From contig NZ_BCRQ01000007.1 of assembly GCF_001552675.1 (NCBI RefSeq), positions 1 to 64,000 of the forward strand: 64,000 bases of DNA, read 5' to 3'. Both the position numbers and the translations under genes were made by a program. Below the pieces are notes generated by a model. It saw only the letters and a list, made by a program, of their open reading frames with translations, did not search any database and was not told where the DNA came from. Source of the DNA: Alicyclobacillus sendaiensis NBRC 100866. Its GTDB lineage: Bacteria; Bacillota; Bacilli; Alicyclobacillales; Alicyclobacillaceae. Of this stretch, positions 1 through 64,000 are shown one piece after another. The stretch's first letter is position 1. Each line of letters starts with the position of its first letter.

Positions 1-680
1 CGTATAGTTTCAGGAGATAAGCTGTGCAGAGTTCTCTGGTTTAAGTAGATTTGAAATCCTGACAAACATTTTCGACTGAATGCAGGGGGATTCCTGGATG
101 GCCAGACAATGACGTAAGTAGTGATCGGTTGCAAAAACATCTCACTCGAGGCTAAGGCACCACGAGGCATACAGTATGGTTCACGCAGAACCCGAATACT
201 GATTTCTTGGATTCCGAACCAGACCAACAAGTATGCAATGGCCACAGCTGCGTTCTCATAAAATGAAGAAGAAAATAAATAGACCAACATCGTAATTGGA
301 AGCAGCCCAATCGTGCATAATATCAAAAAAGTATCCCAACACGAAGCAGAGACACCAGGCACCGATTGCAGCTTCCAGATTCGCTCGTACATTACCAATT
401 CAACAGGTCTACGCCACGGAAATCGGTCCGCTGGAACCTCAGTCATTAAGATGAGAGCTAACCATCCAGGAATTCTTTTTCGAGCTAGGATGGGCTGAGG
501 TACTTCACACTCTCCGTCATACGCTGAAATTTTTACGAACTTCGAGTCGAGCCTTTTGACAAATGCGAACCCCACCAGCATCGCAACCAATGTACCGATA
601 ATGCGCCATTGCAACGGAAGAATCTCAACAAAGAAAAACAACCTCATGCTCTGGCGCAAGACTCGGAATGCCTGAATCAT
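1..680 (-). CDS. Hypothetical membrane protein, 3' end outside window
   Basis: Reading the minus strand from the ATG at 680 gives an uninterrupted frame of 226 codons that is still open at base 1, so the C-terminus lies outside the window. Hydrophobic stretches at about residues 13-41, 117-137 and 145-160 suggest an integral membrane protein with at least three spanning segments. A GAGGGG Shine-Dalgarno-like sequence lies 12 bases before the ATG, and a TTGACA-17-GATATT promoter lies a further ~100 bases upstream. The frame stays open for 35 more codons upstream but without a usual start codon there. I recognise no family. Base composition is AT-richer than the core genes to the right, which fits an accessory gene. 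Confidence 0.6.
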   Translation of the reverse strand, partial: MIQAFRVLRQSMRLFFFVEILPLQWRIIGTLVAMLVGFAFVKRLDSKFVKISAYDGECEVPQPILARKRIPGWLALILMTEVPADRFPWRRPVELVMYERIWKLQSVPGVSASCWDTFLILCTIGLLPITMLVYLFSSSFYENAAVAIAYLLVWFGIQEISIRVLREPYCMPRGALASSEMFLQPITTYVIVWPSRNPPAFSRKCLSGFQIYLNQRTLHSLSPETI

Positions 681-780
681 TGTAAACGTGGTCCCCTCGG
701 TGTATTCTACGGTCAGGTAGTTGATGCATGCGATCGGGAGCGGACACTTCCGATTTTTCCTGTGCTTATTTGCTTTCGAT

Positions 781-809
781 AATATCTATATATATACACT
801 GGTTGTCAA
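781..809 (-). promoter_or_regulatory. Sigma-A-type promoter for the left-edge membrane gene
   Basis: On the minus strand a perfect TTGACA (809-804) is followed after 17 bases by GATATT (786-781). The stretch in between is TA-rich, so the -10 could be shifted by two bases to TATAGA. It sits about 100 bases upstream of the ATG at 680. Confidence 0.45.
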
Positions 810-868
810 TACCGAATTTCTTATCCTGCCCTTCGACACCCCGGTTCCAACGCCCCACTGTATGCTCC

Positions 869-976
869 AACTCGGAGCGTGGAAGCCAGTACGCCTCGCA
901 AGCGTATCAGGACCGGCTCAGAGCCTATGGAATGACGGCGACCATGAGTCGGAAAGGGAATTGTTATGACAATGCT
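869..976 (+). mobile_element. IS3-family transposase fragment (OrfB DDE region)
   Basis: About 35 codons read ERGSQYASQAYQ, then LRAYGMTATMSRKGNCYDNA, which is the well known block around the second catalytic Asp of IS3-family OrfB transposases (HSDRGSQY ... SMSRKGNCYDNA). The catalytic Asp of the HSD triplet is replaced (SNSE), and a stop codon follows soon after DNA, before the expected catalytic Glu. Nothing upstream in this frame resembles the rest of OrfB and no terminal inverted repeats are apparent, so this is a small dead remnant. Confidence 0.75.
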
Positions 977-1180
977 TGTACATAAAGGTCAGCGACACGT
1001 GGTAGCAAGTACCCGCAACGCCTCACGATCCCCAAATCATGAGGACCCTACGCTGCTGAACATGAGCGTGAGCATGTATACAGAAAAGCAGCAAACGGCT
1101 TGCACAACGAGACCATGCACGCAGAATTTCGGATATAATATCATTGGTCCATAATACCAAATATTCTTGGCGGTGAGATT

Positions 1181-1567
1181 GTGGGCTTGAAAGTAAAAGG
1201 AAAATACGCATGGAGAGTAACTTTGTTTCATTTAGTTATATGTACCTGCTGGGCACTTGTTGCGATAGATTCCATACAAGATAGGGATTTCGATTTTATG
1301 TTTTATTATTCCTTATGTATGTCTTTTTTCAGCATTTTAATGCTCTATCATTACTCGAAACCGATAGATATCGAGGTTTCTATGTCAAAATTTTATATTC
1401 GAAGAGCTAGGCTTGATGTCACATCGAGAATCAAAGAAATTGAATATAAAGAAAATAACACCATTCGTATAAAGTTCAATCCCCTCTACATACTTATAGT
1501 GAAATGCTCGAATCAACCGCAAATGAATGAGTTAAAGTGTCTGCTAGACGGCATGGGCAAACAATAA
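1181..1567 (+). CDS. Small hypothetical membrane protein (128 aa)
   Basis: The GTG at 1181 opens a 128-codon frame. Two hydrophobic segments (about residues 11-28 and 38-56) are followed by a soluble C-terminal half of about 70 residues with alternating charged and hydrophobic positions. This two-helix plus beta-rich-tail layout resembles small PH-like membrane proteins, but no diagnostic motif lets me assign a family. A TATAAT hexamer at 1134-1139 could be its -10 element, with no clear -35 partner. Codon use is strongly AT-biased compared with the genes to the right, suggesting horizontal acquisition together with the IS3 fragment just upstream. Confidence 0.55.
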   Translation: MGLKVKGKYAWRVTLFHLVICTCWALVAIDSIQDRDFDFMFYYSLCMSFFSILMLYHYSKPIDIEVSMSKFYIRRARLDVTSRIKEIEYKENNTIRIKFNPLYILIVKCSNQPQMNELKCLLDGMGKQ

Positions 1568-2119
1568 ACATGCAACTGAGGTTTCAGACACGAAGCCGCC
1601 TGCCGCGATCGATGCAGCACCGCCGTGCTCACGTTTCCCGTAAACATTTCGGATGAGTCCGTTTCGTTCGTCATGTGCTGTCGCCTACAAGGAACTCTCC
1701 TGTTTCTTGGTGAACCCATTTTCGAGGTACCGGGGGCAACGCGATGGCTTGACGGTTACCTATCACGCCCACCGGATCCGAGCGTCTGTCGGACCTCATC
1801 TAGAAACCTCACCCATCCAAGGACGAATGTTCCTCATCGCATACCAATCTGTCATGCGAAACTCGACTGCTCCCGACGGTCGGGGTGTCGGTAGCTCCTT
1901 GATATCACATTCACTTTGTAAGACCTATTCATATGTGGGTTGAAAATCGTCCGTTTCGAAGACCATTTCCACTCCCGCACCCTTTCGGCTGATCGGTCTC
2001 TAAGTCGCGGTCGGGATGGGCCAACTGCAAATCGCCGATAAGCGACCCGTTCTTTGTTGTTTCGGCGGATCGCGTGGCAATACGTGTCCACATCACACGA
2101 CACATACACATTTAGGAAG

Positions 2120-2183
2120 TTATCCACAGACAACCGCGTACCTACAAGCACCGGTAGAACATGCGGCGCGTGCCTGTGCATAA
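2120..2183. promoter_or_regulatory. Pair of DnaA-box-like sites
   Basis: TTATCCACA, the exact DnaA-box consensus, lies at 2120-2128 on the plus strand, and TGTGCATAA (TTATGCACA on the minus strand, fitting TTATNCACA) lies at 2175-2183. The two are in opposite orientation, 46 bases apart. No replication gene is adjacent, so if real they would be a DnaA-binding or titration site, or the relic of a plasmid-like origin. Confidence 0.3.
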
Positions 2184-2280
2184 GTCCGACAAGGTGCACC
2201 GCATTAGAATCCCACATTCATCCATGCGTCTACATGTTCTGTCCAAATGTCGAAGTCGATGTGACAGGCTAACCCGAGAT

Positions 2281-2316
2281 CGGCAGGAAGCGTGACAAAA
2301 CGCCGACATCCTGCCG
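2281..2316. repeat. Inverted repeat upstream of the NOS gene
   Basis: CGGCAGGA (2281-2288) and TCCTGCCG (2309-2316) form a perfect 8-bp stem separated by 20 bases. It ends about 20 bases before a TTGAGC-16-TAGAAT promoter-like pair (2335-2362), so it is positioned as a possible operator or as an upstream transcript terminator. Confidence 0.35.
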
Positions 2317-2386
2317 CCCCGCCGCTCGCGCCTTTTGAGCCGAGGACGCGCTCGGCTAGAATGGGTGAAGGACGGTGAAGAGGCGG

Positions 2387-3499
2387 ATGAACCCCTTGTG
2401 GGACGAAGCGCGCACCTTTATCGAGGCGTGCTATCGAGAACTCGGAAAGTGCGAAGCGGATATTGAGCGTCGGCTGGACGAGGTGCGGCATCAAATCCAG
2501 CGCGATGGCACCTATGAGCACACCTTCGAAGAGCTGGAACACGGGGCGCGCATGGCCTGGCGGAACAGCAACCGCTGCATCGGCAGGTTGTTCTGGCAGT
2601 CGCTTCACGTCTTCGACCGAAGACACCTGAGGGAGCCGCAAGCCATGTTCGAGGCCATCTGCGAGCACCTCCGTTTTGCGCGAAACGGAGGCAAAATCCG
2701 CCCGACCCTCACGGTGTTCGCCCCCGCCTCGCGAGAACGGGAAGTGCGCATCTGGAACCACCAGATTGTGCGCTATGCCGGCTACGAGACGCCGCACGGC
2801 ATCGTGGGCGATCCGGCCTCCGCCGCCTTCACCCGCGTCTGTCAAGATCTCGGGTGGCGAGGACAAGGCTCGCCGTGGGACGTGCTTCCCGTCGTGATCG
2901 CGGACGGCGGGGCGTTGGCTTGGTTTGAGCTTCCGCGCGATCTCGTCCTCGAGGTCCCCATCGAACACCCCGAACATCGGAGTATCGCCGACCTCGGCCT
3001 GCGGTGGTACGCCGTGCCCGTCCTGTCTGACATGGCACTCATCATCGGTGGCATCCGCTACACCGCCGCCCCGTTCAACGGCTGGTACATGGTCACCGAG
3101 ATTGGCGCGCGCAATCTGGCCGATCCCTTTCGCTACAACATGCTTCCGGCCGTGGCCGACGCGCTCGGCCTCGACCGATCGAGCGACGCGACGCTGTGGC
3201 GGGATCGCGCGCTGGTGGAACTGAACGTCGCCGTTTTACACTCGTTCCGCAAGCACAACGTCACCATCGTCGACCACCACACGGCCGCGCGCCAATTCGC
3301 CTACTTCGAACAGCTGGAGCGCGACGCAAACCGGCGCGTCACGGGCGACTGGACGTGGCTCATCCCGCCGTTGTCGCCGGCGGCCACGCACATCTTCCAC
3401 AGCGGGTATGACAACGATTTCGTGTTGCCGAACTTCGTGCGCCAGAGGCGACCCTATCCAGCCCCGCACTTGCGCATCGATCCGTCCGTGTTCCGTTAA
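2387..3499 (+). CDS. nos: Nitric oxide synthase, oxygenase domain
   Basis: This is a bacterial NOS, the haem and tetrahydrobiopterin (or tetrahydrofolate) enzyme that oxidises arginine to nitric oxide and citrulline using external reductases. It has the haem-ligand motif WRNSNRCIGRLFW near the N-terminus, the GKIRPT and WNHQ(I)VRYAGYE segments, the arginine-binding WYMVTEIGARNLAD with its catalytic Glu, and the C-terminal GDWTWLIPPLSPAATHIFH block. At about 370 residues it matches the Bacillus enzymes, which also lack a fused reductase. The ATG at 2387 is preferred because it aligns with Bacillus NOS; an in-frame GTG at 2375 adds four residues. In Bacillus the product protects against oxidative stress and antibiotics. 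Confidence 0.95.
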   Translation: MNPLWDEARTFIEACYRELGKCEADIERRLDEVRHQIQRDGTYEHTFEELEHGARMAWRNSNRCIGRLFWQSLHVFDRRHLREPQAMFEAICEHLRFARNGGKIRPTLTVFAPASREREVRIWNHQIVRYAGYETPHGIVGDPASAAFTRVCQDLGWRGQGSPWDVLPVVIADGGALAWFELPRDLVLEVPIEHPEHRSIADLGLRWYAVPVLSDMALIIGGIRYTAAPFNGWYMVTEIGARNLADPFRYNMLPAVADALGLDRSSDATLWRDRALVELNVAVLHSFRKHNVTIVDHHTAARQFAYFEQLERDANRRVTGDWTWLIPPLSPAATHIFHSGYDNDFVLPNFVRQRRPYPAPHLRIDPSVFR

Positions 3500-4398
3500 G
3501 TGCGATCCCCGCTGCGGCGCAGCTCCTCCATGCGTTCGGCGTTGGCGACGCCGAGCCACGTGCCGAGATTCATCGCGTCCGAGAGCGCGCTTGGCACGAC
3601 AATCATGGAGGCTTTCTCCTTCAACCCCTCGTACAAGATGTTCATGGCGCGCAGCTGAAGCGCGACGGGATCGCTGTGATAAAGCCGCGCCGCCTCGAGA
3701 AACGACTCGGCCACCTGGACCTCGGCCTGGCCCAGGATGACGCGGGCATTCCGCTCGCGCTCCGCCTGCGCGGCGCGCGACATGGCGTCCTGAAGGTTGC
3801 TTGGAATTTTGATGTCGCGGATTTGGACGCTCTGAATCGAAATGCCCCAGGGCCCGGTGCGCTCGTCGAGCAGGCGCTTCAGTTCGGCATCCATCGCCTC
3901 GCGGCTCGACAGCATGTCTTCCAGCATCATGCGCCCAATGAGATCGCGCAACGCTGTTTGCGCGGCCCAAGAGAGCGAATATTCGTAATCCGCAACCTGC
4001 AGCGCAGCCTTCTCCGCATCCACGACGGCCCAGAACAGCACCGCGTCGATGTTGACCGGGACCGTGTCCTTCGTCAGGGTCTGCTCCGCAGTGAACGTCG
4101 TCGAGCGCACGCGCAGATCGATCCAATCCGCAACCGTGTCCACAATGGGCAAAAGGAAGAAGATGCCTGGCCCAGCCAGTTGGCGAAACTTCCCGAGCCG
4201 AAGGACAACCGCCTTTTCCCATTGGTTGGCGACGTGGATGGACGCCGACAGGGCCCAACCCACCAAAAGGATCAGCAACCCAAGCGCGATGCCCGTCACG
4301 CGATGCGTCCGCCCGAGTCCCGCCCCTGTGGCGACGGCCCCGAGCACAAACACGACAAAAATCAACCGTTGCACACCGGCCACGCGCCGCATGCGCAT
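3496..4398 (-). CDS. Slipin/stomatin-like SPFH-domain membrane protein
   Basis: A 300-residue member of the SPFH (stomatin/prohibitin) family. Two hydrophobic segments (about residues 10-28 and 35-52) are followed by the stomatin signature region with EKAVVLRLGKF, the GPGIFFLLP turn and IDLRVRSTTF, then an amphipathic alpha-helical region rich in Ala, Glu and Arg ending in a short tail. Family members assemble into membrane scaffolds and are often paired with NfeD proteases; no NfeD gene is adjacent. Its TAA stop overlaps the TAA of the convergent NOS gene in the shared TTAA sequence. Upstream lies a membrane-anchored protein on the same strand, 65 bases away, so the two may be cotranscribed. 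Confidence 0.85.
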   Translation of the reverse strand: MRMRRVAGVQRLIFVVFVLGAVATGAGLGRTHRVTGIALGLLILLVGWALSASIHVANQWEKAVVLRLGKFRQLAGPGIFFLLPIVDTVADWIDLRVRSTTFTAEQTLTKDTVPVNIDAVLFWAVVDAEKAALQVADYEYSLSWAAQTALRDLIGRMMLEDMLSSREAMDAELKRLLDERTGPWGISIQSVQIRDIKIPSNLQDAMSRAAQAERERNARVILGQAEVQVAESFLEAARLYHSDPVALQLRAMNILYEGLKEKASMIVVPSALSDAMNLGTWLGVANAERMEELRRSGDRT

Positions 4399-4463
4399 CT
4401 CCTCCTTCCCGGCACAAGCCGGACGGCCTCATGCCGCAGGCCTCGTCTTTCGAGATCCCCGGC

Positions 4464-5342
4464 TCACGAAGGCGCGGCTTCCACAAACTCCACGATGCCT
4501 GCCGCGGCGTGGCGCTGCCACGGCGCGAAGGACCGCTCGATCACGACGGGCGGCATCACCTCGAGTCGCTGGACACCGCCGGAAGCGAGCACGAGCGCAG
4601 GTTGAAAGACAAGCCCCTCCTCCACCGTGCCTGGATGCGGCCGGAGCACGTACTCGAGCACCGCCGTCTGCCCAGGCTTCAGCGCGAAGGGCAACCTCAC
4701 ATCGGCCACGCCCCGCGTCCCAGCCACCCTCACTCGCACACCGGAAATGCCATCGTCGCCGGCTTGCCACAGTCCCAGAATGCGGACGGGCGCCTTCGTT
4801 CCATTGCGAAGCTGCAGTGCGACAACATTTTCCCGCATCACGAGGGGCTCCTGAATTTCGCTAGAGGCAAACGAGACATCGAGCCAGTCCACCGCCCCCC
4901 GAATGACACGGCAGGTCACCCGGCCATACGGAAGTATACGCTTCCATGGCCCGCCATTCACCAGAAAGCCGATTCGCTGATCCCGGTAGCTTCGTGGAAA
5001 CCGGACGGAAAGGGCGAGTCGACACAGTTGGTACGTGGTCCGGTTTTCCAAGTCGAGTTCGTGCGTGAGCGTCGAGTCGACGACGTCAAACGCACCGGCC
5101 GGAACCGGCCCGACGTCCAGCGTATCCGGCGCGGTGGTTGAGGCCGTCCACAGGTTGTACGTGAGCATCAGGGGTTTCCCCGAATCGACGATAGCGTTCA
5201 CACGCCATCCTCCTTGCGCCCACCACTCCGCCTCGCGGGCCCTCGGCTCCGCCCGTCGCGCCCAAAGCCACGCGCCAATGGCCAGAGCCACGAGCACCGC
5301 CACCACGGCCACGGCGAGCGCTCCTTCGCGACGCTCCCTCAT
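4464..5342 (-). CDS. Membrane-anchored hypothetical extracytoplasmic protein
   Basis: The ATG at 5342 has a GAGGAG ribosome binding site eight bases upstream and gives a 292-residue protein. It starts with a basic RERR patch followed by one hydrophobic helix (about residues 9-25) and then a long beta-rich region without further membrane segments, so it is probably anchored in the membrane and exposed outside. The frame is open for 46 codons further upstream but that part shows no coding character. I recognise no family. It precedes the slipin gene on the same strand and may be expressed with it. Confidence 0.65.
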   Translation of the reverse strand: MRERREGALAVAVVAVLVALAIGAWLWARRAEPRAREAEWWAQGGWRVNAIVDSGKPLMLTYNLWTASTTAPDTLDVGPVPAGAFDVVDSTLTHELDLENRTTYQLCRLALSVRFPRSYRDQRIGFLVNGGPWKRILPYGRVTCRVIRGAVDWLDVSFASSEIQEPLVMRENVVALQLRNGTKAPVRILGLWQAGDDGISGVRVRVAGTRGVADVRLPFALKPGQTAVLEYVLRPHPGTVEEGLVFQPALVLASGGVQRLEVMPPVVIERSFAPWQRHAAAGIVEFVEAAPS

Positions 5343-5692
5343 GCCACACGCTCCTCGATGAGAAAATCGATGGCCCTTTGCGCATACGCATGCCGGTGAT
5401 TGTAGATCATCGTAACCGTCCCTCTGCCACGTGTCCAGATCCGCGTTCGAATCCTTCCGCTGAATGGACCGGCGGCTCAAGGCGCGGGTTCATGGGCGGG
5501 CGTGACGCTTTGCCCGCGCCGATGGATTCGACGCCCGAGGGTTTTCGGTGGCTCGTCCGACTCGCGTTCAGTTCAGGTGGGATCGCTCTGTCTGTGACGG
5601 CAGGTAGATGTTCGCTGGGCGATCGGGCAAGCATTCGAAATGAGTGCGCCATCCTCCTTTCGGTTCGATTTTAGCTTAGTGATCGCGAGAGC
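5343..5692. other. Gene-free stretch before the tRNA
   Basis: About 350 bases with only short overlapping frames that lack ribosome binding sites and motifs. It separates the membrane-anchored gene from the tRNA-Leu promoter. I see no repeat or element in it. Confidence 0.5.
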
Positions 5693-5721
5693 TTGACACG
5701 GACGTCTTGGGCAACTATAAT
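5693..5721 (+). promoter_or_regulatory. Consensus promoter of tRNA-Leu
   Basis: TTGACA (5693-5698), exactly 17 bases, then TATAAT (5716-5721): both hexamers match the sigma-A consensus perfectly. The tRNA begins 29 bases downstream, as expected for a short trailer-free leader of a strongly expressed stable RNA. Confidence 0.85.
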
Positions 5722-5749
5722 CATCATCGTGATTTGCTTTTGAAGCCAT

Positions 5750-5834
5750 GTCGAGATGGCGGAATTGGCAGACGCGCACGTTTGAGGGGCGTGTGGGGTA
5801 ACCCGTGCGGGTTCAAGTCCCGCTCTCGACACCA
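5750..5834 (+). tRNA. tRNA-Leu (anticodon GAG)
   Basis: The sequence folds as a class II tRNA. The acceptor stem pairs GTCGAGA with TCTCGAC, followed by A and an encoded CCA. The D arm contains GGAATTGGCAGAC, the anticodon stem CACGT/GCGTG closes the loop TTGAGGG with anticodon GAG at its centre, there is a long variable arm, and the T arm has GGGTTCAAGTCCC. The GAG anticodon reads CUC and CUU leucine codons. CCA is encoded, as is usual in Firmicutes. Confidence 0.95.
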
Positions 5835-5852
5835 GATGAACACATGGCGGAA

Positions 5853-5882
5853 GGGTTCGGAGAGACTCCGAACCCTTTCTTC
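5853..5882 (+). terminator. Intrinsic terminator after tRNA-Leu
   Basis: GGGTTCGGAG, a three-base loop, then CTCCGAACCC and a TTTCTTC tract: a ten-pair hairpin with a T-rich tail placed about 20 bases after the tRNA. Confidence 0.8.
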
Positions 5883-5933
5883 GTGTGGTAAAGATATATT
5901 CGGCATCTGCGTTCCGCAGGGAAGGGGGCAACC

Positions 5934-6467
5934 ATGCCGACCGAGCGACAGTTGCGCCTGTTGAACATGCTTCAACGCGCCGACTCCCCCATACCGGGGC
6001 AGGCGCTCGCCGAGGCGCTCGGCGTCACGCGCCAGGTGGTTGTGCACGAGATCGCACTGCTGCGCGCAGCCGGCGAGCCCATCTACGCCACGCCCAAAGG
6101 GTACTGGCTGAATCGCGCGTCGTCGGCCCGTGAGACGGTCATTGCCGTCTCACACACGCCGGAACAGACGAAGGACGAGCTCTACACGCTCGTCGATCAC
6201 GGCGTACGAGTGCTCGACGTGCGCGTGGAACACGCCATCTACGGGGAAATTGTCGGCCAGCTCCTCATCACCTCGAGGCGCGACGTGGACGTGTTTCTCG
6301 AAAAGGTGCGCGCGGAAAACGCCGCGCTCCTCTCGAGCCTCACCGGCGGATTTCATTATCATCGCGTGCAGTTTGACCGAGAGGACCAGCTGGTGGAAGC
6401 CTGTGAGGCGCTTCAGCGGGTGGGCATTGAGGTGATGACCCATCCCGCGAACGGTGAAGCGCTCTGA
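5934..6467 (+). CDS. niaR: NiaR-type transcriptional repressor (HTH-3H)
   Basis: A 177-residue protein with an N-terminal winged helix (about residues 5-55, containing GQALAEALGVTRQVVVHEIA) and a C-terminal 3H domain named after its conserved histidines (visible around VSHTPEQTKDELY, VRVEHAIYG and FHYHRVQF). NiaR represses NAD-biosynthesis and niacin-transport genes when nicotinate is bound. Those targets are not next to it here. The start follows an AAGGGGG ribosome binding site. It is convergent with a broken MFS transporter gene; some MFS proteins (NiaP) carry niacin, but the pseudogene cannot be assigned to that group. Confidence 0.85.
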   Translation: MPTERQLRLLNMLQRADSPIPGQALAEALGVTRQVVVHEIALLRAAGEPIYATPKGYWLNRASSARETVIAVSHTPEQTKDELYTLVDHGVRVLDVRVEHAIYGEIVGQLLITSRRDVDVFLEKVRAENAALLSSLTGGFHYHRVQFDREDQLVEACEALQRVGIEVMTHPANGEAL

Positions 6468-6478
6468 CCCTCCGAGCC

Positions 6479-7541
6479 TCACGTCCTCCGGGCGACGTCA
6501 TAGCCTCGGAAGAAAAGCCCATAGAGCGCCGTGGAGACGAGCTGCAGGCCAGCCGCCACCACAAACGGAAGGGCGAGGCTGCCCTCCTCCAACAGCCAAC
6601 CCGATATCGTGGGCCCCACGGCGGAAGCCGCTCGAGTAAAAAACGAGTTCATGCTCAGCGAAAACCCGCGGCGCGCTTCGCCGGTGAGGCTCGCGCCGAG
6701 CGCGGATCGAGCGCCCTGCGTGCCGCGGCTCAGGGCGGATCGCACGGCGTAGATGACGAAGGCGAGCGCGAACGACGGCATGAATGGGAGCGCACACATC
6801 AAGAGCACTCCCGAGAGCCGAAGCCAGACCACCGCGCGGACCATGCCGACGCGATCCGCCAAATACCCTGAGAGGAGCGCCGCGAAGCCGGTGACCACAA
6901 AGGTCGCGGCCAATGTCCCGCCGATCTCGCCGCTCGTCGCCCCGAACTTCGTCGCAAACCAATAGGAGATCATCGGACCTACAAAGCCCACGCCAAGCCC
7001 GTTCAACAAGTTCACGAAGGCGAGCCGGGCGATGTCTCGGTTTTCGGCCTTGCGCCCGGGAGCGCGCCGAAAGCGCGTTCGCTCGGAGTCCGGCGGCTCT
7101 TGTCGTGGCGTGGGCGAGGCTTCCCGGCCCTCCCGCGACGGCTTGCCGCTGGTGCATTCCGCCTCCCGGCGCCAGCCACACCATGCACGCGCAGGCGAGC
7201 GACAAGCACGCGATGCCGCAAAACAGCGGCCGAAACGCGAGCGCGCCGGGCAGCGCGCCGCGCCAGACGCGATCCAGGCCTGCCAGCAGGCAGCCCGTCG
7301 CCACGCCGAAGAAGCCGATGGCCGTATTCGCGCTGAACACGCGGCTCCGCTGGTTCGGCGGGACGCTTCCGGCCATCCAAGCCTGTTCCACAGGCGTGAA
7401 GGGCCCGGCCGCGCCATTTTGTCCCCGACCGAGTCCCGTCAGCACAATGGCCGCCGACAGCAGCGCGGCATTGCGAGAGAGCGCGACCACGAGCGCCGCC
7501 TGCAGATACACCACCGTTCGACGCTGGCTCTCCACCTTCAC
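6479..7541 (-). pseudogene. Truncated and frameshifted MFS transporter
   Basis: Two minus-strand frames together encode most of a major facilitator transporter. The first, from a GTG at 7541, gives what look like transmembrane segments 3-6 (with GLGRGQNGAAGP and the VPPNQRSRVFS loop). The second frame, from about 7051 to 6479, gives the six-helix C-terminal half (IARLAFVNLLNGLGVGFVGP through LVSTALYGLFF). The frame changes between about 7151 and 7051, in the central loop. The first two helices expected upstream are missing, because the lytic transglycosylase gene ends only seven bases before the start. A strong AGGAGG lies at the junction. Unless both defects are sequencing or assembly errors, the gene is dead. 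Confidence 0.8.
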
Positions 7542-7547
7542 CGCCTC

Positions 7548-8207
7548 CTAGCCCTTCGCAGGCAAGCGCCAGGCCGGATCTCCCCCGTAGATTTTTTTGT
7601 ACAAATCGTAGTTGTAGAAGACGCGATCGACGAAGTGGCGCGTCTCCCCGACGGGGATCTCATCGATGTCCTGGAGCTTGCCGTTCCACACCCCGTCCCT
7701 GAGCCACTGCGATACGCGCCTCGGTCCCGCGTTGTACGCTGCGACGGCCGCCACGACGTTGCCGTGAAAATCGTCGATCAGGCTTTTCACGTACCAGCTG
7801 CCAATGAGGATGTTGTACTCCGGGCTCGCGAGCTTTTTCGCGTCTTTCGGCAGCTTGCGGAGCGCGCCGCCCGATCCCGACGTCTGATTCCGCAGCATCT
7901 CCGCGATCCACTCGGCCGTCTGCGGCATCAGCTGCATCAGCCCCACGGCGCCCGCGTGGGAGACATCCTCGGACCGGAACTTGCTCTCCACGCGAATGAT
8001 GCTCGCGATGAGCAGCGGATCCACGTCCGCAAACCGAGCCGACTGCTGGATCTGGGCCTGGTACTGGATGGGATACATCAGCCGCCAGAATCCGTTTGTC
8101 GAGATGGTCACGAGGACGGCGATGAGCAGAACCCCCGCGATCAGCTGGCGAAGGCTCAGCGACAGGAAGAAGGTCCGCTTCGGCTTTCGGCCCGAAGTCT
8201 TTGCCAT
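7548..8207 (-). CDS. Membrane-anchored lytic transglycosylase (SLT domain)
   Basis: A 219-residue Slt-type lytic murein transglycosylase. One N-terminal hydrophobic helix (about residues 20-36) anchors it, and the SLT domain follows with IIRVESKFR (catalytic Glu), GAVGLMQLMPQTA and AAVAAYNAGPRRV, the three standard family motifs. It would cleave peptidoglycan between MurNAc and GlcNAc at the cell surface. Its start overlaps the end of coaE by 52 bases in another frame, so the two are probably translated from one transcript; this coaE-lytic transglycosylase arrangement also occurs in Bacillus relatives (ytcC/D region uncertain). Confidence 0.9.
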   Translation of the reverse strand: MAKTSGRKPKRTFFLSLSLRQLIAGVLLIAVLVTISTNGFWRLMYPIQYQAQIQQSARFADVDPLLIASIIRVESKFRSEDVSHAGAVGLMQLMPQTAEWIAEMLRNQTSGSGGALRKLPKDAKKLASPEYNILIGSWYVKSLIDDFHGNVVAAVAAYNAGPRRVSQWLRDGVWNGKLQDIDEIPVGETRHFVDRVFYNYDLYKKIYGGDPAWRLPAKG

Positions 8208-8788
8208 AGCGCCTGCACCTGCTCTCGCGTATATTCCAGCGGTCCATCGTTTTCAATCACGTGGGTGGCCACCGCCCGCTTCTCGTCGATGGGCATCTGG
8301 GCCTGGATGCGGCGGAGCGCTTCCTCCTCGTTCAGGCCATCTCGCTCCATCACGCGGCGCAGTTGCGTCGCGGGGCTCGCATACACCACCACGATCTCGT
8401 CCACAAATCGCTTCGCCGTGCCCTCGATGAGCAGCGGCACATCCCACACCACCGGCTCCCCCGGATGATCCCGCCAATAGTCGGTGGTCTCCTGCCACAT
8501 GCCCTGCTGCACGCGCGGGTGCACGATCTGATTAAGCTTCAGCCGCTTCTCCTCGTCCCGAAACACGATGGCCCCCAGTTTTTTGCGGTCGAGCGATCCG
8601 TCCGGCTGCAACACACCTTCCCCGAACGCCTCGACGATCTCGCGCAAGCCTTCGCTGCCGGGCTCCACCACGCGGCGCGCCCACACGTCGGCGTCCACGA
8701 CGTAGGCGCCGAGATCGCGCAGCATTTGAGACACCGTGCTCTTGCCCGTGCCAATGCCCCCGGTCAAGCCGATGATCTTCCCTCTCAC
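8156..8788 (-). CDS. coaE: Dephospho-CoA kinase
   Basis: Catalyses the last step of coenzyme A synthesis, phosphorylation of the 3'-OH of dephospho-CoA. The N-terminus GKIIGLTGGIGTGKST is the P-loop; VDADVWARRVVEPG, the DVPLLIE segment and VYASPATQLRRVMERDG are typical CoaE motifs. The GTG at 8788 is chosen because it gives the usual length (210 residues) and its GTGA overlaps the stop of mutM, indicating translational coupling. A frame open further upstream runs inside mutM and is not coding. Confidence 0.95.
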   Translation of the reverse strand: MRGKIIGLTGGIGTGKSTVSQMLRDLGAYVVDADVWARRVVEPGSEGLREIVEAFGEGVLQPDGSLDRKKLGAIVFRDEEKRLKLNQIVHPRVQQGMWQETTDYWRDHPGEPVVWDVPLLIEGTAKRFVDEIVVVYASPATQLRRVMERDGLNEEEALRRIQAQMPIDEKRAVATHVIENDGPLEYTREQVQALWQRLRAESRSGPSSCR

Positions 8789-9642
8789 GCGTGTACCCCC
8801 GTTCCTATCCGTGCGGCGGCTGAGGCTGGTTGACACGCCGGGCACACGTGCGTGCCACGCCCTCCAACCTTGATCTTCTGAATCGCACCGCCACATCGCG
8901 GGCAGGGCTGGCCTTGTCGCCCGTAGACCGCGAGCTGAATTTGAAAGCCTCCATGCCGGCCATAGCCGTCCCGAAACGACCGGACGGACGATCCGCCTTC
9001 GCGAATCGCGCGCGCGAGGACGTCGCGGATCTCCTCCAGGAGCCTATCGAGCGCTTCGGTGCCGATCCAACCCGCGGGCGTCAACGGGTGGATGCCCGCG
9101 GCAAACAGCGCCTCGTCCACGTAGATGTTGCCGAGTCCCGCAATCTGCCGCTGATCCAAGAGCAGGCTCTTGATGGGCGCGCGCCGCCCACGCCATCGGC
9201 GGCGGAGCACCTCGCCAGAAAGCGCCGGATCGAACGGCTCCGGCCCGAGCTCCACAAGCCCTTTCGGCAGAGGCTCGCCCGCCAGGACGGCGTCCATGGT
9301 GCCGAACTGCCGCACGTCCGCATAGCGCAGTTCGCGGCCCGAAGCGAGGCGAAAGACGACGTGCGTGTGCGGATCCTCGGGCTCCGACGGATCCGCCACG
9401 GCGTAGCGCCCCTCCATGCGCAGGTGAGAGACGAGGAGCCCGCGGTCCAACTCGAACAACAGATACTTGCCGCGCCGCCCCACGCGCCGAATGCCCTGCC
9501 CCTTCAACCGCTCGGCGAACATCTCCGGCGCCGGGTACCTCACGATGCGCGGCAGGCGAACGTCCACGCCGCAAATGACATCGCCCTCGACGCGTTCCGC
9601 GAGGTGGCGCCTGACCGTCTCGACCTCAGGCAACTCCGGCAC
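8785..9642 (-). CDS. mutM: Formamidopyrimidine-DNA glycosylase
   Basis: Fpg/MutM excises oxidised purines such as 8-oxoguanine and nicks the DNA (AP lyase). The protein begins PELPEVETVRRHL, where the Pro after the start is the catalytic nucleophile and Glu3 (PE) is required. It has the H2TH region (GLGNIYVDEALFAAGIHP) and ends with a zinc finger (CPRCGG ... CPACQ). Length (285 residues) is normal. The start is a GTG after GAGGGGGG. It lies 13 bases after polA and overlaps coaE, the conserved polA-mutM-coaE order of Bacillales. Confidence 0.97.
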   Translation of the reverse strand: MPELPEVETVRRHLAERVEGDVICGVDVRLPRIVRYPAPEMFAERLKGQGIRRVGRRGKYLLFELDRGLLVSHLRMEGRYAVADPSEPEDPHTHVVFRLASGRELRYADVRQFGTMDAVLAGEPLPKGLVELGPEPFDPALSGEVLRRRWRGRRAPIKSLLLDQRQIAGLGNIYVDEALFAAGIHPLTPAGWIGTEALDRLLEEIRDVLARAIREGGSSVRSFRDGYGRHGGFQIQLAVYGRQGQPCPRCGGAIQKIKVGGRGTHVCPACQPASAAARIGTGVHA

Positions 9643-9655
9643 GCCGCATCCCCCC

Positions 9656-12310
9656 TCACTTGGCGTCGTACCACGTCGGGCCGTAGGCGGTATCCACCTT
9701 GAGTGGCACCGACAGCGTCATGGCGTTTTCCATGTTGTCTCGGACAAGCACTTCGAGCGCGGCCAGTTCGTCCTTCGGGCATTCGAAGATCAGCTCATCG
9801 TGCACCTGGAGCAGCATGCGCGCGTCCATCTGCGCGTCGCGCATGGCCCGATCGATCCGCACCATCGCGAGCTTGATCAGGTCCGCGGCGCTTCCCTGAA
9901 TGGGCGAGTTCATGGCGGTGCGCTCGGCGAAGCTCCGGAGCTGATAGTTGCGGCTGTGGATGTCCGGCAGATACCGCCTGCGGTTCATGAGCGTCGTCAC
10001 GTAGCCGCGCTCGCGCGCCTGCTTGACGATCTCGTCCATGTACCGCTTGACGCCGGGAAACTTCTCGAAATAACTCTCAATGAATCGCTTCGCTTCCTTC
10101 TGCGGGATGTTCAGGTTCTGCGCGAGCCCGAAATCGCTGATGCCGTACACAATCCCGAAATTCACCGCTTTCGCCTGGCGGCGCTGAAGACTGGTCACCT
10201 GCTCTGGCGGCACCTCGAACACGTCCGCCGCCGTGCGCGTATGGATGTCCATGTCGCGGCGGAACGCGTCGATGAGCGCTTCGTCTCCGGACAGGTGGGC
10301 GAGGATGCGCAGCTCGATCTGCGAGTAGTCGGCGGCGAAAATCAGCCAGTCCTTGTATGTTGGCTCGAACACCTGGCGCAGCCTCCGCCCTTCCTCGAGC
10401 CGGATAGGGATATTCTGTAGATTGGGCTCGCTGCTCGACAGCCGGCCGGTCGCCGTGAGCGTCTGATGAAACCGCGTGTGCACGCGTCCCGTCTCTTTGC
10501 GGATGACTTTGAGCAGTCCCTCGACGTACGTCGACTGCAACTTCGCCAGCAGGCGGTAGTCCAAGATCTTCTGCACAATCTCGTGCATCGGAGCCAGCTT
10601 TTCGAGCACGTCGGCGCTCGTGGAGTACCCGGTCTTCGTCTTCTTCATCGCCGGCAACCCGAGCTTGTCAAACAGGATCTCGCCCAGCTGTTTTGGCGAA
10701 TTCAGGTTGAAGGATGTACCGGCGAGATCGTAGATCTCCTGCGTGATCCGCTGAATGCGCTCCGCCAACTCCTGTCCAAACGCGATGAGCTTCTCGCGAT
10801 TGACGTAAAACCCCGTGATCTCCATCTTCGCGAGCACAAACGCGAGCGGCAGCTCGACCTCTTGGTACAGCTGCTCCATCTCCTGCGAGCGAATCGTGTA
10901 CGCCAAGGACTCGAAGAGCGAAGGCAACTGCGAGGCCGTGTACACCAGCCACTTCTCCCGCTCACCCTCCTTCATGGCGGGCAGCTCCTGGCCGCGCTCG
11001 CGCGCGAACACTTGGTTGAGCTCCACGTCGCCGTCTTGGGGATTGAGCAGATACGCCGCGAGTTTGGCGTCATGCCAGCCGCACTGCGACGTCAGCCCAA
11101 TGCCGTGCGCGTCCAGCGCGAACGCCATCGACTTCAGATCGAACGCCACCTTCGGCCGATCCGACACGAGCCACGGCCGGACGTCGCTCAACTCCAGCCG
11201 CTCGCCGAAGCGAACGTAATACGCGCGCTTCGGCGTTGCGACGGCCATGCCGCGGATTTCCGCCCGGTGATAGTCCGGATCTGCAAGGTCCATCATGACG
11301 CCGACCGGTTCGGAGAACGCCGAGATGGCCTCCTGCCAGGCGCCCGCGTCCTCAATCACGTCGTAGGTGAAGGCATCCCAATCTGCGGCCGCGCCGTTCG
11401 AGGCTGCCGGCGAAGCGGGTGGCGTCGAATCGTGGCTCATTTCCTCGGAAATTTTGTCGACGAGCGAGCGAAAATCGAGTTCCCGGAACCAGGCGGCGGC
11501 GCGAGCGGGATCGGGCCCTTCGTATCGCAGCGCCTCGAGGTCCACGTCGACCGGCGCGTCGCACGCGATGGTGGCGAGGCGCTTCGAGAGGAACGCGTCC
11601 TCCCGGTGTTGCTCGAGGCGCTCTCGCAGCTTCTGGCCCTGGACTTCGTCGAGGTGATGGTACACGCCCTCGACCGAGCCGAAGGCCGACAGCAGTTTGA
11701 GCGCCGTCTTCTCGCCCACGCCCGGTACCCCAGGAATGTTGTCGGACGGATCGCCCATCAGGCCCTTCAAGTCGATGACCTGTGCGGGCCTGAGCCCTGG
11801 ATACCGGCGGGCGACGGCCTGCTCGTCGAAGTGCTCCATCTCCGTGATGCCCTTGCGCGTGAGCAGCACGTGAATGCGGTCATCGACCAACTGCAAGAGG
11901 TCCTTGTCTCCCGAGACGACGCGGACGTCAAAGCCGGACTCCGCCGCGCGCTTGGCGATGGTCCCAATCACGTCGTCGGCTTCGTATTGGTCGATCTCGA
12001 TCATCGGGATGGACAGCGCCTCCAAGGTGCGACGAGCCAGCGGAAACTGCTGCACGAGCTCATCGGGCGTCTCCTGGCGCGTCCCTTTGTACGCGGCGAA
12101 GTCCGCGTGACGAAACGTCGTCTTGGATTTATCAAACGCAACGGCCAAGTGCGTCGGCTTTTCGTCCGACAAGAGCCGCAAGATCATCGTGGTGAAGCCG
12201 TACACGGCGTTGGTGGGCGTGCCGTCTCTCGCGGTGAGCGGCGGCAACGCGAAGAATGCGCGATACAAGATGCTATTTCCATCGATCAGCACGAGTTTCG
12301 ACGCTGGCAT
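9656..12310 (-). CDS. polA: DNA polymerase I
   Basis: An 884-residue family A polymerase for gap filling and Okazaki-fragment maturation. The N-terminal ~290 residues form the 5' nuclease (LIDGNSILYRAFFALPP, the acidic VVSGDKDLLQLVDD and a helix-hairpin-helix GVPGVGEKTALKLL). The middle domain is a degenerate 3'-5' exonuclease: the catalytic DxE is absent (MMDLAD in its place), as in Bacillus Pol I, so proofreading is not expected. The polymerase domain has motif A (ADYSQIELRILAHLS), motif B (RRQAKAVNFGIVYG) and motif C (LQVHDELIFE). The ATG at 12310 fits the family start; an open frame of 110 codons upstream is spurious. Confidence 0.97.
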   Translation of the reverse strand: MPASKLVLIDGNSILYRAFFALPPLTARDGTPTNAVYGFTTMILRLLSDEKPTHLAVAFDKSKTTFRHADFAAYKGTRQETPDELVQQFPLARRTLEALSIPMIEIDQYEADDVIGTIAKRAAESGFDVRVVSGDKDLLQLVDDRIHVLLTRKGITEMEHFDEQAVARRYPGLRPAQVIDLKGLMGDPSDNIPGVPGVGEKTALKLLSAFGSVEGVYHHLDEVQGQKLRERLEQHREDAFLSKRLATIACDAPVDVDLEALRYEGPDPARAAAWFRELDFRSLVDKISEEMSHDSTPPASPAASNGAAADWDAFTYDVIEDAGAWQEAISAFSEPVGVMMDLADPDYHRAEIRGMAVATPKRAYYVRFGERLELSDVRPWLVSDRPKVAFDLKSMAFALDAHGIGLTSQCGWHDAKLAAYLLNPQDGDVELNQVFARERGQELPAMKEGEREKWLVYTASQLPSLFESLAYTIRSQEMEQLYQEVELPLAFVLAKMEITGFYVNREKLIAFGQELAERIQRITQEIYDLAGTSFNLNSPKQLGEILFDKLGLPAMKKTKTGYSTSADVLEKLAPMHEIVQKILDYRLLAKLQSTYVEGLLKVIRKETGRVHTRFHQTLTATGRLSSSEPNLQNIPIRLEEGRRLRQVFEPTYKDWLIFAADYSQIELRILAHLSGDEALIDAFRRDMDIHTRTAADVFEVPPEQVTSLQRRQAKAVNFGIVYGISDFGLAQNLNIPQKEAKRFIESYFEKFPGVKRYMDEIVKQARERGYVTTLMNRRRYLPDIHSRNYQLRSFAERTAMNSPIQGSAADLIKLAMVRIDRAMRDAQMDARMLLQVHDELIFECPKDELAALEVLVRDNMENAMTLSVPLKVDTAYGPTWYDAK

Positions 12311-12428
12311 AGGCCACCCCAGACTTCGCGCCGTTTGGCGCACTGTTGTCCCGCTCCATTCTATCACATTCCCTTTGTCGGCCCGCGTCGTCTTGTGGCA
12401 GCGCGGAGAAGGTGATGGGCCCGACGCG

Positions 12429-12457
12429 TTGACACACTTCACCGAATTGATTATGAT
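12429..12457 (+). promoter_or_regulatory. Promoter of the T-box leader
   Basis: TTGACA (12429-12434), 17 bases, TATGAT (12452-12457). It lies about 30 bases before the first conserved T-box stem and on the same strand, divergent from polA. Confidence 0.75.
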
Positions 12458-12486
12458 ATTCTCAAAATTGATCGAGCGAAGGCCAT

Positions 12487-12740
12487 GAAGGAGAGAGTAC
12501 GTCCGCCGGGCGGTGCAGAGAGCCAGTGGAAGGTGAGAACTGGTCCGCGCGGCGGACGGAAGTTCACTCTGGAGCCGCCTGGTGAACCGGACGCGACGAG
12601 CGCTTCGCGCGGTCCGCAAGTAGCCAGCGCCGGTGGGCAAACCCCCACCGTTATCCCAAGGAAGTGAAAGGCGGGTGCCAGGCGCCCGTCGCAGGGTGGT
12701 ACCGCGAGCGAGGCTCGCCCCTCACGGGGCGGGCTTTTTT
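12487..12740 (+). promoter_or_regulatory. T-box leader, Phe specifier, with first antiterminator and terminator
   Basis: Stem I has the conserved AGAG-AGTA 5' strand (about 12492-12499) and its closing partner GGAAG-TTC-A-CTCT (12557-12570). The codon in the specifier position is TTC (12563-12565), i.e. phenylalanine, followed by the usual A. The T-box AGGGTGGTACCGCG is at 12693-12706; its TGGT would pair with the ACCA end of tRNA-Phe, whose discriminator is A. It can form an antiterminator (AGGG ... GCGAGC-gag-GCTCGC-CCCT) or give way to the terminator GCTCGCCCC/GGGGCGGGC with six Ts ending at 12740. Uncharged tRNA-Phe should thus switch on the downstream chorismate mutase. Confidence 0.9.
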
Positions 12741-12818
12741 CGCTTCATTCCCTGGACCCGAGGCCACGCGCCGCAGGGATTTCAGACGGTCCCTGCGCCG
12801 ACGGCCCGCCTTTCGAAT

Positions 12819-12867
12819 CAGGGTGGTACCGCGGGCGACGCCCGCCCCTCACGGGGTGGGCGTTTTG
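12819..12867 (+). promoter_or_regulatory. Second T-box antiterminator/terminator module
   Basis: A near copy of the first module: AGGGTGGTACCGCG at 12820-12833, antiterminator stem GCGGGC-gac-GCCCGC flanked by AGGG/CCCT, and terminator CCCGCCCC/GGGGTGGG followed by CGTTTT. No second stem I or AGTA motif lies between the two modules; that interval (about 80 bases) contains a separate small hairpin GCAGGGA/TCCCTGC. The leader therefore has one codon-reading domain but two switch modules. Confidence 0.75.
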
Positions 12868-12912
12868 CGCGTTCATCCACGCCTATCTCACGCGCGAAGG
12901 GAGAGAGCCGAA

Positions 12913-13227
12913 GTGCAGGGCCCACACAGTGAGGACATCGGCGAGCTGCGCCAAGCCATTGATCGCATCGACGAGCACATCCTGACGCTCCTCGCTCGGC
13001 GATTTTCCATCGCGGACGAGATCGCCGAGCACAAGGCGCGGCAGGGTCAAGCCATTGTGCAACCCGAGCGGGCGCAACAGGTCCGCGCGCGGTACCTTCA
13101 GTCGGGAGCGCTGCTCGGCCTCAGCCCGACATTTCTCGCCGCGCTCTGGCAACTGGTGCACGACGAATCTTGCCGGCGGCAGGCGGAGCACATGAAGGCG
13201 CTCGAGCGCTCGGAGCAGAGCGGTTGA
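12913..13227 (+). CDS. Chorismate mutase, AroQ class
   Basis: A 104-residue all-helical chorismate mutase that converts chorismate to prephenate, the branch leading to Phe and Tyr. It shows the family pattern LRQAIDRIDEHILTLLARRF, then ADEIAEHKARQG with the catalytic Lys, and a final helix containing ALWQLVHDESCRRQ. The GTG at 12913 is preferred: GGGAGAG precedes it, and it removes 83 leading codons that run through the T-box leader. It is followed directly by a terminator, so it forms a single-gene unit controlled by the Phe-type T-box, which suits its metabolic role. Confidence 0.9.
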   Translation: MQGPHSEDIGELRQAIDRIDEHILTLLARRFSIADEIAEHKARQGQAIVQPERAQQVRARYLQSGALLGLSPTFLAALWQLVHDESCRRQAEHMKALERSEQSG

Positions 13228-13235
13228 TACAAAGC

Positions 13236-13285
13236 GAAGGGGCCGTCCCCGAAGTGCACTCGCACTTTCGGGACAGCCCCTTTCC
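13236..13285. terminator. Bidirectional terminator between chorismate mutase and mdh
   Basis: GAAGGGGCCGTCCCCGAAGTGC and GCACTTTCGGGACAGCCCCTTTC (about 22 bp with one mismatch region) form a long hairpin with A-rich and T-rich ends. It serves both convergent genes. Confidence 0.8.
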
Positions 13286-13296
13286 AGGCACTCCCG

Positions 13297-14232
13297 TCAC
13301 GAGATGACGGCGATCAGCTTCCGCACGGACTCGGCGGACTTGTCGAGTGCCGCCTTTTCCTCCGGCAAGAGCTCCAGCTCCAGGATGCGCTCGATGCCGC
13401 CCTTGCCAAGCACGGTGGGCACGCCGAGCGTCAAATCCCGGTAGCCGTACTCCCCTTCGAGGTACGCAATGGCGGGCAGGACGCGCCGCTTATCCTTCAG
13501 AATCGATTCCGCCATCTGCAGAAGTGAGGCGGCCGGGGCGTAATACGCGCTCGCGTTGCCCATCAGGCTGACGATCTCGCCGCCGCCGTTGCGAGTGCGC
13601 TCGACGATGGCGTCAATCCGATCCTTCGGGAGCAACTTCTCGAGCGGCACGCCGCCCACGTTCGCGTAGCGGACGAGCGGCACCATGTCGTCGCCGTGCA
13701 CGCCGAGGACGAAGCCGTGCACGTCCTCCACCGACACGCCGAGTTCCATCGCCACGAACGTGTTGAAGCGCGCCGTGTCGAGGACGCCGGCCTGGCCGAT
13801 GACGCGCTGCTTCGGAAACCCACTCGTCTTGTACGCCACGTAGGTCATGGCGTCGACCGGGTTGGAGAGGACGATGAGACAGGCGTCCGGCGAGTGCCGC
13901 ACCACCTGCTCGGTGACCGACTTCACGATGCCCGCGTTGGTATTGACGAGATCGTCCCGGCTCATCCCGGGTTTGCGCGGGAGCCCCGCCGTGATGATGA
14001 CGAGGTCCGATCCGGCTGTGTCCTCGTAATTCGACGTCCCCACCACGCGCGCGTCGCTGCCGAGGACAGGCATGGCCTCGAGCATGTCGAGCGCCTTGCC
14101 CTTCGTGGGATTTTCAAGAGACGGGATGTCCAGGAGCACCACGTCTCCAAGCTCCTTCGCCGCCAACAAAAGCGCCGTGGTGGCGCCCGTGAATCCGGCG
14201 CCGATCACCGAGATCTTCTTCCTCTCCAACAT
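13297..14232 (-). CDS. mdh: Malate dehydrogenase
   Basis: A 311-residue NAD-dependent malate dehydrogenase of the LDH-like type, interconverting malate and oxaloacetate in the TCA cycle. The N-terminal Rossmann motif is [28 protein letters not shown] carries the substrate-specific Arg; [11 protein letters not shown] and the active-site His in [10 protein letters not shown] follow. The second residue position of the glycine motif has F-T instead of the more common N-V, which is tolerated. GAGGAG lies upstream of the ATG. It is 12 bases downstream of icd and likely cotranscribed, as in Bacillus citZ-icd-mdh, though citrate synthase is not present here. Confidence 0.97.
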
Positions 14233-14244
14233 GGGAACCGCTCC

Positions 14245-15543
14245 TCAGCCCATATTTTTGATGATGTGATCGCCGAACTCGGAGCACTTCACCTCGGTCG
14301 CGCCCTCCATCAGGCGGGCGAAATCGTACGTCACGATTTTCTGCGCAATGGTCTTCTCCATCGCGCGGGTGATGAGGTCGGCAGCCTCCTGCCAGCCCAT
14401 GTACTCGAACATCATGACGCCCGAGAGAATCACCGAGCCCGGGTTCACCTTGTCGAGCCCCGCGTACTTGGGCGCCGTGCCGTGCGTCGCCTCGAAGACC
14501 GCGTGCCCCGTTTCATAGTTAATGTTGGCGCCGGGCGCAATGCCAATGCCGCCGACCTGCGCGGCGAGCGCGTCCGAGATGTAGTCGCCGTTGAGGTTCA
14601 GCGTCGCGATGACGTCGTACTCGGCGGGCCGCGTCAGGATCTGTTGCAGGAAGGCGTCGGCGATGACGTCCTTCACAATGAGCTTCCCAGCCTGGACGGC
14701 TTCCTTCTGCGCGGCGTCCGCAGCTTCCTGGCCCTTCTCGGCCTTGATGCGGTCGTACTGCGCCCAGGTGAACACTTTGTCCGAGAACTCGCGCTCGGCA
14801 AGCTCGTAGCCCCAGTTCTTGAACGCGCCCTCGGTGAACTTCATGATGTTGCCCTTGTGGACGAGCGTGACGCTCTTGCGGTTGTGGCGCAGGGCGTACT
14901 CAATCGCGGCCCGGACCAAGCGCTCCGTGCCCTCGCGCGACACGGGCTTCACGCCGATGCCGGACGTCTCCGGGAAGCGGATTTTCTTGACGCCCATCTC
15001 CTTTTGGAGAAACTCGATGACCTTTTTCACTTCCGGCGTGCCCTCTTGCCACTCGATCCCGGCGTAGATGTCCTCCGAGTTTTCGCGGAAGATCACCATG
15101 TCTACGAGTTCAGGATGTTTCACCGGCGAAGGAACGCCCTGAAAATAGCGCACGGGACGCTGACAGACGTAGAGGTCCAGCTCCTGGCGAACCGCCACGT
15201 TCAGCGAACGGATGCCGCCTCCCACCGGCGTGGTCAATGGCCCCTTGATGCTGACGATATATTCCGACAGCGCAGTCAGCGTGTCCTGCGGCAGCCATTC
15301 GCCAAACATGTTGTAGGCCTTTTCGCCCGCGTACACCTCGTACCAGGCGATCTTGCGCTTTCCGCCGTAGGCCTTCTCGACGGCGGCATCGAAGACCCGC
15401 TGCGCGGCGCGCCAGATGTCCGACCCTGTGCCGTCTCCTTCGATAAACGGAATAATCGGGTGATCTGGCACGTTCAACTTCCCGCCCACCAACGTGATGG
15501 GTTCGCCCTCCGTTGGCAGCTGATATTTCTCGAACGTCGGCAT
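14245..15543 (-). CDS. icd: Isocitrate dehydrogenase (NADP+)
   Basis: Oxidative decarboxylation of isocitrate to 2-oxoglutarate. The 432-residue protein has the [14 protein letters not shown] nucleotide/substrate region, [18 protein letters not shown] with the phosphorylatable Ser and substrate Arg residues, [14 protein letters not shown], and the metal-binding [15 protein letters not shown] block near the C-terminus with HGTAPKYAG. The ATG at 15543 follows GGGAGG by seven bases; a start five codons upstream is less likely. It heads the icd-mdh pair. Confidence 0.97.
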
Positions 15544-15684
15544 GGCAGGCCCTCCCAATCTCGATGCATTCTCTCTCGATGACCGTGCGCAACAAGGAGC
15601 GGCGCAGCTCGCCGCCGCCCGCCCTTGTCTCGCCGTGCATCCTCACCCATCATATAGCACGCCGGGCCGCTCATGCAATCGCTC

Positions 15685-16983
15685 TCAGTGAGGGCGCAAG
15701 AGCGGCACGTGGAGCTCGACAAAAAATCGATCTTCGTCCGCGTGAATCCGCAGACGCCCGCGCATGCGGTGGACCAGGCGCTCGACAATCTGCAAGCCGA
15801 CGCCGCGCTCCGGCGCGCGGAACCGCTCCCCATCCGCCGGCGCCACGTCGTTTTCCACCGCAAAGACGACCCACTGGCCTTGCCGGTACAGCGACCAGAC
15901 GGCGGTCGACGAGCGCTTGGCGTGATCGACCACATTTTTGAAGAGCGTGCTCACCAGCCGCTCCCACTCGCCCCGATTCGTGTGGACGTAGAGCCCCTCC
16001 TCAGCCTGACCGCGCAGTTCGATGCCCTCCGCGCGCGCGATGGGCCGATACCGCTCGGCGATTTCAAGCGTGAGATCCGACACCGCCACGGGTTCGGGCG
16101 GATCGTCCACCAGGCCCGAGCGCAGCTTCGAGAGGTAGAGCATGTCGGAGATCATCTTCGACGCCCGCTCCAGCTCGCGCCGGATCTCGTTGGCCGCCTC
16201 CTCGGGGACGTCGCGGTTGGCGAGCATGGCGCTCGCGGTGGCGATGGGCGTCTGCAGCTCGTGGGAGAGCTCCAGCACCGCGTCTTGGTACGCCGCCCAG
16301 GTCTGAAAGGCGGGCTGGACGAGCCGCCGAGCCAGGACGAGATCGCCCGCGATGGCGAGCAGAAATCCGGCGCCGCCGATGAACTCCATGAGGTGGAGGG
16401 TGTGCGTCAACATGGAGCGCTCTTGCGTGATGAGACAGTACATGTAGAGCACCACGGTCGATCGCGTCGGCGTGAGGGCGGACGCATTCGCGATGTCGCG
16501 CACCGCCACCGTCAGCGCGGCGGTGGCGAGCGTCTCCCGGGCGGCGAACGCCTTGCCTGTGCGGGCGAACGACGTCTGAATCAAATCCGGCTCGACGGTG
16601 GGATCCGGCACGACGACGGTGTACAGCCGATACGGCTGATTGTCATACGTGAAGGTGACGAAATGTTTCAGCACCGCCTCGCCGTGGACAACGGAAAACG
16701 GGACGGGCGCGTGCGGCGAGTGGGCGACGGCCACCGGGCCCACGGCGTAGTAGAAGATGGTGTTGCCGAGATCGTCCCGGACCGGGGGGCCGAGGCCGTC
16801 CCGATACACGCTCTCCGTGAGCGCGCGCTCGACGGCCGGCACGGCCTCCGCCATGGCCTGTTCGGCGTCCCTGGCCACGTCGTTCGTCAACTCGTGGTAC
16901 ACGGCGAGCCCGACGAGGACGAGCAACAATCCCGTGCTCACGATGAGCAGGCTCGCCACGGTGACGTACATGCGCCGGAACAT
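15685..16983 (-). CDS. Membrane sensor histidine kinase
   Basis: A 432-residue HisKA-type kinase. A first transmembrane helix (about residues 8-28), an extracytoplasmic sensor region to about 195, a second helix (about 200-218) and the H-box LELSHELQTPIATA with the phosphorylated His at 241. An N-box (LFKNVVDHA) and a G-box (GVGLQIVERLVHRM) complete the ATPase domain; the D-box region is somewhat diverged. It begins three bases after the response regulator stop, with a GAGGGCGAG site, so the pair is an operon. The signal is unknown; no typical target gene lies beside it. Confidence 0.9.
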   Translation of the reverse strand: MFRRMYVTVASLLIVSTGLLLVLVGLAVYHELTNDVARDAEQAMAEAVPAVERALTESVYRDGLGPPVRDDLGNTIFYYAVGPVAVAHSPHAPVPFSVVHGEAVLKHFVTFTYDNQPYRLYTVVVPDPTVEPDLIQTSFARTGKAFAARETLATAALTVAVRDIANASALTPTRSTVVLYMYCLITQERSMLTHTLHLMEFIGGAGFLLAIAGDLVLARRLVQPAFQTWAAYQDAVLELSHELQTPIATASAMLANRDVPEEAANEIRRELERASKMISDMLYLSKLRSGLVDDPPEPVAVSDLTLEIAERYRPIARAEGIELRGQAEEGLYVHTNRGEWERLVSTLFKNVVDHAKRSSTAVWSLYRQGQWVVFAVENDVAPADGERFRAPERGVGLQIVERLVHRMRGRLRIHADEDRFFVELHVPLLRPH

Positions 16984-16986
16984 CGG

Positions 16987-17667
16987 TCACTCGCCCTCCG
17001 GCTGCAACGCGTAGCCCCGGCCGCGGATGGTGACGATGGCGTTCTTCCAGCCGATGTTCGAACACTTCCGTCTCAGGAAGTAAATGTAGGTGTCAAGCGC
17101 GCTGTCCGCAACCTCCGCGTCCGGCCCCCAGACCTTGGCAATGAGTTGATCCCGGGTCATGACCTGGTGCTTATGGCGGAAGAGCGCCTCCATCAGGGCG
17201 AACTCCTTGCTCGTGAGTTCCAGGGTCCGCCCGTCGTACTCGAGGCTGCGCGAACGCGTGTGCAGCTTCGCCCGGCCGTGCTCGAGCACCTCATCGTCGG
17301 TGAGCGCCGGCGAGCGCCTGACGAGCGCCCCCACCCGGGCGAGGAGCTCGTCGGGGTGAAACGGCTTGCCCAGGTAGTCGTCCGCGCCCTTGTTCAACCC
17401 GAGCACGCGGTCTTTCGGATCATTCTTCACCGTGAGCATGAGGATGGGCGTGGTGCATCCCGCCTCGCGAAGCTGCGTCAGCGCCTCAATGCCGTCCCCA
17501 TCGGGCAGCATGTAATCGAGCACGATGCAGTCGTACGCGCCGCTCATCCCGTGTTCCACCGCCGCGAACACCGTGTCCACGGCGTCCACGGTGTAACCCC
17601 GCTGCTGGAACAGATGCACCAGCTCTCGCCGGAGCGCCGCCTCGTCCTCCACCACCAACAGCCGCAT
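16987..17667 (-). CDS. OmpR/PhoB-family response regulator
   Basis: A 226-residue two-domain regulator. The receiver domain has the acidic pair ED (residues 7-8), the phosphoacceptor Asp51 in CIVLDYMLPDGDG and the conserved Lys in YLGKPFHPDELLARV. The C-terminal winged helix (about residues 135-224) shows LTSKEFALMEALFRHKHQV and the RGRGYAL end. It is upstream of its partner kinase and translated first. GGGAGGG precedes the ATG. Confidence 0.93.
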   Translation of the reverse strand: MRLLVVEDEAALRRELVHLFQQRGYTVDAVDTVFAAVEHGMSGAYDCIVLDYMLPDGDGIEALTQLREAGCTTPILMLTVKNDPKDRVLGLNKGADDYLGKPFHPDELLARVGALVRRSPALTDDEVLEHGRAKLHTRSRSLEYDGRTLELTSKEFALMEALFRHKHQVMTRDQLIAKVWGPDAEVADSALDTYIYFLRRKCSNIGWKNAIVTIRGRGYALQPEGE

Positions 17668-17712
17668 GTCGCATCCCTCCCTGCGCCCGCGCGGCGGGCG
17701 GCCCGGTGCGGC

Positions 17713-18696
17713 TCAGATCTGCAAGAAGCCGATCTTTCGCTGCACATCCCGGAGCGTGGTGGCGGCAATTTCGCGCGCCCGTTCCGCCCCTCGGCGCAAC
17801 ACGTCATCGAGCTCGCTCGATGCCATGAGCTCCCGGTAGCGAGCCTGAATGGGCGCCAGTCGCTCGATCACGACGTCGGCCAACTCCTTCTTGAACGGCC
17901 CGTAGCCCTGGCCTTCGAACCTCCGCTCGACCTCCTCGAGCGTCACGTCGGCACAGAGCGCGTAAATCGTCATCAGGTTGCTCACCGCAGGTTTCCGCTC
18001 CGGATCAAAGCGGACCTCGCGCTCCGAATCCGTCACCGCGCGGCCGATCTTCTTGCGAATGACATCCGGTTCATCCAGCATGGAGATGTACGCATTCGCG
18101 CTTTCGTCGCTCTTGCTCATCTTCTTGTCCGGGTTTTCGAGGCTCATGATGCGCCCGCCAATCTCCGGGATGTAGGGCTCCGGCACGACGAACGTGTCGC
18201 CGAAGCGCCGATTGAAGCGGCCGGCGACGTCGCGCGTGAGCTCCAGGTGCTGTTTCTGATCCTCGCCGACCGGCACGAGGTGCGCGTTGTAGAGCAGAAT
18301 GTCCGCAGCCATGAGCACGGGGTACGTGAACAGCCCCGCTGTGACCACCTCGTGGCGGCTGGACTTGTCCTTGAACTGCGTCATCCGCTCCAACTCGCCG
18401 TGGTAGGTGAAACACTGCAGGATCCAGCCGAGTTCGGCGTGCTGGGGAACGTGCGATTGCACGAACACGGTCGCCTTGGCCGGGTCAATCCCCGACGCCA
18501 AATACAGGGCGGCCACCGAGCGGGTGTTGTGGCGAAGCGCCTCCGGATCCTGCGGCACCGTGATGGCATGCATGTCCACCACGCAGAATAGGCAATCCGC
18601 CTCGCCCTGCAGCTTCACGAAGTTTCGAATCGCCCCCAGGTAATTACCGATGGTCAGGGTGCCGGATGGCTGAACGCCCGACAACACGCGTTTCAT
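17713..18696 (-). CDS. trpS: Tryptophanyl-tRNA synthetase
   Basis: Class I synthetase charging tRNA-Trp. The HIGH-type motif appears as SGTLTIGNYLGA, and KMSKS is present (DKKMSKSDESA); VVDMHAIT and GEDQKQHLELTRD are characteristic of bacterial TrpRS. From the ATG at 18696 the protein is 327 residues, the usual length, and starts MKRVLSGVQPSG; an upstream ATG-ATG pair (18705, 18702) is possible but lies too close to GGGAG. No T-box is visible upstream, so control differs from that of many Firmicute synthetases. Confidence 0.96.
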   Translation of the reverse strand: MKRVLSGVQPSGTLTIGNYLGAIRNFVKLQGEADCLFCVVDMHAITVPQDPEALRHNTRSVAALYLASGIDPAKATVFVQSHVPQHAELGWILQCFTYHGELERMTQFKDKSSRHEVVTAGLFTYPVLMAADILLYNAHLVPVGEDQKQHLELTRDVAGRFNRRFGDTFVVPEPYIPEIGGRIMSLENPDKKMSKSDESANAYISMLDEPDVIRKKIGRAVTDSEREVRFDPERKPAVSNLMTIYALCADVTLEEVERRFEGQGYGPFKKELADVVIERLAPIQARYRELMASSELDDVLRRGAERAREIAATTLRDVQRKIGFLQI

Positions 18697-18806
18697 GGAC
18701 ATCATTCTCCCAACTGTTCAAATTCGGTTCAAATCGACATGGCGCCCCAGGCCGGGACGCCCTTCGATGTGCGCCGCGCGCCATTCGCTCTCCATCATAA
18801 ACGAAA

Positions 18807-18838
18807 GCGGAATTCCCCTTCAAAGCGAGGAATTCCGC
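18807..18838 (-). terminator. Terminator of pyk
   Basis: GCGGAATTCC and GGAATTCCGC form a perfect ten-pair stem with a 12-base loop; on the minus strand it is followed by TTTCGTTT. It lies 32 bases downstream of the pyk stop. Confidence 0.75.
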
Positions 18839-18869
18839 GCTGCTCGCTCGAGCCTGCTCGACAAGCGCC

Positions 18870-20288
18870 TCAGACCGTGTGCACCTTCATGAAGTTCGTC
18901 GTGCCGGCTGTGCCCGCGGGAATGCCGCCCATGATAATGACGCGATCGCCCTTGTGCACGTAGCCCGTCGAGAGCGCACCTTGGACGGAGCTCGCGAGCA
19001 ACTCGTCCGTCGTGCCCGCGACGTCTGACACGACGACGGGCAGCACGCCCCAGTAGAGGGTCAGGCGCCGCGCGACGTGATCGAACGGCGTGACAGCGAT
19101 GATGGGCGTCATGGGCCGGTGCTTGGACACGCAGCGCGCGGTGTGGCCGGAGGTTGTGGCCGTGATGATGGAGACCACGTCGAGATCGGCCGCAAGCGTG
19201 CGCACGGCGTGCGCGAGCGAGTCGGACACGGTGTGGGTGACCTCCGTCCGGTGCCGGTACGACACTTCGTCGTGCGCGATGGCCGCTTCGGCGCGCTCGG
19301 CGATCTGCGCCATGGTGCGCACGGACTCCAGCGGATACCGCCCGGCCGCCGTTTCGCCCGAGAGCATGATGGCGTCCGTGCCGTCGAAGATGGCGTTGGC
19401 CACGTCGCTCGCCTCCGCGCGCGTGGGCCGCGGATTGCGCTGCATCGAATCGAGCATCTGCGTCGCCGTGATGACCGGCTTGCCGTACCGGTTGCAGATG
19501 GCGATGATCCGTTTTTGCGCGAGCGGCACCTCTTCTGTCGGGATCTCCACGCCGAGATCACCCCGGGCCACCATCATGCCGTCCGACACCTGGGCGATCT
19601 CGTCCAGACGATCCAGCCCCTCGCGCGTCTCGATCTTGGAGATGATCTCCGCCTGGTAGTTGTGCTCCTCGAGGATGCGCCGGACCTCGAGCACGTCCGC
19701 GGCCTTGCGCACGAACGATGCCGCGATCATGTCCACGCCGTGCTCGATGCCAAAGCGGATATCCGCCTTGTCCTTCTCCGTCACGCCCGGAATCCGAAGC
19801 GTGACGCCGGGGACGTTGATGCCCTTGTTGTCCTTCAGCACGCCGCCGTTGGTCACGCGGCAGTGAATGTTGTGGCCCTTGACCTGGATGACCTCGAGTC
19901 CAATGAGGCCGTCGTCAATGCGAATGGGCGCGCCGGGATACACGTCTTCCACGAGCCCCTCGTAGGAGACCCACACGCGCTCCTTCGTGCCGTATTCGAC
20001 CGGATCGATGGTGAGGACGATCTCGTCCCCGTCGCTGAGCTCCACTTGGCCGCCTTGGATCTTGCCCGTGCGAATTTTCGGTCCCTTGATGTCGAGCATG
20101 ATGCCGACGTGCTTGCCCACGCGGGCCGACGCCTCGCGGATCCGCCGGATGCGCTCGGCGTGCTCCTCGTATGTACCGTGGGAGAAATTGAGTCGGGCGA
20201 CATCCAAACCGGCCTCAATCAGCTTGGTCAACATGTCGAGCGATTCGCTCGCTGGGCCGATGGTGGCCACAATCTTCGTCTTTCGCAT
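18870..20288 (-). CDS. pyk: Pyruvate kinase
   Basis: Converts phosphoenolpyruvate and ADP to pyruvate and ATP. Motifs include RKTKIVATIGPAS at the N-terminus, LDIKGPKIRTG, the substrate-binding MVARGDLGVEIP and TATQMLDSM. From the ATG at 20288 (GAGAGGG upstream) the protein has 472 residues. It thus lacks the extra C-terminal PEP-utiliser-like domain present in the ~585-residue Bacillus and Geobacillus enzymes. The 18-codon extension upstream is unlikely to be translated. It lies downstream of accA on the same strand. Confidence 0.97.
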   Translation of the reverse strand: MRKTKIVATIGPASESLDMLTKLIEAGLDVARLNFSHGTYEEHAERIRRIREASARVGKHVGIMLDIKGPKIRTGKIQGGQVELSDGDEIVLTIDPVEYGTKERVWVSYEGLVEDVYPGAPIRIDDGLIGLEVIQVKGHNIHCRVTNGGVLKDNKGINVPGVTLRIPGVTEKDKADIRFGIEHGVDMIAASFVRKAADVLEVRRILEEHNYQAEIISKIETREGLDRLDEIAQVSDGMMVARGDLGVEIPTEEVPLAQKRIIAICNRYGKPVITATQMLDSMQRNPRPTRAEASDVANAIFDGTDAIMLSGETAAGRYPLESVRTMAQIAERAEAAIAHDEVSYRHRTEVTHTVSDSLAHAVRTLAADLDVVSIITATTSGHTARCVSKHRPMTPIIAVTPFDHVARRLTLYWGVLPVVVSDVAGTTDELLASSVQGALSTGYVHKGDRVIIMGGIPAGTAGTTNFMKVHTV

Positions 20289-20384
20289 GCCTAACCCTCT
20301 CTTCACGAAACTTTCGACCTCGCCCGGTGCGCAGGCGCGCACACAAAGGAAGAAGCGGAAAGTCCGGCGGCGCCGGACACCGCT

Positions 20385-21344
20385 TCACGGCCGTTCGACG
20401 TAGATTCCCATTTGCCGATACTTATGGTAGCGCGCCTCGAGCAGTTCATCAATAGGCACGGACAAAAGCTCGCGCAACCCCTCCACGACGACTTCCCGCA
20501 CCTTGCGCACCATCCACTCCGGGTCCTTCTGCGCGCCGCCCATCGGCTCCTCGATGATGCGGTCGATCACGCCGAGATCGAGCAGATCCTTCGCCGTGAG
20601 CCGCATGACCTCGGCGGCCTTCGGCCCGAGCTTGGCGTCCTTCCACAGAATCGCGGCCGCGGACTCCGGCGCAATGACGCAGTACCACGCGTAGTCGAGC
20701 ATGTAGATGCGGTCCGTGATCCCGAGCCCGAGCGCGCCGCCGCTGCCGCCCTCGCCCGTGACGATGGACAAGGTGGGCACGCGCAGGCCAGCCATGGCGA
20801 GGAGGTTCTCCGCGATGGCCACGCTCTGCCCGCGCTCCTCGGCCGACATGCCCGCGTAGGCGCCCGGCGTGTCGATGAAGAAGATGACGGGCCGGCCGAA
20901 CTTCTCGGCCTGCTTCATCAGCCGAAGCGCCTTCCGGTAGCCCTCCGGATTCGCCATGCCGAAGTTGCGGCGGATGTTCTCCTTCGTGTCTCGCCCCTTC
21001 TGATGGCCGATGACCGTCACGGGTTGGCCCGCAATAAGCCCGACGCCGCCGACAATCGTGAGATCATCCGCAAAATGGCGATCGCCGTGCAACTCCACGA
21101 ACTCGTCGCAGAGCCCACGGATGTAATCGAACGTGGTGGGCCGCCCAATCTGGCGAGCGAGTTGGACGCGCTGCCACGGCGTCAGGTTGGCGTACGTCGA
21201 CTCGGTCAGCTCCTTCAGGCGCTCCTCGAGCTTGTCGACCTCGCCTTGCAGGTCAATTTCGTTCTTTTCCATGAACGACTTGAGCTCGGCGATCTTCGCC
21301 TTCAGCTCGGCGATGGGCCGCTCGAAATCCAGCTCATTCGCCAT
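20385..21344 (-). CDS. accA: Acetyl-CoA carboxylase carboxyltransferase subunit alpha
   Basis: The alpha half of carboxyltransferase, which moves CO2 from biotin to acetyl-CoA to make malonyl-CoA. An N-terminal helical segment (to about residue 60) precedes the crotonase-like core with FDYIRGLCDEFVELHGDR, GHQKGRDTKENIRRNFG, FIDTPGAYAGMSAEERGQS and GEGGSGGALGLGI. Length 319 is normal. Its ATG lies within the last codons of accD (11-base overlap), so the two subunits are coupled, as expected for a heteromer. Confidence 0.97.
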   Translation of the reverse strand: MANELDFERPIAELKAKIAELKSFMEKNEIDLQGEVDKLEERLKELTESTYANLTPWQRVQLARQIGRPTTFDYIRGLCDEFVELHGDRHFADDLTIVGGVGLIAGQPVTVIGHQKGRDTKENIRRNFGMANPEGYRKALRLMKQAEKFGRPVIFFIDTPGAYAGMSAEERGQSVAIAENLLAMAGLRVPTLSIVTGEGGSGGALGLGITDRIYMLDYAWYCVIAPESAAAILWKDAKLGPKAAEVMRLTAKDLLDLGVIDRIIEEPMGGAQKDPEWMVRKVREVVVEGLRELLSVPIDELLEARYHKYRQMGIYVERP

Positions 21345-22233
21345 GCGCCCACCCCCGAGCGGTGTGAATGCGCACCAGCGCCCCTAACGTCTGGCGCATC
21401 TGCTTTCGGTGCACAACCTTGTCGATCATGCCGTGCTTTAAGTTGAACTCCGCCGTCTGAAAATCGTCAGGAAGGCTCTGCCTCATCGTCTGTTCCACGA
21501 CGCGCCGGCCCGCAAATCCGAACATCGCGCCCGGCTCCGCGACGATCACGTCGCCGAGGCTCGCGAAGCTCGCGCTCACGCCGCCCGTGGTGGGATGCGT
21601 GATGACCGAGATGAACAGGACCCGCGCCTCCACCATGCGCGTCAGCGCCACGCTCGTCTTGGCCATCTGCATGAGGGACAGAATCCCCTCCTGCATCCGC
21701 GCGCCGCCGGACGCCGTGAACAGAACAAGCGGGCGCTTGCTCTCCGCGGCTCGCTCCATCGCCCGCGCGATGCGCTCGCCCACCGCGGAACCCATGCTGC
21801 CCATCATGAAGCCCGGATCCATCGCGCCAATGATAATCGGCACGCCGTCGAGCTCGGCCTCGCCGGTCACCACGCCCTCGAGCAGGCCGGTGGCGCGCAT
21901 GGCGGCCTCCAGCTTCTCCTCATACTGAGGAAAGCCGAGCGGATTCGTCGAGGCGAGCCGCGCGTCCATCTCGCGGAAGGTCCCTTCGTCCACCGTGATT
22001 TCGATGCGAGTGCGCGCCCCGATGCGAAAATGGTGGTTGCACTCCGGGCACGTGTACAGATGCTTCTGCAACTCCTTCGCCAAGAGCAGCGCGCCGCATC
22101 CGTCGCACTTTTGCACGAGGCCCTTGGGCACGTCTCGCTCCACCGCAGGCCTCGCCGGCCGCGCCTCAGGCGCCTCTTCACCCGTCCCCACCGTGACGTA
22201 TTGGCGCCGACGGTTGAACAGATCTTTTAACAC
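21334..22233 (-). CDS. accD: Acetyl-CoA carboxylase carboxyltransferase subunit beta
   Basis: The beta half of carboxyltransferase, 299 residues. An N-terminal zinc ribbon (CDGCGALL ... CPECNHHFRIGA) precedes the crotonase-like domain with ASGGARMQEGILSLMQMAKT and the HPTTGGVSASFASLGD oxyanion loop. The start is GTG after GAGGTGG. It is first of the accD-accA pair. A 65-residue gene lies just upstream on the same strand. Confidence 0.97.
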   Translation of the reverse strand: MLKDLFNRRRQYVTVGTGEEAPEARPARPAVERDVPKGLVQKCDGCGALLLAKELQKHLYTCPECNHHFRIGARTRIEITVDEGTFREMDARLASTNPLGFPQYEEKLEAAMRATGLLEGVVTGEAELDGVPIIIGAMDPGFMMGSMGSAVGERIARAMERAAESKRPLVLFTASGGARMQEGILSLMQMAKTSVALTRMVEARVLFISVITHPTTGGVSASFASLGDVIVAEPGAMFGFAGRRVVEQTMRQSLPDDFQTAEFNLKHGMIDKVVHRKQMRQTLGALVRIHTARGWAHGE

Positions 22234-22275
22234 AACCCCACCTCTTTAACCCCGGATCACCCCAAAAGCGGGCCG

Positions 22276-22473
22276 TCACGACAACGACGAGTGCAGGATG
22301 TCCCTGAGCACCTCCTGCGCCTCGTCGAGCTCGCTCTCTGGAATCAGGATCTCGTATTGCTCTTTTGCGCCGCGCGCCTTCTTCACCTTGACTAGGAAGC
22401 CTTCTTCCGTCATCCTCAGGCGAATTCGCTCCGCCTGCTGCGATGTCGGTGCGATGTAGATGACCGTCCACAT
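22276..22473 (-). CDS. Small conserved protein of unknown function (65 aa)
   Basis: A 65-residue protein (MWTVIYIAPTSQQAERIRLR at the start) with one predicted beta-alpha-beta unit and an acidic C-terminus containing LIPESELDEAQEVL. The layout resembles small signal-transducing-type DUF2007 proteins, which have the same I(Y)xA ... A..I...L...GF opening, but the match is by eye. AGGAG lies upstream. It sits between dnaE and accD on the same strand, a position where Bacillus relatives also carry a small hypothetical gene. Confidence 0.6.
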   Translation of the reverse strand: MWTVIYIAPTSQQAERIRLRMTEEGFLVKVKKARGAKEQYEILIPESELDEAQEVLRDILHSSLS

Positions 22474-22570
22474 GGCTCATACGCTCCTAGCAAGCATCAT
22501 GTTCGCTCTTGCCCGCATTATACCATGTCTGTCCGACAGGCACATGCACAAACCAGGGCAAGCGCGAGCG

Positions 22571-25546
22571 TCACTTCAGCCGGACGTTGCCGAGCCCCAC
22601 GCGCTCCTCGAGCGCGGCCACCAAATCCTGCGTCACCTCCACGCGATAGCGCGGGCCGAGCAGCCGCGCCCGCCCCGTGGATGCGTCGTACAGCGCGACC
22701 TCCGTCTCCCCGGGCGACATCGCGAGCAATCGTTGAATCTCGCGCAACACCTGCCCGCCGCCCCGGCTGCGGTACCGAATGTACAGGCGCTTCGCCGAAG
22801 GGACGGGGCTTTTCCCGCTCGCCTCGGCGCTCTTTTGCTCCGCCTCGACGAACAGGTCCAGTGCGGCCCACTGCCGGCTCTCCTCCGCGCGAACAAGCGC
22901 CTCCTCGAACATCTGGCGGCGCACGTCGCGCGAGGCGTTCTCCGGAAAAAAGTCGTCGAGCGCCCCCGCCGCAAAGAGGCTGTCGAGCGCCTTGCGGTTG
23001 ACGATGCGGGGCTCGATGCGGCGGAGAAAGTCGACCAGCGACGCAAACGGCTTCTCGGCCCTCAGGGACAGGATGTGATCGACCGCCGCCTCCCCGACGT
23101 TTCGAACGGAGACGAGGCCCGCGCGAAGGCTCCCGTCCTCCTCCACCGTGTAGCCCCGCTCGCTCCTCAGGACGGACGGAGGCCGGACCTGGATGCCGTG
23201 GCGCCTCGCGTCCTGCTCGTACAGCCGGATCTTCTCCGGCGCCCCCATCGAGAGCGTGAGGAGCGCCGCCAAAAAGTCCGGCAAAAAGTGCGCGCGCAGG
23301 TACGCCGTTCGGAAGGCGAGCACCGCGTACGCCGCCGCATGTGAGCGATTGAACCCATAGTCCGCGAAGCGCACGATGAGATCGTACACCTCGCGCGCCG
23401 TCTCCTCGCTGTAGCCGCGCCGAACGCACCCGTCGACGAAGCGGGCGCGCTCCTCATCCAGAATCTCGCGCTTCTTCTTCGACACGGCCCGCCGCAAGAG
23501 ATCCGCCTCGGCCAGCGAAAACCCCGCCATCTGGCTCGCAATCTGCATGATCTGCTCCTGATACACAATGACGCCATACGTGTCCGCCAGAATGGGCGCG
23601 AGGTCCGGATGCGGATACGTGACCGGGCGCCGCCCATGTTTCGCGTCGCAAAAGACGGGGATGTTCTCCATCGGGCCTGGGCGGTTCAGCGAGATGACGG
23701 CGATCACGTCGTCCAGGCTCGTAGGGCGGAGCTCCCGCAGCACGCGCCGCATGCCGGCCGATTCCAGCTGAAACACGCCGTTCGTGTCGGCGCGGGTCAA
23801 GAGGGCGTACGTGGCCTTGTCGCCCTCGTCCACCTGCCGCCAATCGATGGAGACGCCCGTGCGCCTTCGAATCGAGTCAAGACAGCGATCGATGAGCGTC
23901 AGCGTCTTGAGGCCGAGGAAGTCCATCTTCACAAAGCCCAGCGCCTCGACGTCCTCCATCGGATAGGCCGTGACCGGCGTGTCGTCCGCGGCGAAATCGA
24001 GCGGGATCCAGTCCGCGATGGGCTCGGGAGAGATGATGACGCCCGCCGCGTGAATGGACGTGTGATGCGGCAGGTCCTCAATCCGCTTGGCCGCCTCAAA
24101 CAGCCGCGCGGCGTCCGGGCTCTTGTCGACGATCTCGCGGAAGGCCTTGGACTCCTGATACGCGTGATCGAGCGACGCGTGCACCACGCCCGGCACGAGC
24201 TTGGCGAGCCGATCCACGAGCGCCGGATCGGCGCCCGTCATGCGGCCCGCGTCCCGCAGCGCCGCCCGCGCCTGGAGCGTCCCGAACGTCCCGATTTGCG
24301 CGACGCGATCGCGCCCGTACTTCTCGATCACGTAGCGGATGACCTCGCCTCGCCGCTCGAACTCGAAGTCCGTGTCGATATCCGGAAGCGACACGCGCGC
24401 GGGATTCAGGAACCGCTCGAACAGGAGCTTGTGCCGGATGGGGTCCACGTCTGTGATGCGAAGCGCGTACGCCACGAGGCTGCCCGCCGCGGATCCCCGG
24501 CCAGGCCCTGTGGAAATGCCCTGTTGATGGGCGTGCCGAATGAAGTCCGCCACGACGAGGAAGTAATCGGCGTACCCCATGCGGCAGATGACGTCGAGCT
24601 CGCGCTCGAGCCGCTCCTCCACCTCGGGCGTCATGGCGGGGTATCGCCTCGCGGCGCCCGCGCGCGCGGCCTCGCGCAGCACCTCTTCCGCGTCGCGCCC
24701 GCCCTTCGTGGGGTAGCGCGGCATGCGCACCTGGTACAGGGGCAGGTCGAGCGCGCACATCTCTGCAATTTCGGCCGATCGCGCCAGCGCCTCAGGCAAG
24801 TTGGCGAACCGATCCGCCATTTCATCCTTCGTCGCAAAGTGAAAGGCGTCCGTCCCAAACCGCTCATGGGCATCGGCCTGCGCGAGCTGCGCGTACGCCC
24901 GATGCCAGGGCGCGTCCTCGCGCGCCAGATAGCGGACGTCGTTCGTCGCCACGAGCGGCACGTCGTAACGCTTGGCGAGCTGAATGAGCGAAGGCAGCCC
25001 CTCGCGCTCCCGCCGCAGGCCGTGATCCTGCACCTCGACGAACAACTGGCCCACGGGCACGGCGTTCGTCATCTGCATGAGCCTTTGCTCGGCCGCTTCC
25101 ATCTCGCCTCGAGCGAGAAAGTCGAACAGGCGCGACTCCGGGCCGCCGCAGAGCACCACGAGTCCATCCGAGCATTCGGCGAGCTCGCGCAGCGTGACGT
25201 GCGGCACCGCTCGTTTCCAGCGCGCGGTGGTCGCGAGACGGGTGAGCTTGCGATACCCTCCCATGCCCATCGCGAGCACCACCACGCTGTCGAGCGACTC
25301 GGCCGCGCGCGCAGGCGCAGGCCCCTCTTCGCCGACGGCGAGCGACACCTGCATACCGAGAATGGGCGCCAGTCCCTCCGCGCGCGCAAGCCGATAGAAG
25401 CTCAGGGCCCCATACATCGCGTTCGTGTCCGTGATGGCCACGGCCGACATCTCGCAGGCCTTGGCGGCCCGAACGACGTCCTCCACGCGCAACAGGCTCT
25501 CGCGAAACGAAAACGCGGAGTGCACGTGCAGGTGCACAAAGTCCAC
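22571..25546 (-). CDS. dnaE: DNA polymerase III alpha subunit, DnaE type
   Basis: A 991-residue C-family polymerase. The N-terminal PHP domain starts DFVHLHVHSAFSF and continues with AITDTNAMYGA; the catalytic region has GPGRGSAAGSLVAY and the metal-binding PDIDTDF at about residues 389-394; helix-hairpin-helix sequences follow towards the C-terminus. In Firmicutes DnaE works beside PolC, extending primers on the lagging strand. The GTG at 25546 is chosen since GAGAGG lies eight bases upstream and the protein then starts VDFVHLHVHS. It follows the YtoI-like gene by five bases. It is shorter than Bacillus DnaE (about 1115), mainly at the C-terminal end. Confidence 0.95.
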   Translation of the reverse strand: MDFVHLHVHSAFSFRESLLRVEDVVRAAKACEMSAVAITDTNAMYGALSFYRLARAEGLAPILGMQVSLAVGEEGPAPARAAESLDSVVVLAMGMGGYRKLTRLATTARWKRAVPHVTLRELAECSDGLVVLCGGPESRLFDFLARGEMEAAEQRLMQMTNAVPVGQLFVEVQDHGLRREREGLPSLIQLAKRYDVPLVATNDVRYLAREDAPWHRAYAQLAQADAHERFGTDAFHFATKDEMADRFANLPEALARSAEIAEMCALDLPLYQVRMPRYPTKGGRDAEEVLREAARAGAARRYPAMTPEVEERLERELDVICRMGYADYFLVVADFIRHAHQQGISTGPGRGSAAGSLVAYALRITDVDPIRHKLLFERFLNPARVSLPDIDTDFEFERRGEVIRYVIEKYGRDRVAQIGTFGTLQARAALRDAGRMTGADPALVDRLAKLVPGVVHASLDHAYQESKAFREIVDKSPDAARLFEAAKRIEDLPHHTSIHAAGVIISPEPIADWIPLDFAADDTPVTAYPMEDVEALGFVKMDFLGLKTLTLIDRCLDSIRRRTGVSIDWRQVDEGDKATYALLTRADTNGVFQLESAGMRRVLRELRPTSLDDVIAVISLNRPGPMENIPVFCDAKHGRRPVTYPHPDLAPILADTYGVIVYQEQIMQIASQMAGFSLAEADLLRRAVSKKKREILDEERARFVDGCVRRGYSEETAREVYDLIVRFADYGFNRSHAAAYAVLAFRTAYLRAHFLPDFLAALLTLSMGAPEKIRLYEQDARRHGIQVRPPSVLRSERGYTVEEDGSLRAGLVSVRNVGEAAVDHILSLRAEKPFASLVDFLRRIEPRIVNRKALDSLFAAGALDDFFPENASRDVRRQMFEEALVRAEESRQWAALDLFVEAEQKSAEASGKSPVPSAKRLYIRYRSRGGGQVLREIQRLLAMSPGETEVALYDASTGRARLLGPRYRVEVTQDLVAALEERVGLGNVRLK

Positions 25547-25551
25547 CGTGT

Positions 25552-26859
25552 TCACCTCTCGATCCACTGCGCGGTGACGAGCGCCTTCGCGAACACGTCG
25601 CTCTTGTCCGCGATCTCGACCTCCACCTTGGCATATCGCCGCCCGTCGTTCAGCACGCGCGCCCGCGCGTCGATGGTCGTGTCGACCGGCACGGGCCGAA
25701 GCACGTACAGCGTCATGTTCTCAATCAACATGTCCACGTGCCGCGCTCTGCGCAGGCAGACGCGCGCCGCCTCCTGAATGATGGTCGTGAGCGATCCCGT
25801 CGCGATGGTGCCGCCCGACGTGGTCATCTGCGGCGTGACCTGGCCGCGCAGCACAGCCGAGCCGTCCGGCGTCTGGACGACGTTGAAGTCCCGCACCACC
25901 ACGTCTTCGACGGTCTCCCCGACCTGCGGCTGCCGGTTCATGATCTGCAGCGCCCGGATCACGTCCTGGCGCGTGATCACGCCGATCACGTCCTTGTCCT
26001 TCACCACGGGCATGATCTCGAAGCCTTCAAACGCCATTCGGTGCGCGGCCGACGCGATGGTCGTCTTCGGCGTCACGGACACCGGATTGCGCGTCATGTA
26101 GCGGGAGACTGGGGCGTCGAGCTCCGCATCCGCCACGTCGCGCGGGCTGATGATCCCGACGAGCCGGCCGTTCGCGTCCACGACCGGCATGCGGGAGTGG
26201 CCGGACTCCTCGACGAGGTGGTAGTACTTGCGCACGGTGTCGTTGGGCCGAAGGGTCACGAGCGGCTGATTTTGCAGCACGTCCTCCACGTAGAGGATGT
26301 CCTTTTTGATCAGCCGGTCGTACAGCGCGCGGTTGATGAGCGACGCCGTCGTGAACGTGTCATACGAGCACGAGATGAGCGGCAGCTGATACTCGTTGGC
26401 GAGCTTCTCGACCATCGGCGAGGCGGTGAAGCCTCCCGTGATGAGCACCGCAGCGCCGCTCTTGAGCGACATGCGCTGGACCTGCTCCCGGTTGCCCACA
26501 ATCATGAGACACCCGGGGCTCAGATAGCGGCTGATGGACTCCGTGCGCATGGCGCCGATGACGAAGCGGCTGAGGGTCTTGTGCAGCCCCTCTTTCCCGC
26601 CGAGCACCGTGCCCTCCACGATGCGCACCACTTCCGCGAAAGTCAGGCGCTCAATTTGCTCCTTCTCCTTCTTTTCCACGCGCACCGTGCCAATGCGGTC
26701 CAGCGTGGACACGAAGCCCTCCGCCTCAGCTTCTTTGATGGCGCGGTACGCCGTCCCCTCGGACACGTTCAAGACCCGCGCAATTTTGCGGACGGAGATC
26801 TGGGATCCAACCGGCAGGGATCGGATGTACTCCAGGATTTGCTGATGTTTAGTCGTCAC
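25552..26859 (-). CDS. YtoI-like regulator: HTH, DRTGG, CBS pair, hotdog domain
   Basis: A 435-residue multidomain protein. It has a winged-helix N-terminus (about residues 1-60, SVRKIARVLNVSEGTAYRAI), a DRTGG domain (about 70-190), two CBS domains (about 190-310; SRMPVVDANGRLVGIISPRD and FEIMPVVKDKDVIGVITRQD) and a C-terminal hotdog/thioesterase-like fold (about 320-435). CBS pairs usually bind adenine nucleotides, so it probably senses energy or nucleotide status. The same architecture is found in Bacillus subtilis YtoI, also a neighbour of dnaE. The start is GTG after GAGGAGG. Its molecular role is not established. Confidence 0.85.
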   Translation of the reverse strand: MTTKHQQILEYIRSLPVGSQISVRKIARVLNVSEGTAYRAIKEAEAEGFVSTLDRIGTVRVEKKEKEQIERLTFAEVVRIVEGTVLGGKEGLHKTLSRFVIGAMRTESISRYLSPGCLMIVGNREQVQRMSLKSGAAVLITGGFTASPMVEKLANEYQLPLISCSYDTFTTASLINRALYDRLIKKDILYVEDVLQNQPLVTLRPNDTVRKYYHLVEESGHSRMPVVDANGRLVGIISPRDVADAELDAPVSRYMTRNPVSVTPKTTIASAAHRMAFEGFEIMPVVKDKDVIGVITRQDVIRALQIMNRQPQVGETVEDVVVRDFNVVQTPDGSAVLRGQVTPQMTTSGGTIATGSLTTIIQEAARVCLRRARHVDMLIENMTLYVLRPVPVDTTIDARARVLNDGRRYAKVEVEIADKSDVFAKALVTAQWIER

Positions 26860-26997
26860 GGATCCTCCTCGGACCGCTTGGCGGTCCCTCGCGGCTTAGC
26901 ATCTAGCTTGATCATAGCTTTCACGGACCTGTCGTCAATTGCCTCCGAAATCCGTGTAGAATGGTGGCAAACCCTGTGCGACGAGGAGACGTGAGTC

Positions 26998-27888
26998 ATG
27001 CGCGTATACGACGATGTGCGCCGCATGGTGGGCATGCGCGGCGCCTCTCACCCCGCGCTCGATTGGACCTGGCGCATCGCAGTCATCCTGTTTTCGGATC
27101 TCGTGGGCGCCGTCGCGGTCAACAACTTCCTCACCCCTGCCCACATCCTCGCCGGCGGCGTGACCGGCGTGGCCCAGATCCTCCACCACTACGTCCCCGC
27201 GCTCGGCGTGGGCACCATGTACTTCGTGTTCAACATCCCGCTCTTCGTCCTCGGATACCGATACCTCGGGCGCCGATTCATCTTTCAGACCGGCATTGCC
27301 ATCCTCGGCTTCTCCGCGCTCGCGGACTTTGTCCGCCTTCATTTTTCCACACCGACCGACCCGCTGCTCATGGGCCTGTATGGCGGCGTGCTGACGGGGC
27401 TGTCGTCGGGGCTCGTCATCCGCGTCGGCGGGTCCATGGGCGGCACCGACATCGTGAGCCTCGTTGTGCACCGGCTGACGGGGCGCAACATCGGCTCCGT
27501 GAGCTTCGTGATGAACGCCGCCATCGTCCTGTTGTCCATGCTGGTGTTCGGCGTGCCCGCGGGGTTGTACACCCTCGTCAGCATGTACGCCGCCTCCCGC
27601 GTCGTCTCGGGCCTCATGCACTTTCAGCAGCGGAAGACGGCGCTCATCGTGACCTCGAAGCCGAGCGAAGTCGCGAGCGCGATTGGCCAGCGGCTCGTGC
27701 GGGGTTCCACCGTCATGCGCGCGTACGGCGCCTACACGCAGCGGGAGCGCGGCGTGCTGCTCTGCGCCATGACGCACCTTGAAATTGCGGATCTCAAGGA
27801 AATCGTCCAATCGCTCGATCCCGATGCGTTCATCACCATCCTCGATACGACCGAGGTCATTGGCCGATTTCGCCAAAGCGCGCCGTGA
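26998..27888 (+). CDS. YitT-family membrane protein (DUF161/DUF2179)
   Basis: A 296-residue protein with five or six transmembrane helices in the first 210 residues (e.g. AVNNFLTPAHILAGGVTGVA, GGVLTGLSSGLVIRVGGSMG) and a cytoplasmic DUF2179 domain (about 215-290, ALIVTSKPSEVASAI ... GVLLCAMTH). This is the YitT family, common in Bacillales in several copies; transport has been suggested but no substrate is settled. GAGGAG precedes the ATG. It is divergent from the YtoI-like gene. Confidence 0.9.
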   Translation: MRVYDDVRRMVGMRGASHPALDWTWRIAVILFSDLVGAVAVNNFLTPAHILAGGVTGVAQILHHYVPALGVGTMYFVFNIPLFVLGYRYLGRRFIFQTGIAILGFSALADFVRLHFSTPTDPLLMGLYGGVLTGLSSGLVIRVGGSMGGTDIVSLVVHRLTGRNIGSVSFVMNAAIVLLSMLVFGVPAGLYTLVSMYAASRVVSGLMHFQQRKTALIVTSKPSEVASAIGQRLVRGSTVMRAYGAYTQRERGVLLCAMTHLEIADLKEIVQSLDPDAFITILDTTEVIGRFRQSAP

Positions 27889-27976
27889 TGCGGCCATCAG
27901 GTTTAACTTTTCATCTCTGCGAGCAAACTTGTAAGGAAGTTTAGTCTCCAGACACTCGCAGGGAGGTCGATGGCCT

Positions 27977-28219
27977 TTGAAGATCCCGTTGACCGTCGTC
28001 GCGGCCCTCGCAGCATGGGCGGTGGGGGTGTGGCCGAGCGTCGACGCGTGGGCTGACGCGTCCATCCTTCATCACGCCTTGGCGCACATCCTCTTTCTCG
28101 TGTCGGGCGGCTTGTTAGGCTTCGAAGCCGCGCGCTATGCGGCGCACAGCGCGCTCAGCCGGCTGCCCGAGGAGCGCGAGTACGGAACATCCGAAGCCGA
28201 GGAGGTGGCGAAGTCGTGA
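27977..28219 (+). CDS. Small membrane protein with paired histidines, TTG start
   Basis: A TTG at 27977, ten bases after GGGAGG, opens an 80-residue frame. It has an N-terminal hydrophobic segment resembling a signal anchor (residues 4-24), then SILHHALAHILFLVSGGLLG, a second helix with three closely spaced His, and a charged tail. The H-x3-H helix resembles DUF1404-type small membrane proteins known from acidophilic archaea and bacteria, a similarity by eye only. It overlaps the next small gene by GTGA, so the two are coupled and may form a complex. Confidence 0.6.
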   Translation: MKIPLTVVAALAAWAVGVWPSVDAWADASILHHALAHILFLVSGGLLGFEAARYAAHSALSRLPEEREYGTSEAEEVAKS

Positions 28220-28407
28220 AGGTTTCGCCCTGGTTGTACGCCGGCATCGCGTACGTCGGCGCGGCCGCGCTGGCGGCGACGTATTTGCCGGGCGTGATCG
28301 ACGACGCGCTGCCGGTGGCCCACTTCTCGCAGCACCTCGCCATCACGGCGGCTGCGTTTCTCACGGCCTACGGCGTGGAACGGCTGCGACAGTCCGCCGG
28401 AAAGTGA
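28216..28407 (+). CDS. Second small His-containing membrane protein
   Basis: A 63-residue protein starting at the GTG that overlaps the previous stop. Two hydrophobic helices: residues 5-25 and about 35-54, the latter with AHFSQHLAITAAAFLTAYGV. The spacing H-x3-H followed by a small-residue-rich helix mirrors the preceding gene, so the two look like halves of one four-helix unit split over two genes. No known function. The following gene is a secreted protein on the same strand, 78 bases on. Confidence 0.6.
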   Translation: MKVSPWLYAGIAYVGAAALAATYLPGVIDDALPVAHFSQHLAITAAAFLTAYGVERLRQSAGK

Positions 28408-28485
28408 CGGAGCACACGAGGGACCCCCACAGTTTCGCCTCGACGTGACGAATGAATGTGGTAACCCATCATCGAGGTGAGTGCT

Positions 28486-29157
28486 GTGACTCGGGGTCTT
28501 TTCCTTGCCATCGCGGCATCCGCTGCGAGCCTCATGTCCCTGTGCGCAGTGCCGGCAGCGGAAGCGGGCACCACCCCGAACGCCGTGCTCTTGGCCGTGG
28601 TGGCCAACACCGCGGGCAACGGCACGGGCGGTGGGGCGCGGCCGAACATCCACCAGATCATCACGCAGTTTGAGCAGGCGATTGCGCCGTACGAGGCCAT
28701 CCATCCGACGCATATTGCCCATCCGCCGTTACCCACCCAGTCCCTGCCCACATCGCCTGCGGCCATTGACGACGCGCTCCAGCAGGCTCTCCAGGCCTAC
28801 AAGCAGGCCACGCAGAGCGACAAGCAGGCGCAGATGCAGCTGCAGACGGCATTCAACGCGTACATCAACGCGCTGCAGTGGTTCGTCCAGGTGGGCGATC
28901 TCGACGTTCTCACCCATCAGACGCCCGATTCGACGGCCGTCGTGTCGTATTTGCAGGATGCGCTGTACACGCAGGCGGAGGTGTCTGCCGACTTCCGAGT
29001 CCTTCAGCAGGCCCACGCCAATGGGAATAACGGCGAGCTGCTCGCCGCGCTGCTCGACATGACGCAACTGGAGCAGCAGAAGGTGTCGGATATCAAGAAC
29101 GCCACCAAGATTTTGGCCAAGATGACGAGCACGCTTCAAGCTGGTCTGTCGGACTAG
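28486..29157 (+). CDS. Secreted hypothetical protein
   Basis: The GTG at 28486 follows a GAGGTGAG site and gives 223 residues starting with a signal peptide (TRGLFLAIAASAASLMSLCA, likely cleaved after AEA). The mature protein is Gln- and Ala-rich with long amphipathic helices from about residue 90 on (ALQQALQAYKQATQSDKQAQ) and looks largely helical. I recognise no family. A GTG three codons upstream (28477) is an alternative start. Confidence 0.65.
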   Translation: MTRGLFLAIAASAASLMSLCAVPAAEAGTTPNAVLLAVVANTAGNGTGGGARPNIHQIITQFEQAIAPYEAIHPTHIAHPPLPTQSLPTSPAAIDDALQQALQAYKQATQSDKQAQMQLQTAFNAYINALQWFVQVGDLDVLTHQTPDSTAVVSYLQDALYTQAEVSADFRVLQQAHANGNNGELLAALLDMTQLEQQKVSDIKNATKILAKMTSTLQAGLSD

Positions 29158-29459
29158 GCCACGGGCGCCGCGCATGCGGCGCCTTCGCATGGTATCCTCG
29201 CTCGTCCCTGCGATGGACACCCCGAAGGGGGTATGTCACCGCGAGTTTCCTCGTGATGTCACGCCATCCTCAAAGAAACAAAAACCCCCGCCTCGCGCGT
29301 GAGACGGGGTTTCCCGAAGACCGGGCAGTCAGGGATAGGTACAGTGTAGAACAAGGTCAACTACACCACACCGTCAGTATATCCGGTCGGATCGTTTGAC
29401 ACATGAGTCTTGAGACCTATCTTTGCAGCGCCCGCGCGGGAATGGCTATGCAATGCGCG
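29158..29459. other. Intergenic stretch between convergent genes
   Basis: About 300 bases holding a GGCGCCGC/GCGGCGCC hairpin (29163-29184) suited to end the secreted-protein transcript, and the cysK terminator listed separately. Between that terminator and the cysK stop, about 145 bases contain a TATACT on the minus strand (around 29375) that could start a short RNA, but its -35 is weak. No gene is evident. Confidence 0.4.
29281..29312 (-). terminator. Intrinsic terminator downstream of cysK
   Basis: On the minus strand, AACCCCGTCTC, six bases, GAGGCGGGGGTT followed by TTTTG. The hairpin is strong and lies about 150 bases after the cysK stop. Confidence 0.7.
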
Positions 29460-30383
29460 TCAGCTCTGGTACAAATCGGACGAGAGATACCGCTCACCGG
29501 TATCTGGCGCCATGCAGAGCACGCGTGCCTCCTTCGGCAGCGAGGCCGCGATGCGCAGGCCGTGAAAGACCGACGCCGCCCCGGACGCTCCGAGCAGAAT
29601 GCCTTCTTCCGCAGCAACCCGGCGCGCCATCATCTGGGCGTCGTGATCGTCAATGAGCAGGATCTCGTCGAACGCCTCGCGGTTCAGGATGCTCGGGACA
29701 AATCCTGGCCCGGTGCCGGGGATCTTGTGCGGACCCGGCTGACCGCCCGAAAGAACGGGCGAGCCCTTCGGTTCGACGACGTAGATCTTGATGCCGGGGA
29801 TGCGCTGTTTCAGCACCTCGCCCGTGCCCGTCACGGTGCCGCCCGTGCCCGCGGTCAACACGAGCGCGTCGAGCTTGCCCTCGAAGTCCTCGAGGATCTC
29901 GAGCGCCGTCGACTTGCGGTGGGCATCTGGATTGGCGGGATTGTCAAACTGGGCCGGAATGAAGCTGTGCGGGATGCGCCGAGCGAGTTCCTCGGCGAGC
30001 TCAATGGCGCCCTTCATCCGCTTGGACTCCGGCGTCAGGTGCACCTCCGCCCCGTACGCCTTGAGCAGCTTGACCCGCTCCTCGGTGGCATTCTCAGGCA
30101 TCGTGATGATGCACCGGTAGCCTTTGGCGGCACAGACCATGGCGAGGCCGATGCCTGTGTTGCCTGACGTGGCCTCGATGACCGTGCTCTTGCCGGGAAT
30201 GAGCTTGCCCTGGCGCTCCGCCTCCAAAATCATGTTCAAGGCCGGCCTGTCCTTCACGCTGCCGGCCGGATTCTTGCCTTCGAGCTTCACGTAGACGCTC
30301 GCGCCGTTCGGATCCGGCAGGCGGTTCAGGCGAACGACCGGTGTGTGACCGACGAGATCGAGGATGGAATTGTACAAAGGCAT
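29460..30383 (-). CDS. cysK: Cysteine synthase A (O-acetylserine sulfhydrylase)
   Basis: A PLP enzyme that joins sulfide to O-acetylserine to make cysteine. NPAGSVKDRPA contains the PLP lysine; the substrate loop EATSGNTGIGLAM and the phosphate-binding GTGGTVTGTG follow, and SGAASVFHG lies near the C-terminus. From the ATG at 30383 (GAGGAG upstream) it is 307 residues, normal for CysK. Its partner serine acetyltransferase is encoded separately at about 41 kb in this window. Confidence 0.96.
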   Translation of the reverse strand: MPLYNSILDLVGHTPVVRLNRLPDPNGASVYVKLEGKNPAGSVKDRPALNMILEAERQGKLIPGKSTVIEATSGNTGIGLAMVCAAKGYRCIITMPENATEERVKLLKAYGAEVHLTPESKRMKGAIELAEELARRIPHSFIPAQFDNPANPDAHRKSTALEILEDFEGKLDALVLTAGTGGTVTGTGEVLKQRIPGIKIYVVEPKGSPVLSGGQPGPHKIPGTGPGFVPSILNREAFDEILLIDDHDAQMMARRVAAEEGILLGASGAASVFHGLRIAASLPKEARVLCMAPDTGERYLSSDLYQS

Positions 30384-30471
30384 GGCCAATCTCCTCACGC
30401 GCCGCGGCGAGGGCCGCAGCAGAAATATACCAACTTCTATAGTATAACTCGGAAAACGCGAAACGCCAGCC

Positions 30472-30924
30472 TCAGCCGATGTTCAAAGTCTCGTTGAGCA
30501 GGCGAATGGCGGCCTCTTCGTCCTGGCACACGAGCAGCATCGTGTCGTCTCCGCAGATGGTGCCCAAGAGCCCGGGCGGATCCAGCGCGTCCATCAGCGC
30601 GCCGATGGCGTGCGCGTTCCCGGGTGCGACTTTGATGACGATGAGGTTTTGAGCGCGCGCGTGCGAGATGAACACCTCCGCCAGCCGCCGTTGAAGCGCG
30701 TCCACCGACACCTTGTTCACCGCGGTGGGCAGGGCATACTTGTACTTGCCGTTCGAACCCACCACCTTCACCAGCTGCAGCTCTTTGATATCGCGCGAGA
30801 TGGTGGCCTGCGTGACGGGAAATCCCGCCTCCTCGAGCGCGCGCACCAAGTCCTCCTGCGTCTCAATCTCGTTTTGGCTCACGATCTCGCGAATGCGCAT
30901 CAAGCGCTGTTCCTTGCTCTGCAC
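30472..30924 (-). CDS. argR: Arginine repressor (ArgR/AhrC)
   Basis: A 150-residue arginine-responsive regulator of arginine synthesis and catabolism. N-terminal winged helix with RIREIVSQNEIETQEDLV and TQATISRDIKELQLVK; C-terminal oligomerisation and arginine-binding domain with GTICGDDTMLLVC. The GTG at 30924 is chosen because AGGAG lies seven bases upstream and it gives the family length; an in-frame ATG six codons earlier sits inside that ribosome binding site. A 45-codon extension beyond that is spurious. Confidence 0.95.
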   Translation of the reverse strand: MQSKEQRLMRIREIVSQNEIETQEDLVRALEEAGFPVTQATISRDIKELQLVKVVGSNGKYKYALPTAVNKVSVDALQRRLAEVFISHARAQNLIVIKVAPGNAHAIGALMDALDPPGLLGTICGDDTMLLVCQDEEAAIRLLNETLNIG

Positions 30925-31099
30925 AGACAGTCTCCTTTTCATGGCGCTCTCGTCTCGCCTCAATGTTCCCACCAGGGATTTTAGCGCATCCCTCCGCGCG
31001 TAAGCCGAAGATTTCGCCGTGGGCGTGGGAGAGCGTTCGAGAAATTCACAAGCGAACCCCCCGCGCTTGCGGTACACTGATGCCTAGAGGTGATTTCGC

Positions 31100-32359
31100 A
31101 TTTCGCAGCGGCAAATCCTGCACATCGACATGAACGCCTTCTACGCTTCGTGTCACGCCGCCCGCGAGCCAGCTCGCTACGCAGGCAAACCCATCGCCGT
31201 CGCGGGCGATCCCGCCACGCGCCACGGCATTGTGGTCACGGCGAGCTACGAGGCCCGCGCCCGCGGCGTCAAGCCGCCCATGCCTGTCCACCAGGCCCTG
31301 GCCCGCTGCCCGGAGCTCATCCTGGTCCGGCCCGACTTTTGCCTGTACCGCGCGTACGCGCGCAAGGTGTTCGCCATCGTGCGCGAATTCACGCCGGATG
31401 TCGAGATCACGAGCATCGACGAGTGTTACGCGGACGTCACGCGCGTGCCCGGCGGAGACCGGCCGGTTGAACTGGCCCGCGCGATTCAGGCTCGCCTGCT
31501 CGAGTCGCTCCGACTACCGTCGAGCATCGGCGTGGCACCCAACAAGTTTTTGGCTAAGATGGCGAGCGACATGAAAAAGCCGATGGGCATCACGGAGCTT
31601 CGCGCGGACAACATTCGCAGCTTACTCTGGCCGCTCGCCATCGAGCATATGCACGGCGTCGGCCCGAGCACCGCCAAGCGGCTCCGGCGCCTCGGCATCG
31701 TCACCATCGGCGATCTCGCCGTGCAGTCGCTCGACATCCTCGCCCGCGCGCTCGGGCCGCGGGCCGCCGAGCTGAAGGCGCGCGCCAACGGCATCGACCC
31801 GCGCCCGCTCGAGACGCAGCCTCAACCGCCGAAGAGCGTCGGCCACTCCATGACGCTGGCCAAAGACGCGCGGACCTTCGCCGAGGTGGAAGGCGTCGTG
31901 ATGGATTTGTGCGATCGCGTCGCGTCGCGCATGCGCCACTACAGCCTGATGGGCCGGGTGGTCGCCGTGACCCTGCGGGATCGCCACATGCGCACGTCGC
32001 GCCATCAGGATACCCTGCCGACCTACGTGCGCCACACGGGTGAACTTTTTCAGGCCGCGAGGGCACTGTTTCAACGGATTTGGCCGTCGGAGCCGGTACG
32101 GCTGGTTGGGGTGTCGGTGGAGGGCTTGGTGCCGCGCGACGGACAGGGGGTTCAGCTCCACCTGTGGGACGCGGCGCCTATCACGGCTGAGCCGAGGGAC
32201 GCGCGGCTGGAGAAGCTCGAGCGCGCCATCGACGAAGTGCGGGCCAAGTTCGGGCCGAGCGCCATTCGCCTGGGCCGCTCGCTTTCCGGACAACAGGACG
32301 ACGTGCACGCGCGCGGCACGTCGCTCGAACGACTGGATGACGAGGAGGAAACCCCGTGA
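31100..32359 (+). CDS. dinB: DNA polymerase IV (Y family), probable ATT start
   Basis: A translesion polymerase with LHIDMNAFYASC, SIDECYADVT (catalytic Asp-Glu), SIGVAPNKFLAKMASD and a little-finger domain to the C-terminus. The first ATG in frame (31130) would drop the metal-binding Asp of HID, so translation must start earlier. Only codons between the in-frame TGA at 31091 and that Asp are available: none is ATG, GTG or TTG. ATT at 31100 lies six bases after AGAGGTGA, an excellent anti-16S match, and gives 419 residues. CTG at 31118 is the alternative. Its stop overlaps a 33-residue gene. Confidence 0.9.
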   Translation: MSQRQILHIDMNAFYASCHAAREPARYAGKPIAVAGDPATRHGIVVTASYEARARGVKPPMPVHQALARCPELILVRPDFCLYRAYARKVFAIVREFTPDVEITSIDECYADVTRVPGGDRPVELARAIQARLLESLRLPSSIGVAPNKFLAKMASDMKKPMGITELRADNIRSLLWPLAIEHMHGVGPSTAKRLRRLGIVTIGDLAVQSLDILARALGPRAAELKARANGIDPRPLETQPQPPKSVGHSMTLAKDARTFAEVEGVVMDLCDRVASRMRHYSLMGRVVAVTLRDRHMRTSRHQDTLPTYVRHTGELFQAARALFQRIWPSEPVRLVGVSVEGLVPRDGQGVQLHLWDAAPITAEPRDARLEKLERAIDEVRAKFGPSAIRLGRSLSGQQDDVHARGTSLERLDDEEETP

Positions 32360-32457
32360 CGGATCCTTTGCACGGCAACCTGGACCCGATTGTGACCATT
32401 CTGGCGTGCCTCGTGCTGGCCATCGGCCTGGTGGCGTGGACAAGCAGGCGGTCGTGA
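32356..32457 (+). CDS. 33-residue single-helix membrane peptide
   Basis: A GTG at 32356 overlaps the dinB stop (GTGA) and follows a perfect GAGGAGG. It encodes VTDPLHGNLDPIVTIL followed by one hydrophobic helix (about residues 12-29) and a basic TSRRS end. The coupled start, the strong ribosome binding site and the clean one-helix pattern argue that it is a real small protein. Function unknown. Confidence 0.6.
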   Translation: MTDPLHGNLDPIVTILACLVLAIGLVAWTSRRS

Positions 32458-32522
32458 CGAGCCGCCTGCCCACCTCCCGTTGGCGCATGCGGACACCCGG
32501 CAAGAAGGCCCACCGCAGTCCT

Positions 32523-32816
32523 TCATCCCCGCGCGCGCAGCCGGATGCGCCCCGGCCGCTCTTCCCGCGCCGCGCTCTGATACGCTTCTTCTTCCAATTG
32601 CCGAGCCCGCTCGCGATCCGCCCCGAGCCAAAAGTACAGATTTGCCCCGATGTACAGCGCCAGCAGAAGCAGCCAGAGGGCCGAGAACGTGCCCGCGAGG
32701 CCGTGCTCCAGCTTCGGCAGGCGCGGCACGCCGTACGCCGCCAGCGCGAGCGCCGCAAGCCCGTAAATGGCCGAGTACATCCGCACCTGTCTCGGCACGC
32801 CCACTTTTCTCCGCAT
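32523..32816 (-). CDS. Small two-helix membrane protein
   Basis: The ATG at 32816 follows AAGGAGGAGG and gives 97 residues: a basic N-terminus, helices at about residues 15-32 and 40-62 (FSALWLLLLALYIGANLYFW), then a charged cytoplasmic tail rich in Arg and Glu. No family recognised. It is convergent with dinB and its small partner and divergent from the DUF3243 gene. Confidence 0.65.
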   Translation of the reverse strand: MRRKVGVPRQVRMYSAIYGLAALALAAYGVPRLPKLEHGLAGTFSALWLLLLALYIGANLYFWLGADRERARQLEEEAYQSAAREERPGRIRLRARG

Positions 32817-32949
32817 ACCGTCCTCCTCCTTTGCCTGTCCGACATATATGCGCCGGCCTTTCCAAACATGCGCGGCGCCAGGCCGCATGACCCTCCGGGC
32901 ATCGGGGAACATTGAGCACGAGACCACCGCAGATGAAGGAGGATGAACC

Positions 32950-33201
32950 ATGGGCGTCATGGAGACCTTTGAGAACTGGAAGCAATTCCTCGGGGAACAC
33001 GTCGATCGCGCCAAGGAAGTGGGTCTGAGTCAAGATCAGCTCGCAAACATCGCCACAAAGGTTGGCGAGTTTTTGGCGAGCAAGGTCGATCCCAAGAACC
33101 CTGAGCAACAGCTTCTGAAGGAAATGTGGAACGTGGCGGACAACGAAGAGCGCCGCGCCATCGCGAGCATCATGGTGAAAATGGCGGATCGCGCGCACTG
33201 A
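32950..33201 (+). CDS. DUF3243 protein
   Basis: An 83-residue soluble helical protein with the family pattern FENWKQFLGEHVDRAKEVGL, VGEFLASKVDPKNPEQ and LLKEMWNVADNEER. DUF3243 (YmfJ in Bacillus) is widespread in endospore formers; its role is not established. GAAGGAGG precedes the ATG and a terminator follows immediately, so it is a single-gene unit. Confidence 0.85.
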   Translation: MGVMETFENWKQFLGEHVDRAKEVGLSQDQLANIATKVGEFLASKVDPKNPEQQLLKEMWNVADNEERRAIASIMVKMADRAH

Positions 33202-33206
33202 CAAAC

Positions 33207-33250
33207 AGGCGCCGTCCGGGCCGCGCGCCCGAGGCGGCGCCTCGTCTTTT
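33207..33250 (+). terminator. Terminator of the DUF3243 gene
   Basis: AGGCGCCG and CGGCGCCT, extended by further GC pairs around the loop, followed by CGTCTTTTC, start six bases after the stop codon. Confidence 0.7.
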
Positions 33251-33420
33251 CAGGTGAGCGCGGCCCAGGCGAGATGCCCGGCTCCCTCCCACCAGGTGAC
33301 CCAGTGGGCGTCGGTCTACACGAACACGGGATACGGGGCCGGGTTAGTGGGCGAATTGGGCTTCGGGTTCGCGTTCAGCTCCAGGACCGGCGCCAGCTTT
33401 GCATGCTGAGGAGACCACGT

Positions 33421-33457
33421 GAAAAACGGCAGGCGCCGCTTTCGCGGAACCTGCCGT
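33421..33457 (-). terminator. Terminator of the UPF0173 hydrolase gene
   Basis: On the minus strand ACGGCAGG ... CCTGCCGT closes a hairpin whose loop contains a second short stem, followed by TTTTTC. It lies 14 bases beyond the stop of the hydrolase. Confidence 0.75.
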
Positions 33458-33470
33458 CCATGTTCACGGA

Positions 33471-34154
33471 TCACAGCTCGAACGTCTCGCCAATTTTGAG
33501 CTCCAGCGCGTCGATGCCGCGGGCCTTGCAGTCCGCGACGAACTTCGCGCCGTCCTGGGCGATGAGCGGGAACGTGTTGTAGTGCATCGGAATGACCTTT
33601 TTCGCCTTGAGCCACTCCGCGGCGATGAGCGCATCGTCCGGGCCCATGGTGAAGTTGTCGCCGATGGGGAGGAGCGCAAGATCGATGGTGTTCAGCTCGC
33701 CGAGGATCTTCATGTCGCCAAACAGCCCCGTGTCTCCCGCGTGATAGATGGTCTTGCCCTCGAGCGTCAACAGGAACCCAACCGGCGGGCCGACGTACAC
33801 CAGGCCGTTCTCCGTCTCCACGCCCGAGCCGTGGAACGCGAGCGTGACCTTGACGCGGCCGAACGGGAAGTCGCGCTTGCCGCCGATGCCCATCGGATGG
33901 ACGTTCAGCCCTTTGCTCGCGTAGTAGACGGCCAACTCGTTCGCCGCAATGATGGTCGCGTTGTTGTTGCGCGCGATGGCCTCCGCGTCGAGGACGTGAT
34001 CGGAATGGCCGTGCGTGAGGATGACCCACTGGACCTTGATGTCCTCCGGCTTCGCCACCGCGTTCGGATTGCCGCTCAAGAACGGATCGATGACCAGGCG
34101 ATGCTGCCCGCTTTCAATGACGAAACAGGACTGGCCATGGTACGTCAATTTCAC
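33471..34154 (-). CDS. UPF0173 metal-dependent hydrolase (metallo-beta-lactamase fold)
   Basis: A 227-residue metallo-beta-lactamase-fold protein of the UPF0173 (YtkL) group. It begins KLTYHGQSCFVIE; the metal motif is ILTHGHSDHV, followed by YHAGDTGLFGDM and PMHYNTFP with further metal ligands. The physiological substrate is unknown. The GTG at 34154 overlaps the stop of the upstream YlbF-like gene (GTGA), so the two are cotranslated; the longer frame upstream is the shadow of that gene. Confidence 0.9.
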   Translation of the reverse strand: MKLTYHGQSCFVIESGQHRLVIDPFLSGNPNAVAKPEDIKVQWVILTHGHSDHVLDAEAIARNNNATIIAANELAVYYASKGLNVHPMGIGGKRDFPFGRVKVTLAFHGSGVETENGLVYVGPPVGFLLTLEGKTIYHAGDTGLFGDMKILGELNTIDLALLPIGDNFTMGPDDALIAAEWLKAKKVIPMHYNTFPLIAQDGAKFVADCKARGIDALELKIGETFEL

Positions 34155-34528
34155 GACTCTCGCCCCACTTCCCTCATGATTTCGTCGAGCGGCGCAAGGC
34201 GGACGTCTTCCAACGGCTCCGAGACGATACGCTGGACGTCCACCCACAGCCGCTGCAGTTCGAGATCCGCCTCCAGGTACGCCCGCGCGTCCTGATTCAA
34301 CTGGACGATCTCGAGCAACTTGCGCAGCTGCTCCCATTCCTCCTGCGCAGGCTCTTCGCCGCGAATGCGCTTCACCTCGAGCTGGTATTGGCGCCGGTAG
34401 AAGTCGAGCACCATCTGCTTCGTCGCCTCGTCCCGCTCGATAGCCTCTTTGGCTCGCTTCGCGCGCTGGTAAGGCTCCCACTCGCGAATGGCCCGCGCCA
34501 GGGCGTGCGCATGATCATACGGGTTCAC
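34151..34528 (-). CDS. YlbF/YmcA-family (DUF964) protein
   Basis: A 125-residue helical protein with VNPYDHAHALARAIREWEPY at the start and FYRRQYQLEVKRIRGEEP. In Bacillus the YlbF/YmcA/YaaT complex binds RNase Y and affects sporulation, competence and biofilm formation; which of the paralogues this is cannot be told by eye. GTG start at 34528 after AAGGAGGG. Confidence 0.8.
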   Translation of the reverse strand: MNPYDHAHALARAIREWEPYQRAKRAKEAIERDEATKQMVLDFYRRQYQLEVKRIRGEEPAQEEWEQLRKLLEIVQLNQDARAYLEADLELQRLWVDVQRIVSEPLEDVRLAPLDEIMREVGRES

Positions 34529-34674
34529 GCGCCGTCCCTCCTTGCTGTACGGGTCTATTATACCGCCGGAAGAAGTCGTGGAAAAAGCTTGGGAGCGAGG
34601 TCTTGCCACAGGCGGGTTCGGTGCGCAACCCCTTCGCTTTCGGTATACTGTTCGGGAGAGGAGGGGGGACCTTT

Positions 34675-35067
34675 GTGGCAGCCACAACCCTTTACGAGGC
34701 CGTCGGCGGCGCGAGCACGTTTCGCAAGCTCGTCGAGGCCTTTTACGATCGCGTCGCACAGGACGAACTCCTGCGCCCGCTGTTTCCGCCGACGTTTGAC
34801 GAGGTCAAAGCGCGACAGTACTGGTTTTTGACGCAGCTGTTCGGCGGCCCGAGGCTCTACACCGAACGCCGGGGTCACCCCATGCTTCGGGCTCGGCACC
34901 TGCGATTCCCTATCACCGTCCGCCACGCGAAACACTGGCTCCGATGCATGGCCGAGGCCATGGAGGAGGCCGGCATTCCGCCCGCTGCGCGCGACGCGAT
35001 GCTTGAGCGCCTCGGCGCCATCGCGCTGCACATGGTGAACACGCCCGGAGAGGAGGGGGAAGCATGA
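34675..35067 (+). CDS. Truncated haemoglobin, group II
   Basis: A 130-residue globin of the 2-on-2 type (YjbI/TrHbO). It starts TLYEAVGGASTFRKLVEAFY, has the CD/E region YWFLTQLFGGPRLYTERRGH with the typical Tyr, and the haem-proximal His region LRARHLRFPI, followed by WLRCMAEAM, where Trp is the group II marker at G8. The GTG at 34675 lies six bases after GAGGGGGG. Such proteins bind oxygen and nitric oxide; with a nitric oxide synthase in the same window, NO handling is a reasonable guess. ATGA overlap with the following regulator. Confidence 0.9.
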   Translation: MAATTLYEAVGGASTFRKLVEAFYDRVAQDELLRPLFPPTFDEVKARQYWFLTQLFGGPRLYTERRGHPMLRARHLRFPITVRHAKHWLRCMAEAMEEAGIPPAARDAMLERLGAIALHMVNTPGEEGEA

Positions 35068-35558
35068 CGCCGTCCTCGCCTGTGCCCCCGCTCGGCGAGC
35101 GCATCGCCCAACTGCGGAAAGAGCGAGGCCTCACGCAGGCCAAGCTCGCGGAGCGCGCCCACCTTTCGACGAGCGCCATCGCCATGTACGAGACCAACCG
35201 GCGACAGCCGGACGAGCGGACCCTCGCGCAAATCGCCGCAGCGCTCGGGGTGGAGATGGCGCAGATTGCGCCGCACCTGGCCGCTGAAGCCTCCCTTCAG
35301 CAGGCGAAGACCGCGCAAAGCGAGCGCCACCCAAGCGACAGGGTTCGGCAGCCGGTGCCATCCAACCCGACCGAGCGAACCGCCGACGCGCCCGGCGTGA
35401 CGCAGCTCGTCCTCTCCAAGGACGAGGCTCGGCTCATCCTCTTTGTCCGCATGCATCCCGACGCCATGCCGTTTCTGCAGTCGTACGTGACGGCGGATGC
35501 CGACAAGCGCCGCCAGCTGGAGCGGGCGTGGCGGCTCATCCAGGCGTTCCAAGGCTAA
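35064..35558 (+). CDS. XRE-family transcriptional regulator
   Basis: A 164-residue regulator with an N-terminal HTH (about residues 9-66, QLRKERGLTQAKLAERAHLS then AIAMYETNRRQPDERTL) and a Gln- and charge-rich C-terminal part that has a final helical segment. It overlaps the globin stop (ATGA), so the two are expressed together; the target is unknown. Its stop codon overlaps that of the convergent queC. Confidence 0.85.
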   Translation: MTPSSPVPPLGERIAQLRKERGLTQAKLAERAHLSTSAIAMYETNRRQPDERTLAQIAAALGVEMAQIAPHLAAEASLQQAKTAQSERHPSDRVRQPVPSNPTERTADAPGVTQLVLSKDEARLILFVRMHPDAMPFLQSYVTADADKRRQLERAWRLIQAFQG

Positions 35559-36238
35559 TCGTTGAAGCCTGGGCGGTACGGGATGGGATCCTTCGCGCCC
35601 GCCTCCGCAAACCCCTTCAGGCGCAGACGGCAGCTGTCGCACTCGCCGCACGCCACCTCGCCGCCCTGGTAGCAGGACGTGGTGAGCTCGTACGGCACGC
35701 CGAGCTCCAGCCCCCTGCGCACGATCTCGCCCTTGGTCCAATGCAACAGCGGCGTCTCGATGCGAATGGGCCGCCCCTCGACGCCCGCCTTCGTGCCGAT
35801 TCTCAGCACGTGCTCCACGCCCTCGATGAACTCCGGCCGGCAGTCGGGGTAGCCGCTGTAATCGAGTGCGTTCACGCCGATGTAGATGGCCTCCGCGCCG
35901 ATGACCTCCGCATACGACGCCGCGATGGCGAGAAACAAAAGATTCCGCCCGGGCACGTAGGTCACCGGAATCTCGCGCGAAACGCCCTCCGTCGGCACGT
36001 CGATGGACTCGTCCGTCAGCGCGCTGCCGCCGATTTGGCGCAGAAAGTCAATGGACACGATGCGGTGGTCCTTGACGCCGTAGAACGCCGCCACCTTTTT
36101 CGCCGACTCGAGCTCAATCCGATGCCGTTGCCCGTAGTCAAAGGTGATGGGACAAAGCTCGTAGCCCGCCGCGCGCGCGATGCCCATGCACGTCGCGCTG
36201 TCGAGCCCTCCGCTCAAAATCACCACAGCTTTTGCCAT
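35555..36238 (-). CDS. queC: 7-cyano-7-deazaguanine synthase
   Basis: ATP-dependent conversion of 7-carboxy-7-deazaguanine to preQ0 in queuosine synthesis. AVVILSGGLDSATCMG is the PP-loop; VTYVPGRNLLFLAIAASYAE and a C-terminal zinc site (CGECDSCRLR with the preceding TTSCYQ) complete the family pattern. The ATG at 36238 gives 227 residues; GTG two codons upstream is possible. No other que genes lie nearby in the window. Confidence 0.95.
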   Translation of the reverse strand: MAKAVVILSGGLDSATCMGIARAAGYELCPITFDYGQRHRIELESAKKVAAFYGVKDHRIVSIDFLRQIGGSALTDESIDVPTEGVSREIPVTYVPGRNLLFLAIAASYAEVIGAEAIYIGVNALDYSGYPDCRPEFIEGVEHVLRIGTKAGVEGRPIRIETPLLHWTKGEIVRRGLELGVPYELTTSCYQGGEVACGECDSCRLRLKGFAEAGAKDPIPYRPGFND

Positions 36239-36296
36239 GCCCACACGCCCTTGTCGCGAAGCAGTCCCCGTGCCCGGCTTGTCCGGCCCGAAAGCT

Positions 36297-36587
36297 TCAG
36301 CAGCCCACCGGCGCCGTTTCCCCGAACACGAAGCCTTCCTCACTGTAATCCAGCACGATGCCCTCGAGCAACTTGACGAGCGCCTGCGCCACCGTCACCT
36401 CGACGTCCCCGTCCGGCCCGCTCACGCGGAGCGTGGAGTCGAGCGGCGTGGACAGGTCGTCGATGACCACCTGAAACCGCGGCCCCCCGCACCGATACGC
36501 GCGGTCAATCCGCACAAACTCCCCCGGCCTAAGCTCCTCCCGCGCGAGGCGAAGGAGCGCCCGCGCCGCCCGCTCGCTCACCTGCAC
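36297..36587 (-). CDS. HesB/IscA-like protein
   Basis: A 96-residue protein beginning VQVSERAARALLRLAREEL, with AYRCGGPRFQVVIDD in the middle and SEEGFVFGETAPVGC at the end. The order of segments matches HesB/IscA-like proteins (YneR/YqkB relatives), but the CxC motif that binds Fe-S clusters in IscA is reduced to a single C-terminal Cys, so a cluster-carrier function is uncertain. The GTG at 36587 is supported by GAGGGGACGAGAG upstream. It precedes queC on the same strand, separated by 58 bases. Confidence 0.7.
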   Translation of the reverse strand: MQVSERAARALLRLAREELRPGEFVRIDRAYRCGGPRFQVVIDDLSTPLDSTLRVSGPDGDVEVTVAQALVKLLEGIVLDYSEEGFVFGETAPVGC

Positions 36588-36607
36588 CTCTCGTCCCCTC
36601 GCTTCCC

Positions 36608-36721
36608 TGTACAATCTCTGCACTCCACAGTATACTATACGTCGAAAATAGGAAACGGACGATCGCGGCCGCGCCACGTTGCGGCGGCCCAAACACTCGT
36701 CCTCGCCGGACGAGTGTTTTT
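36608..36721 (+). promoter_or_regulatory. ileS upstream leader: promoter and hairpin
   Basis: TGTACA (36608-36613), 17 bases, TATACT (36631-36636) could start a transcript towards ileS. About 55 bases on, AAACACTCGTC/GACGAGTGTTT (36691-36720) forms an eleven-pair hairpin followed by TTGTT, which looks like an intrinsic terminator. No T-box sequence (GGTGGNACCGCG) or stem I is visible, so if this is an attenuator it is of another type; otherwise it ends some unseen upstream RNA. Confidence 0.45.
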
Positions 36722-36804
36722 GTTGCATCTTCGCCGACACACCCCAAGCGTAGGCGAAGCGCATGACCACTTGGAATCGTTCGCACAAGGAGTGAACCAC
36801 GCAG

Positions 36805-39800
36805 ATGGCGATGCGGAAGGTCGATGCCAAGGAACCGGCCACGTCGCGCGAACAGCGCGTGCTCGAATTCTGGAAGCAGGAGAACATCTTCCACAAGAGC
36901 GAGAAGGCGCGCGAGGGGCGACCGGAATGGGTGTTCTACGAGGGGCCGCCCACGGCCAACGGACTGCCCCACCCCGGCCACGTGCTCACGCGCGTGTTCA
37001 AGGATCTGTATCCCCGCTACCGCACCATGAAGGGCTACCACGTCATGCGCAAGGCGGGATGGGATACGCACGGTCTGCCCGTCGAGATCGAAATTGAGAA
37101 GAAATTCGGCATGAACGGCAAGAAGGACATTCAGGCGTTCGGCATCGAGCGCTTCGTCCAGGCGTGCCGGGAGAGCGTGTTCAAGTACGAGGAGGTCTGG
37201 CGCGAGCTCACCGAGCGGCTCGGCTACTGGATCGATCTCGACCACCCCTACATGACGCTCACCGACGACTACATCGAGTCCGTGTGGCACCTGCTCAAGA
37301 TCATCTACGACAAGGGATGGCTCGTCGAAGGCCACCGCGTGAGCCCGTATTGCCCGCACTGTGAAACGACGCTCTCGAGCCACGAGGTGGCGCAGGGCTA
37401 CAAGGACGTCAAAGACCTGTCCGTTACGGCCAAGTTCCGCGCGGCGGACGACGTGGACGGCCGCCCGACTTACTTCCTGGCCTGGACCACGACGCCTTGG
37501 ACGCTGCCGTCGAACGTCGGCCTCGCCGTGAACGAGGATTTGACCTACGTGCTCATCCACAAGGCGAAGACCGACGAAAACGTCTGGGTGGCGGAGGGCC
37601 TCCAAGGCCAGTTTGTCGAGGAGGGCGATCGCGTCATCGCACAGAAGCGCGGCCGCGATCTCGTCGGCAGCGCGTACACGCCCGTCTTTCCGTACGTGGT
37701 GCAGGAGGGCAAGAAGCACATCGTCATCGCGTCGCCGCACGTGACGGACGAATCCGGCACGGGCATCGTCCACATGGCGCCCGCGCACGGCGAGGAAGAC
37801 TACAAGGCGTGCCAGGCGGCGGGGCTCATCTTTGTGAACTTCGTCGATGAATCCGGGCGTTTCACCAAGGACGTCGCCGATTACGAGGGCCGGTTTGTCA
37901 AGGACGAGGAACTGAACGTCGATCTCGTCAAGGATCTCGCGGCCCGCGGCCTCGTGTACGAGAAGCACAAGCACGAGCACAGCTATCCGCACTGCTGGCG
38001 CTGCGACACGCCGCTCATCTACTACGCGATTCACTCCTGGTTCATCCGCACGACGGAGTTCAAGGACGCGCTCATCGCCAACTCGCAGTCGGTCAATTGG
38101 ATCCCGCCGCACATCCGCGACGGGCGCATGGGCAACTTCCTGGAGAACGTCATCGACTGGAACTTGTCGAGATCGCGCTACTGGGGCACGCCGCTGCCCA
38201 TCTGGCGCTGCGACGCGTGCGGCGAGATCGAGTGCATCGGATCCAGGGCGGAGCTCGAGAAGAAGGCGGGGCGCCTGCCGAAGGAGCTGCACAAGCCGTA
38301 CATCGACGAGCTCACCTGGCCGTGCCGCTGCGGGCGCGGCACGATGGTGCGCGTGCCGGAAGTGATTGACGTGTGGTTCGATTCCGGCTCCATGCCGTTT
38401 GCGCAGCTCCACTATCCGTTCGAGAACCAGGACCTGTTCGAGCGGTTGTACCCGGCGGACTTCGTCTGCGAGGCCATCGATCAGACGCGCGGCTGGTTCT
38501 ACAGCCTGCTCGCCATCTCGACGGCCGTCACGGGCAGGGCGCCGTACAAGAACGTGCTCGTCCTCGGCCACGTGCTCGACGAGCAGGGCAAGAAGATGTC
38601 GAAGTCGAAGGGGAACGTGATCGATCCGTTCGAAGCGTTCGACAAGCACGGCGCGGACGCGGTGCGGTTTTACTTCGTGTCGAACACGCAGCCGTGGAAC
38701 TCGCAGCTGTTCTACCACCGCGCGGTGGCGGAGGCCAAGGCGAAGTACATCGACCTGTTGCAGAACATCCACCAGTTCTACGCGCTGTACGCCGGGATCG
38801 ACGGGTTCAACCCGTACCAGGTCGAGCAGGTGCCGGTGGCCGAGCGGCCGCTCATGGATCGCTGGCTCATCGCGCGCCTGCACCAGACCATCCAGGGCGT
38901 GGACGAGGCGTATGAGCGCTACGACGCCACGCAGGCGGCGCGGCTCCTGCAGGCGTTCGTGGACGAACTGTCCACCTGGTACGTGCGGCGCAACCGCGAT
39001 CGCTTCTGGGCGGACGGCATGGGACGAGACAAGGTGGCGGCGTACCTGACCTTGTTCGAGGCGCTGAAGACCGTGGCGCTCCTCACGGCGCCCATCACGC
39101 CGTTTTTGGCCGAGGACATCTACCAGAACGTCGTGCGCCTGGGCGGAGACGCGAAACACGTGCCCGAGAGCGTGCACCTGTGCGACTTCCCGGCGGCGGA
39201 CGCGGCGCTCGTGGACGAGGCGCTCATTCGCGAGATGGCGCTCGTGCTGCGCATCGTGGAGATGGGGCGGCACCTGCGCAACGAGAGCAAGCTCAAGACG
39301 CGCCAGCCGCTCGCGGCGCTCTACGTGCCGAAGGCGCAGCAGGACGTGATCGCCAAGTTCGCGGACGTGATTCAGGACGAGTTGAACGTGAAGGAGATTC
39401 GCTTCGTTGATCTCGACGACATCGCGCGCCCCATGCTGTACCTGAACCTGAACGCGGTGGGCAAGGCGTTTGGCCGCAAGACGCCGATGTTGAACGAGGC
39501 GGCGAAGAACGCGGACGAGACGCAGATCCGCGCCTTCCGGGAGACGGGCGCGGTGGAGCTTGCGGGCGAGACGCTCACGCAGGAACACGCGGAAATCCGG
39601 TACGAGGCGAAGTTCGAGGGCCTGGTCACGGTGGACAACCGGCTGTTTGTCGGCCTCGAGACGCGGCTCACGCCGGAGCTCGTTGAGGAAGGCTACGTGC
39701 GCGAAGTCATCTCGAAGATGCAGATGATGCGCAAGGAGGTCGACTACGGCGTCACGCACCACGTGCGGTTTTACGCGGAGGGAGATCCGGAGCTGCTCCA

Positions 39801-39939
39801 GGTCATCGCGCGGAACCGGGCGCGCATCGACCAGACCGTGCTCGTGCGCGAGTGGAGCGACGCGCCGCTCGCCGACGCCGACCTGACGAAGGAGTGGGAC
39901 GTGAACGGCAAGAAGCTCACGCTGTCGGTGGCGCGCTGA
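36805..39939 (+). CDS. ileS: Isoleucyl-tRNA synthetase, type 2 (eukaryotic-like)
   Basis: Class I synthetase of 1044 residues. The HIGH motif region is PPTANGLPHPGHVLT, with KAGWDTHGLPVEIEIEKK, the Trp-rich WTTTPWTLPSNVGLAV of the editing domain, and GKKMSKSKGNVIDP as the KMSKS loop. PTANGLPHPGH, rather than PYANGDIHIGHA, marks the type 2 (eukaryote- and archaea-like, IleS2) lineage, which includes the mupirocin-resistant enzymes; the C-terminal part lacks the zinc-binding Cys set of type 1 bacterial IleRS. A terminator follows at once. Confidence 0.96.
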   Translation: MAMRKVDAKEPATSREQRVLEFWKQENIFHKSEKAREGRPEWVFYEGPPTANGLPHPGHVLTRVFKDLYPRYRTMKGYHVMRKAGWDTHGLPVEIEIEKKFGMNGKKDIQAFGIERFVQACRESVFKYEEVWRELTERLGYWIDLDHPYMTLTDDYIESVWHLLKIIYDKGWLVEGHRVSPYCPHCETTLSSHEVAQGYKDVKDLSVTAKFRAADDVDGRPTYFLAWTTTPWTLPSNVGLAVNEDLTYVLIHKAKTDENVWVAEGLQGQFVEEGDRVIAQKRGRDLVGSAYTPVFPYVVQEGKKHIVIASPHVTDESGTGIVHMAPAHGEEDYKACQAAGLIFVNFVDESGRFTKDVADYEGRFVKDEELNVDLVKDLAARGLVYEKHKHEHSYPHCWRCDTPLIYYAIHSWFIRTTEFKDALIANSQSVNWIPPHIRDGRMGNFLENVIDWNLSRSRYWGTPLPIWRCDACGEIECIGSRAELEKKAGRLPKELHKPYIDELTWPCRCGRGTMVRVPEVIDVWFDSGSMPFAQLHYPFENQDLFERLYPADFVCEAIDQTRGWFYSLLAISTAVTGRAPYKNVLVLGHVLDEQGKKMSKSKGNVIDPFEAFDKHGADAVRFYFVSNTQPWNSQLFYHRAVAEAKAKYIDLLQNIHQFYALYAGIDGFNPYQVEQVPVAERPLMDRWLIARLHQTIQGVDEAYERYDATQAARLLQAFVDELSTWYVRRNRDRFWADGMGRDKVAAYLTLFEALKTVALLTAPITPFLAEDIYQNVVRLGGDAKHVPESVHLCDFPAADAALVDEALIREMALVLRIVEMGRHLRNESKLKTRQPLAALYVPKAQQDVIAKFADVIQDELNVKEIRFVDLDDIARPMLYLNLNAVGKAFGRKTPMLNEAAKNADETQIRAFRETGAVELAGETLTQEHAEIRYEAKFEGLVTVDNRLFVGLETRLTPELVEEGYVREVISKMQMMRKEVDYGVTHHVRFYAEGDPELLQVIARNRARIDQTVLVREWSDAPLADADLTKEWDVNGKKLTLSVAR

Positions 39940-39946
39940 GCGGGAC

Positions 39947-39976
39947 GGGCGGGGATTGTTTTCCTCGCCCTTTTTG
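39947..39976 (+). terminator. Terminator of ileS
   Basis: GGGCGGGGA ... TCCTCGCCC with a short T-rich loop, followed by TTTTTG, eight bases after the ileS stop. Confidence 0.8.
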
Positions 39977-40011
39977 TTTCACGGGCCGCGTTCGCAAGGA
40001 GGATGAGATCC

Positions 40012-40122
40012 ATGCCCTTTGCGTTGAAGCGCGGCCGCGTCACCTTGGCCTGCGCCGCGCGCGATCCCGTCCGGAATCACGCGCGCGTGCTGCCGCAGGA
40101 TCTCGAGTCGTGCGAACCCTGA
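40012..40122 (+). CDS. Possible 36-residue peptide
   Basis: An ATG at 40012 lies nine bases after a perfect AAGGAGGA and opens 36 codons (starting MPFALKRGRVTLACAA). The ribosome binding site is the only evidence; the frame is Arg-rich, has no membrane segment and ends close to the convergent hydrolase gene. It could be the preserved 5' end of a deleted gene. Confidence 0.3.
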   Translation: MPFALKRGRVTLACAARDPVRNHARVLPQDLESCEP

Positions 40123-40129
40123 ACGCCCT

Positions 40130-40954
40130 TCAGCCCGCGCCCAAAGCGCCGTCCCCACCGGTGTCCAAAAACGCGAGCACGTCGCGGAGGACGGCGCCGC
40201 CCGCCTGCATGGCAAACCCGTGCCCGCAGCCCGCATACAACTTCAGCCTCGAGCCGGCCAGGCGATGCGCAAGGCGCTCGCCGTTCACATAGGGCAAGAC
40301 GCGGTCCTCGAGCCCGTGCATCACGAGCGCAGGGCACGACAAACGAGGGAGCCTGTCCCAACTCCCCTGCCACCGATCCACGGCGTCGAGCTGCGCCTGG
40401 TACACCGCCTCTGGCATGTCCTCCCGCAGCAACAGGTGGAAGGCGCTGTGCAGATAGGCCTCGTTCTTCGCGCGAAACGCCTCGGGAAAGAAGAGCCGCA
40501 TGTACCACGCCGCGCGCGCGGCCAACTCGGCCGGGCGGGATCGCATCTCGCGCTTGATATCGTCGGACTGGATCATCTGCGGCCCGCCGCACGAGGTGGC
40601 GCCGAGCACGAGGCTCGCAACAGCCTCCGGATGGCGCAGCGCGAGCTCCTGCGCAATCATGCCACCCATGGAGTAGCCCAGCACGTGCGCGCGCTCGACG
40701 CCCGCCGCAGCGAGCACCGCGCGCGCGTCGTCCGCCATCTGCTCGAGGGTCCACCCGGTCTTCGGATCTGCCTCCGACTGGCCGGCGCCGCGGTTGTCGA
40801 AGGCGATAACGGTGTGCTTCTCCGCCAGTCGCCGCAAAAATCCCGTGCCCCACCAGCGGATGTTTCCGCCGACGCCCATGATGAGCAGAAGCGGCGATCC
40901 TTGCCCTCGGACCTCGTAGTACAGGCGGGCATCGCTCCGTTCGACAAACGGCAT
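40130..40954 (-). CDS. Alpha/beta hydrolase
   Basis: A 274-residue alpha/beta-hydrolase-fold enzyme. The oxyanion strand is LLLIMGVGGN, followed by VIAFDNRGAGQS; the nucleophile elbow is GYSMGGM; the acid is in HGLEDRVLPY and the catalytic His in CGHGF. The pattern resembles the 3-oxoadipate enol-lactonase/MhpC-like branch, but the substrate cannot be told. GGGGAGG precedes the ATG. Confidence 0.85.
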   Translation of the reverse strand: MPFVERSDARLYYEVRGQGSPLLLIMGVGGNIRWWGTGFLRRLAEKHTVIAFDNRGAGQSEADPKTGWTLEQMADDARAVLAAAGVERAHVLGYSMGGMIAQELALRHPEAVASLVLGATSCGGPQMIQSDDIKREMRSRPAELAARAAWYMRLFFPEAFRAKNEAYLHSAFHLLLREDMPEAVYQAQLDAVDRWQGSWDRLPRLSCPALVMHGLEDRVLPYVNGERLAHRLAGSRLKLYAGCGHGFAMQAGGAVLRDVLAFLDTGGDGALGAG

Positions 40955-40979
40955 GGCTCAACCTCCCCACATGGCCACA

Positions 40980-41012
40980 CAAAAAAAGGCACACCCATAC
41001 CTGGGTGGCCCA
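40980..41012 (-). terminator. Terminator downstream of serine acetyltransferase
   Basis: On the minus strand GGGCCACCCA-ggta-TGGGTGTGCC, with one mismatch, followed by seven Ts. It separates the acetyltransferase from the hydrolase gene behind it. Confidence 0.7.
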
Positions 41013-41089
41013 ATATAGGGGTAAAGGGGTACTTCAACTGTAACACATGTCCAATCGGAGTGCCACACATTTGGCAAACGCGCCGCGCA

Positions 41090-41953
41090 TCAGGACCGGG
41101 CGTTGCGCGTGCGCACGACGCTCTCCGCCTCGTAAACGACCTTGCTGTACGGCGGGACGGACTGTGTCACCCACGCGTTTGAGCCAATCACGCTGTGATG
41201 CCCGATGACCGTTTCGCCGCCGAGCACCGTGCAGTTGGCGTACAAAATGACGTAGTCCTCTACCGTCGGGTGGCGCTTCACATGCCGCTGGTACTCGCCT
41301 TCCTCGTCCTTCGGGAAGTACAACGCGCCGAGCGTGACGCCCTGGTAGATCTTCACGTGATTGCCCACTACGGCCGTCTCGCCGACGACGATGCCTGTGC
41401 CGTGATCGATCATGATGCTCCGCCCGATGGTGGCGCCAGGATGCAGATCCACCCCGGTCACGCGGTGCGCGTACTCCGTCATCATGCGGGGCAGGAGCGG
41501 TACCCCGTGGCGGTAGAGCACGTTCGCCGCGCGGTAGACGAGGAGCGCGAAGATGCCGGGATAGGTGAGGATGACCTCGTCGCACCCCGTCGCGGCCGGA
41601 TCGCCATTCACGGTCTCGGTGATGTCCTCATACACGAGGCTCTGAAGTTGCGAGAGGTATTCGATGTACTCGTCCGCCGTCTCCCACGCCCGCCTTTGCG
41701 TGTCGGCCGTGCCGGAGGACAGGCAAGACTGGTACGTCGCCCGGTGCACCTGCTCGGCGAGCTCAGCGCGCAGGCGATCCAGGGTATGGGAAAGGTGCTT
41801 GCCACCTTCAGCGTCGAAGTAATTCGGGAGAATGGCCGCGCGCGTCCACTCGATGATCTCGCGAATGGCCCGCGGCTCTGGATGACAGATGCGCCCCTTG
41901 AACATGCAGACGCTCTGCTGCAGCAGATGATTCGCGATTGCTTGGGTGTCCAT
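41090..41953 (-). CDS. Serine O-acetyltransferase, SrpH/EpsC-type
   Basis: A 287-residue acetyltransferase making O-acetylserine for cysteine synthesis. An alpha-helical N-terminal part (to about residue 150, ending FALLVYRAANVLYRHG) is followed by a left-handed parallel beta-helix with hexapeptide repeats (DLHPGATIGRSIMIDHGTGI, VGETAVVGNHVKIYQGVTLG) and the catalytic His in DHGTG. The closing part contains HPTVEDYVILYANCTVLGG. The longer N-terminus distinguishes it from short CysE proteins. It would feed CysK, encoded 11 kb away. Confidence 0.9.
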   Translation of the reverse strand: MDTQAIANHLLQQSVCMFKGRICHPEPRAIREIIEWTRAAILPNYFDAEGGKHLSHTLDRLRAELAEQVHRATYQSCLSSGTADTQRRAWETADEYIEYLSQLQSLVYEDITETVNGDPAATGCDEVILTYPGIFALLVYRAANVLYRHGVPLLPRMMTEYAHRVTGVDLHPGATIGRSIMIDHGTGIVVGETAVVGNHVKIYQGVTLGALYFPKDEEGEYQRHVKRHPTVEDYVILYANCTVLGGETVIGHHSVIGSNAWVTQSVPPYSKVVYEAESVVRTRNARS

Positions 41954-42160
41954 GCCGATCTCGTCTCCCCTCGCCAGCGGCTCTCGCGCTTCGAAAGTCA
42001 GTATACACCTGTGGCGGATCGCAAAAAACTAAGTATACATTAAGGGATAATGGGAATTGCGCAATCCCCCGACCCGCCCTCCTCCCATGTTGTTCCCATC
42101 GCCCGCAAATTACGCTATGCTCGAACTGGAACTCAGGATCGAGAGAGGAGTCGTGACACG

Positions 42161-43549
42161 TTGGAGGCCATTCGCGAGGTCGAGACCTACCTGGCGCAGG
42201 CGCGCGACGCGCTGCTCGAGGAGCTGAAGGAGCTCCTATCCATCCCGAGCGTGAGCGCCTTGAGCGAACATCGCGGCGACGTCAGGCGCGCCGCAGAGTG
42301 GATCGCTGAAAAGCTGCGATCGGCCGGATTCGAGCACGTGGAACTCATGGAGACGGACGGCCACCCGCTGGTGTACGGCGACTGGCTGCATGCGGACGGC
42401 AAACCGACCGTGCTCGTCTACGGCCACTACGACGTGCAACCCGTCGATCCCCTCGAGCTCTGGGAGTCGCCGCCGTTTTCGCCCACCGTGCGCGGCAACA
42501 AGCTGTACGCGCGCGGCGCGAGCGACGACAAGGGCCCCACGTTTCTGCACATCGCGGTCCTCACCGCCATGCTGAAGGTGCACGGCCGCCTGCCCGTGAA
42601 CGTGAAGTTCTGCATCGAAGGCGAAGAGGAAATCGGATCCGCTCACCTGCACAGTTTCCTCGAGCGGACGCGGGACAAGTTCCAGGCGGATCTGGTCCTC
42701 ATCTCCGACACCACCCTGGTGGGGCCCAATCAGCCCGCCGTCGTGTACGGCCTGCGCGGCCTCGCCGCGGCGCAGATCGACGTCCGCACGGCCACCTCGG
42801 ACCTCCACTCCGGCCTCTACGGCGGCGCCGTGCCGAACGCGGCCCGGGCCGTGGCTGAACTCGTCGCGAGCTTCCACCGGCCGGACGGCAGCGTGGCCGT
42901 CGAGGGCTTTTACGATCGCGTCCGCCCGCTCACCGAAGCGGAGCGCGAGGAGTTCGCCAAGCTCGGGCACGACGAGGACGAGCTCAAGCGCTCGCTCGGT
43001 CTCGCGGATCTCTGGGGAGAACCCGGGTACACCGCGCTCGAGCGGATGTGCGCGCGGCCGACGCTCGAGGTGAACGGTATCTGGGGCGGCTTCCAAGGAG
43101 AGGGGACGAAAACCGTCATCCCCTGCGAGGCGCACGTGAAGATCACGTGTCGGCTCGTGCCGGATCAGGATCCCCAGGAGATCCTCGATCTCGTCGAACG
43201 GCACGTGCAAACACACGCGCCAAAGGGGGCTCGCGTCACGTTTGTGCGCCAGGACGGCGGCAAGCCGTACGTCGCACCGTATGACCACCCGGCGCTTCAG
43301 CTCGCCGCGCAGGCCTATGAGCACGCGTACGGCCAAAAGGCGGTGTTCACGCGCATGGGCGGCTCCATCCCGGTGGTGGAGACCTTCTCGACGCTTTTGC
43401 ACATCCCCATCGTCATGATGGGCTTCAGCCTGAGCGACGAGAACTTCCACGCGCCAAACGAGCACTTCTCGCTCGACAACTTCGACAAGGGCCTGCGGAC
43501 GCTGACGTATTACTACCACCAGCTTCCGGCGGCCATGGGCGGACACTGA
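42161..43549 (+). CDS. M20-family dipeptidase
   Basis: A 462-residue zinc peptidase of the M20 family (carnosinase-like group). VYGHYDVQPVDPLELW and YARGASDDKGP carry the first metal ligands, CIEGEEEIGSAHL the catalytic Glu and metal ligand, and NEHFSLDNF the last. A lid domain occupies about residues 190-330. The TTG at 42161 is the best start: AGAGGAG lies ten bases upstream and the mature-looking sequence EAIREVETYLAQ begins there; 37 codons further upstream are open but lack a ribosome binding site. It is convergent with codY. Confidence 0.9.
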   Translation: MEAIREVETYLAQARDALLEELKELLSIPSVSALSEHRGDVRRAAEWIAEKLRSAGFEHVELMETDGHPLVYGDWLHADGKPTVLVYGHYDVQPVDPLELWESPPFSPTVRGNKLYARGASDDKGPTFLHIAVLTAMLKVHGRLPVNVKFCIEGEEEIGSAHLHSFLERTRDKFQADLVLISDTTLVGPNQPAVVYGLRGLAAAQIDVRTATSDLHSGLYGGAVPNAARAVAELVASFHRPDGSVAVEGFYDRVRPLTEAEREEFAKLGHDEDELKRSLGLADLWGEPGYTALERMCARPTLEVNGIWGGFQGEGTKTVIPCEAHVKITCRLVPDQDPQEILDLVERHVQTHAPKGARVTFVRQDGGKPYVAPYDHPALQLAAQAYEHAYGQKAVFTRMGGSIPVVETFSTLLHIPIVMMGFSLSDENFHAPNEHFSLDNFDKGLRTLTYYYHQLPAAMGGH

Positions 43550-43561
43550 CCCACCACGCAA

Positions 43562-43599
43562 GGAGGCGGCCGATCCCGTCGCGGGACTCGGCCGCCTCA
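43562..43599. terminator. Bidirectional terminator between dipeptidase and codY
   Basis: GAGGCGGCCGA, a 14-base loop with its own GCGGGA partner, and TCGGCCGCCTC form a perfect eleven-pair stem placed between two convergent stops. The T-tracts are weak. Confidence 0.6.
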
Positions 43600-43610
43600 T
43601 CTCATCCGCC

Positions 43611-44399
43611 TCATCGCTCGAATTGGCGGTTGATCTCCTCTTCCACGTAAGGATTCAGGATGCGGAGGTGCGTGCCCTTCATGCCGAGCGAGCGGCTTTC
43701 GATGGTGCCCGCGCTCTCCAGCTTGCGGATGCTGTTGACAATCACGGAACGCGTCACGCCGTGCTGATCCGCAATTTGGCTGCTCACGACAATGCCCTCC
43801 GGCGAGTTGCGGACGGCGTCCAGCAGGTACTTGGCCGCCTGCAGCTCGGAGAAGCTGAGCGATTCCACCGCCAGATGCGCGAGCGCGCGCTGCCGGCTCT
43901 CCTCTTCCTTCTGCTGCTGCCGGGAGTGCACGATTTCGAGGGCCACGACCGTCGCCGCGTACTCCGCAAGGATCTGGTCGTCCTCGTTGAACGGCCGCTG
44001 GGACCGCGCAAACAAAAGCGTGCCCTGGCGTTCGCGCGCGCCGATGATGGGCGTGATCATCAGGTGCTTGGAGCGGAACGACTCGTTCTCCTCCGGAGAG
44101 AACACGTAGAGAGGTTTCTTCTGCTCATCCGTCAGATTGGCAATCGTCTGCTCGATGCGCAACAGGTGTTTGTTGAAGTCGCCCGGGAACCGCTGTTCCC
44201 GCGTCATGATGTTCAGCCACTCCTCGGTCAGCTCGTGTTCCGCCACGCCATAACCGAGGATCTTGCCCTTCCGCCCGACGATGTAGACGTTGGAATGCAT
44301 CAAGCGGCTCAAAAATTCCGCGACTTCTTGAAATTCCACCTGCTCGTTCGAGCGGTGCAGCAGTTGACCCAGTTCCTGTACTTGTTCCAACAAACTCAC
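43611..44399 (-). CDS. codY: GTP-sensing pleiotropic repressor CodY
   Basis: Global regulator of Firmicutes that senses GTP and branched-chain amino acids and represses stationary-phase genes. The 262-residue protein has the N-terminal GAF domain (IVGRKGKILGYGVAEHELT, KHLMITPIIGARERQGTLLF) and a C-terminal winged helix with VVSSQIADQHGVTRSVIVNS, almost invariant in the family. It stands alone here, not in the codV-clpQY-codY operon of Bacillus. An inverted repeat lies in its upstream region. Confidence 0.97.
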   Translation of the reverse strand: MSLLEQVQELGQLLHRSNEQVEFQEVAEFLSRLMHSNVYIVGRKGKILGYGVAEHELTEEWLNIMTREQRFPGDFNKHLLRIEQTIANLTDEQKKPLYVFSPEENESFRSKHLMITPIIGARERQGTLLFARSQRPFNEDDQILAEYAATVVALEIVHSRQQQKEEESRQRALAHLAVESLSFSELQAAKYLLDAVRNSPEGIVVSSQIADQHGVTRSVIVNSIRKLESAGTIESRSLGMKGTHLRILNPYVEEEINRQFER

Positions 44400-44700
44400 G
44401 ATCTCGTCACCTTGTCCTTCCCCGGCGTCCGCCGGTTTGTTGTACCTTCCCTGACCGCCACTGCACGAGGGCGGCGGGATCTCCCACGCACTCCGGCATT
44501 CACAGAATTGTCTCTGATGTTCAAATTATCGTCATAACACAGACAATTTATCCACGCGTAAAGAGCTTACTAGACCTTTGTCCACTTGTCAAATGAACAA
44601 ACTGCGACAAACACTCCGCGCCTACGCGGATGTCTGCCGCAGCCCATCGCCCGCTAGGACCAGTTTGCACCAAAGTCCGGTCCGTATGCAAGTGGAGTCC
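44400..44700. other. codY upstream region
   Basis: About 300 bases between codY and yerC. It must contain the codY promoter; TTTACG and TGTTAT hexamers 17 bases apart on the minus strand (about 44563-44535) are candidates. No gene is apparent and the inverted repeat at 44506-44548 is listed separately. Confidence 0.5.
44506..44548. repeat. Inverted repeat in the codY promoter region
   Basis: AATTGTCT (44506-44513) and AGACAATT (44541-44548) are perfect inverted copies, 27 bases apart. They do not match the AATTTTCWGAAAATT CodY box closely but share its AATT ends. The repeat overlaps the likely codY promoter. Confidence 0.4.
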
Positions 44701-45021
44701 TTAGGATTTTCCAGATCCGCTCTCGGACGGCTTGCCGTACAGCCGGTCCAAGATGATGCGATACCCGTCCGCTCCGTAATTCAAGCAGCGCTTCACGCGG
44801 CTGATGGTCGCCGTGCTCGCGCCCGTCGCCTCCTCGATGGCGTGATACGTGGCGCCCTCGCGCAGCATCCGCGCAACGGCAAAGCGCTGGGCCAGCGACT
44901 CCACCTCGCCGACCGTGCACAGGTCCTCGAAAAAGCGGTAGCACTCGTCCTCGTTCTGAAGCGCCAGGATGGCGCGGAACAACTCGCGCACCTCGGATTC
45001 GTTGAGCCTCTCGAGCGCCAT
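44701..45021 (-). CDS. YerC/YecD (TrpR-like) family regulator
   Basis: A 106-residue protein of the YerC/YecD family, whose DNA-binding fold is that of TrpR. The centre, CYRFFEDLCTVGEVESLAQR and FAVARMLREGATYHAIEEAT, and GASTATISRVKRCLNYG are nearly invariant in the family. The role is poorly defined. The ATG at 45021, preceded by AAAGG, fits the family start; an ATG three codons earlier is possible. Confidence 0.9.
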   Translation of the reverse strand: MALERLNESEVRELFRAILALQNEDECYRFFEDLCTVGEVESLAQRFAVARMLREGATYHAIEEATGASTATISRVKRCLNYGADGYRIILDRLYGKPSESGSGKS

Positions 45022-45193
45022 GTGCTTCATCCTTTACTGCTGTGACGTACCAAAGTCAGTGTAGCAGAATGGCGCTTTCGTGACCAGGCGCTGACATCGC
45101 CTCGCTCCTCGACGGCCAAGCGGGCGCCTCACTCGTCGACGGCAAGGTGGATCGGCGCGGGCCCCGAGGCCCGGTACCGCCGAGATTCGACGC

Positions 45194-45745
45194 TTACGGC
45201 GATCCGCCCGTGGACGATCCGCCAGTGCTTAGCGACGGCGACTTGGCTTGCGCGGAGACCTCGAGCTTGTCCCACATGCCTGCGAGCGCGTGCCCAGGCA
45301 CCGCGCACACAAGCGCATAGGTCCCCGCGCGCGAAGCTGTGAAGGTCACCGTCTCCTCGTCGCCCTTCGAACTGCCTTGCGAGGGATTCGCCGTCGACGC
45401 GCCGGGAAATGCGACGAGGCTTGCGTCGAAGCTCGGGCGGTCGTGATCGGCGAAAGGTACGACCATGGCGCTGTGCGGCGTAAAACTCGCGTTGCGAAAG
45501 GCGATTTCCACCCGCCAGCCCAAAGGGACCACGAGCGTCATCGCGCCATTCGCATATCCGTCGAAGTTCATTCCGCCATTGGCCCCGCCATCGCCCGCCA
45601 CCACCACCCACTTGACGAGGTGCTGCGAAGCGTTCCACGTCGCGAGCGGCGCCTGGGGCCTCGAGGGCGATGGGGATGTTGCACCGCAGCCGACGGAGGC
45701 CAGGGCCACGGCAGTCAGGACACCGGCGAAGACTGCTCGTTTCAC
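45194..45745 (-). CDS. Sulfocyanin-like blue copper lipoprotein
   Basis: A 183-residue exported cupredoxin. The N-terminal signal ends in ALASVGCG, a plausible lipobox. The cupredoxin domain has MNFDGYANGAMTLVVPLGW and VEIAFRNASFTPHSAMVV, with the first copper His in PHS, and LVCAVPGHALAGMW with Cys, His and Met ligands. This NxxGY...PHS...C..PGHxxxGM layout is that of sulfocyanin, an electron carrier of acidophiles such as Sulfolobus. A Ser/Gly-rich tail follows. GTG start at 45745 after GGGGAGG. It is divergent from a multicopper oxidase, which may be its partner. Confidence 0.85.
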   Translation of the reverse strand: MKRAVFAGVLTAVALASVGCGATSPSPSRPQAPLATWNASQHLVKWVVVAGDGGANGGMNFDGYANGAMTLVVPLGWRVEIAFRNASFTPHSAMVVPFADHDRPSFDASLVAFPGASTANPSQGSSKGDEETVTFTASRAGTYALVCAVPGHALAGMWDKLEVSAQAKSPSLSTGGSSTGGSP

Positions 45746-46006
45746 TTCGTCCGCCTCCCCTAGGAGAGATTGATGGGGTCCATGGTACCACGCGGCGGGC
45801 GGGAGCGCACCTTCCGCGCCGGGCCCCACGGGCAAGCTGGCGGAGGGCAGCACGCGAGGCGGCCGCGTTCGTGAAGCTTTACAAATCGGCGAACTCAAGG
45901 CCATGAACCTCGCACGCGCAGCTTGGGCGCGTTGATTCGCGCCAAGCCCAGGCGTATGATGGCGCACGACGGCATGGGACGGCAGGCCCTTGAGAGGAGG
46001 GATGAC

Positions 46007-47731
46007 ATGCGACGCGCGGTGAAAATCGGCGCGGCCCTCGGCGCTGCGGCGCTTGTGGCGGCGCTCGGCGGCGTGCTTGCGGTTCGCGAACTGCGGCCGG
46101 CCACGGCGAGTAACGACGCCCCGCTCGCCCGCGTTCCGGGGCCGCACGGGACGTACACGCCCGTCAGCGCGCTTCAGCCGCACGTCCCAAAGGGCGCGCG
46201 GATCGATCGCTACACCTTGACCGCCGAATACCGGACCCTGACGATAGGCGGCAAGACGCTGCGGGCGATGACCTTCAACGGCACGGCGCCCGGCCCGCTG
46301 CTCGTGGCGCACCAAGGCGACGTGGTGGAGGTCACGGTGCACAACCACCTGTCGGCGCCTTTGACGGTGCACTGGCACGGCATCCCGGTGCCAGGCGCCG
46401 AGGACGGAGTGCCGGGTGTCACGCAGAATCCCATTGCGCCCGGCGGATCGTACACGTACACGTTTGTGGCGAAGGAACCCGGGACCTACTGGTACCATTC
46501 GCACGACTACAGTTTCGAAGAGGTGGGCCTCGGGCTGTACGGCGCCATCGTCGTCCTGCCCAAGCAGCCGCTGTATCCGGCCCAGCGAGACTACACATTG
46601 GTCCTGCACGAGTGGCCGAGCGCCTCCACGGCACAAGCCATGATGGAAAGCCTATCGTCCGGCCGAAGCGGCTTCAGCCCGGCGGGTGGCATGGGTGGCA
46701 TGATGAATGGGGCGAGCCCGATGGGCGGCATGGGCATGATGGCGTCCTCCGGAGGGAACGCCGCGGGCGGATCGAACTCGATACAACACGTCCTGCCGGG
46801 GCCGCCGCTTCAGCTGAACGGCTTTTCGCCGACCGCCGACGACGTTGCGGCGCTCGACGAAATGGCGGGCATGTACGGCGCCTTCACGGTGAACCAGAAC
46901 GCGGACGGAAACACCGTCCTGCCCGCCAAACCGGGCGATCTCGTCCGGCTTCGCATCGTGAACAGCGGCAACATGACGCACCTTTTGACCATCGTCGGCG
47001 CGCCGTTTCGCGTGGTGGCGCTCGACGGACACGACATCGCCAACCCCGGCTGGCTGAAGGGCGTGCTGCTCCCGGTTGGGGCCGCCGAGCGTTACGACAT
47101 CGAGTTTCGCGTGCCCGCGTCCGGCGCCGCCTACCTCGTTTCGGCCGATCCCGACGCCACCGCTCGCGCGGAGCTTCGCGCGGACATCGGCGAGCCGGGG
47201 GCGTGGTCCGCATTCCAACCCGTTCCCGTGGCCACCTTGGAGCGCGAGCCGTGGTTTGACTTCACCGACTACGGGCGCGGGAGGCTACCCGGCGAGGCCG
47301 TTTTCCGCCTGCATCAGGCGTATCAGGTCCGCTACGATATGAAACTCACCGTCGGCATGTCCATGAACGGCATGGTCTACGCCATCAACGGCCGCGTGTT
47401 CCCGAACATCCCGCCCATCGTGGTCCACGAGGGCGACGCCGTGATGGTGCACATCGTGAACGACAGCCCGTACATTCACCCCATGCACCTGCACGGCCAC
47501 GACTTTCAGGTGTTGACCCGCGACGGGCGGCCGGTCAAGGGAAGCCCCATCTTCCTCGACACGCTCGACGTCTTTCCGGGCGAGTCGTACGACATCGCGT
47601 TTCGCGCCGACAACCCAGGCCTTTGGATGTTCCATTGTCACGATCTCGAACACGCCGCAGCCGGCATGGACGTCATGGTGCAGTATGCGGGCGTGACGGA
47701 TCCCTATTCGATGAACGAGATGTCGGAATGA
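46007..47731 (+). CDS. Multicopper oxidase (CueO/CopA-like)
   Basis: A 574-residue laccase-like oxidase with an N-terminal membrane-spanning or signal helix (about residues 5-26). The four copper motifs are present: VHWHGIPVPG, GTYWYHSHDY, HPMHLHGHDF and WMFHCHDLEHAAAGM, with the type 1 Cys in HCHDLEH. A Met-rich insert (GGMGGMMNGASPMGGMGMM) lies at about residues 228-246, comparable with the Met-rich cuprous-ion-binding segment of CueO. It probably oxidises Cu(I) at the cell surface. GAGGAGG precedes the ATG. The sulfocyanin gene is divergent, 261 bases away, and hemerythrin follows. Confidence 0.92.
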   Translation: MRRAVKIGAALGAAALVAALGGVLAVRELRPATASNDAPLARVPGPHGTYTPVSALQPHVPKGARIDRYTLTAEYRTLTIGGKTLRAMTFNGTAPGPLLVAHQGDVVEVTVHNHLSAPLTVHWHGIPVPGAEDGVPGVTQNPIAPGGSYTYTFVAKEPGTYWYHSHDYSFEEVGLGLYGAIVVLPKQPLYPAQRDYTLVLHEWPSASTAQAMMESLSSGRSGFSPAGGMGGMMNGASPMGGMGMMASSGGNAAGGSNSIQHVLPGPPLQLNGFSPTADDVAALDEMAGMYGAFTVNQNADGNTVLPAKPGDLVRLRIVNSGNMTHLLTIVGAPFRVVALDGHDIANPGWLKGVLLPVGAAERYDIEFRVPASGAAYLVSADPDATARAELRADIGEPGAWSAFQPVPVATLEREPWFDFTDYGRGRLPGEAVFRLHQAYQVRYDMKLTVGMSMNGMVYAINGRVFPNIPPIVVHEGDAVMVHIVNDSPYIHPMHLHGHDFQVLTRDGRPVKGSPIFLDTLDVFPGESYDIAFRADNPGLWMFHCHDLEHAAAGMDVMVQYAGVTDPYSMNEMSE

Positions 47732-47765
47732 TGGGGCCCGCGAGCCCGACAAGGGAGGACGAAAC

Positions 47766-48239
47766 ATGGGGAAACGCCGCCACGAGGCGCTGCAGCCGCT
47801 GTCTCGCCATCACCACTACGCGCTGGTGGTCGCCATGCACCTCACCCGCCAGGAGCAGCCCACGGAGGCGCTTGTGGAGGAATTGCGCCAATTTTGGGAA
47901 CGAGGAGGCCAGGACCATTTCCGCGAGGAGGAGGAGATCCTGCTCCCCGCGTACGCCAAATACGGTTCCGTCGATCGCGACGAGATCGCGCAGATGCTGC
48001 TCGATCACGTCAAGATCCGGAGCCTGGTGAGCCGCGCGCTCGAAGACGGCGACGCGTTGGTGCTCGTCGAATTAGGGACGGCACTCCGGGCGCACGTCCA
48101 GCTCGAGGAGCAGGTGATCTTTCCGCTCATCGAAGAGACACTTCAAGAACCGGACCTGACGCGCCTGGCGCCGTTCTTCGAAGAGCATCGGGCAGCGTCC
48201 CCGTATGCACGCCCCGACGAACCCACGGCGGACGCCTGA
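47766..48239 (+). CDS. Hemerythrin HHE-domain protein
   Basis: A 157-residue all-helical protein with PLSRHHHYALVVAMHL, FREEEEILLPAYAKY, LLDHVKIRSLV and HVQLEEQVIFPLIEE, i.e. the His, Glu and Asp ligands of a di-iron hemerythrin-like site. Family members sense or carry oxygen or NO. It lies 34 bases after the multicopper oxidase and is likely cotranscribed. The extended His cluster at the N-terminus (HHH) is unusual but not unique. Confidence 0.85.
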   Translation: MGKRRHEALQPLSRHHHYALVVAMHLTRQEQPTEALVEELRQFWERGGQDHFREEEEILLPAYAKYGSVDRDEIAQMLLDHVKIRSLVSRALEDGDALVLVELGTALRAHVQLEEQVIFPLIEETLQEPDLTRLAPFFEEHRAASPYARPDEPTADA

Positions 48240-48331
48240 TATGACCGCGCGGCGCGCAGTCCCTGAGGCGGCGGTGTGGGCATGCGCGGCGCGCCACCAC
48301 GGCGCCTCCGGACACTCGCCCGCCGCGCCAC

Positions 48332-48517
48332 TCACCGCTTCAGCGTCCGAATGACCTCGAGCAGATGATCGATCTCGTCCACGCGCGCGCGCCGCTCCTC
48401 CGCGCCGCCCTCGAACGCGTCGGGATTGGCCTCCTCGAGCTTGTGCCGCCGGTGCTCGAGCGCCCTCGTCACGTGCCGGATGGCATCCTGGTAGCCGCGT
48501 TCGGCTTCGGTCTCCAC
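48332..48517 (-). CDS. Small hypothetical protein (61 aa)
   Basis: A GTG at 48517 opens 61 codons for a charged helical protein (ETEAERGYQDAIRHVTRALE ... IDHLLEVIRTLKR), likely a short helical hairpin. A G-rich tract upstream could act as ribosome binding site. No family is recognised. It lies between convergent hemerythrin and the XRE regulator. Confidence 0.45.
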   Translation of the reverse strand: METEAERGYQDAIRHVTRALEHRRHKLEEANPDAFEGGAEERRARVDEIDHLLEVIRTLKR

Positions 48518-48600
48518 GGTTCACCCATCCCCCCCCACGGGCCTGAGTCGGCCCATCTCTTGCCACGAGCATACCGCAGATGGAGGGATGTGCGCACCCG

Positions 48601-48870
48601 TCACGCTTCGTCAGGCGAAGGCGGCGCGTCGTCCGCCGAAGACGGCGAAGCCGGTTGGCGCGGCGCATCGCCCCACAAGTCGCTCAGGCTGACGCCGAGG
48701 GCCTCCGCAATGAGGCCGAGCTTGGCCGCGTTGCTCCCGCGGGCGCCGGACTCGATGGCATAGATGTAGCTGACGCTCACCCCCGCCCGTTCGGCGAGTT
48801 CGCGTACTGACAGGCCGCGCAGTTTGCGGTAGTATCGTAAGCGCTGGGCAAGTTCCGCCACGCGCACCAC
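48601..48870 (-). CDS. Small XRE-family regulator
   Basis: An 89-residue HTH protein: RVAELAQRLRYYRKLRGLSV, then RELAERAGVSVSYIYAIESG, and a short acidic, Pro- and Ser-rich tail. The start is GTG, either 48870 or an in-frame GTG three codons later. It is divergent from the GNAT gene, sharing an 87-base intergenic region, so autoregulation and control of the neighbour are plausible. Confidence 0.75.
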   Translation of the reverse strand: MVRVAELAQRLRYYRKLRGLSVRELAERAGVSVSYIYAIESGARGSNAAKLGLIAEALGVSLSDLWGDAPRQPASPSSADDAPPSPDEA

Positions 48871-48957
48871 TCCGTTACATTTCTACGATTGAGAAAATCA
48901 TATCAGAATTTGTGTCTGGGCGGTAGTGGGATTTTTCGATAGAAGAAGGGGATCGAG

Positions 48958-49509
48958 ATGCCTCACCGTCCCTATCGCCTTCGCGTGAACGACTGGAGCG
49001 CGCTTGAAGACCTGTACCTGCGCTTCGCGGAGGATCCCGGCTGGCCCCAAGAGGCCCGTGCGCGCCGCGCGTGGGAACATCTCGTACAGACTTGGCAGGT
49101 GGGGGCGTGGCTCGGGGATGCGCAAGTGGCCGTGGCGGACCATGGCGGCGAGCCGGTGGGATTTGCGGCGGTGACGCTCGCCCTGGACGAGCCGCAGCTC
49201 GGCCGCGCTATGGAGGTCGGCACCTTCGTCGCGCCCGCGCACCGCGGCCGCGGCGCGAACGACGCGCTCAAGATCTGGTCCGCGCAAGCGGCCGTGCGCC
49301 TCGGCGCCGCGTGGCTGACGGCGTGCATCCCCGTGCACAACGCGCGCGCGCGCCGCGCCTTCGTCAAAGTCTTTCCGGGCGCCGAGGTGTACGAACACCC
49401 GGAGAGCGCGGGACCTTGGCGGGAATACCTGAAGCGGCGCGCGTTCGCCGCGGGCGAGCCCGTGCGCCTCTACGTCGTCCACCTGTCCAATTTCTCGCAC
49501 CTCAGGTGA
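48958..49509 (+). CDS. GNAT-family N-acetyltransferase
   Basis: A 183-residue acetyltransferase of the GNAT fold. The acetyl-CoA-binding motif A is recognisable as VGTFVAPAHRGRGANDALK, and AWLTACIPVHNARARRAFVK is motif B. The acceptor substrate cannot be inferred. AAGGGG precedes the ATG. It lies between two XRE regulator genes. Confidence 0.85.
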   Translation: MPHRPYRLRVNDWSALEDLYLRFAEDPGWPQEARARRAWEHLVQTWQVGAWLGDAQVAVADHGGEPVGFAAVTLALDEPQLGRAMEVGTFVAPAHRGRGANDALKIWSAQAAVRLGAAWLTACIPVHNARARRAFVKVFPGAEVYEHPESAGPWREYLKRRAFAAGEPVRLYVVHLSNFSHLR

Positions 49510-49529
49510 TTGATCTCTTGTTCCGTTTT

Positions 49530-49564
49530 GTCTACCTTTGTGTAAAGGTCACACATTTGTAGAC
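49530..49564. promoter_or_regulatory. Nested palindrome before the XRE gene
   Basis: ACCTTT-GTGT-AAAGGT (49534-49549) is a perfect six-pair inverted repeat, set inside the outer pair GTCTAC (49530-49535)/GTAGAC (49559-49564). It lies 22 bases before the start of the XRE regulator, a typical place for an autoregulatory operator. Confidence 0.5.
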
Positions 49565-49586
49565 GCCGCGGAAGGGAGCTAGGCCC

Positions 49587-50063
49587 ATGAGCCTTGGACA
49601 GCGCCTTCGCCGCCTGCGCGAAGAACGCGGGTTGACGTTGGCCCAGGTCGCGTCCGCCGCCGGGCTTTCGGTGAGTCACTTGAGCGCCATTGAGAATGGC
49701 ACGCGCCGCAACCCTTCGTTTCACATCGTGGCGCGCATCGCGCGCGTGTACGGGGTTCCCGTCGACTCGTTGGTGGAAGACGAAGCGGCCACAGGCGCTG
49801 TTCAGGAGACGAACCAGGCACCCTCGAGCCCGTCGACCCCCTACCTCGAGATGGCGCGGCGCCTGGCAGAAGCCGATGCGCTGGCACACCCGGCGAGATT
49901 GCTCGAGGTCATCGCCGCGCTCCTTCGCGAACGCGAGCAGGCTTACGAAGCGGGCACCTCCGGTTCACGGAGCGGAACTGAGCAAAAGGAAGAGGACGCG
50001 AAAGAAAGCAAAGCGGCGAAGCGCAAGCCCGCGCCGGCGGACGGCCGGGACAAAAGCGATTAA
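49587..50063 (+). CDS. XRE-family transcriptional regulator
   Basis: A 158-residue regulator with an N-terminal HTH (about residues 3-58: RLRRLREERGLTLAQVASAA, GLSVSHLSAIENGTRRNPS) and a charged C-terminal segment ending in Lys/Arg-rich sequence. The HTH resembles SinR-like repressors. The start follows AAGGGAG. A nested palindrome lies just upstream. Its end borders the decayed ATPase/methyltransferase locus. Confidence 0.85.
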   Translation: MSLGQRLRRLREERGLTLAQVASAAGLSVSHLSAIENGTRRNPSFHIVARIARVYGVPVDSLVEDEAATGAVQETNQAPSSPSTPYLEMARRLAEADALAHPARLLEVIAALLREREQAYEAGTSGSRSGTEQKEEDAKESKAAKRKPAPADGRDKSD

Positions 50064-50137
50064 CGTCCGCCATGCAATCCGGCACGGGACCCGCGGCGAC
50101 TGCGCGACGCGAGGGCCGCGTCTCGCCCGAAGCGCCC

Positions 50138-51076
50138 CTATTCGTCCCCTGGCTCGACGAGGACAATCCATGTCACGCTTCGCTCAGGATTTTTCTTCTG
50201 CGGTCGGCTTTCGGTTTTCCAGCCGTTCTTGCCAAACAATTCGTTCATCGCACTCGATACCAGTTGATGCGCCCGTTCCGCTGTATTCACCACGAGATCC
50301 GGAAGCAGCTGTTCAATGCGGTTCCTCACGTTGATCCACGTATCTCCGGTGCTCCGCATCCGGTTCATGAACGCTTCGTCACTTTCCAGCTCAGCGCACA
50401 CGTTCCGGAGCAGAGCCTCTTGCAGATCTTCGCCTCTCCTCGACTCGTACCCGCTCTCTTCCGCCTCCCTGGCTTGACTCGCCTGGTCGTCCACGGATTC
50501 GGGATAGCGTGTCGCGCGCCGCTGCCTCGCGGCCATCTGCCGAAGTCGGTCCGCAAACGTGGACAAGGGCTCGCGGTCATAGGTCGGATCGGTGACTTGG
50601 TGCAATTGTTCGAAGGATAGGACGCGGATTGGAATCGGGTCCCCCTGGCTGAGGATCTCGTTGGAGATGCTCCCTGGCTGCTGGGTGATGAAAATTGCGC
50701 CGAGATCGTACTTTCTTCACCCAGGCGATGTACGGCCCTTCACCCGACGTGTACGACGACGCGCCGAGGACGGACTGGGCTTCTTCGACCACCGCGATGG
50801 TGGGATGGTCTTGGCATCTTTCTCGGTGAAGTGCCGCTGGTTGTGCTCGAAGATGCGCTGCAGGACGATTCCGGACAGCACCAGGGCCTGCGAGCCGCGG
50901 ACCTGTGACACGTCGACGATGCACAGCTTGCCCTTGTGAAGCGCGTGCAAGAGCATGTCCAAGAACGCGCTCGACGGATCGTGCAGTATCTGCACGACCT
51001 GCACCATGTTGGCGCGCGTCGCCATGGGTTCGCGCAAGCACCGCCTGTTTCAGTTGTTCGACTTCGTCGAGATCGC
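50138..51076 (-). pseudogene. HerA-like ATPase remnant
   Basis: Three minus-strand frames must be joined to read one protein: GDLDEVEQLKQAVLARTH, then RANMVQVVQILHDPSSAFLD and GKLCIVDVSQVRGSQALVLS, then TIAVVEEAQSVLGASSY (Walker B-like), then KYDLGAIFITQQPGSISNEI and PIPIRVLSFEQLHQVTDPTY to the stop at 50138. Frame changes lie near 51030, 50835 and 50712. The Walker A half is missing, as the remnant begins immediately after the methyltransferase stop, and there is probably an internal deletion after ILSQGD. The family is the HerA/DUF87 hexameric ATPases, which often accompany nucleases or methylases in defence loci. Confidence 0.75.
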
Positions 51077-52053
51077 CTAGGCCTCCTCGAGAGAAGCGTA
51101 CAGGTCGACCTCCAGCGCGGCGCGGCTGCGGACGAACTGGAACTGATCCGCCTGTTTTCGCCCGTTGGATGCGCTGCCGGCATCGGACAGGCGGCACTCC
51201 TTCCACGGCGTGCCGCGGAGGCTCGCGCGCAGGACCTCGATGGACGCGGGCAGCGAGGAGCGGCCGAGTTGCGGATCCGACGCGTAGTCGACGTGGTGCG
51301 GACCGCCGAGTTGCGAAGCCAGTGGTCCGAGACGTACGTCTTCATGTCGAAATAGGGCGGCGAGGTGATGACGTACCGAAAGCGCATCGCAAAATCCTCC
51401 GGAGCGAGCGCGCGGCTGTCCGCCAGCCGAATGTGGCCAGGCACCTTGGCCGGGAGTTCGGCCAGGAGATACCGGGCGCGCCGCTCAATCACGTCGGGCA
51501 CATCCACGTACACGGGCTCAAGCCCCTTCCGCCGCCAGAACCGGACCGCGGCGTCCGGCTTCGTGGCGTACGTCCGCGGCATTTGGTTGGACAAATACGG
51601 CGGCAGCCCTTTGTTGCGCGGCCCGTGCAGCACGCCGAGCACCAGGGCGCGCAAAAGAACATCCTCCTCCGCCTCGGCGCCCGCGAGCATGGCTCGACAC
51701 CTGTTGACGACACCCTCGGCGGTGGCCGAGACGAGCTTCGCCTGGGCAATGGCCGCCGCAATGGGGTTGACGTCCACTCCGACCGTCGGGAACCCCAAAA
51801 CCCGCGCCGCGTAGTTCGTCGTGCCTCGCCCGCAAAACGGATCGAGCACCCAGCCCGGCCGCGCGCCCCGGAGCACCTGGAGCGGGAAGGAGAGCGGAAA
51901 CATCGTGTAATACGGGCTGATGGCGTTGAGCCGCGCCCACGATGAGACGTCCGCGGTTGCGCGAGTTGGTCCAAGTCGGGAAGCAAACCCGCGTCCGTCG
52001 GCTGAGGCAGAGACTTCATGTCCTTTCACGTTCTCGCTTTCCTGTTTCGCCAT
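51077..52053 (-). pseudogene. Frameshifted DNA methyltransferase
   Basis: From the ATG at 52053 the frame encodes a DNA N6-adenine/N4-cytosine-type methyltransferase: VLDPFCGRGTTNYAARVLGF (AdoMet motif I), VGVDVNPIAAAIAQAKL, and the catalytic VITSPPYFDMKTYVSDHWLR (motif IV). At about 51308 the frame breaks; reading continues in another frame with LGGPHHVDYASDPQLGRSSL and ends NGRKQADQFQFVRSRAALEV at a TAG (51079-51077). The C-terminal part looks shortened. About seven bases are missing at the break. The gene is likely inactive, unless the break is a sequencing error. Confidence 0.8.
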
Positions 52054-52246
52054 GCGTAGATTCCTTTCCCTTTTCGACATTTCTCCTCCAATTCCTCTTC
52101 TCCCTCTCCCGCTTCGACATCTGGCCTTACGTTTCCCTTGCGCGATCTCGTCGGTACGATGCGCGGTGGCCAGGCGATGCCGCCGAGTTGACTGCGCCGC
52201 GCTGGCTTCGTAACATGGCACCGAGGACATGCATAGGAGGACGGGT

Positions 52247-53698
52247 ATGGCGAAACAGGACAAGCAGTTTGTCAAGGAGATCACCCCTCAATCCGAAGAC
52301 TTTTCCCGCTGGTACATCGACGTGCTCCAGAAGGCGGAGTGGATGGACTACGCGCCGGTGCGCGGGTGCATCGTCATCCGGCCGGACGCGTATGAGATCT
52401 GGGAGCGCTGCCAGCGCGAGTTGGATCGGGAGTTCAAGCGGACGGGCCACCGCAACGCGTACTTCCCGCTCTTCATCCCCGAAAGCTTCTTTGAAAAGGA
52501 AAAGGAGCACGTGGAAGGCTTCAACCCTGAGCTGCCCTGGGTGACCGAGGCGGGCGGCGACATTCTCGAGGAGCGGCTCGCGGTCCGGCCGACGTCCGAG
52601 ACGATGTTTGGCCACATGTACGCGCAGTGGATTCAGTCGTACCGAGATCTGCCGCTCCTTTTGAACCAGTGGGCCAACGTCGTCCGCTGGGAAAAGCGCA
52701 CGCTCCCGTTCCTCCGGACGAGCGAGTTTCTGTGGCAGGAGGGTCACACCGCACACGCCACGGAGGAAGAGGCGCGCGAGGAGACCATGCGCATGCTCGG
52801 CATCTACGCCGACTTCGTCGAGTCGTTCCTCGCGATTCCGGTCATCCGCGGCCAGAAGACGCCGAGCGAGAAGTTCGCGGGCGCGGTGGAGACCTACACC
52901 ATCGAGTCCCTCATGAAGGACGGCCGAGCGCTGCAGACCGCCACGAGCCATTACCTCGGCCAAAACTTCGCCAAGAGCTTCGAGATTCAGTACCTGGACA
53001 GGGACAATCAGCTGAAGTACGTCTACACCACGTCGTGGGGCATGTCCACGCGCATCCTCGGCGCCATCGTCATGGTGCATGGGGACGATCGCGGCCTGGT
53101 CCTGCCGCCGAAACTCGCGCCGACCCAGGTCGTCATCGTGCCGATTGGACCGGCCAAAGCGCGTGAGGCCGTGGTCGCGAAGGCGCGGGATCTGTTCGAG
53201 GCGCTCCAGCGCGCCGGCGTCCGCGTCCACATGGACGATCGCGACGACGTGAGCCCCGGCTGGAAGTTCAACGAGTACGAGCTGCGCGGCGTGCCCATCC
53301 GCATCGAAATCGGTCCGCGGGACCTTGAGGCGTCTCAGGCCATGTTCGCCCGCCGCGACACCGGCGAAAAGTTCGCCGTCCCGCTCGATGGCGCGGTGGA
53401 GCGCGTGCAGGCGCTGTTGTCCGACATCCAGCGCGACATGTTCGACGCGGCCAAGCGCCGCCTCGAAGAAAACTCGCACGTGGCCGAGTCGCTCCAACAG
53501 TTGGTGGACCTCATCCAGACGAAGCGCGGCTTCGTACTCGCGGGCTGGTGCGGGGACGAGGCGTGCGAGCGCGCGGTGAAGGACGCCTGCACGGCCACCA
53601 GCCGCTGCATCCCGTTCCATCCGCCGGCCCACCCCGAGACCTGCGTCACGTGTGGCAAGCCCGCCAAGCACGCGGTTTGGTTTGCGAAGTCGTATTGA
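52247..53698 (+). CDS. proS: Prolyl-tRNA synthetase, eukaryotic/archaeal type
   Basis: Class II synthetase of 483 residues, ProRS type 3. Motif 2 region VVRWEKRTLPFLRTSEFLWQ, then EGHTAHATEEEA, and motif 3 HGDDRGLVLPPKLAPTQVVI are as in eukaryotic and archaeal-like ProRS; the bacterial INS editing insertion is absent, and the C-terminus ends in WFAKSY with Cys pairs (CVTCGK) expected for the zinc domain of this type. The ATG at 52247 follows AGGAGG. With ileS, it is the second eukaryote-like synthetase in the window. Confidence 0.95.
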   Translation: MAKQDKQFVKEITPQSEDFSRWYIDVLQKAEWMDYAPVRGCIVIRPDAYEIWERCQRELDREFKRTGHRNAYFPLFIPESFFEKEKEHVEGFNPELPWVTEAGGDILEERLAVRPTSETMFGHMYAQWIQSYRDLPLLLNQWANVVRWEKRTLPFLRTSEFLWQEGHTAHATEEEAREETMRMLGIYADFVESFLAIPVIRGQKTPSEKFAGAVETYTIESLMKDGRALQTATSHYLGQNFAKSFEIQYLDRDNQLKYVYTTSWGMSTRILGAIVMVHGDDRGLVLPPKLAPTQVVIVPIGPAKAREAVVAKARDLFEALQRAGVRVHMDDRDDVSPGWKFNEYELRGVPIRIEIGPRDLEASQAMFARRDTGEKFAVPLDGAVERVQALLSDIQRDMFDAAKRRLEENSHVAESLQQLVDLIQTKRGFVLAGWCGDEACERAVKDACTATSRCIPFHPPAHPETCVTCGKPAKHAVWFAKSY

Positions 53699-53700
53699 AC

Positions 53701-53734
53701 AAAAAAGAGCTGCCGATGCGGCAGCTCTTTTTTG
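53701..53734. terminator. Bidirectional terminator between proS and tlp
   Basis: AAAAAAGAGCTGCCGATGCGG continuing into CAGCTCTTTTTT: an eight-pair stem AGAGCTGC/GCAGCTCT with a four-base-plus loop, flanked by A and T tracts, so it can end transcripts from both sides. Confidence 0.85.
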
Positions 53735-53743
53735 CTTGTGCGC

Positions 53744-53974
53744 TTATTGCAGGCGATCCCGCGCGTGCGCCTCGTCGCGGATCTCCTCGCGAAACCCATC
53801 GATGGCCCGGCGCCTGCGCTCGTTTTTCGCCACCAGGTTGCGCACGTCCTTCGGGTTCATCTCGTCGGCGTGCGCGGCGAGGAAATCCTCCGCCTCGTGC
53901 AGGTTTTCCATCGTGTTGTGGATGGCCTCCTGCAGGCGCTCCACGTTGTCCGCGCGGTTGTCCGGATTCGGCAT
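53744..53974 (-). CDS. tlp: Small acid-soluble spore protein Tlp
   Basis: A 76-residue protein with MPNPDNRADNVERLQEAIHN and NTMENLHEAEDFLA, followed by KNERRRRAIDGFREEIRDEA: the thioredoxin-like SASP Tlp pattern, found only in endospore formers. The ATG at 53974 follows GGGAGGG. The reading frame is open for 53 codons further upstream, reaching back to the stop of the small membrane gene, but that stretch is Arg/Ala-rich and not part of known Tlp proteins. Expression is expected in the forespore (sigma-G). Confidence 0.9.
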   Translation of the reverse strand: MPNPDNRADNVERLQEAIHNTMENLHEAEDFLAAHADEMNPKDVRNLVAKNERRRRAIDGFREEIRDEAHARDRLQ

Positions 53975-54129
53975 GCGCCATCCCTCCCTCGCAGATTCAC
54001 ACTCGCTAATCTGCTCGGCGAGGGCTCGCCCCATGAGCGAAAGCTGTTGGAAAACGGCCCGCGCTCGCCGCGCTTGGGCCGATTCCCCCGCGCGCCGCGG
54101 GCGACCGGCCAAGCGCGCGGACCGCACCC

Positions 54130-54348
54130 TCACTTCGGCTCCTTGCGGTCCTTTGACGCGCGCTCTTCAAACGCGGCGTATCCCGCCATCGCGCCCATCA
54201 GCATACAGATGAAGCCGATGACGTAGCCGATGAGCCAAAGCGCGGAGTGCGTCTTGTAAAACGCCGTGCTCGTCACCACGATGAGCGCGCCGAGCACGCC
54301 GATGGCGTACAGGTACCTGCGGGCCTTGGCGTCCGGCCGATTGGGCAT
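54130..54348 (-). CDS. Small two-helix membrane protein
   Basis: A 72-residue protein: basic N-terminus, helices at about residues 13-30 and 36-56 (LWLIGYVIGFICMLMGAMAG), then a charged tail. No family recognised. It lies 15 bases after the 195-residue hypothetical gene on the same strand and just upstream of tlp. Confidence 0.6.
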   Translation of the reverse strand: MPNRPDAKARRYLYAIGVLGALIVVTSTAFYKTHSALWLIGYVIGFICMLMGAMAGYAAFEERASKDRKEPK

Positions 54349-54363
54349 GACATCGCGCCCCTT

Positions 54364-54951
54364 TCATTGAACCTCCGCGAGCCAAGGATAATAAATCACG
54401 TCGCCGTTCTCAAACTGCGCTGCGAGCCGCTCCTCGTGCAGCCAATGAGGGTCATACCGGGCGCCGTCGCGCCGGGCGTCGGCGAGGACCTGAGCCCGCG
54501 TGCGAAAGGCGCAGTCGCCCGATTCTGGATGCCAGGTCATCTGCCACCACTGGCCATCGTGTTCGAACCAGGCGATCTGCCACGCGTCATTCCGCCAGTA
54601 ATAGGACGTGACGATATCCGTGGCCGGGTGCGCGAGCAAAAGCTCGTACGCCCGCGCGCGGGCGCTTGCCGGATCGCGCAGGATGAAATCGATCCACGCG
54701 TGCCGCTCGGCAGGGTCGAGCGAGGGCTTGAAGTGGCGAAACGCCTGCAACAGCGCGTACCGCACCCCCGCGAGCTGAATGGATGCCTCCTCCGCCTCGC
54801 GCAGGCGGCGCAGCCAGGTGTGGAGGTCTTCCATCGACGCTCCCTCGCGCACGGGCAGATCCATCGCTCGCTCGGCGAGGCACAGGCGCACGTCCCGGTA
54901 GAGACTCATGCACCCCTTGGCCAACAGTTCATGGGCGACATCCACGGGCAC
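54364..54951 (-). CDS. Hypothetical protein (195 aa)
   Basis: A soluble protein, Trp- and Tyr-rich towards the C-terminus (SYYWRNDAWQIAWFEHDGQW). No family is recognised. The GTG at 54951 is preferred because GGGGGGAG lies five bases upstream; an ATG at 54966 inside that region would add five residues, and MSLYRD further in (54909) is a third option. It follows the zinc dehydrogenase gene by 18 bases, so it may be the end of the metabolic operon, but nothing in it suggests a role there. Confidence 0.55.
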   Translation of the reverse strand: MPVDVAHELLAKGCMSLYRDVRLCLAERAMDLPVREGASMEDLHTWLRRLREAEEASIQLAGVRYALLQAFRHFKPSLDPAERHAWIDFILRDPASARARAYELLLAHPATDIVTSYYWRNDAWQIAWFEHDGQWWQMTWHPESGDCAFRTRAQVLADARRDGARYDPHWLHEERLAAQFENGDVIYYPWLAEVQ

Positions 54952-54969
54952 GCCATCTCCCCCCATCCG

Positions 54970-55995
54970 CTACGGCGCATCGAAGACCACGACGTCGCGC
55001 CCAAACCATGGGTTTTGCAGGGCATCCGGCGCCTCCTCCAGCGACACGCGCCGCCCCACCACGACGTCCGGCTGCACGCGCCCCTCCGCCGCCATGGCGA
55101 GAAGCGCCTCCACGTCCTCGCGCCGCGAGCCGAAACTGCCGACGAGCGCCGCGCCCTTCCTCGCGAGCTTCGCCATCGACACGCCGATCTCGTCCACAGG
55201 CATCGCCACCGTCACCACCTTGCCGCCCGGCCGCAGCACCTCAAGCGCGAAGCGGATGCCCTCCGCAAAGCCGGAGGTGTCGAGCACCACGCCCACGCCG
55301 CCTTTGGCCATGCGCCGCAGCCTGCGCGCCGCGTCCCTTCCGTCCCCCGCGAGCGTCACAAATTCGTCGGCGCCCGACACGAGCGCGAGCGCGCCCGCGT
55401 CCTCGCGCCGGCTCAACACCGCCACCTGGGGCACGCCGAGCGCCTTCGCAATTTGCACGGCCGCGAGCCCAAGCCCGCCCGTGCCGATGACGAGCACCGC
55501 CTCCTCCTCGACCGCGCCGGCCGACACGAGCGCCCGATACGGCGTCGCGTAGGCGTCCACCAGGATGGCGGCCTCGGCCGCATCCAGCCCCTCTGGGCGG
55601 CGAATCGCGTTTTGTGCCGGCACCGCGACGTACTCCGCGTCGCCGCCCGGCCGCGTGAAGCCGATGACCCCTTGGCGCGGGCACAGGTGTTCTTCTCCGC
55701 GCGCGCACGCCGCGCACTCGCCGCACGGCACAAACGGGTGCACCACCACCGGGTCGCCCACGGCCAAGCCCGAAGCACCTTCGCCGAGCGCCGCCACGCG
55801 GCCCGCGATCTCGTGGCCCAGGACGACCGGGTACGACGTGCCAAACGGCGCCCCCTCGCACCGGATGAGCTGGCGGTCGCTCCCGCAGATGCCGCACGCC
55901 TCGACGCGAATCAGCACCTCACCCGGCCCCGGCGCGGGCTCGGGCACATCCGCCACGCGCAGCCCGCCCTCCGGGTCAAACACCAGCGCGCGCAT
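54970..55995 (-). CDS. Zinc-dependent medium-chain alcohol dehydrogenase
   Basis: A 341-residue MDR-family dehydrogenase. CGICGSD and GHEIAGRV carry the catalytic zinc ligands, CGECAACARGEEHLC the four structural-zinc cysteines, and VIGTGGLGLAAVQIAKALGV is the NAD(P)-binding Rossmann motif. It follows the acyl-CoA dehydrogenase by one base and has GGAGTGAC before the ATG, so it belongs to that operon. In a cyclohexanecarboxyl-CoA pathway it could oxidise or reduce a ring hydroxyl; by family alone, a polyol or threonine-dehydrogenase-like activity is equally possible. Confidence 0.85.
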   Translation of the reverse strand: MRALVFDPEGGLRVADVPEPAPGPGEVLIRVEACGICGSDRQLIRCEGAPFGTSYPVVLGHEIAGRVAALGEGASGLAVGDPVVVHPFVPCGECAACARGEEHLCPRQGVIGFTRPGGDAEYVAVPAQNAIRRPEGLDAAEAAILVDAYATPYRALVSAGAVEEEAVLVIGTGGLGLAAVQIAKALGVPQVAVLSRREDAGALALVSGADEFVTLAGDGRDAARRLRRMAKGGVGVVLDTSGFAEGIRFALEVLRPGGKVVTVAMPVDEIGVSMAKLARKGAALVGSFGSRREDVEALLAMAAEGRVQPDVVVGRRVSLEEAPDALQNPWFGRDVVVFDAP

Positions 55996-55996
55996 G

Positions 55997-57223
55997 TCAC
56001 TCCGCCCTCTTCTGTGCGCGATCGCGCCTGCGCGCCTCGGCCAAGAGCGCCTCGGCGATGGTCATCTTCTGCATCTCGAGCGTGCCCTCCTCGAACCAGA
56101 GCGAGCGCGCGTCCCGGTACAGCCGCTCCACCGGGCTTGTCACCGCGTAGCCGATGCCGCCGTAGAGCGAGAGCGCGCCGTCCGTCACCTCGCCCACCAT
56201 GCGGATGGCGTTCGCCTTCGCGATGGCGGCTTCCAGCGAGATGTCGCGGCCCTGATCGTACTTGTACGCCGCGTCGAGGCAGAGGAGCCTGGCCGCCTGA
56301 ATCGCAATCTGCATCTCCGCGAGCCGCATCTGCACCGCCTGCCGGCTCGCGAGCGCCTTGCCGAACGTCGTGCGGCGCCGGACGTGATCGAGCGCGCGGT
56401 CGAGTGCCTCCTGCGCGAGCCCCACGGCGCTCTGCGCGATGCACGCGCGACTCTGATCCAAAAAGCCGCGCACGGCCACGCCAAACCCCTCGCCAATCTC
56501 GCCGAGCACCTCGTCCTCGCCGACTTCGCAGTTGTCAAACTCAATCACGGCGTGCGAGCAGCCCTTGTCGCCCATCATGTGTGGCATGGGCGTGAGCTTC
56601 ATGCCCTTGCGCCCCTGCGGCACGAGGAAGGCCGTCAGCCCCGTGCGGCCTGCGCCGCCCTCCATCTTCGCGATGACGGCGATCACGGCCGCCTCCTCGG
56701 CGAACGTGATGAGGTGCTTGCGCCCGTTCAGCACGAACTTGCCGTTCTGGTACGTCGCGATGGTGCGCAGGTCGATGCCCGTGCCGTTGTCCGGCTCCGT
56801 GAGGGCAAACGCGACGAGCGCGCCCTCGTTCACCAGCTTCTTCAGCCAGTACTCCTGCTGCTCGCGCGTGCCCTGGCCGACCGTCCGCCAGATGCTGTTG
56901 TACGCGTGCACCATCATGCGGATGGTGCCGTGCATGTGCGCGACCTCTTCGAGGATGGGGAAATAGAGCCCGAGCGGGAGCCCCTCGCCGCCGACCCACG
57001 TGGGCTGCGTCAGTTTGTGAAAGCCGAGCTCGCGGATGCGCGCCCAGAGGGCGTCGGGGATGCGCTCATCGCGCTCAATTTGCGCGCCCCACTCGGCACC
57101 CTCCTCCTCGCGGAACTGAATCACCCGGTTGCGGATCTCGTTCGCGCGCGCGACGAGATCGGCGTCGTACGAAGGAAATGACGGCGCGATGGCGTCTCGC
57201 GCCGACGGGTTCAAGATGTCCAT
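55997..57223 (-). CDS. Acyl-CoA dehydrogenase
   Basis: A 408-residue flavoprotein of the acyl-CoA dehydrogenase family. AFALTEPDNGTGIDLRTIAT is the FAD/substrate signature region (usual A.TEP.aGSD, here with GTGID), RRTTFGKALASRQAVQMRLA and YGGIGYAVTSPVERLYRDAR follow, and the catalytic Glu position lies in FEEGTLEMQKM. It could introduce or remove a ring double bond of an alicyclic acyl-CoA or acyl-ACP. It is preceded by the AMP ligase gene (76 bases) and followed by the zinc dehydrogenase. Confidence 0.9.
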   Translation of the reverse strand: MDILNPSARDAIAPSFPSYDADLVARANEIRNRVIQFREEEGAEWGAQIERDERIPDALWARIRELGFHKLTQPTWVGGEGLPLGLYFPILEEVAHMHGTIRMMVHAYNSIWRTVGQGTREQQEYWLKKLVNEGALVAFALTEPDNGTGIDLRTIATYQNGKFVLNGRKHLITFAEEAAVIAVIAKMEGGAGRTGLTAFLVPQGRKGMKLTPMPHMMGDKGCSHAVIEFDNCEVGEDEVLGEIGEGFGVAVRGFLDQSRACIAQSAVGLAQEALDRALDHVRRRTTFGKALASRQAVQMRLAEMQIAIQAARLLCLDAAYKYDQGRDISLEAAIAKANAIRMVGEVTDGALSLYGGIGYAVTSPVERLYRDARSLWFEEGTLEMQKMTIAEALLAEARRRDRAQKRAE

Positions 57224-57299
57224 GGAAGCTCCTCCCTAAGCGCGGTCCGTTCTCACGAAAACCGTGGGGCACCCGCGCCAAGCCCGGGCGCCCCACCCT

Positions 57300-58958
57300 T
57301 CACGCGTTCACGCCTTGGCCCTCGGCCTCGAGCCGGAACCGCTCGCGCAGATCCTTCTTCTTGATCTTCCCGGAGTGCGTCTGCGGGAACTCCGTCATGA
57401 ACTCGAGCCGGTCGGGGAACTGGAACTTCGCAAGCCCCTGTTCGGCCAGGAAGTCGCGCAGCTCGCGCAGCGTGAACGGCTTTGCGCCCTCCTTCAGGAT
57501 GACGCAGGCCACCGTTTGCTGGCCGAGCGTCGGGTCCGGCGCACCGACCACCGCCACGTTCTGCACGGCCTCGTGCTTCGAGATGGCGTCCTCCACGGTC
57601 TTCGGATCGATCTTCGTCCCGCCGCGGTTGATGATGTCGTCCGCCCGCGCGATGAAGATATAGCGGCCGTTTTCGTCCTGGCGCAGGATGTCGCCGGAGT
57701 GGAACCAGCCGTCCTCGTCCCACTGGCGGCGCGCCGCCTCGGGATTGTGATAATAGCCCGCGCTGAAGTTAGGTCCACGCGCCCACATCTCGCCCGGCTC
57801 GCCCGGCTTGACGTCGTTGCCGTCCTCGTCGACCAGGCGGACCTCCGTGCCCGGGATGACGAAGCCGACGGTGGACGAGAGCGCCTCGAGCGGATCGTCC
57901 AGCCGGGTGGCGGTGGCGAGGAAGCCCTCGGTCCAGCCGAACATGCAGCCCACCTTGATGCCGCTGTCGCGCTGCAGCTGCTCGAGCACCGCCTTCGGCA
58001 CCGGCGCGCCGGCGTAAATGAACAGCTTGACGCTCGAGGTGTCGGCCTGCTTGAGGTTCGGCGCGTTGGCCACGTGGATGACGTGCGGCGGCGCGCCGAC
58101 GAGGTACGCCGGCTTGTACTTCTCAATCCACGCGATGACGCGGCTCGCGGAGAACCGGTCGAGGAGCATGATCCGGCCGCCGCTCGCCACGGTCATCATG
58201 ACGCCGGCGAGCATGCCCGTCTGGTGGCAGATGGGCGCGAGGCACAGCACGGCGTCCTCCGGCTGATACCCGAAGTTCTTCGCATAGGCGCGCGCGGCCC
58301 ACAGGTAGTTGGCGTGCAGGTGCACGACGCCCTTCGGCGAACCGGTGGTGCCGGAGGTGAAGACCATCAGGAAAGCGTCGAGCGCCTCGGGCTTGTTGGC
58401 TGCAAGCTCCGCCTCGCCGAGCGTGTCCCCCGCCTCGCGCAGGCTGGCGAAGGTCGTCGCGCCTTCGGGCGCGCGCTCCGGATCGCCCTGCACCACGATG
58501 TGCGTGAGATCGGGCAGCTCCGGTTTCAGGCTCTGCGCCATGTCGTAGAGCGACTCGCCGCGGAAGTAGTCGGCGATGATCCACACCTTGGCGCGCGAGG
58601 TGCGCATGCTCGAGACGATGGCCTGGCGGCCGAGATCGATCTGCAGCGACACGCCGATAGCGCCGATGCGCGCGCAGGCGAACACGGCGACGACATAGTC
58701 GAGCACGTTCGGCAGCTGCAGGGCCACGGTGTCCCCTTTGCGCACGCCCATCCGGTAGAGATGCGCGGCCACGGACTCGATTTCGCGCCACAGCTTCTCG
58801 TAGGTCGCCTCGCGCGTCTCGTCGCGGTGGACGAAGTGCGGATACTTCTTCACGTCCTCGTAGAAGACGTCGACAAACGACTCGTTCGTCCAGTACCCCT
58901 TTTCGAAATACAGCTTGGCACGCTCTTCGCTGAGCGTCCTTCCGGGAAAGTCAAACAT
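57300..58958 (-). CDS. Stand-alone acyl/aryl-AMP ligase
   Basis: A 552-residue adenylate-forming enzyme related to DhbE/EntE-type ligases that load carrier proteins. Motifs: FTSGTTGSPKGVVHLHANYL (P-loop), GWTEGF, the GWFHSGDILRQDENGRYIFI hinge region, RADDIINRGGTKIDPKTVED and the C-terminal catalytic Lys in THSGKIKKKDL. The ATG at 58958 follows GGAGG. An acyl carrier protein gene lies 53 bases upstream on the same strand, so this ligase probably activates a ring carboxylate and transfers it to that carrier. Confidence 0.88.
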   Translation of the reverse strand: MFDFPGRTLSEERAKLYFEKGYWTNESFVDVFYEDVKKYPHFVHRDETREATYEKLWREIESVAAHLYRMGVRKGDTVALQLPNVLDYVVAVFACARIGAIGVSLQIDLGRQAIVSSMRTSRAKVWIIADYFRGESLYDMAQSLKPELPDLTHIVVQGDPERAPEGATTFASLREAGDTLGEAELAANKPEALDAFLMVFTSGTTGSPKGVVHLHANYLWAARAYAKNFGYQPEDAVLCLAPICHQTGMLAGVMMTVASGGRIMLLDRFSASRVIAWIEKYKPAYLVGAPPHVIHVANAPNLKQADTSSVKLFIYAGAPVPKAVLEQLQRDSGIKVGCMFGWTEGFLATATRLDDPLEALSSTVGFVIPGTEVRLVDEDGNDVKPGEPGEMWARGPNFSAGYYHNPEAARRQWDEDGWFHSGDILRQDENGRYIFIARADDIINRGGTKIDPKTVEDAISKHEAVQNVAVVGAPDPTLGQQTVACVILKEGAKPFTLRELRDFLAEQGLAKFQFPDRLEFMTEFPQTHSGKIKKKDLRERFRLEAEGQGVNA

Positions 58959-59011
58959 CGACACGCCTCCACTTCGGGGAGATTGGCCGCCTCGCCCCCG
59001 AGGCGGCGCCA

Positions 59012-59266
59012 TCAGGCGGACAGGCGGCGCTCGATGTAATCGACGACGCCCGCCACGGTGGACAACTGGCCGAAGTCGGCCTCGGGGATCTCGATGTCGA
59101 ACTCGTCCTCAAACGCGACGGCAAGCTCGGTCAGATCCAGGGAGTCCGCGCCGAGATCGTCCACAAACAGGCTGTCGGGTTTGACCTCGGACTCGCTCAC
59201 CTGCAGTTGATTGGCGACCACCTTGCGCACGCGCGCCTCAATATCCTCTCGATTCAGCGTTGCCAT
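59012..59266 (-). CDS. Acyl carrier protein
   Basis: An 84-residue carrier protein with the phosphopantetheine site VDDLGADSLDLTELAVAFED (Ser in DSL) and helices II-IV of the ACP fold (IEIPEADFGQLSTVAGVVDY). It is acidic like AcpP but is embedded in a pathway operon rather than beside fab genes, so it is probably a dedicated carrier for the adjacent ligase. AAAGGAG precedes the ATG. Confidence 0.92.
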   Translation of the reverse strand: MATLNREDIEARVRKVVANQLQVSESEVKPDSLFVDDLGADSLDLTELAVAFEDEFDIEIPEADFGQLSTVAGVVDYIERRLSA

Positions 59267-59290
59267 GTCACATCTCCTTTGCTCGTGGGT

Positions 59291-60091
59291 TTAGAAGCTC
59301 TCAAATCCGCCGGTCAAGAGCGTCAATCCGCCGTCCACCCAGATGACCTGGCCGGTGACGAAACGGCTGAGATCGCTCGCGAGAAACACGGCCACGTCCG
59401 CCACCTCTTCCGGAGACGCGAGCCGGCCGAGCGGGGTGTGCGCCTCCACGTCGCGCCGGTAGGCGTCGTAGTGATCCGCCCCGTAGAAGCGGGCCGATTC
59501 CGTGTCGACGACGCCGGGGTTGATGGCGTTCACGGTGATGTTCTTCGGCGCGGCCTCGCGGGCGAGATAGCGCGTGAGCGCCTCGAGCGCCGCCTTGGCC
59601 GTGCCGAGGGTGGCGTAGTTCGGCAGCGTGAAGGTCGATCCCATGCTCGACATGGTGATGATCCGGCCGCCGCCGCGCCGCTCCATCATGGGGATGACGC
59701 GCTGCGCGGCGAAGACGGTACTGTGGATGACCACGCGGTACGTCTTGTCGAGGTGGTAATCCTTCAGTTGCTCGATGGGCTTGAACGCCGACGCGGCGGC
59801 GTTCGCGACGAAGATGTCGAGATCGCCAAACTCGCGCTCAATCTGGTCGAACGCCTGGTTGAGCTCGTCCTGGCTCTCGAGCTCCGCCTTCACGACCATC
59901 GCGCGCCGACCCAGCTCGCGGATGGCCTGCGCGGTGGCCTCGGCCTCCTCCGGCTGGCGGCGGTAGTGCACCACCACGTCCGCGCCGTGCTTCGCCATCT
60001 GGATGGCGATGGCGCGGCCGATGCCGCGGCTGGATCCGGTGACGAATGCCCGCTTGTCCTTGAGTAACAACAGCGTCGCCTCCTGGCTCAT
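59291..60091 (-). CDS. SDR-family enoyl reductase (FabL/ChcA-like)
   Basis: A 266-residue short-chain dehydrogenase. FVTGSSRGIGRAIAIQMAKH is the TGxxxGxG cofactor motif and ANAAAS replaces NNAG. The catalytic residues are Tyr159 and Lys166 in PNYATLGTAKAALEAL, i.e. Y-x6-K. That spacing is the hallmark of FabL-type enoyl-ACP reductases, not of FabG (Y-x3-K). Streptomyces ChcA, which reduces 1-cyclohexenylcarbonyl-CoA, is also an SDR enoyl reductase. The ATG at 60091 overlaps the previous stop (ATGA); a TTG at 60070, eight bases after AGGAGG, may be the true start. Confidence 0.88.
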   Translation of the reverse strand: MSQEATLLLLKDKRAFVTGSSRGIGRAIAIQMAKHGADVVVHYRRQPEEAEATAQAIRELGRRAMVVKAELESQDELNQAFDQIEREFGDLDIFVANAAASAFKPIEQLKDYHLDKTYRVVIHSTVFAAQRVIPMMERRGGGRIITMSSMGSTFTLPNYATLGTAKAALEALTRYLAREAAPKNITVNAINPGVVDTESARFYGADHYDAYRRDVEAHTPLGRLASPEEVADVAVFLASDLSRFVTGQVIWVDGGLTLLTGGFESF

Positions 60092-62097
60092 TCAATCTCG
60101 TAGGCGGCCATCCAGGCCTCGCGGATGGCCCGCGCCGCGTTGATGTCCTGGCTGTCCCTCGCGCCGCCGACGATGTGGACCCGCACGTGCGGCGGGAGCT
60201 TCTCGGCCCAGGACGTATCCTGAGACAACTGGCCGGTGCAGAGCACCACCTGGTCCGCCGGAACCATTTCCTCCCGCCCGTCCCGCTCGATGCGCACGCC
60301 CTCCGGCGTGATCTCGCGCATGGCCACGTTCGGCACGACGTTCACGCCGAGCCGCTGCATCTCCTGGCGCACCACCCAGCGCGTGCTGCGGCCGATGCCG
60401 CGGCCGATGCGGTCGCTCCGCGCGAGCATGGTGATGGTGCGCTCGATGGGCTTGGGCGCGGGGAGCCCCTGCTCCTCGAAGAACACCTCCGCGTCCGGCG
60501 TCATGCGCCGCCGCGCGCCGAGAAACACCGCCACGTCACAGCCGATGCCGCCCGCGCCGAGGATGACGACGTTTCGCCCCGGCTGCACGCGGCCCATGAG
60601 CAGATCCTGATAGGAGACCACGTGCGGCAGATCCTCGCCCGGAAGGCCTGGCGCCTTGGGCTTCACGCCCACCGCGACGATCACGTCGTCGAATTCGGCG
60701 AGCTCATCCGGCCCAGGCTCTGTCTGCATTGTAACAGTCACGCCGAGGCGTTCAAGCATGACCTCGTAGTACCGGATGGTCTCGAGGAACTCGTCCTTGC
60801 CCGGAATGCGCGAGGCGAGGCGAAATTGCCCGCCGAGTTCCTTGTCCCGCTCGAAGAGCGTGACTTCGTGCCCGCGCTCCGCCGCCGCGCGCGCCGCCTC
60901 GAGCCCCGCCGGCCCCCCGCCGACCACGGCCACGCGCCGCTTGCGGGCCGCCTTCGCGCGCGGCTTGAGCGCCTCGTAGCCGGCGCGCGGGTTGACGAGG
61001 CAGCTCACGACGCGATAGGGCTTGACGAGCGTGTGATCCAGGCACGACTGGTTGCAGGCGATGCACACGTTCAAGCCGTCGCGATCGCCCTCGAGGATCT
61101 TGTTGGCAAACTCCGGGTCGGCGAGCCAGGGCCTCGCGGGCGCGATGAAGTCGAGGAAGCCGTCCGCCACGAGCTCGTTGGCCACCTCGGGTACGTTCAG
61201 GCGGTTGGCGGCGAGCACGGGCACCGAGACGTGCTGGCGCACCATTCCGGCCACGCCGGCAAAGCCACCGCGCGGCACCACCTGCTGCACGGTGGGAACG
61301 GCGGCCTCGTGCCAGCCGATGCCGACGTTGAGCGCGTCCACGCCCGCCTTCTCGAGCGCCTGCGCGAACTGGAGCGTCTCCTCCATCGTCGTGGAGCCCG
61401 GCATGCAGTCGAGCCCAGACATGCGGAAGATGATGGGATACTCCGGCCCCACCGCGCGCCGCACGGCCTCCACCACCTCGATGGGCAGCCGCATGCGGCG
61501 CGCGAAGTCGCCGCCGTACTCGTCGTTGCGGTGGTTGGTGAGGGGCGACAAGAACTGGTTGAGCAGATAGCCTTCCGACCCCATAATCTCGATGGCGTCA
61601 AAGCCAATCTCCTTGGCGGTGCGTGCGGCATTCGCATAGCCCTCGATGGTGCGGAGGATGTCCTCGAGCGTCATCTCGCGCGGCACCTCGCGCGTCAGCC
61701 GCGACGCGAGCGGGCTTGGCGCCACCGCCTGTTGGCCAATCTCCTCCGAAAACGCATACCTGCCCGCGTGATAAAGCTGAAGGGCGATCCGCCCACCCAC
61801 CTCGTGCACGGCCTTGGGCAGCTCGGCGAGGCGTTCCACGTGGCGCGGATTCGTGAGCACAAACATCTGGCCGCCGCCTTCCGGCAGCACGCATGCCCCG
61901 CCCGTGATGATGAGCGCTGCGCCGCCGCGGGCGCGCTCGCGGTAGAATTCACAGAGCCGCACCATCATCTCGTCGTCGTCGTGCTCCAGGCCCATGTGCA
62001 TCGAGCCCATCAGGATGCGGTGCGGAAGCTCGAGCGAACCAATCTTCCCCGGCTGGGCCAACGCCTCGTAGCGCCGTTTCATCCATCTCTCTGCCAT
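60088..62097 (-). CDS. 2,4-dienoyl-CoA reductase-like flavoprotein (OYE/Fe-S)
   Basis: A 669-residue FadH-type enzyme. The N-terminal TIM barrel (about residues 15-340) binds FMN; a 4Fe-4S site follows (CIACNQSCLDH ... VVSCLVNPRAG); two nucleotide-binding domains are marked by VAVVGGGPAGLEAARAAAER and VVILGAGGIGCDVAVFLG. Such enzymes reduce conjugated dienoyl-CoA, or dehydroxylate ring acyl-CoA in some relatives. It heads the leftward operon: GAGGTGA precedes the ATG, and the divergent control region lies behind it. A role in reducing a cyclohexadiene ring is inferred from context. Confidence 0.9.
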   Translation of the reverse strand: MAERWMKRRYEALAQPGKIGSLELPHRILMGSMHMGLEHDDDEMMVRLCEFYRERARGGAALIITGGACVLPEGGGQMFVLTNPRHVERLAELPKAVHEVGGRIALQLYHAGRYAFSEEIGQQAVAPSPLASRLTREVPREMTLEDILRTIEGYANAARTAKEIGFDAIEIMGSEGYLLNQFLSPLTNHRNDEYGGDFARRMRLPIEVVEAVRRAVGPEYPIIFRMSGLDCMPGSTTMEETLQFAQALEKAGVDALNVGIGWHEAAVPTVQQVVPRGGFAGVAGMVRQHVSVPVLAANRLNVPEVANELVADGFLDFIAPARPWLADPEFANKILEGDRDGLNVCIACNQSCLDHTLVKPYRVVSCLVNPRAGYEALKPRAKAARKRRVAVVGGGPAGLEAARAAAERGHEVTLFERDKELGGQFRLASRIPGKDEFLETIRYYEVMLERLGVTVTMQTEPGPDELAEFDDVIVAVGVKPKAPGLPGEDLPHVVSYQDLLMGRVQPGRNVVILGAGGIGCDVAVFLGARRRMTPDAEVFFEEQGLPAPKPIERTITMLARSDRIGRGIGRSTRWVVRQEMQRLGVNVVPNVAMREITPEGVRIERDGREEMVPADQVVLCTGQLSQDTSWAEKLPPHVRVHIVGGARDSQDINAARAIREAWMAAYEIE

Positions 62098-62146
62098 GCT
62101 GTCACCTCGTCATCCCGGCCGCGCTCGTCCGCGCGGCGCGCATGTT

Positions 62147-62234
62147 TTCGTACCTGGTCTTATAAGCTGATATTAACACCTGGTATTGAATCCGTCGACC
62201 GAGCGGTGGTAGAATGCTTATCACCAGGTACGAA
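62147..62234. promoter_or_regulatory. Divergent control region with three ACCTGGT sites
   Basis: Three copies of ACCTGGT lie in 88 bases: 62152-62158 (plus), 62178-62184 (plus) and 62223-62229 (minus). The outer two are part of a longer match, TTCGTACCTGGT-n-ATAAGC (62147-62167) against GCTTATCACCAGGTACGAA (62216-62234), differing by two extra bases in the first copy. A TTGAAT-18-TAGAAT pair (62186-62215) could be the rightward promoter; it lies between the second and third sites. The arrangement is that of operators for a local repressor. Confidence 0.75.
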
Positions 62235-62259
62235 TTTTGTACGGAAAGGGGAAGCGCCC

Positions 62260-63879
62260 GTGAGCGCTCCTTTGTTCTTGGAACAGTTTGAATCGACGCT
62301 TCGGACCCAGCCGGACCAACTCGCCGTGATTGACCTCAGCGGCGATGCGCCGGTCACGCTCACCTATGCCGAACTCGATGCACTGGCGACGCGCATCGCC
62401 GCGCGCCTCGTGCAGCTTGGCGTCGAGCCCGGCGAGGCCGTGGCCTATCAATTGCCGAGCGGTTGGCCGTTTGTGGCCATCACGCTCGCCATCTGGAAGG
62501 CGGGCGCCACGCCCTGCCCGATTTTGCCGCAGCTCCGCGAGCGCGAAGTGGCCTTCATCCTGCAGTCCTCGGAAAGCCGCGTGTACATTGCGCCGGACGA
62601 GTTCCGCCGCTTCGACTACCGGCCGCTCGTGGACCTCGTTCGGCGCGAGGTGCCGCGCGTCGAGCACACCGTCCTCGTGCCGAGCTCGCCGTACACCCCG
62701 CAAGCGACGGATCTCGGCGGCCTCATCGCGAGCGAGGCCGAGGCAAAAGCCCGCGCGGCAGAACTCGAGGCAAGGCGGCCCGGCCCTGACAGCCACTCGC
62801 AGCTGCTCTACACGTCCGGCACCACCGGCGAACCCAAGGGCGTGCTGCACACGCATCGGACGCTCTCGGAGGCGCTCCTCATCCACACGCGGACGCTCGG
62901 GCTCACGGCGAAGGACCGGATCTGGGTCCCTTCCCCGACCGCTCACCAGACAGGATTTCTCTACGGAATGCTCGTTTCCTTCTATATCGGGGCGCCGGGG
63001 ATCTATCACGCCATTTGGGACGTGGAGAAGGCGCGCGCGGCCATCGAGGCGTGGGGCGCGACGTTCGTCCAGGCCGCGATGCCGTTCTTGTCGGACATCA
63101 CCCGCGCTGACAAGCCGCCGAAGGGCCTGCGGCTCTTCATTGCGACGGGCGCGGCCATCCCGCGCCAACTCGCGCAGGAGGCGCGGGAGAAGCTCCAGTG
63201 CGCCGTGGTGGGGGCCTGGGGATCCACCGAGTCCTGCCTCGTCACCGTCGGCCGCCCCTCGGATCCGCCGGAGAAGCTCTGGGGCACGGACGGGCGCGTG
63301 CTCGACGGCATGCAGATTCGCGTGGTGGACGACGAAGGCCGCGAGCTCCCGCCCGGCACCGAAGGCAACTTCCAGGTGAAAACCCCCGCCATGTTCGTCA
63401 CCTATCTTCACCACCCCGAGTGGTACGAGGCGGCCATGACGGAAGACGGGTTCTTTGATACGGGCGATCTCGCCGTGATCGACCAGGACGGCTATCTGCG
63501 CATCACCGGGCGCAAGAAGGACGTGGTAAACCGGGGCGGCGAGAAGATCCCGGTGGTGGAGATTGAGGACCTGCTGTATCAGCATCCGGCCATCGCGGAC
63601 GCGGCCGTCGTCGCAATGCCGGACGAGCGGCTCGGCGAGCGCGCCTGCGCGTACGTGGTGCTCAAGCCTGGGGCCAAGCGGCTGGAACTGTGTGACATCA
63701 CGGACTTCCTCGGCGAGCAGGGCATGGCAAAGATCTATTGGCCGGAGCGGCTCGAAATCATCGACGAGATGCCGCGGACGGCGAGCGGCAAGATCCAGAA
63801 GTACGTGCTGCGCCAGGACATCCAGCAAAAGCTCGAGCGCGAGCGCGCGGGCGCGGCGGAAGCGAGGGAGCGCGCGTGA
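62260..63879 (+). CDS. AMP-dependent acid-CoA ligase
   Basis: A 539-residue adenylate-forming ligase. LLYTSGTTGEPKGVLHTHRT is the P-loop, WGSTESCL the A5-like motif, GFFDTGDLAVIDQDGYLRIT and GRKKDVVNRGGEKIPVVEIE the hinge, and RTASGKIQKYVLRQ carries the catalytic Lys. The pattern is that of the cyclohexanecarboxylate-CoA/2,3-dihydroxybenzoate-AMP ligase group. GTG start at 62260 after AAAGGGG; the long frame upstream is spurious. Its stop overlaps the start of a second acyl-CoA dehydrogenase gene, so the rightward arm is also an operon. Confidence 0.9.
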   Translation: MSAPLFLEQFESTLRTQPDQLAVIDLSGDAPVTLTYAELDALATRIAARLVQLGVEPGEAVAYQLPSGWPFVAITLAIWKAGATPCPILPQLREREVAFILQSSESRVYIAPDEFRRFDYRPLVDLVRREVPRVEHTVLVPSSPYTPQATDLGGLIASEAEAKARAAELEARRPGPDSHSQLLYTSGTTGEPKGVLHTHRTLSEALLIHTRTLGLTAKDRIWVPSPTAHQTGFLYGMLVSFYIGAPGIYHAIWDVEKARAAIEAWGATFVQAAMPFLSDITRADKPPKGLRLFIATGAAIPRQLAQEAREKLQCAVVGAWGSTESCLVTVGRPSDPPEKLWGTDGRVLDGMQIRVVDDEGRELPPGTEGNFQVKTPAMFVTYLHHPEWYEAAMTEDGFFDTGDLAVIDQDGYLRITGRKKDVVNRGGEKIPVVEIEDLLYQHPAIADAAVVAMPDERLGERACAYVVLKPGAKRLELCDITDFLGEQGMAKIYWPERLEIIDEMPRTASGKIQKYVLRQDIQQKLERERAGAAEARERA

Positions 63880-64000
63880 AGACGTTCCTCGAGTGGCAAG
63901 AGGATGTGAACCGGTATCTCGCGGGCCCGGCCCGGTCGTGGTCCGAGGCCATCGAGCGGACGGGCAAGGTGCCGGAAGCACTGTGGCGCGAGCTTCGCGA
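63876..64000 (+). CDS. Probable acyl-CoA dehydrogenase, 5' end only
   Basis: A GTG at 63876 overlaps the ligase stop (GTGA) and the frame is open to the window edge for 41 codons. The visible sequence KTFLEWQEDVNRYLAGPARS then TGKVPEALWRELR resembles the N-terminal helix of acyl-CoA dehydrogenases (compare RIPDALWARIRELGF in the dehydrogenase at 56-57 kb). The assignment rests on this short stretch and on context. Confidence 0.55.
   Translation, partial: MKTFLEWQEDVNRYLAGPARSWSEAIERTGKVPEALWRELR

What the first reader, a model, noticed from the sequence alone, without database searches (positions are those of the whole stretch)
53744..64000. Candidate cyclohexanecarboxyl-CoA (omega-cyclohexyl fatty acid starter) gene cluster
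Seen: a divergent cluster combining a dienoyl-CoA-reductase-like flavoprotein, a FabL-type SDR, a dedicated ACP, an AMP ligase, an acyl-CoA dehydrogenase and a zinc alcohol dehydrogenase on one arm, with a second acid-CoA ligase and the start of a second acyl-CoA dehydrogenase on the other. Known: Alicyclobacillus makes omega-cyclohexyl fatty acids from a shikimate-derived cyclohexanecarboxyl-CoA starter, and Streptomyces clusters for this starter contain an SDR enoyl reductase (ChcA) with acyl-CoA dehydrogenase and ligase genes. Inferred: this operon performs activation, ring dehydration/reduction steps on an ACP or CoA carrier. The presence of a private ACP would be a distinctive feature.
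Basis: partly seen in the sequence, partly recalled or inferred. Interest (0 to 1): 0.85.

Follow-up and report, generated by a model that had tools for sequence, protein, structure and literature searches.

The report
Cyclohexane fatty-acid starter gene cassette
These genes are very probably the ones that let heat- and acid-loving Alicyclobacillus bacteria turn shikimate into the cyclohexane ring that caps their unusual membrane fatty acids, and the cassette matches a known Streptomyces antibiotic-starter cassette except that one expected part is missing here.

Summary
The core is OYE/dienoyl-CoA-reductase-like flavoprotein + FabL-like SDR on the minus arm, and acid-CoA ligase + acyl-CoA dehydrogenase on the plus arm, followed just past the window end by a shikimate-pathway DAHP synthase. 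In 10 of 396 genomes of one actinomycete family (probably Streptomycetaceae), orthologues lie in one fixed order: [EPSPS-like, ligase]–dehydrogenase–SDR–OYE, once directly beside a modular PKS. That is the published order plmJK–plmL–chcA–plmM of the phoslactomycin cyclohexanecarboxyl-CoA genes. All 15 genomes of the window's genus carry it, including A. acidocaldarius and A. acidoterrestris, which make ω-cyclohexyl lipids. In 399 sampled Bacillota genomes only the window's own has the dehydrogenase.

Two corrections. The "private ACP" operon (ACP–ligase–dehydrogenase–ADH) is a separate unit: unlinked in some relatives and present in genomes without the cassette. And the EPSPS-like (PlmK) part, found in the other lineages' cassettes, is missing from this genus and three related lineages, so it must be dispensable or replaced.

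No lipid or enzyme experiment was possible, and the phenotypes of cassette-negative genomes could not be checked.

The parts
60088..62097 (-). OYE/2,4-dienoyl-CoA-reductase-type FMN/FAD/[4Fe-4S] flavoprotein, 669 aa; PlmM-type reductase (core)
   Evidence: Pfam Oxidored_FMN + Pyr_redox_2; best solved relative E. coli 2,4-dienoyl-CoA reductase 1ps9, E=1e-162; CxxCx3C...C motif at residue 345; conserved in cassettes of two phyla
59291..60091 (-). FabL-like SDR enoyl reductase, 266 aa; ChcA-type (core)
   Evidence: best NCBIfam FabL PRK08063, 260 bits, under its 328 cutoff; best solved relative the FabL-type enoyl-ACP reductase 3oic; enoyl-reductase YX6K motif in all SDRs aligned
62098..62259 (.). 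divergent promoter region between the two arms
   Evidence: 162 bp; repeated operator-like palindrome
62147..62163 (+). operator-like repeat 1: TTCGTACCTGGTCTTAT
62173..62189 (+). operator-like repeat 2: TTAACACCTGGTATTGA (most conserved copy in the genus)
62218..62234 (-). operator-like repeat 3: TTCGTACCTGGTGATAA
62260..63879 (+). acid-CoA ligase (LIG2); proposed shikimate-CoA ligase, equivalent of the ligase half of PlmJK (core)
   Evidence: best NCBIfam cyclohexanecarboxylate-CoA ligase TIGR03208, 486 bits, under its 792 cutoff; streptomycete-type orthologue hits the same model best, 448 bits; alignment A2
63876..64000 (+). start of acyl-CoA-dehydrogenase-family flavoprotein (ACAD2), PlmL-type (core); continues to contig position 65033, 385 aa; followed outside the window by a DAHP synthase at contig 65030-66061 (+)
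   Evidence: catalytic-base region FEEGT conserved in the 37 sequences aligned (FEEGP in one)
59012..59266 (-). acyl carrier protein, first gene of a separate ACP operon joined to this locus
   Evidence: Pfam PP-binding; operon found unlinked elsewhere
57300..58958 (-). AMP ligase (LIG1) of the aryl-acid adenylation type, ACP operon
   Evidence: best solved relatives salicylate-AMP ligase 5wm2, PchD and DHB-AMP ligases
55997..57223 (-). acyl-CoA dehydrogenase (ACAD1), ACP operon
54970..55995 (-). zinc-dependent alcohol dehydrogenase, ACP operon
54364..54966 (-). 200-aa ORF without family; conserved neighbour in much of the genus, role unknown, probably not part of the pathway
   Evidence: no Pfam or NCBIfam match; 38-86% identity in relatives

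Best explanation
The locus makes cyclohexanecarboxyl-CoA from shikimate, as the primer for the omega-cyclohexyl fatty acids that dominate Alicyclobacillus membranes. The DAHP synthase feeds the shikimate pathway. LIG2 joins shikimate to CoA. ACAD2 (PlmL type), OYE (PlmM type) and the SDR (ChcA type) alternately remove water and reduce ring double bonds until the ring is saturated. The product then primes fatty acid synthesis through the ordinary FabH route. Shown here: gene content, orthology and order, conserved catalytic motifs, family distribution, and co-occurrence with omega-cyclohexyl lipids in named species. Inferred: the substrate and order of each step, and the FabH hand-over. The EPSPS-like (PlmK) part used by actinomycete cassettes has been lost here, so its step is either unnecessary or done by another enzyme. 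The ACP-LIG1-ACAD1-ADH operon on the same arm is a second, separable unit of uncertain role.
For: (1) Ten of 396 genomes in the family of G297 (7-11 Mb, probably Streptomycetaceae) carry the ACAD2 orthologue. All ten have [EPSPS-like, LIG2]-ACAD2-SDR in that fixed order; the OYE is present in nine (in two pieces in one) and was not detected in the extracted stretch of two others where listed as such in the full report; G297's cassette abuts a type I PKS. The published order is plmJK (ligase) - plmL (acyl-CoA dehydrogenase) - ChcA (cyclohexenylcarbonyl-CoA reductase) - plmM (NADH:FMN oxidoreductase), listed among the starter genes for CHC (PMC5852498). (2) Identity of the window's proteins to the actinobacterial ones is 46-58% (ligase, dehydrogenase) and 38-48% (SDR, OYE). 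(3) The plus arm continues into a DAHP synthase (TIGR01361, 406 bits, cutoff 268) with overlapping ends, next to ACAD2 throughout the genus. (4) The cassette is in all 15 genomes of the genus. G002 and G004 are A. acidocaldarius DSM 446 and A. acidoterrestris DSM 3922 by exact chromosome length; A. fastidiosus, A. hesperidum, A. sacchari and A. acidiphilus are named. All six are listed as omega-cyclohexane producers (PMC5023266); DSM 446 has about 51% + 33% omega-cyclohexane acids, and work on their origin from shikimate is cited there (PMC3035248). (5) The SDR has the enoyl-reductase YX6K motif in every sequence aligned. (6) In actinobacterial genome G084 the cassette is followed directly by a beta-ketoacyl-ACP synthase gene. 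(7) The ACAD2 orthologue is found only in the window's own genome among 399 sampled Bacillota genomes.
Against: The EPSPS-like component is absent from the window's genome. A. tengchongensis CGMCC1504 carries the cassette although the species is listed as omega-cycloheptane. The 17 cassette-negative genomes of the family could not be named, so the absence side of the phenotype correlation is untested. No biochemical data were produced here.
Confidence: 0.9

Rival explanations
1. A catabolic cluster that degrades cyclohexanecarboxylate or related alicyclic acids (Bad/Ali type): the ligase activates cyclohexanecarboxylate and the acyl-CoA dehydrogenases start ring oxidation.
For: Ligase and dehydrogenases hit TIGR03208, NF043006 and TIGR03207, models of that pathway.
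Against: All those hits are far below the curated cut-offs (486 vs 792; 217 vs 650; 170 vs 575). No hydratase, hydroxyacyl dehydrogenase or ring-opening hydrolase lies in the cluster. Two reductases and a DAHP synthase point to synthesis. The same cassette lies beside a PKS in a streptomycete-type genome.
Confidence: 0.04
2. The cassette makes the starter, but the ACP-LIG1-ACAD1-ADH operon is also an obligatory part, doing some ring steps on the ACP, perhaps in place of the lost EPSPS-like enzyme.
For: Of 24 cassette genomes in the family, the ACP operon is joined to the OYE-SDR arm in the same direction in 18 of 19 that lack the EPSPS-like gene and in 0 of 5 that have it. LIG1 resembles aryl-acid-AMP ligases that load carrier proteins.
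Against: The ACP operon exists without the cassette (G018, G029) and the cassette without LIG1 (G028). The 18 genomes are mostly one genus, so the pattern may be one or two events; deep nodes of the tree are weakly supported. G019 has the EPSPS-like gene and an adjacent, inverted ACP-LIG1-ACAD1.
Confidence: 0.2
3. An ordinary fatty-acid degradation or remodelling cluster (ligase, dehydrogenase, dienoyl-CoA reductase for unsaturated fatty acids).
For: Each protein belongs to a family that also serves beta-oxidation.
Against: The ACAD2 orthologue (E about 1e-170 to 1e-215) stands far above background dehydrogenases (E 1e-60 to 1e-86) and is found in CHC-type cassettes. DAHP synthase linkage and the EPSPS-like gene in related cassettes have no place in beta-oxidation.
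Confidence: 0.03

Closest known systems
CHC-CoA starter genes of phoslactomycin-family clusters (plmJK, plmL, chcA, plmM; pnP1-P4; lmP1-P4)
   Same: Ligase, acyl-CoA dehydrogenase, ChcA-type SDR and NADH:FMN oxidoreductase; same order in the streptomycete-type loci examined here
   Different: Alicyclobacillus splits the cassette into two divergent arms, adds a DAHP synthase, joins an ACP operon, lacks the EPSPS-like part, and serves membrane fatty acids instead of a polyketide
Streptomyces collinus ansatrienin CHC-CoA cluster (Cropp, Wilson and Reynolds 2000; known to me by citation and memory)
   Same: ChcA-type enoyl reductase with accessory genes making CHC-CoA from shikimate
   Different: sequence not available with these tools; compared only through the phoslactomycin family
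Solirubrobacterales/Conexibacter cassettes (L058, L075, L097, L188)
   Same: EPSPS-like, LIG2, ACAD2, OYE and in two of them SDR, in one direction
   Different: product unknown; two lack the SDR in the cassette
Bad/Ali cyclohexanecarboxylate degradation
   Same: ligase and acyl-CoA dehydrogenase superfamilies
   Different: below all equivalog cut-offs, no ring-opening genes, reductive gene content

Membership tests
CHC-CoA starter cassette (Plm/Ans/Chc type) | ChcA-type SDR enoyl reductase | tested here: met
   38-43% identity to the SDRs of the actinobacterial cassettes; YX6K motif in all
CHC-CoA starter cassette (Plm/Ans/Chc type) | PlmL-type acyl-CoA-dehydrogenase flavoprotein | tested here: met
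   ACAD2 54-58% identity, far above background dehydrogenases
CHC-CoA starter cassette (Plm/Ans/Chc type) | PlmM-type NADH:FMN oxidoreductase | tested here: met
   OYE 44-48% identity, in the same cassette position
CHC-CoA starter cassette (Plm/Ans/Chc type) | acid-CoA ligase of PlmJK type | tested here: met
   LIG2 46-51% identity; same best NCBIfam model
CHC-CoA starter cassette (Plm/Ans/Chc type) | EPSPS-like (PlmK) component | tested here: not met
   Own genome has two MurA and one canonical AroA only; EPSPS-like orthologue absent from all 15 genomes of the genus but present in G019, G033, G034, G036, G040 and in the actinobacterial cassettes examined. Whether this part is essential to the family is not established, so I claim 'works like, and is orthologous in four core genes', with this difference stated.
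CHC-CoA starter cassette (Plm/Ans/Chc type) | presence in organisms that make a CHC-derived product | tested here: met
   named omega-cyclohexyl producers carry it; A. tengchongensis is a listed exception
CHC-CoA starter cassette (Plm/Ans/Chc type) | absence in relatives that lack omega-cyclohexyl lipids | tested here: inconclusive
   17 of 41 family genomes lack it but they are unnamed, so their lipids are unknown
CHC-CoA starter cassette (Plm/Ans/Chc type) | enzymatic conversion of shikimate to CHC-CoA | not testable with these tools
   needs biochemistry
Bad/Ali cyclohexanecarboxylate degradation | ligase and dehydrogenase above equivalog cut-offs (TIGR03208, TIGR03207, NF043006) | tested here: not met
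   486 vs 792, 170 vs 575, 217 vs 650 bits
FapR regulon | fapO operators at this locus and at the fapR operon | tested here: inconclusive
   sites resemble B. subtilis fapO TTAGTACCTAGTCTTAA (PMC12281612) and fapR exists, but no comparable site turned up at the fapR operon, and the reversed-pattern control gave more hits than the pattern

The most novel reading that the evidence does not exclude
In Alicyclobacillus the EPSPS-like (PlmK) enzyme of the cyclohexane-starter pathway was replaced by a captured ACP operon (ACP, aryl-acid-type ligase, second acyl-CoA dehydrogenase, zinc ADH), so that one of the three ring deoxygenations now runs on an acyl carrier protein instead of CoA.
Probability: 0.15. 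Interest if true: 0.8.

Novelty: new variant of a known kind. Interest (0 to 1): 0.62.

Why it matters
ω-Cyclohexyl fatty acids gave Alicyclobacillus its name, and their origin from shikimate has been known since 1972. The Alicyclobacillus genome papers consulted here do not name the genes, and I found no report that does (a paper outside the library may). This gives a precise set of four core genes plus a linked DAHP synthase, conserved across the genus, that can be deleted, expressed or transplanted. The absence of the EPSPS-like part in active producers is a natural experiment on what the pathway really needs, and would interest people who engineer CHC starters for drugs such as doramectin.

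Tried and rejected
(a) ACP operon as part of the pathway: linked in 18 cassette genomes but dissociable both ways; demoted. (b) Strict mutual exclusion of EPSPS-like gene and ACP operon: my first reading from the cluster maps; the genome-wide LIG1 search showed the ACP operon elsewhere in EPSPS-like-positive genomes, so only physical linkage correlates. (c) FapR control: the three repeats look like fapO, but a relaxed search found no such site at the fapR operon and the control pattern gave more hits; left open. (d) First thought that the EPSPS-like protein had lost the equivalent of E. coli Arg124: wrong on alignment (Arg124, Asp313, Arg344, His385-Arg386 are kept; Ser23, Arg100, Ser169 and Lys411 are changed in all sequences that cover them; residue numbers from memory). 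(e) Degradation and β-oxidation readings: see rivals. (f) Literature: the paper I remember as decisive (Skyrud, Flores and Zhang, ACS Catal 2020, a shikimoyl-CoA synthetase and a FAD-dependent dehydratase for CHC-CoA) is not in the library, so its content is used only as a lead.
Full report
WHAT IS THERE. The window is contig 7 (bases 1-64000 of 66216) of a 2.79-Mb genome. Minus arm, in transcription order: OYE flavoprotein (60088-62097), SDR (59291-60091), ACP (59012-59266), AMP ligase LIG1 (57300-58958), acyl-CoA dehydrogenase ACAD1 (55997-57223), zinc ADH (54970-55995), then a 200-aa ORF, a 72-aa ORF and spore protein Tlp. Plus arm: ligase LIG2 (62260-63879), ACAD2 (from 63876 to contig position 65033), and a DAHP synthase (65030-66061) whose start overlaps the end of ACAD2. 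DAHP synthase is the first enzyme of the shikimate pathway (textbook knowledge).

CONSERVATION IN THE FAMILY. The OYE orthologue is found in 24 of 41 family genomes, including all 15 of the genus. In the loci examined, AROF-ACAD2-LIG2 diverges from OYE-SDR; AROF was not seen next to ACAD2 in G026, G034 and G028 or in the contig fragment of G037. G002 has a 3,018,755-bp chromosome and G004 one of 4,222,202 bp, the published lengths for A. acidocaldarius DSM 446 and A. acidoterrestris DSM 3922. Named loci include A. mali, A. fructus, A. sacchari, A. hesperidum, A. suci, A. fastidiosus and A. acidiphilus. Table 1 of PMC5023266 lists A. acidocaldarius, acidoterrestris, fastidiosus, hesperidum, sacchari and acidiphilus as ω-cyclohexane species; DSM 446 has about 51% and 33% of the two ω-cyclohexane acids (PMC3035248). 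A. tengchongensis CGMCC1504 has the cassette, 96.2% identical at nucleotide level to A. hesperidum over 11 kb, but the table lists that species as ω-cycloheptane.

MATCH TO THE ACTINOBACTERIAL CASSETTE. A profile of ACAD2 was searched in 395 genomes of class Actinomycetes (3 hits), 396 genomes of the family of G297 (10 hits) and 399 Bacillota (only the window's own genome). Background dehydrogenases reach E 1e-60 to 1e-86, the hits about 1e-170 to 1e-190. One weaker hit, G428 (1e-114), shows no cassette. In G084 and the ten G297-family genomes the order is [EPSPS-like, LIG2]-ACAD2-SDR. OYE follows in G084 and in eight of the ten (in two pieces in one of these, L221); in the other two (L218, L223) the search did not detect it in the stretch taken. 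In G297 and G084 the EPSPS-like and ligase parts form one ORF of about 1000 aa, and several others look the same. G297's cassette lies next to a type I PKS; G084's is followed by a β-ketoacyl-ACP synthase gene. Solirubrobacterales and Conexibacter have the same cassette, two without the SDR. The lactomycin paper lists plmJK (AMP ligase), plmL (short-chain CoA dehydrogenase), ChcA (cyclohexenylcarbonyl-CoA reductase) and plmM (NADH:FMN oxidoreductase) in this order, and says that six genes of the cluster serve the biosynthesis of the CHC starter (PMC5852498). That is the basis for naming ACAD2 PlmL type, the SDR ChcA type and OYE PlmM type.

THE MISSING EPSPS-LIKE PART. Five family genomes (G019, G033, G034, G036, G040) and a Bacillota MAG (L041) have an EPSPS-like gene between OYE and LIG2. 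It differs from canonical EPSPS at the same positions in all sequences of both phyla that cover them: SKY for SKS, Q or Y for the Arg of the GxxGT motif, loss of one Ser of the SSQ motif, Ile for the Lys before the last motif; other active-site residues are kept. It still passes the TIGR01356 cut-off (297 vs 287 bits), so automated annotation would call it AroA. The window's genome has two MurA and one ordinary AroA. No genome of the genus has the EPSPS-like gene: the true orthologues score E 1e-250 or better, and the only hits in the genus are ordinary AroA at about 1e-62. A tree of LIG2+ACAD2+OYE groups Alicyclobacillaceae with L041 as sister; G028, without the gene, groups with G033/G034, which have it (support 0.99), so it was probably lost at least twice, with the caveat of a fragmented G028 assembly and weak deep nodes.

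THE ACP OPERON. LIG1 orthologues are in 29 of 41 family genomes. In G033, G034, G036 and G040 ACP-LIG1-ACAD1-ADH is away from the cassette; in G018 and G029 it exists without the cassette; G015 and the g5 genomes keep only ACP-LIG1; G028 has the cassette but no LIG1. It is therefore a separate unit that was joined to the OYE-SDR arm in the genus, in G026/G027 and in G037. LIG1 is closest in the PDB to salicylate- and DHB-AMP ligases, which load carrier proteins. Its substrate is unknown.

REGULATION. Three copies of a 17-bp palindrome-like site (TTMRYACCTGGTNWTRA) lie in the 162-bp promoter region; at one mismatch these are the only hits in the window's genome and in G002. Two copies or more, allowing two mismatches, are found in the other genus loci scanned. 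They resemble B. subtilis fapO, but FapR control is not shown.

MECHANISM, SHOWN AND INFERRED. Shown: orthology, order, motifs (YX6K in the SDR; CxxCx3C...C in 34 of 36 OYE sequences; FEEGT in ACAD2), distribution and co-occurrence with lipids. Inferred: LIG2 makes shikimoyl-CoA; ACAD2 acts as a flavin-dependent dehydratase (a role I recall from a 2020 paper that I could not open); OYE reduces dienoyl-CoA intermediates; the SDR performs enoyl reductions including the last one; CHC-CoA primes fatty acid synthesis. Three dehydrations and four two-electron reductions are needed in all (stoichiometry of shikimate to cyclohexanecarboxylate).

CORRECTION OF A COUNT. In the evidence field of the best explanation the OYE count is worded loosely; the count that holds is the one given above (eight of the ten G297-family loci with OYE, one of these in two pieces; two without a detected OYE).

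VERDICT. It is a known kind of cassette in a new setting, with an informative loss.

Noticed in passing
window 50717-52019 (-): A DNA-methyltransferase-like ORF (DPFCGRGTTNY, TSPPYFDMKTYVSDHW) whose reading frame seems to change near 51300: candidate frameshifted gene.
   Followed up: no
window 62147-62234: Three copies of a palindrome-like 17-bp site, nearly unique in the genome, in the divergent promoter; the regulator is unknown.
   Followed up: partly
L117:3501-4343, L119:5034-5900: Cassette DAHP synthases of 280-288 aa without the N-terminal extension of the window's 343-aa copy; perhaps released from feedback control.
   Followed up: partly
L127:3118-4239 and 9761-10888 (G028): Two ACAD2-type genes in one cassette neighbourhood.
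   Followed up: no
L046 / L124-L125: A. tengchongensis CGMCC1504 carries the full cassette although the species is listed as omega-cycloheptane; strain identity or phenotype needs checking.
   Followed up: partly
L185:6775-15215 (G084): A 2.1-Mb, 67% GC actinobacterial genome with the cassette between pupylation-type genes and a beta-ketoacyl-ACP synthase gene: possible unrecognised cyclohexyl-lipid producer.
   Followed up: partly
L118:6967-8310, L116:6959-8311 and others: EPSPS-like proteins with altered active-site residues that still pass the curated AroA cut-off, so they are likely to be misannotated as AroA.
   Followed up: yes
L201-L203: ACP-LIG1-SDR-ligase operons in genomes of genus g5 without the CHC cassette; function unknown.
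   Followed up: no
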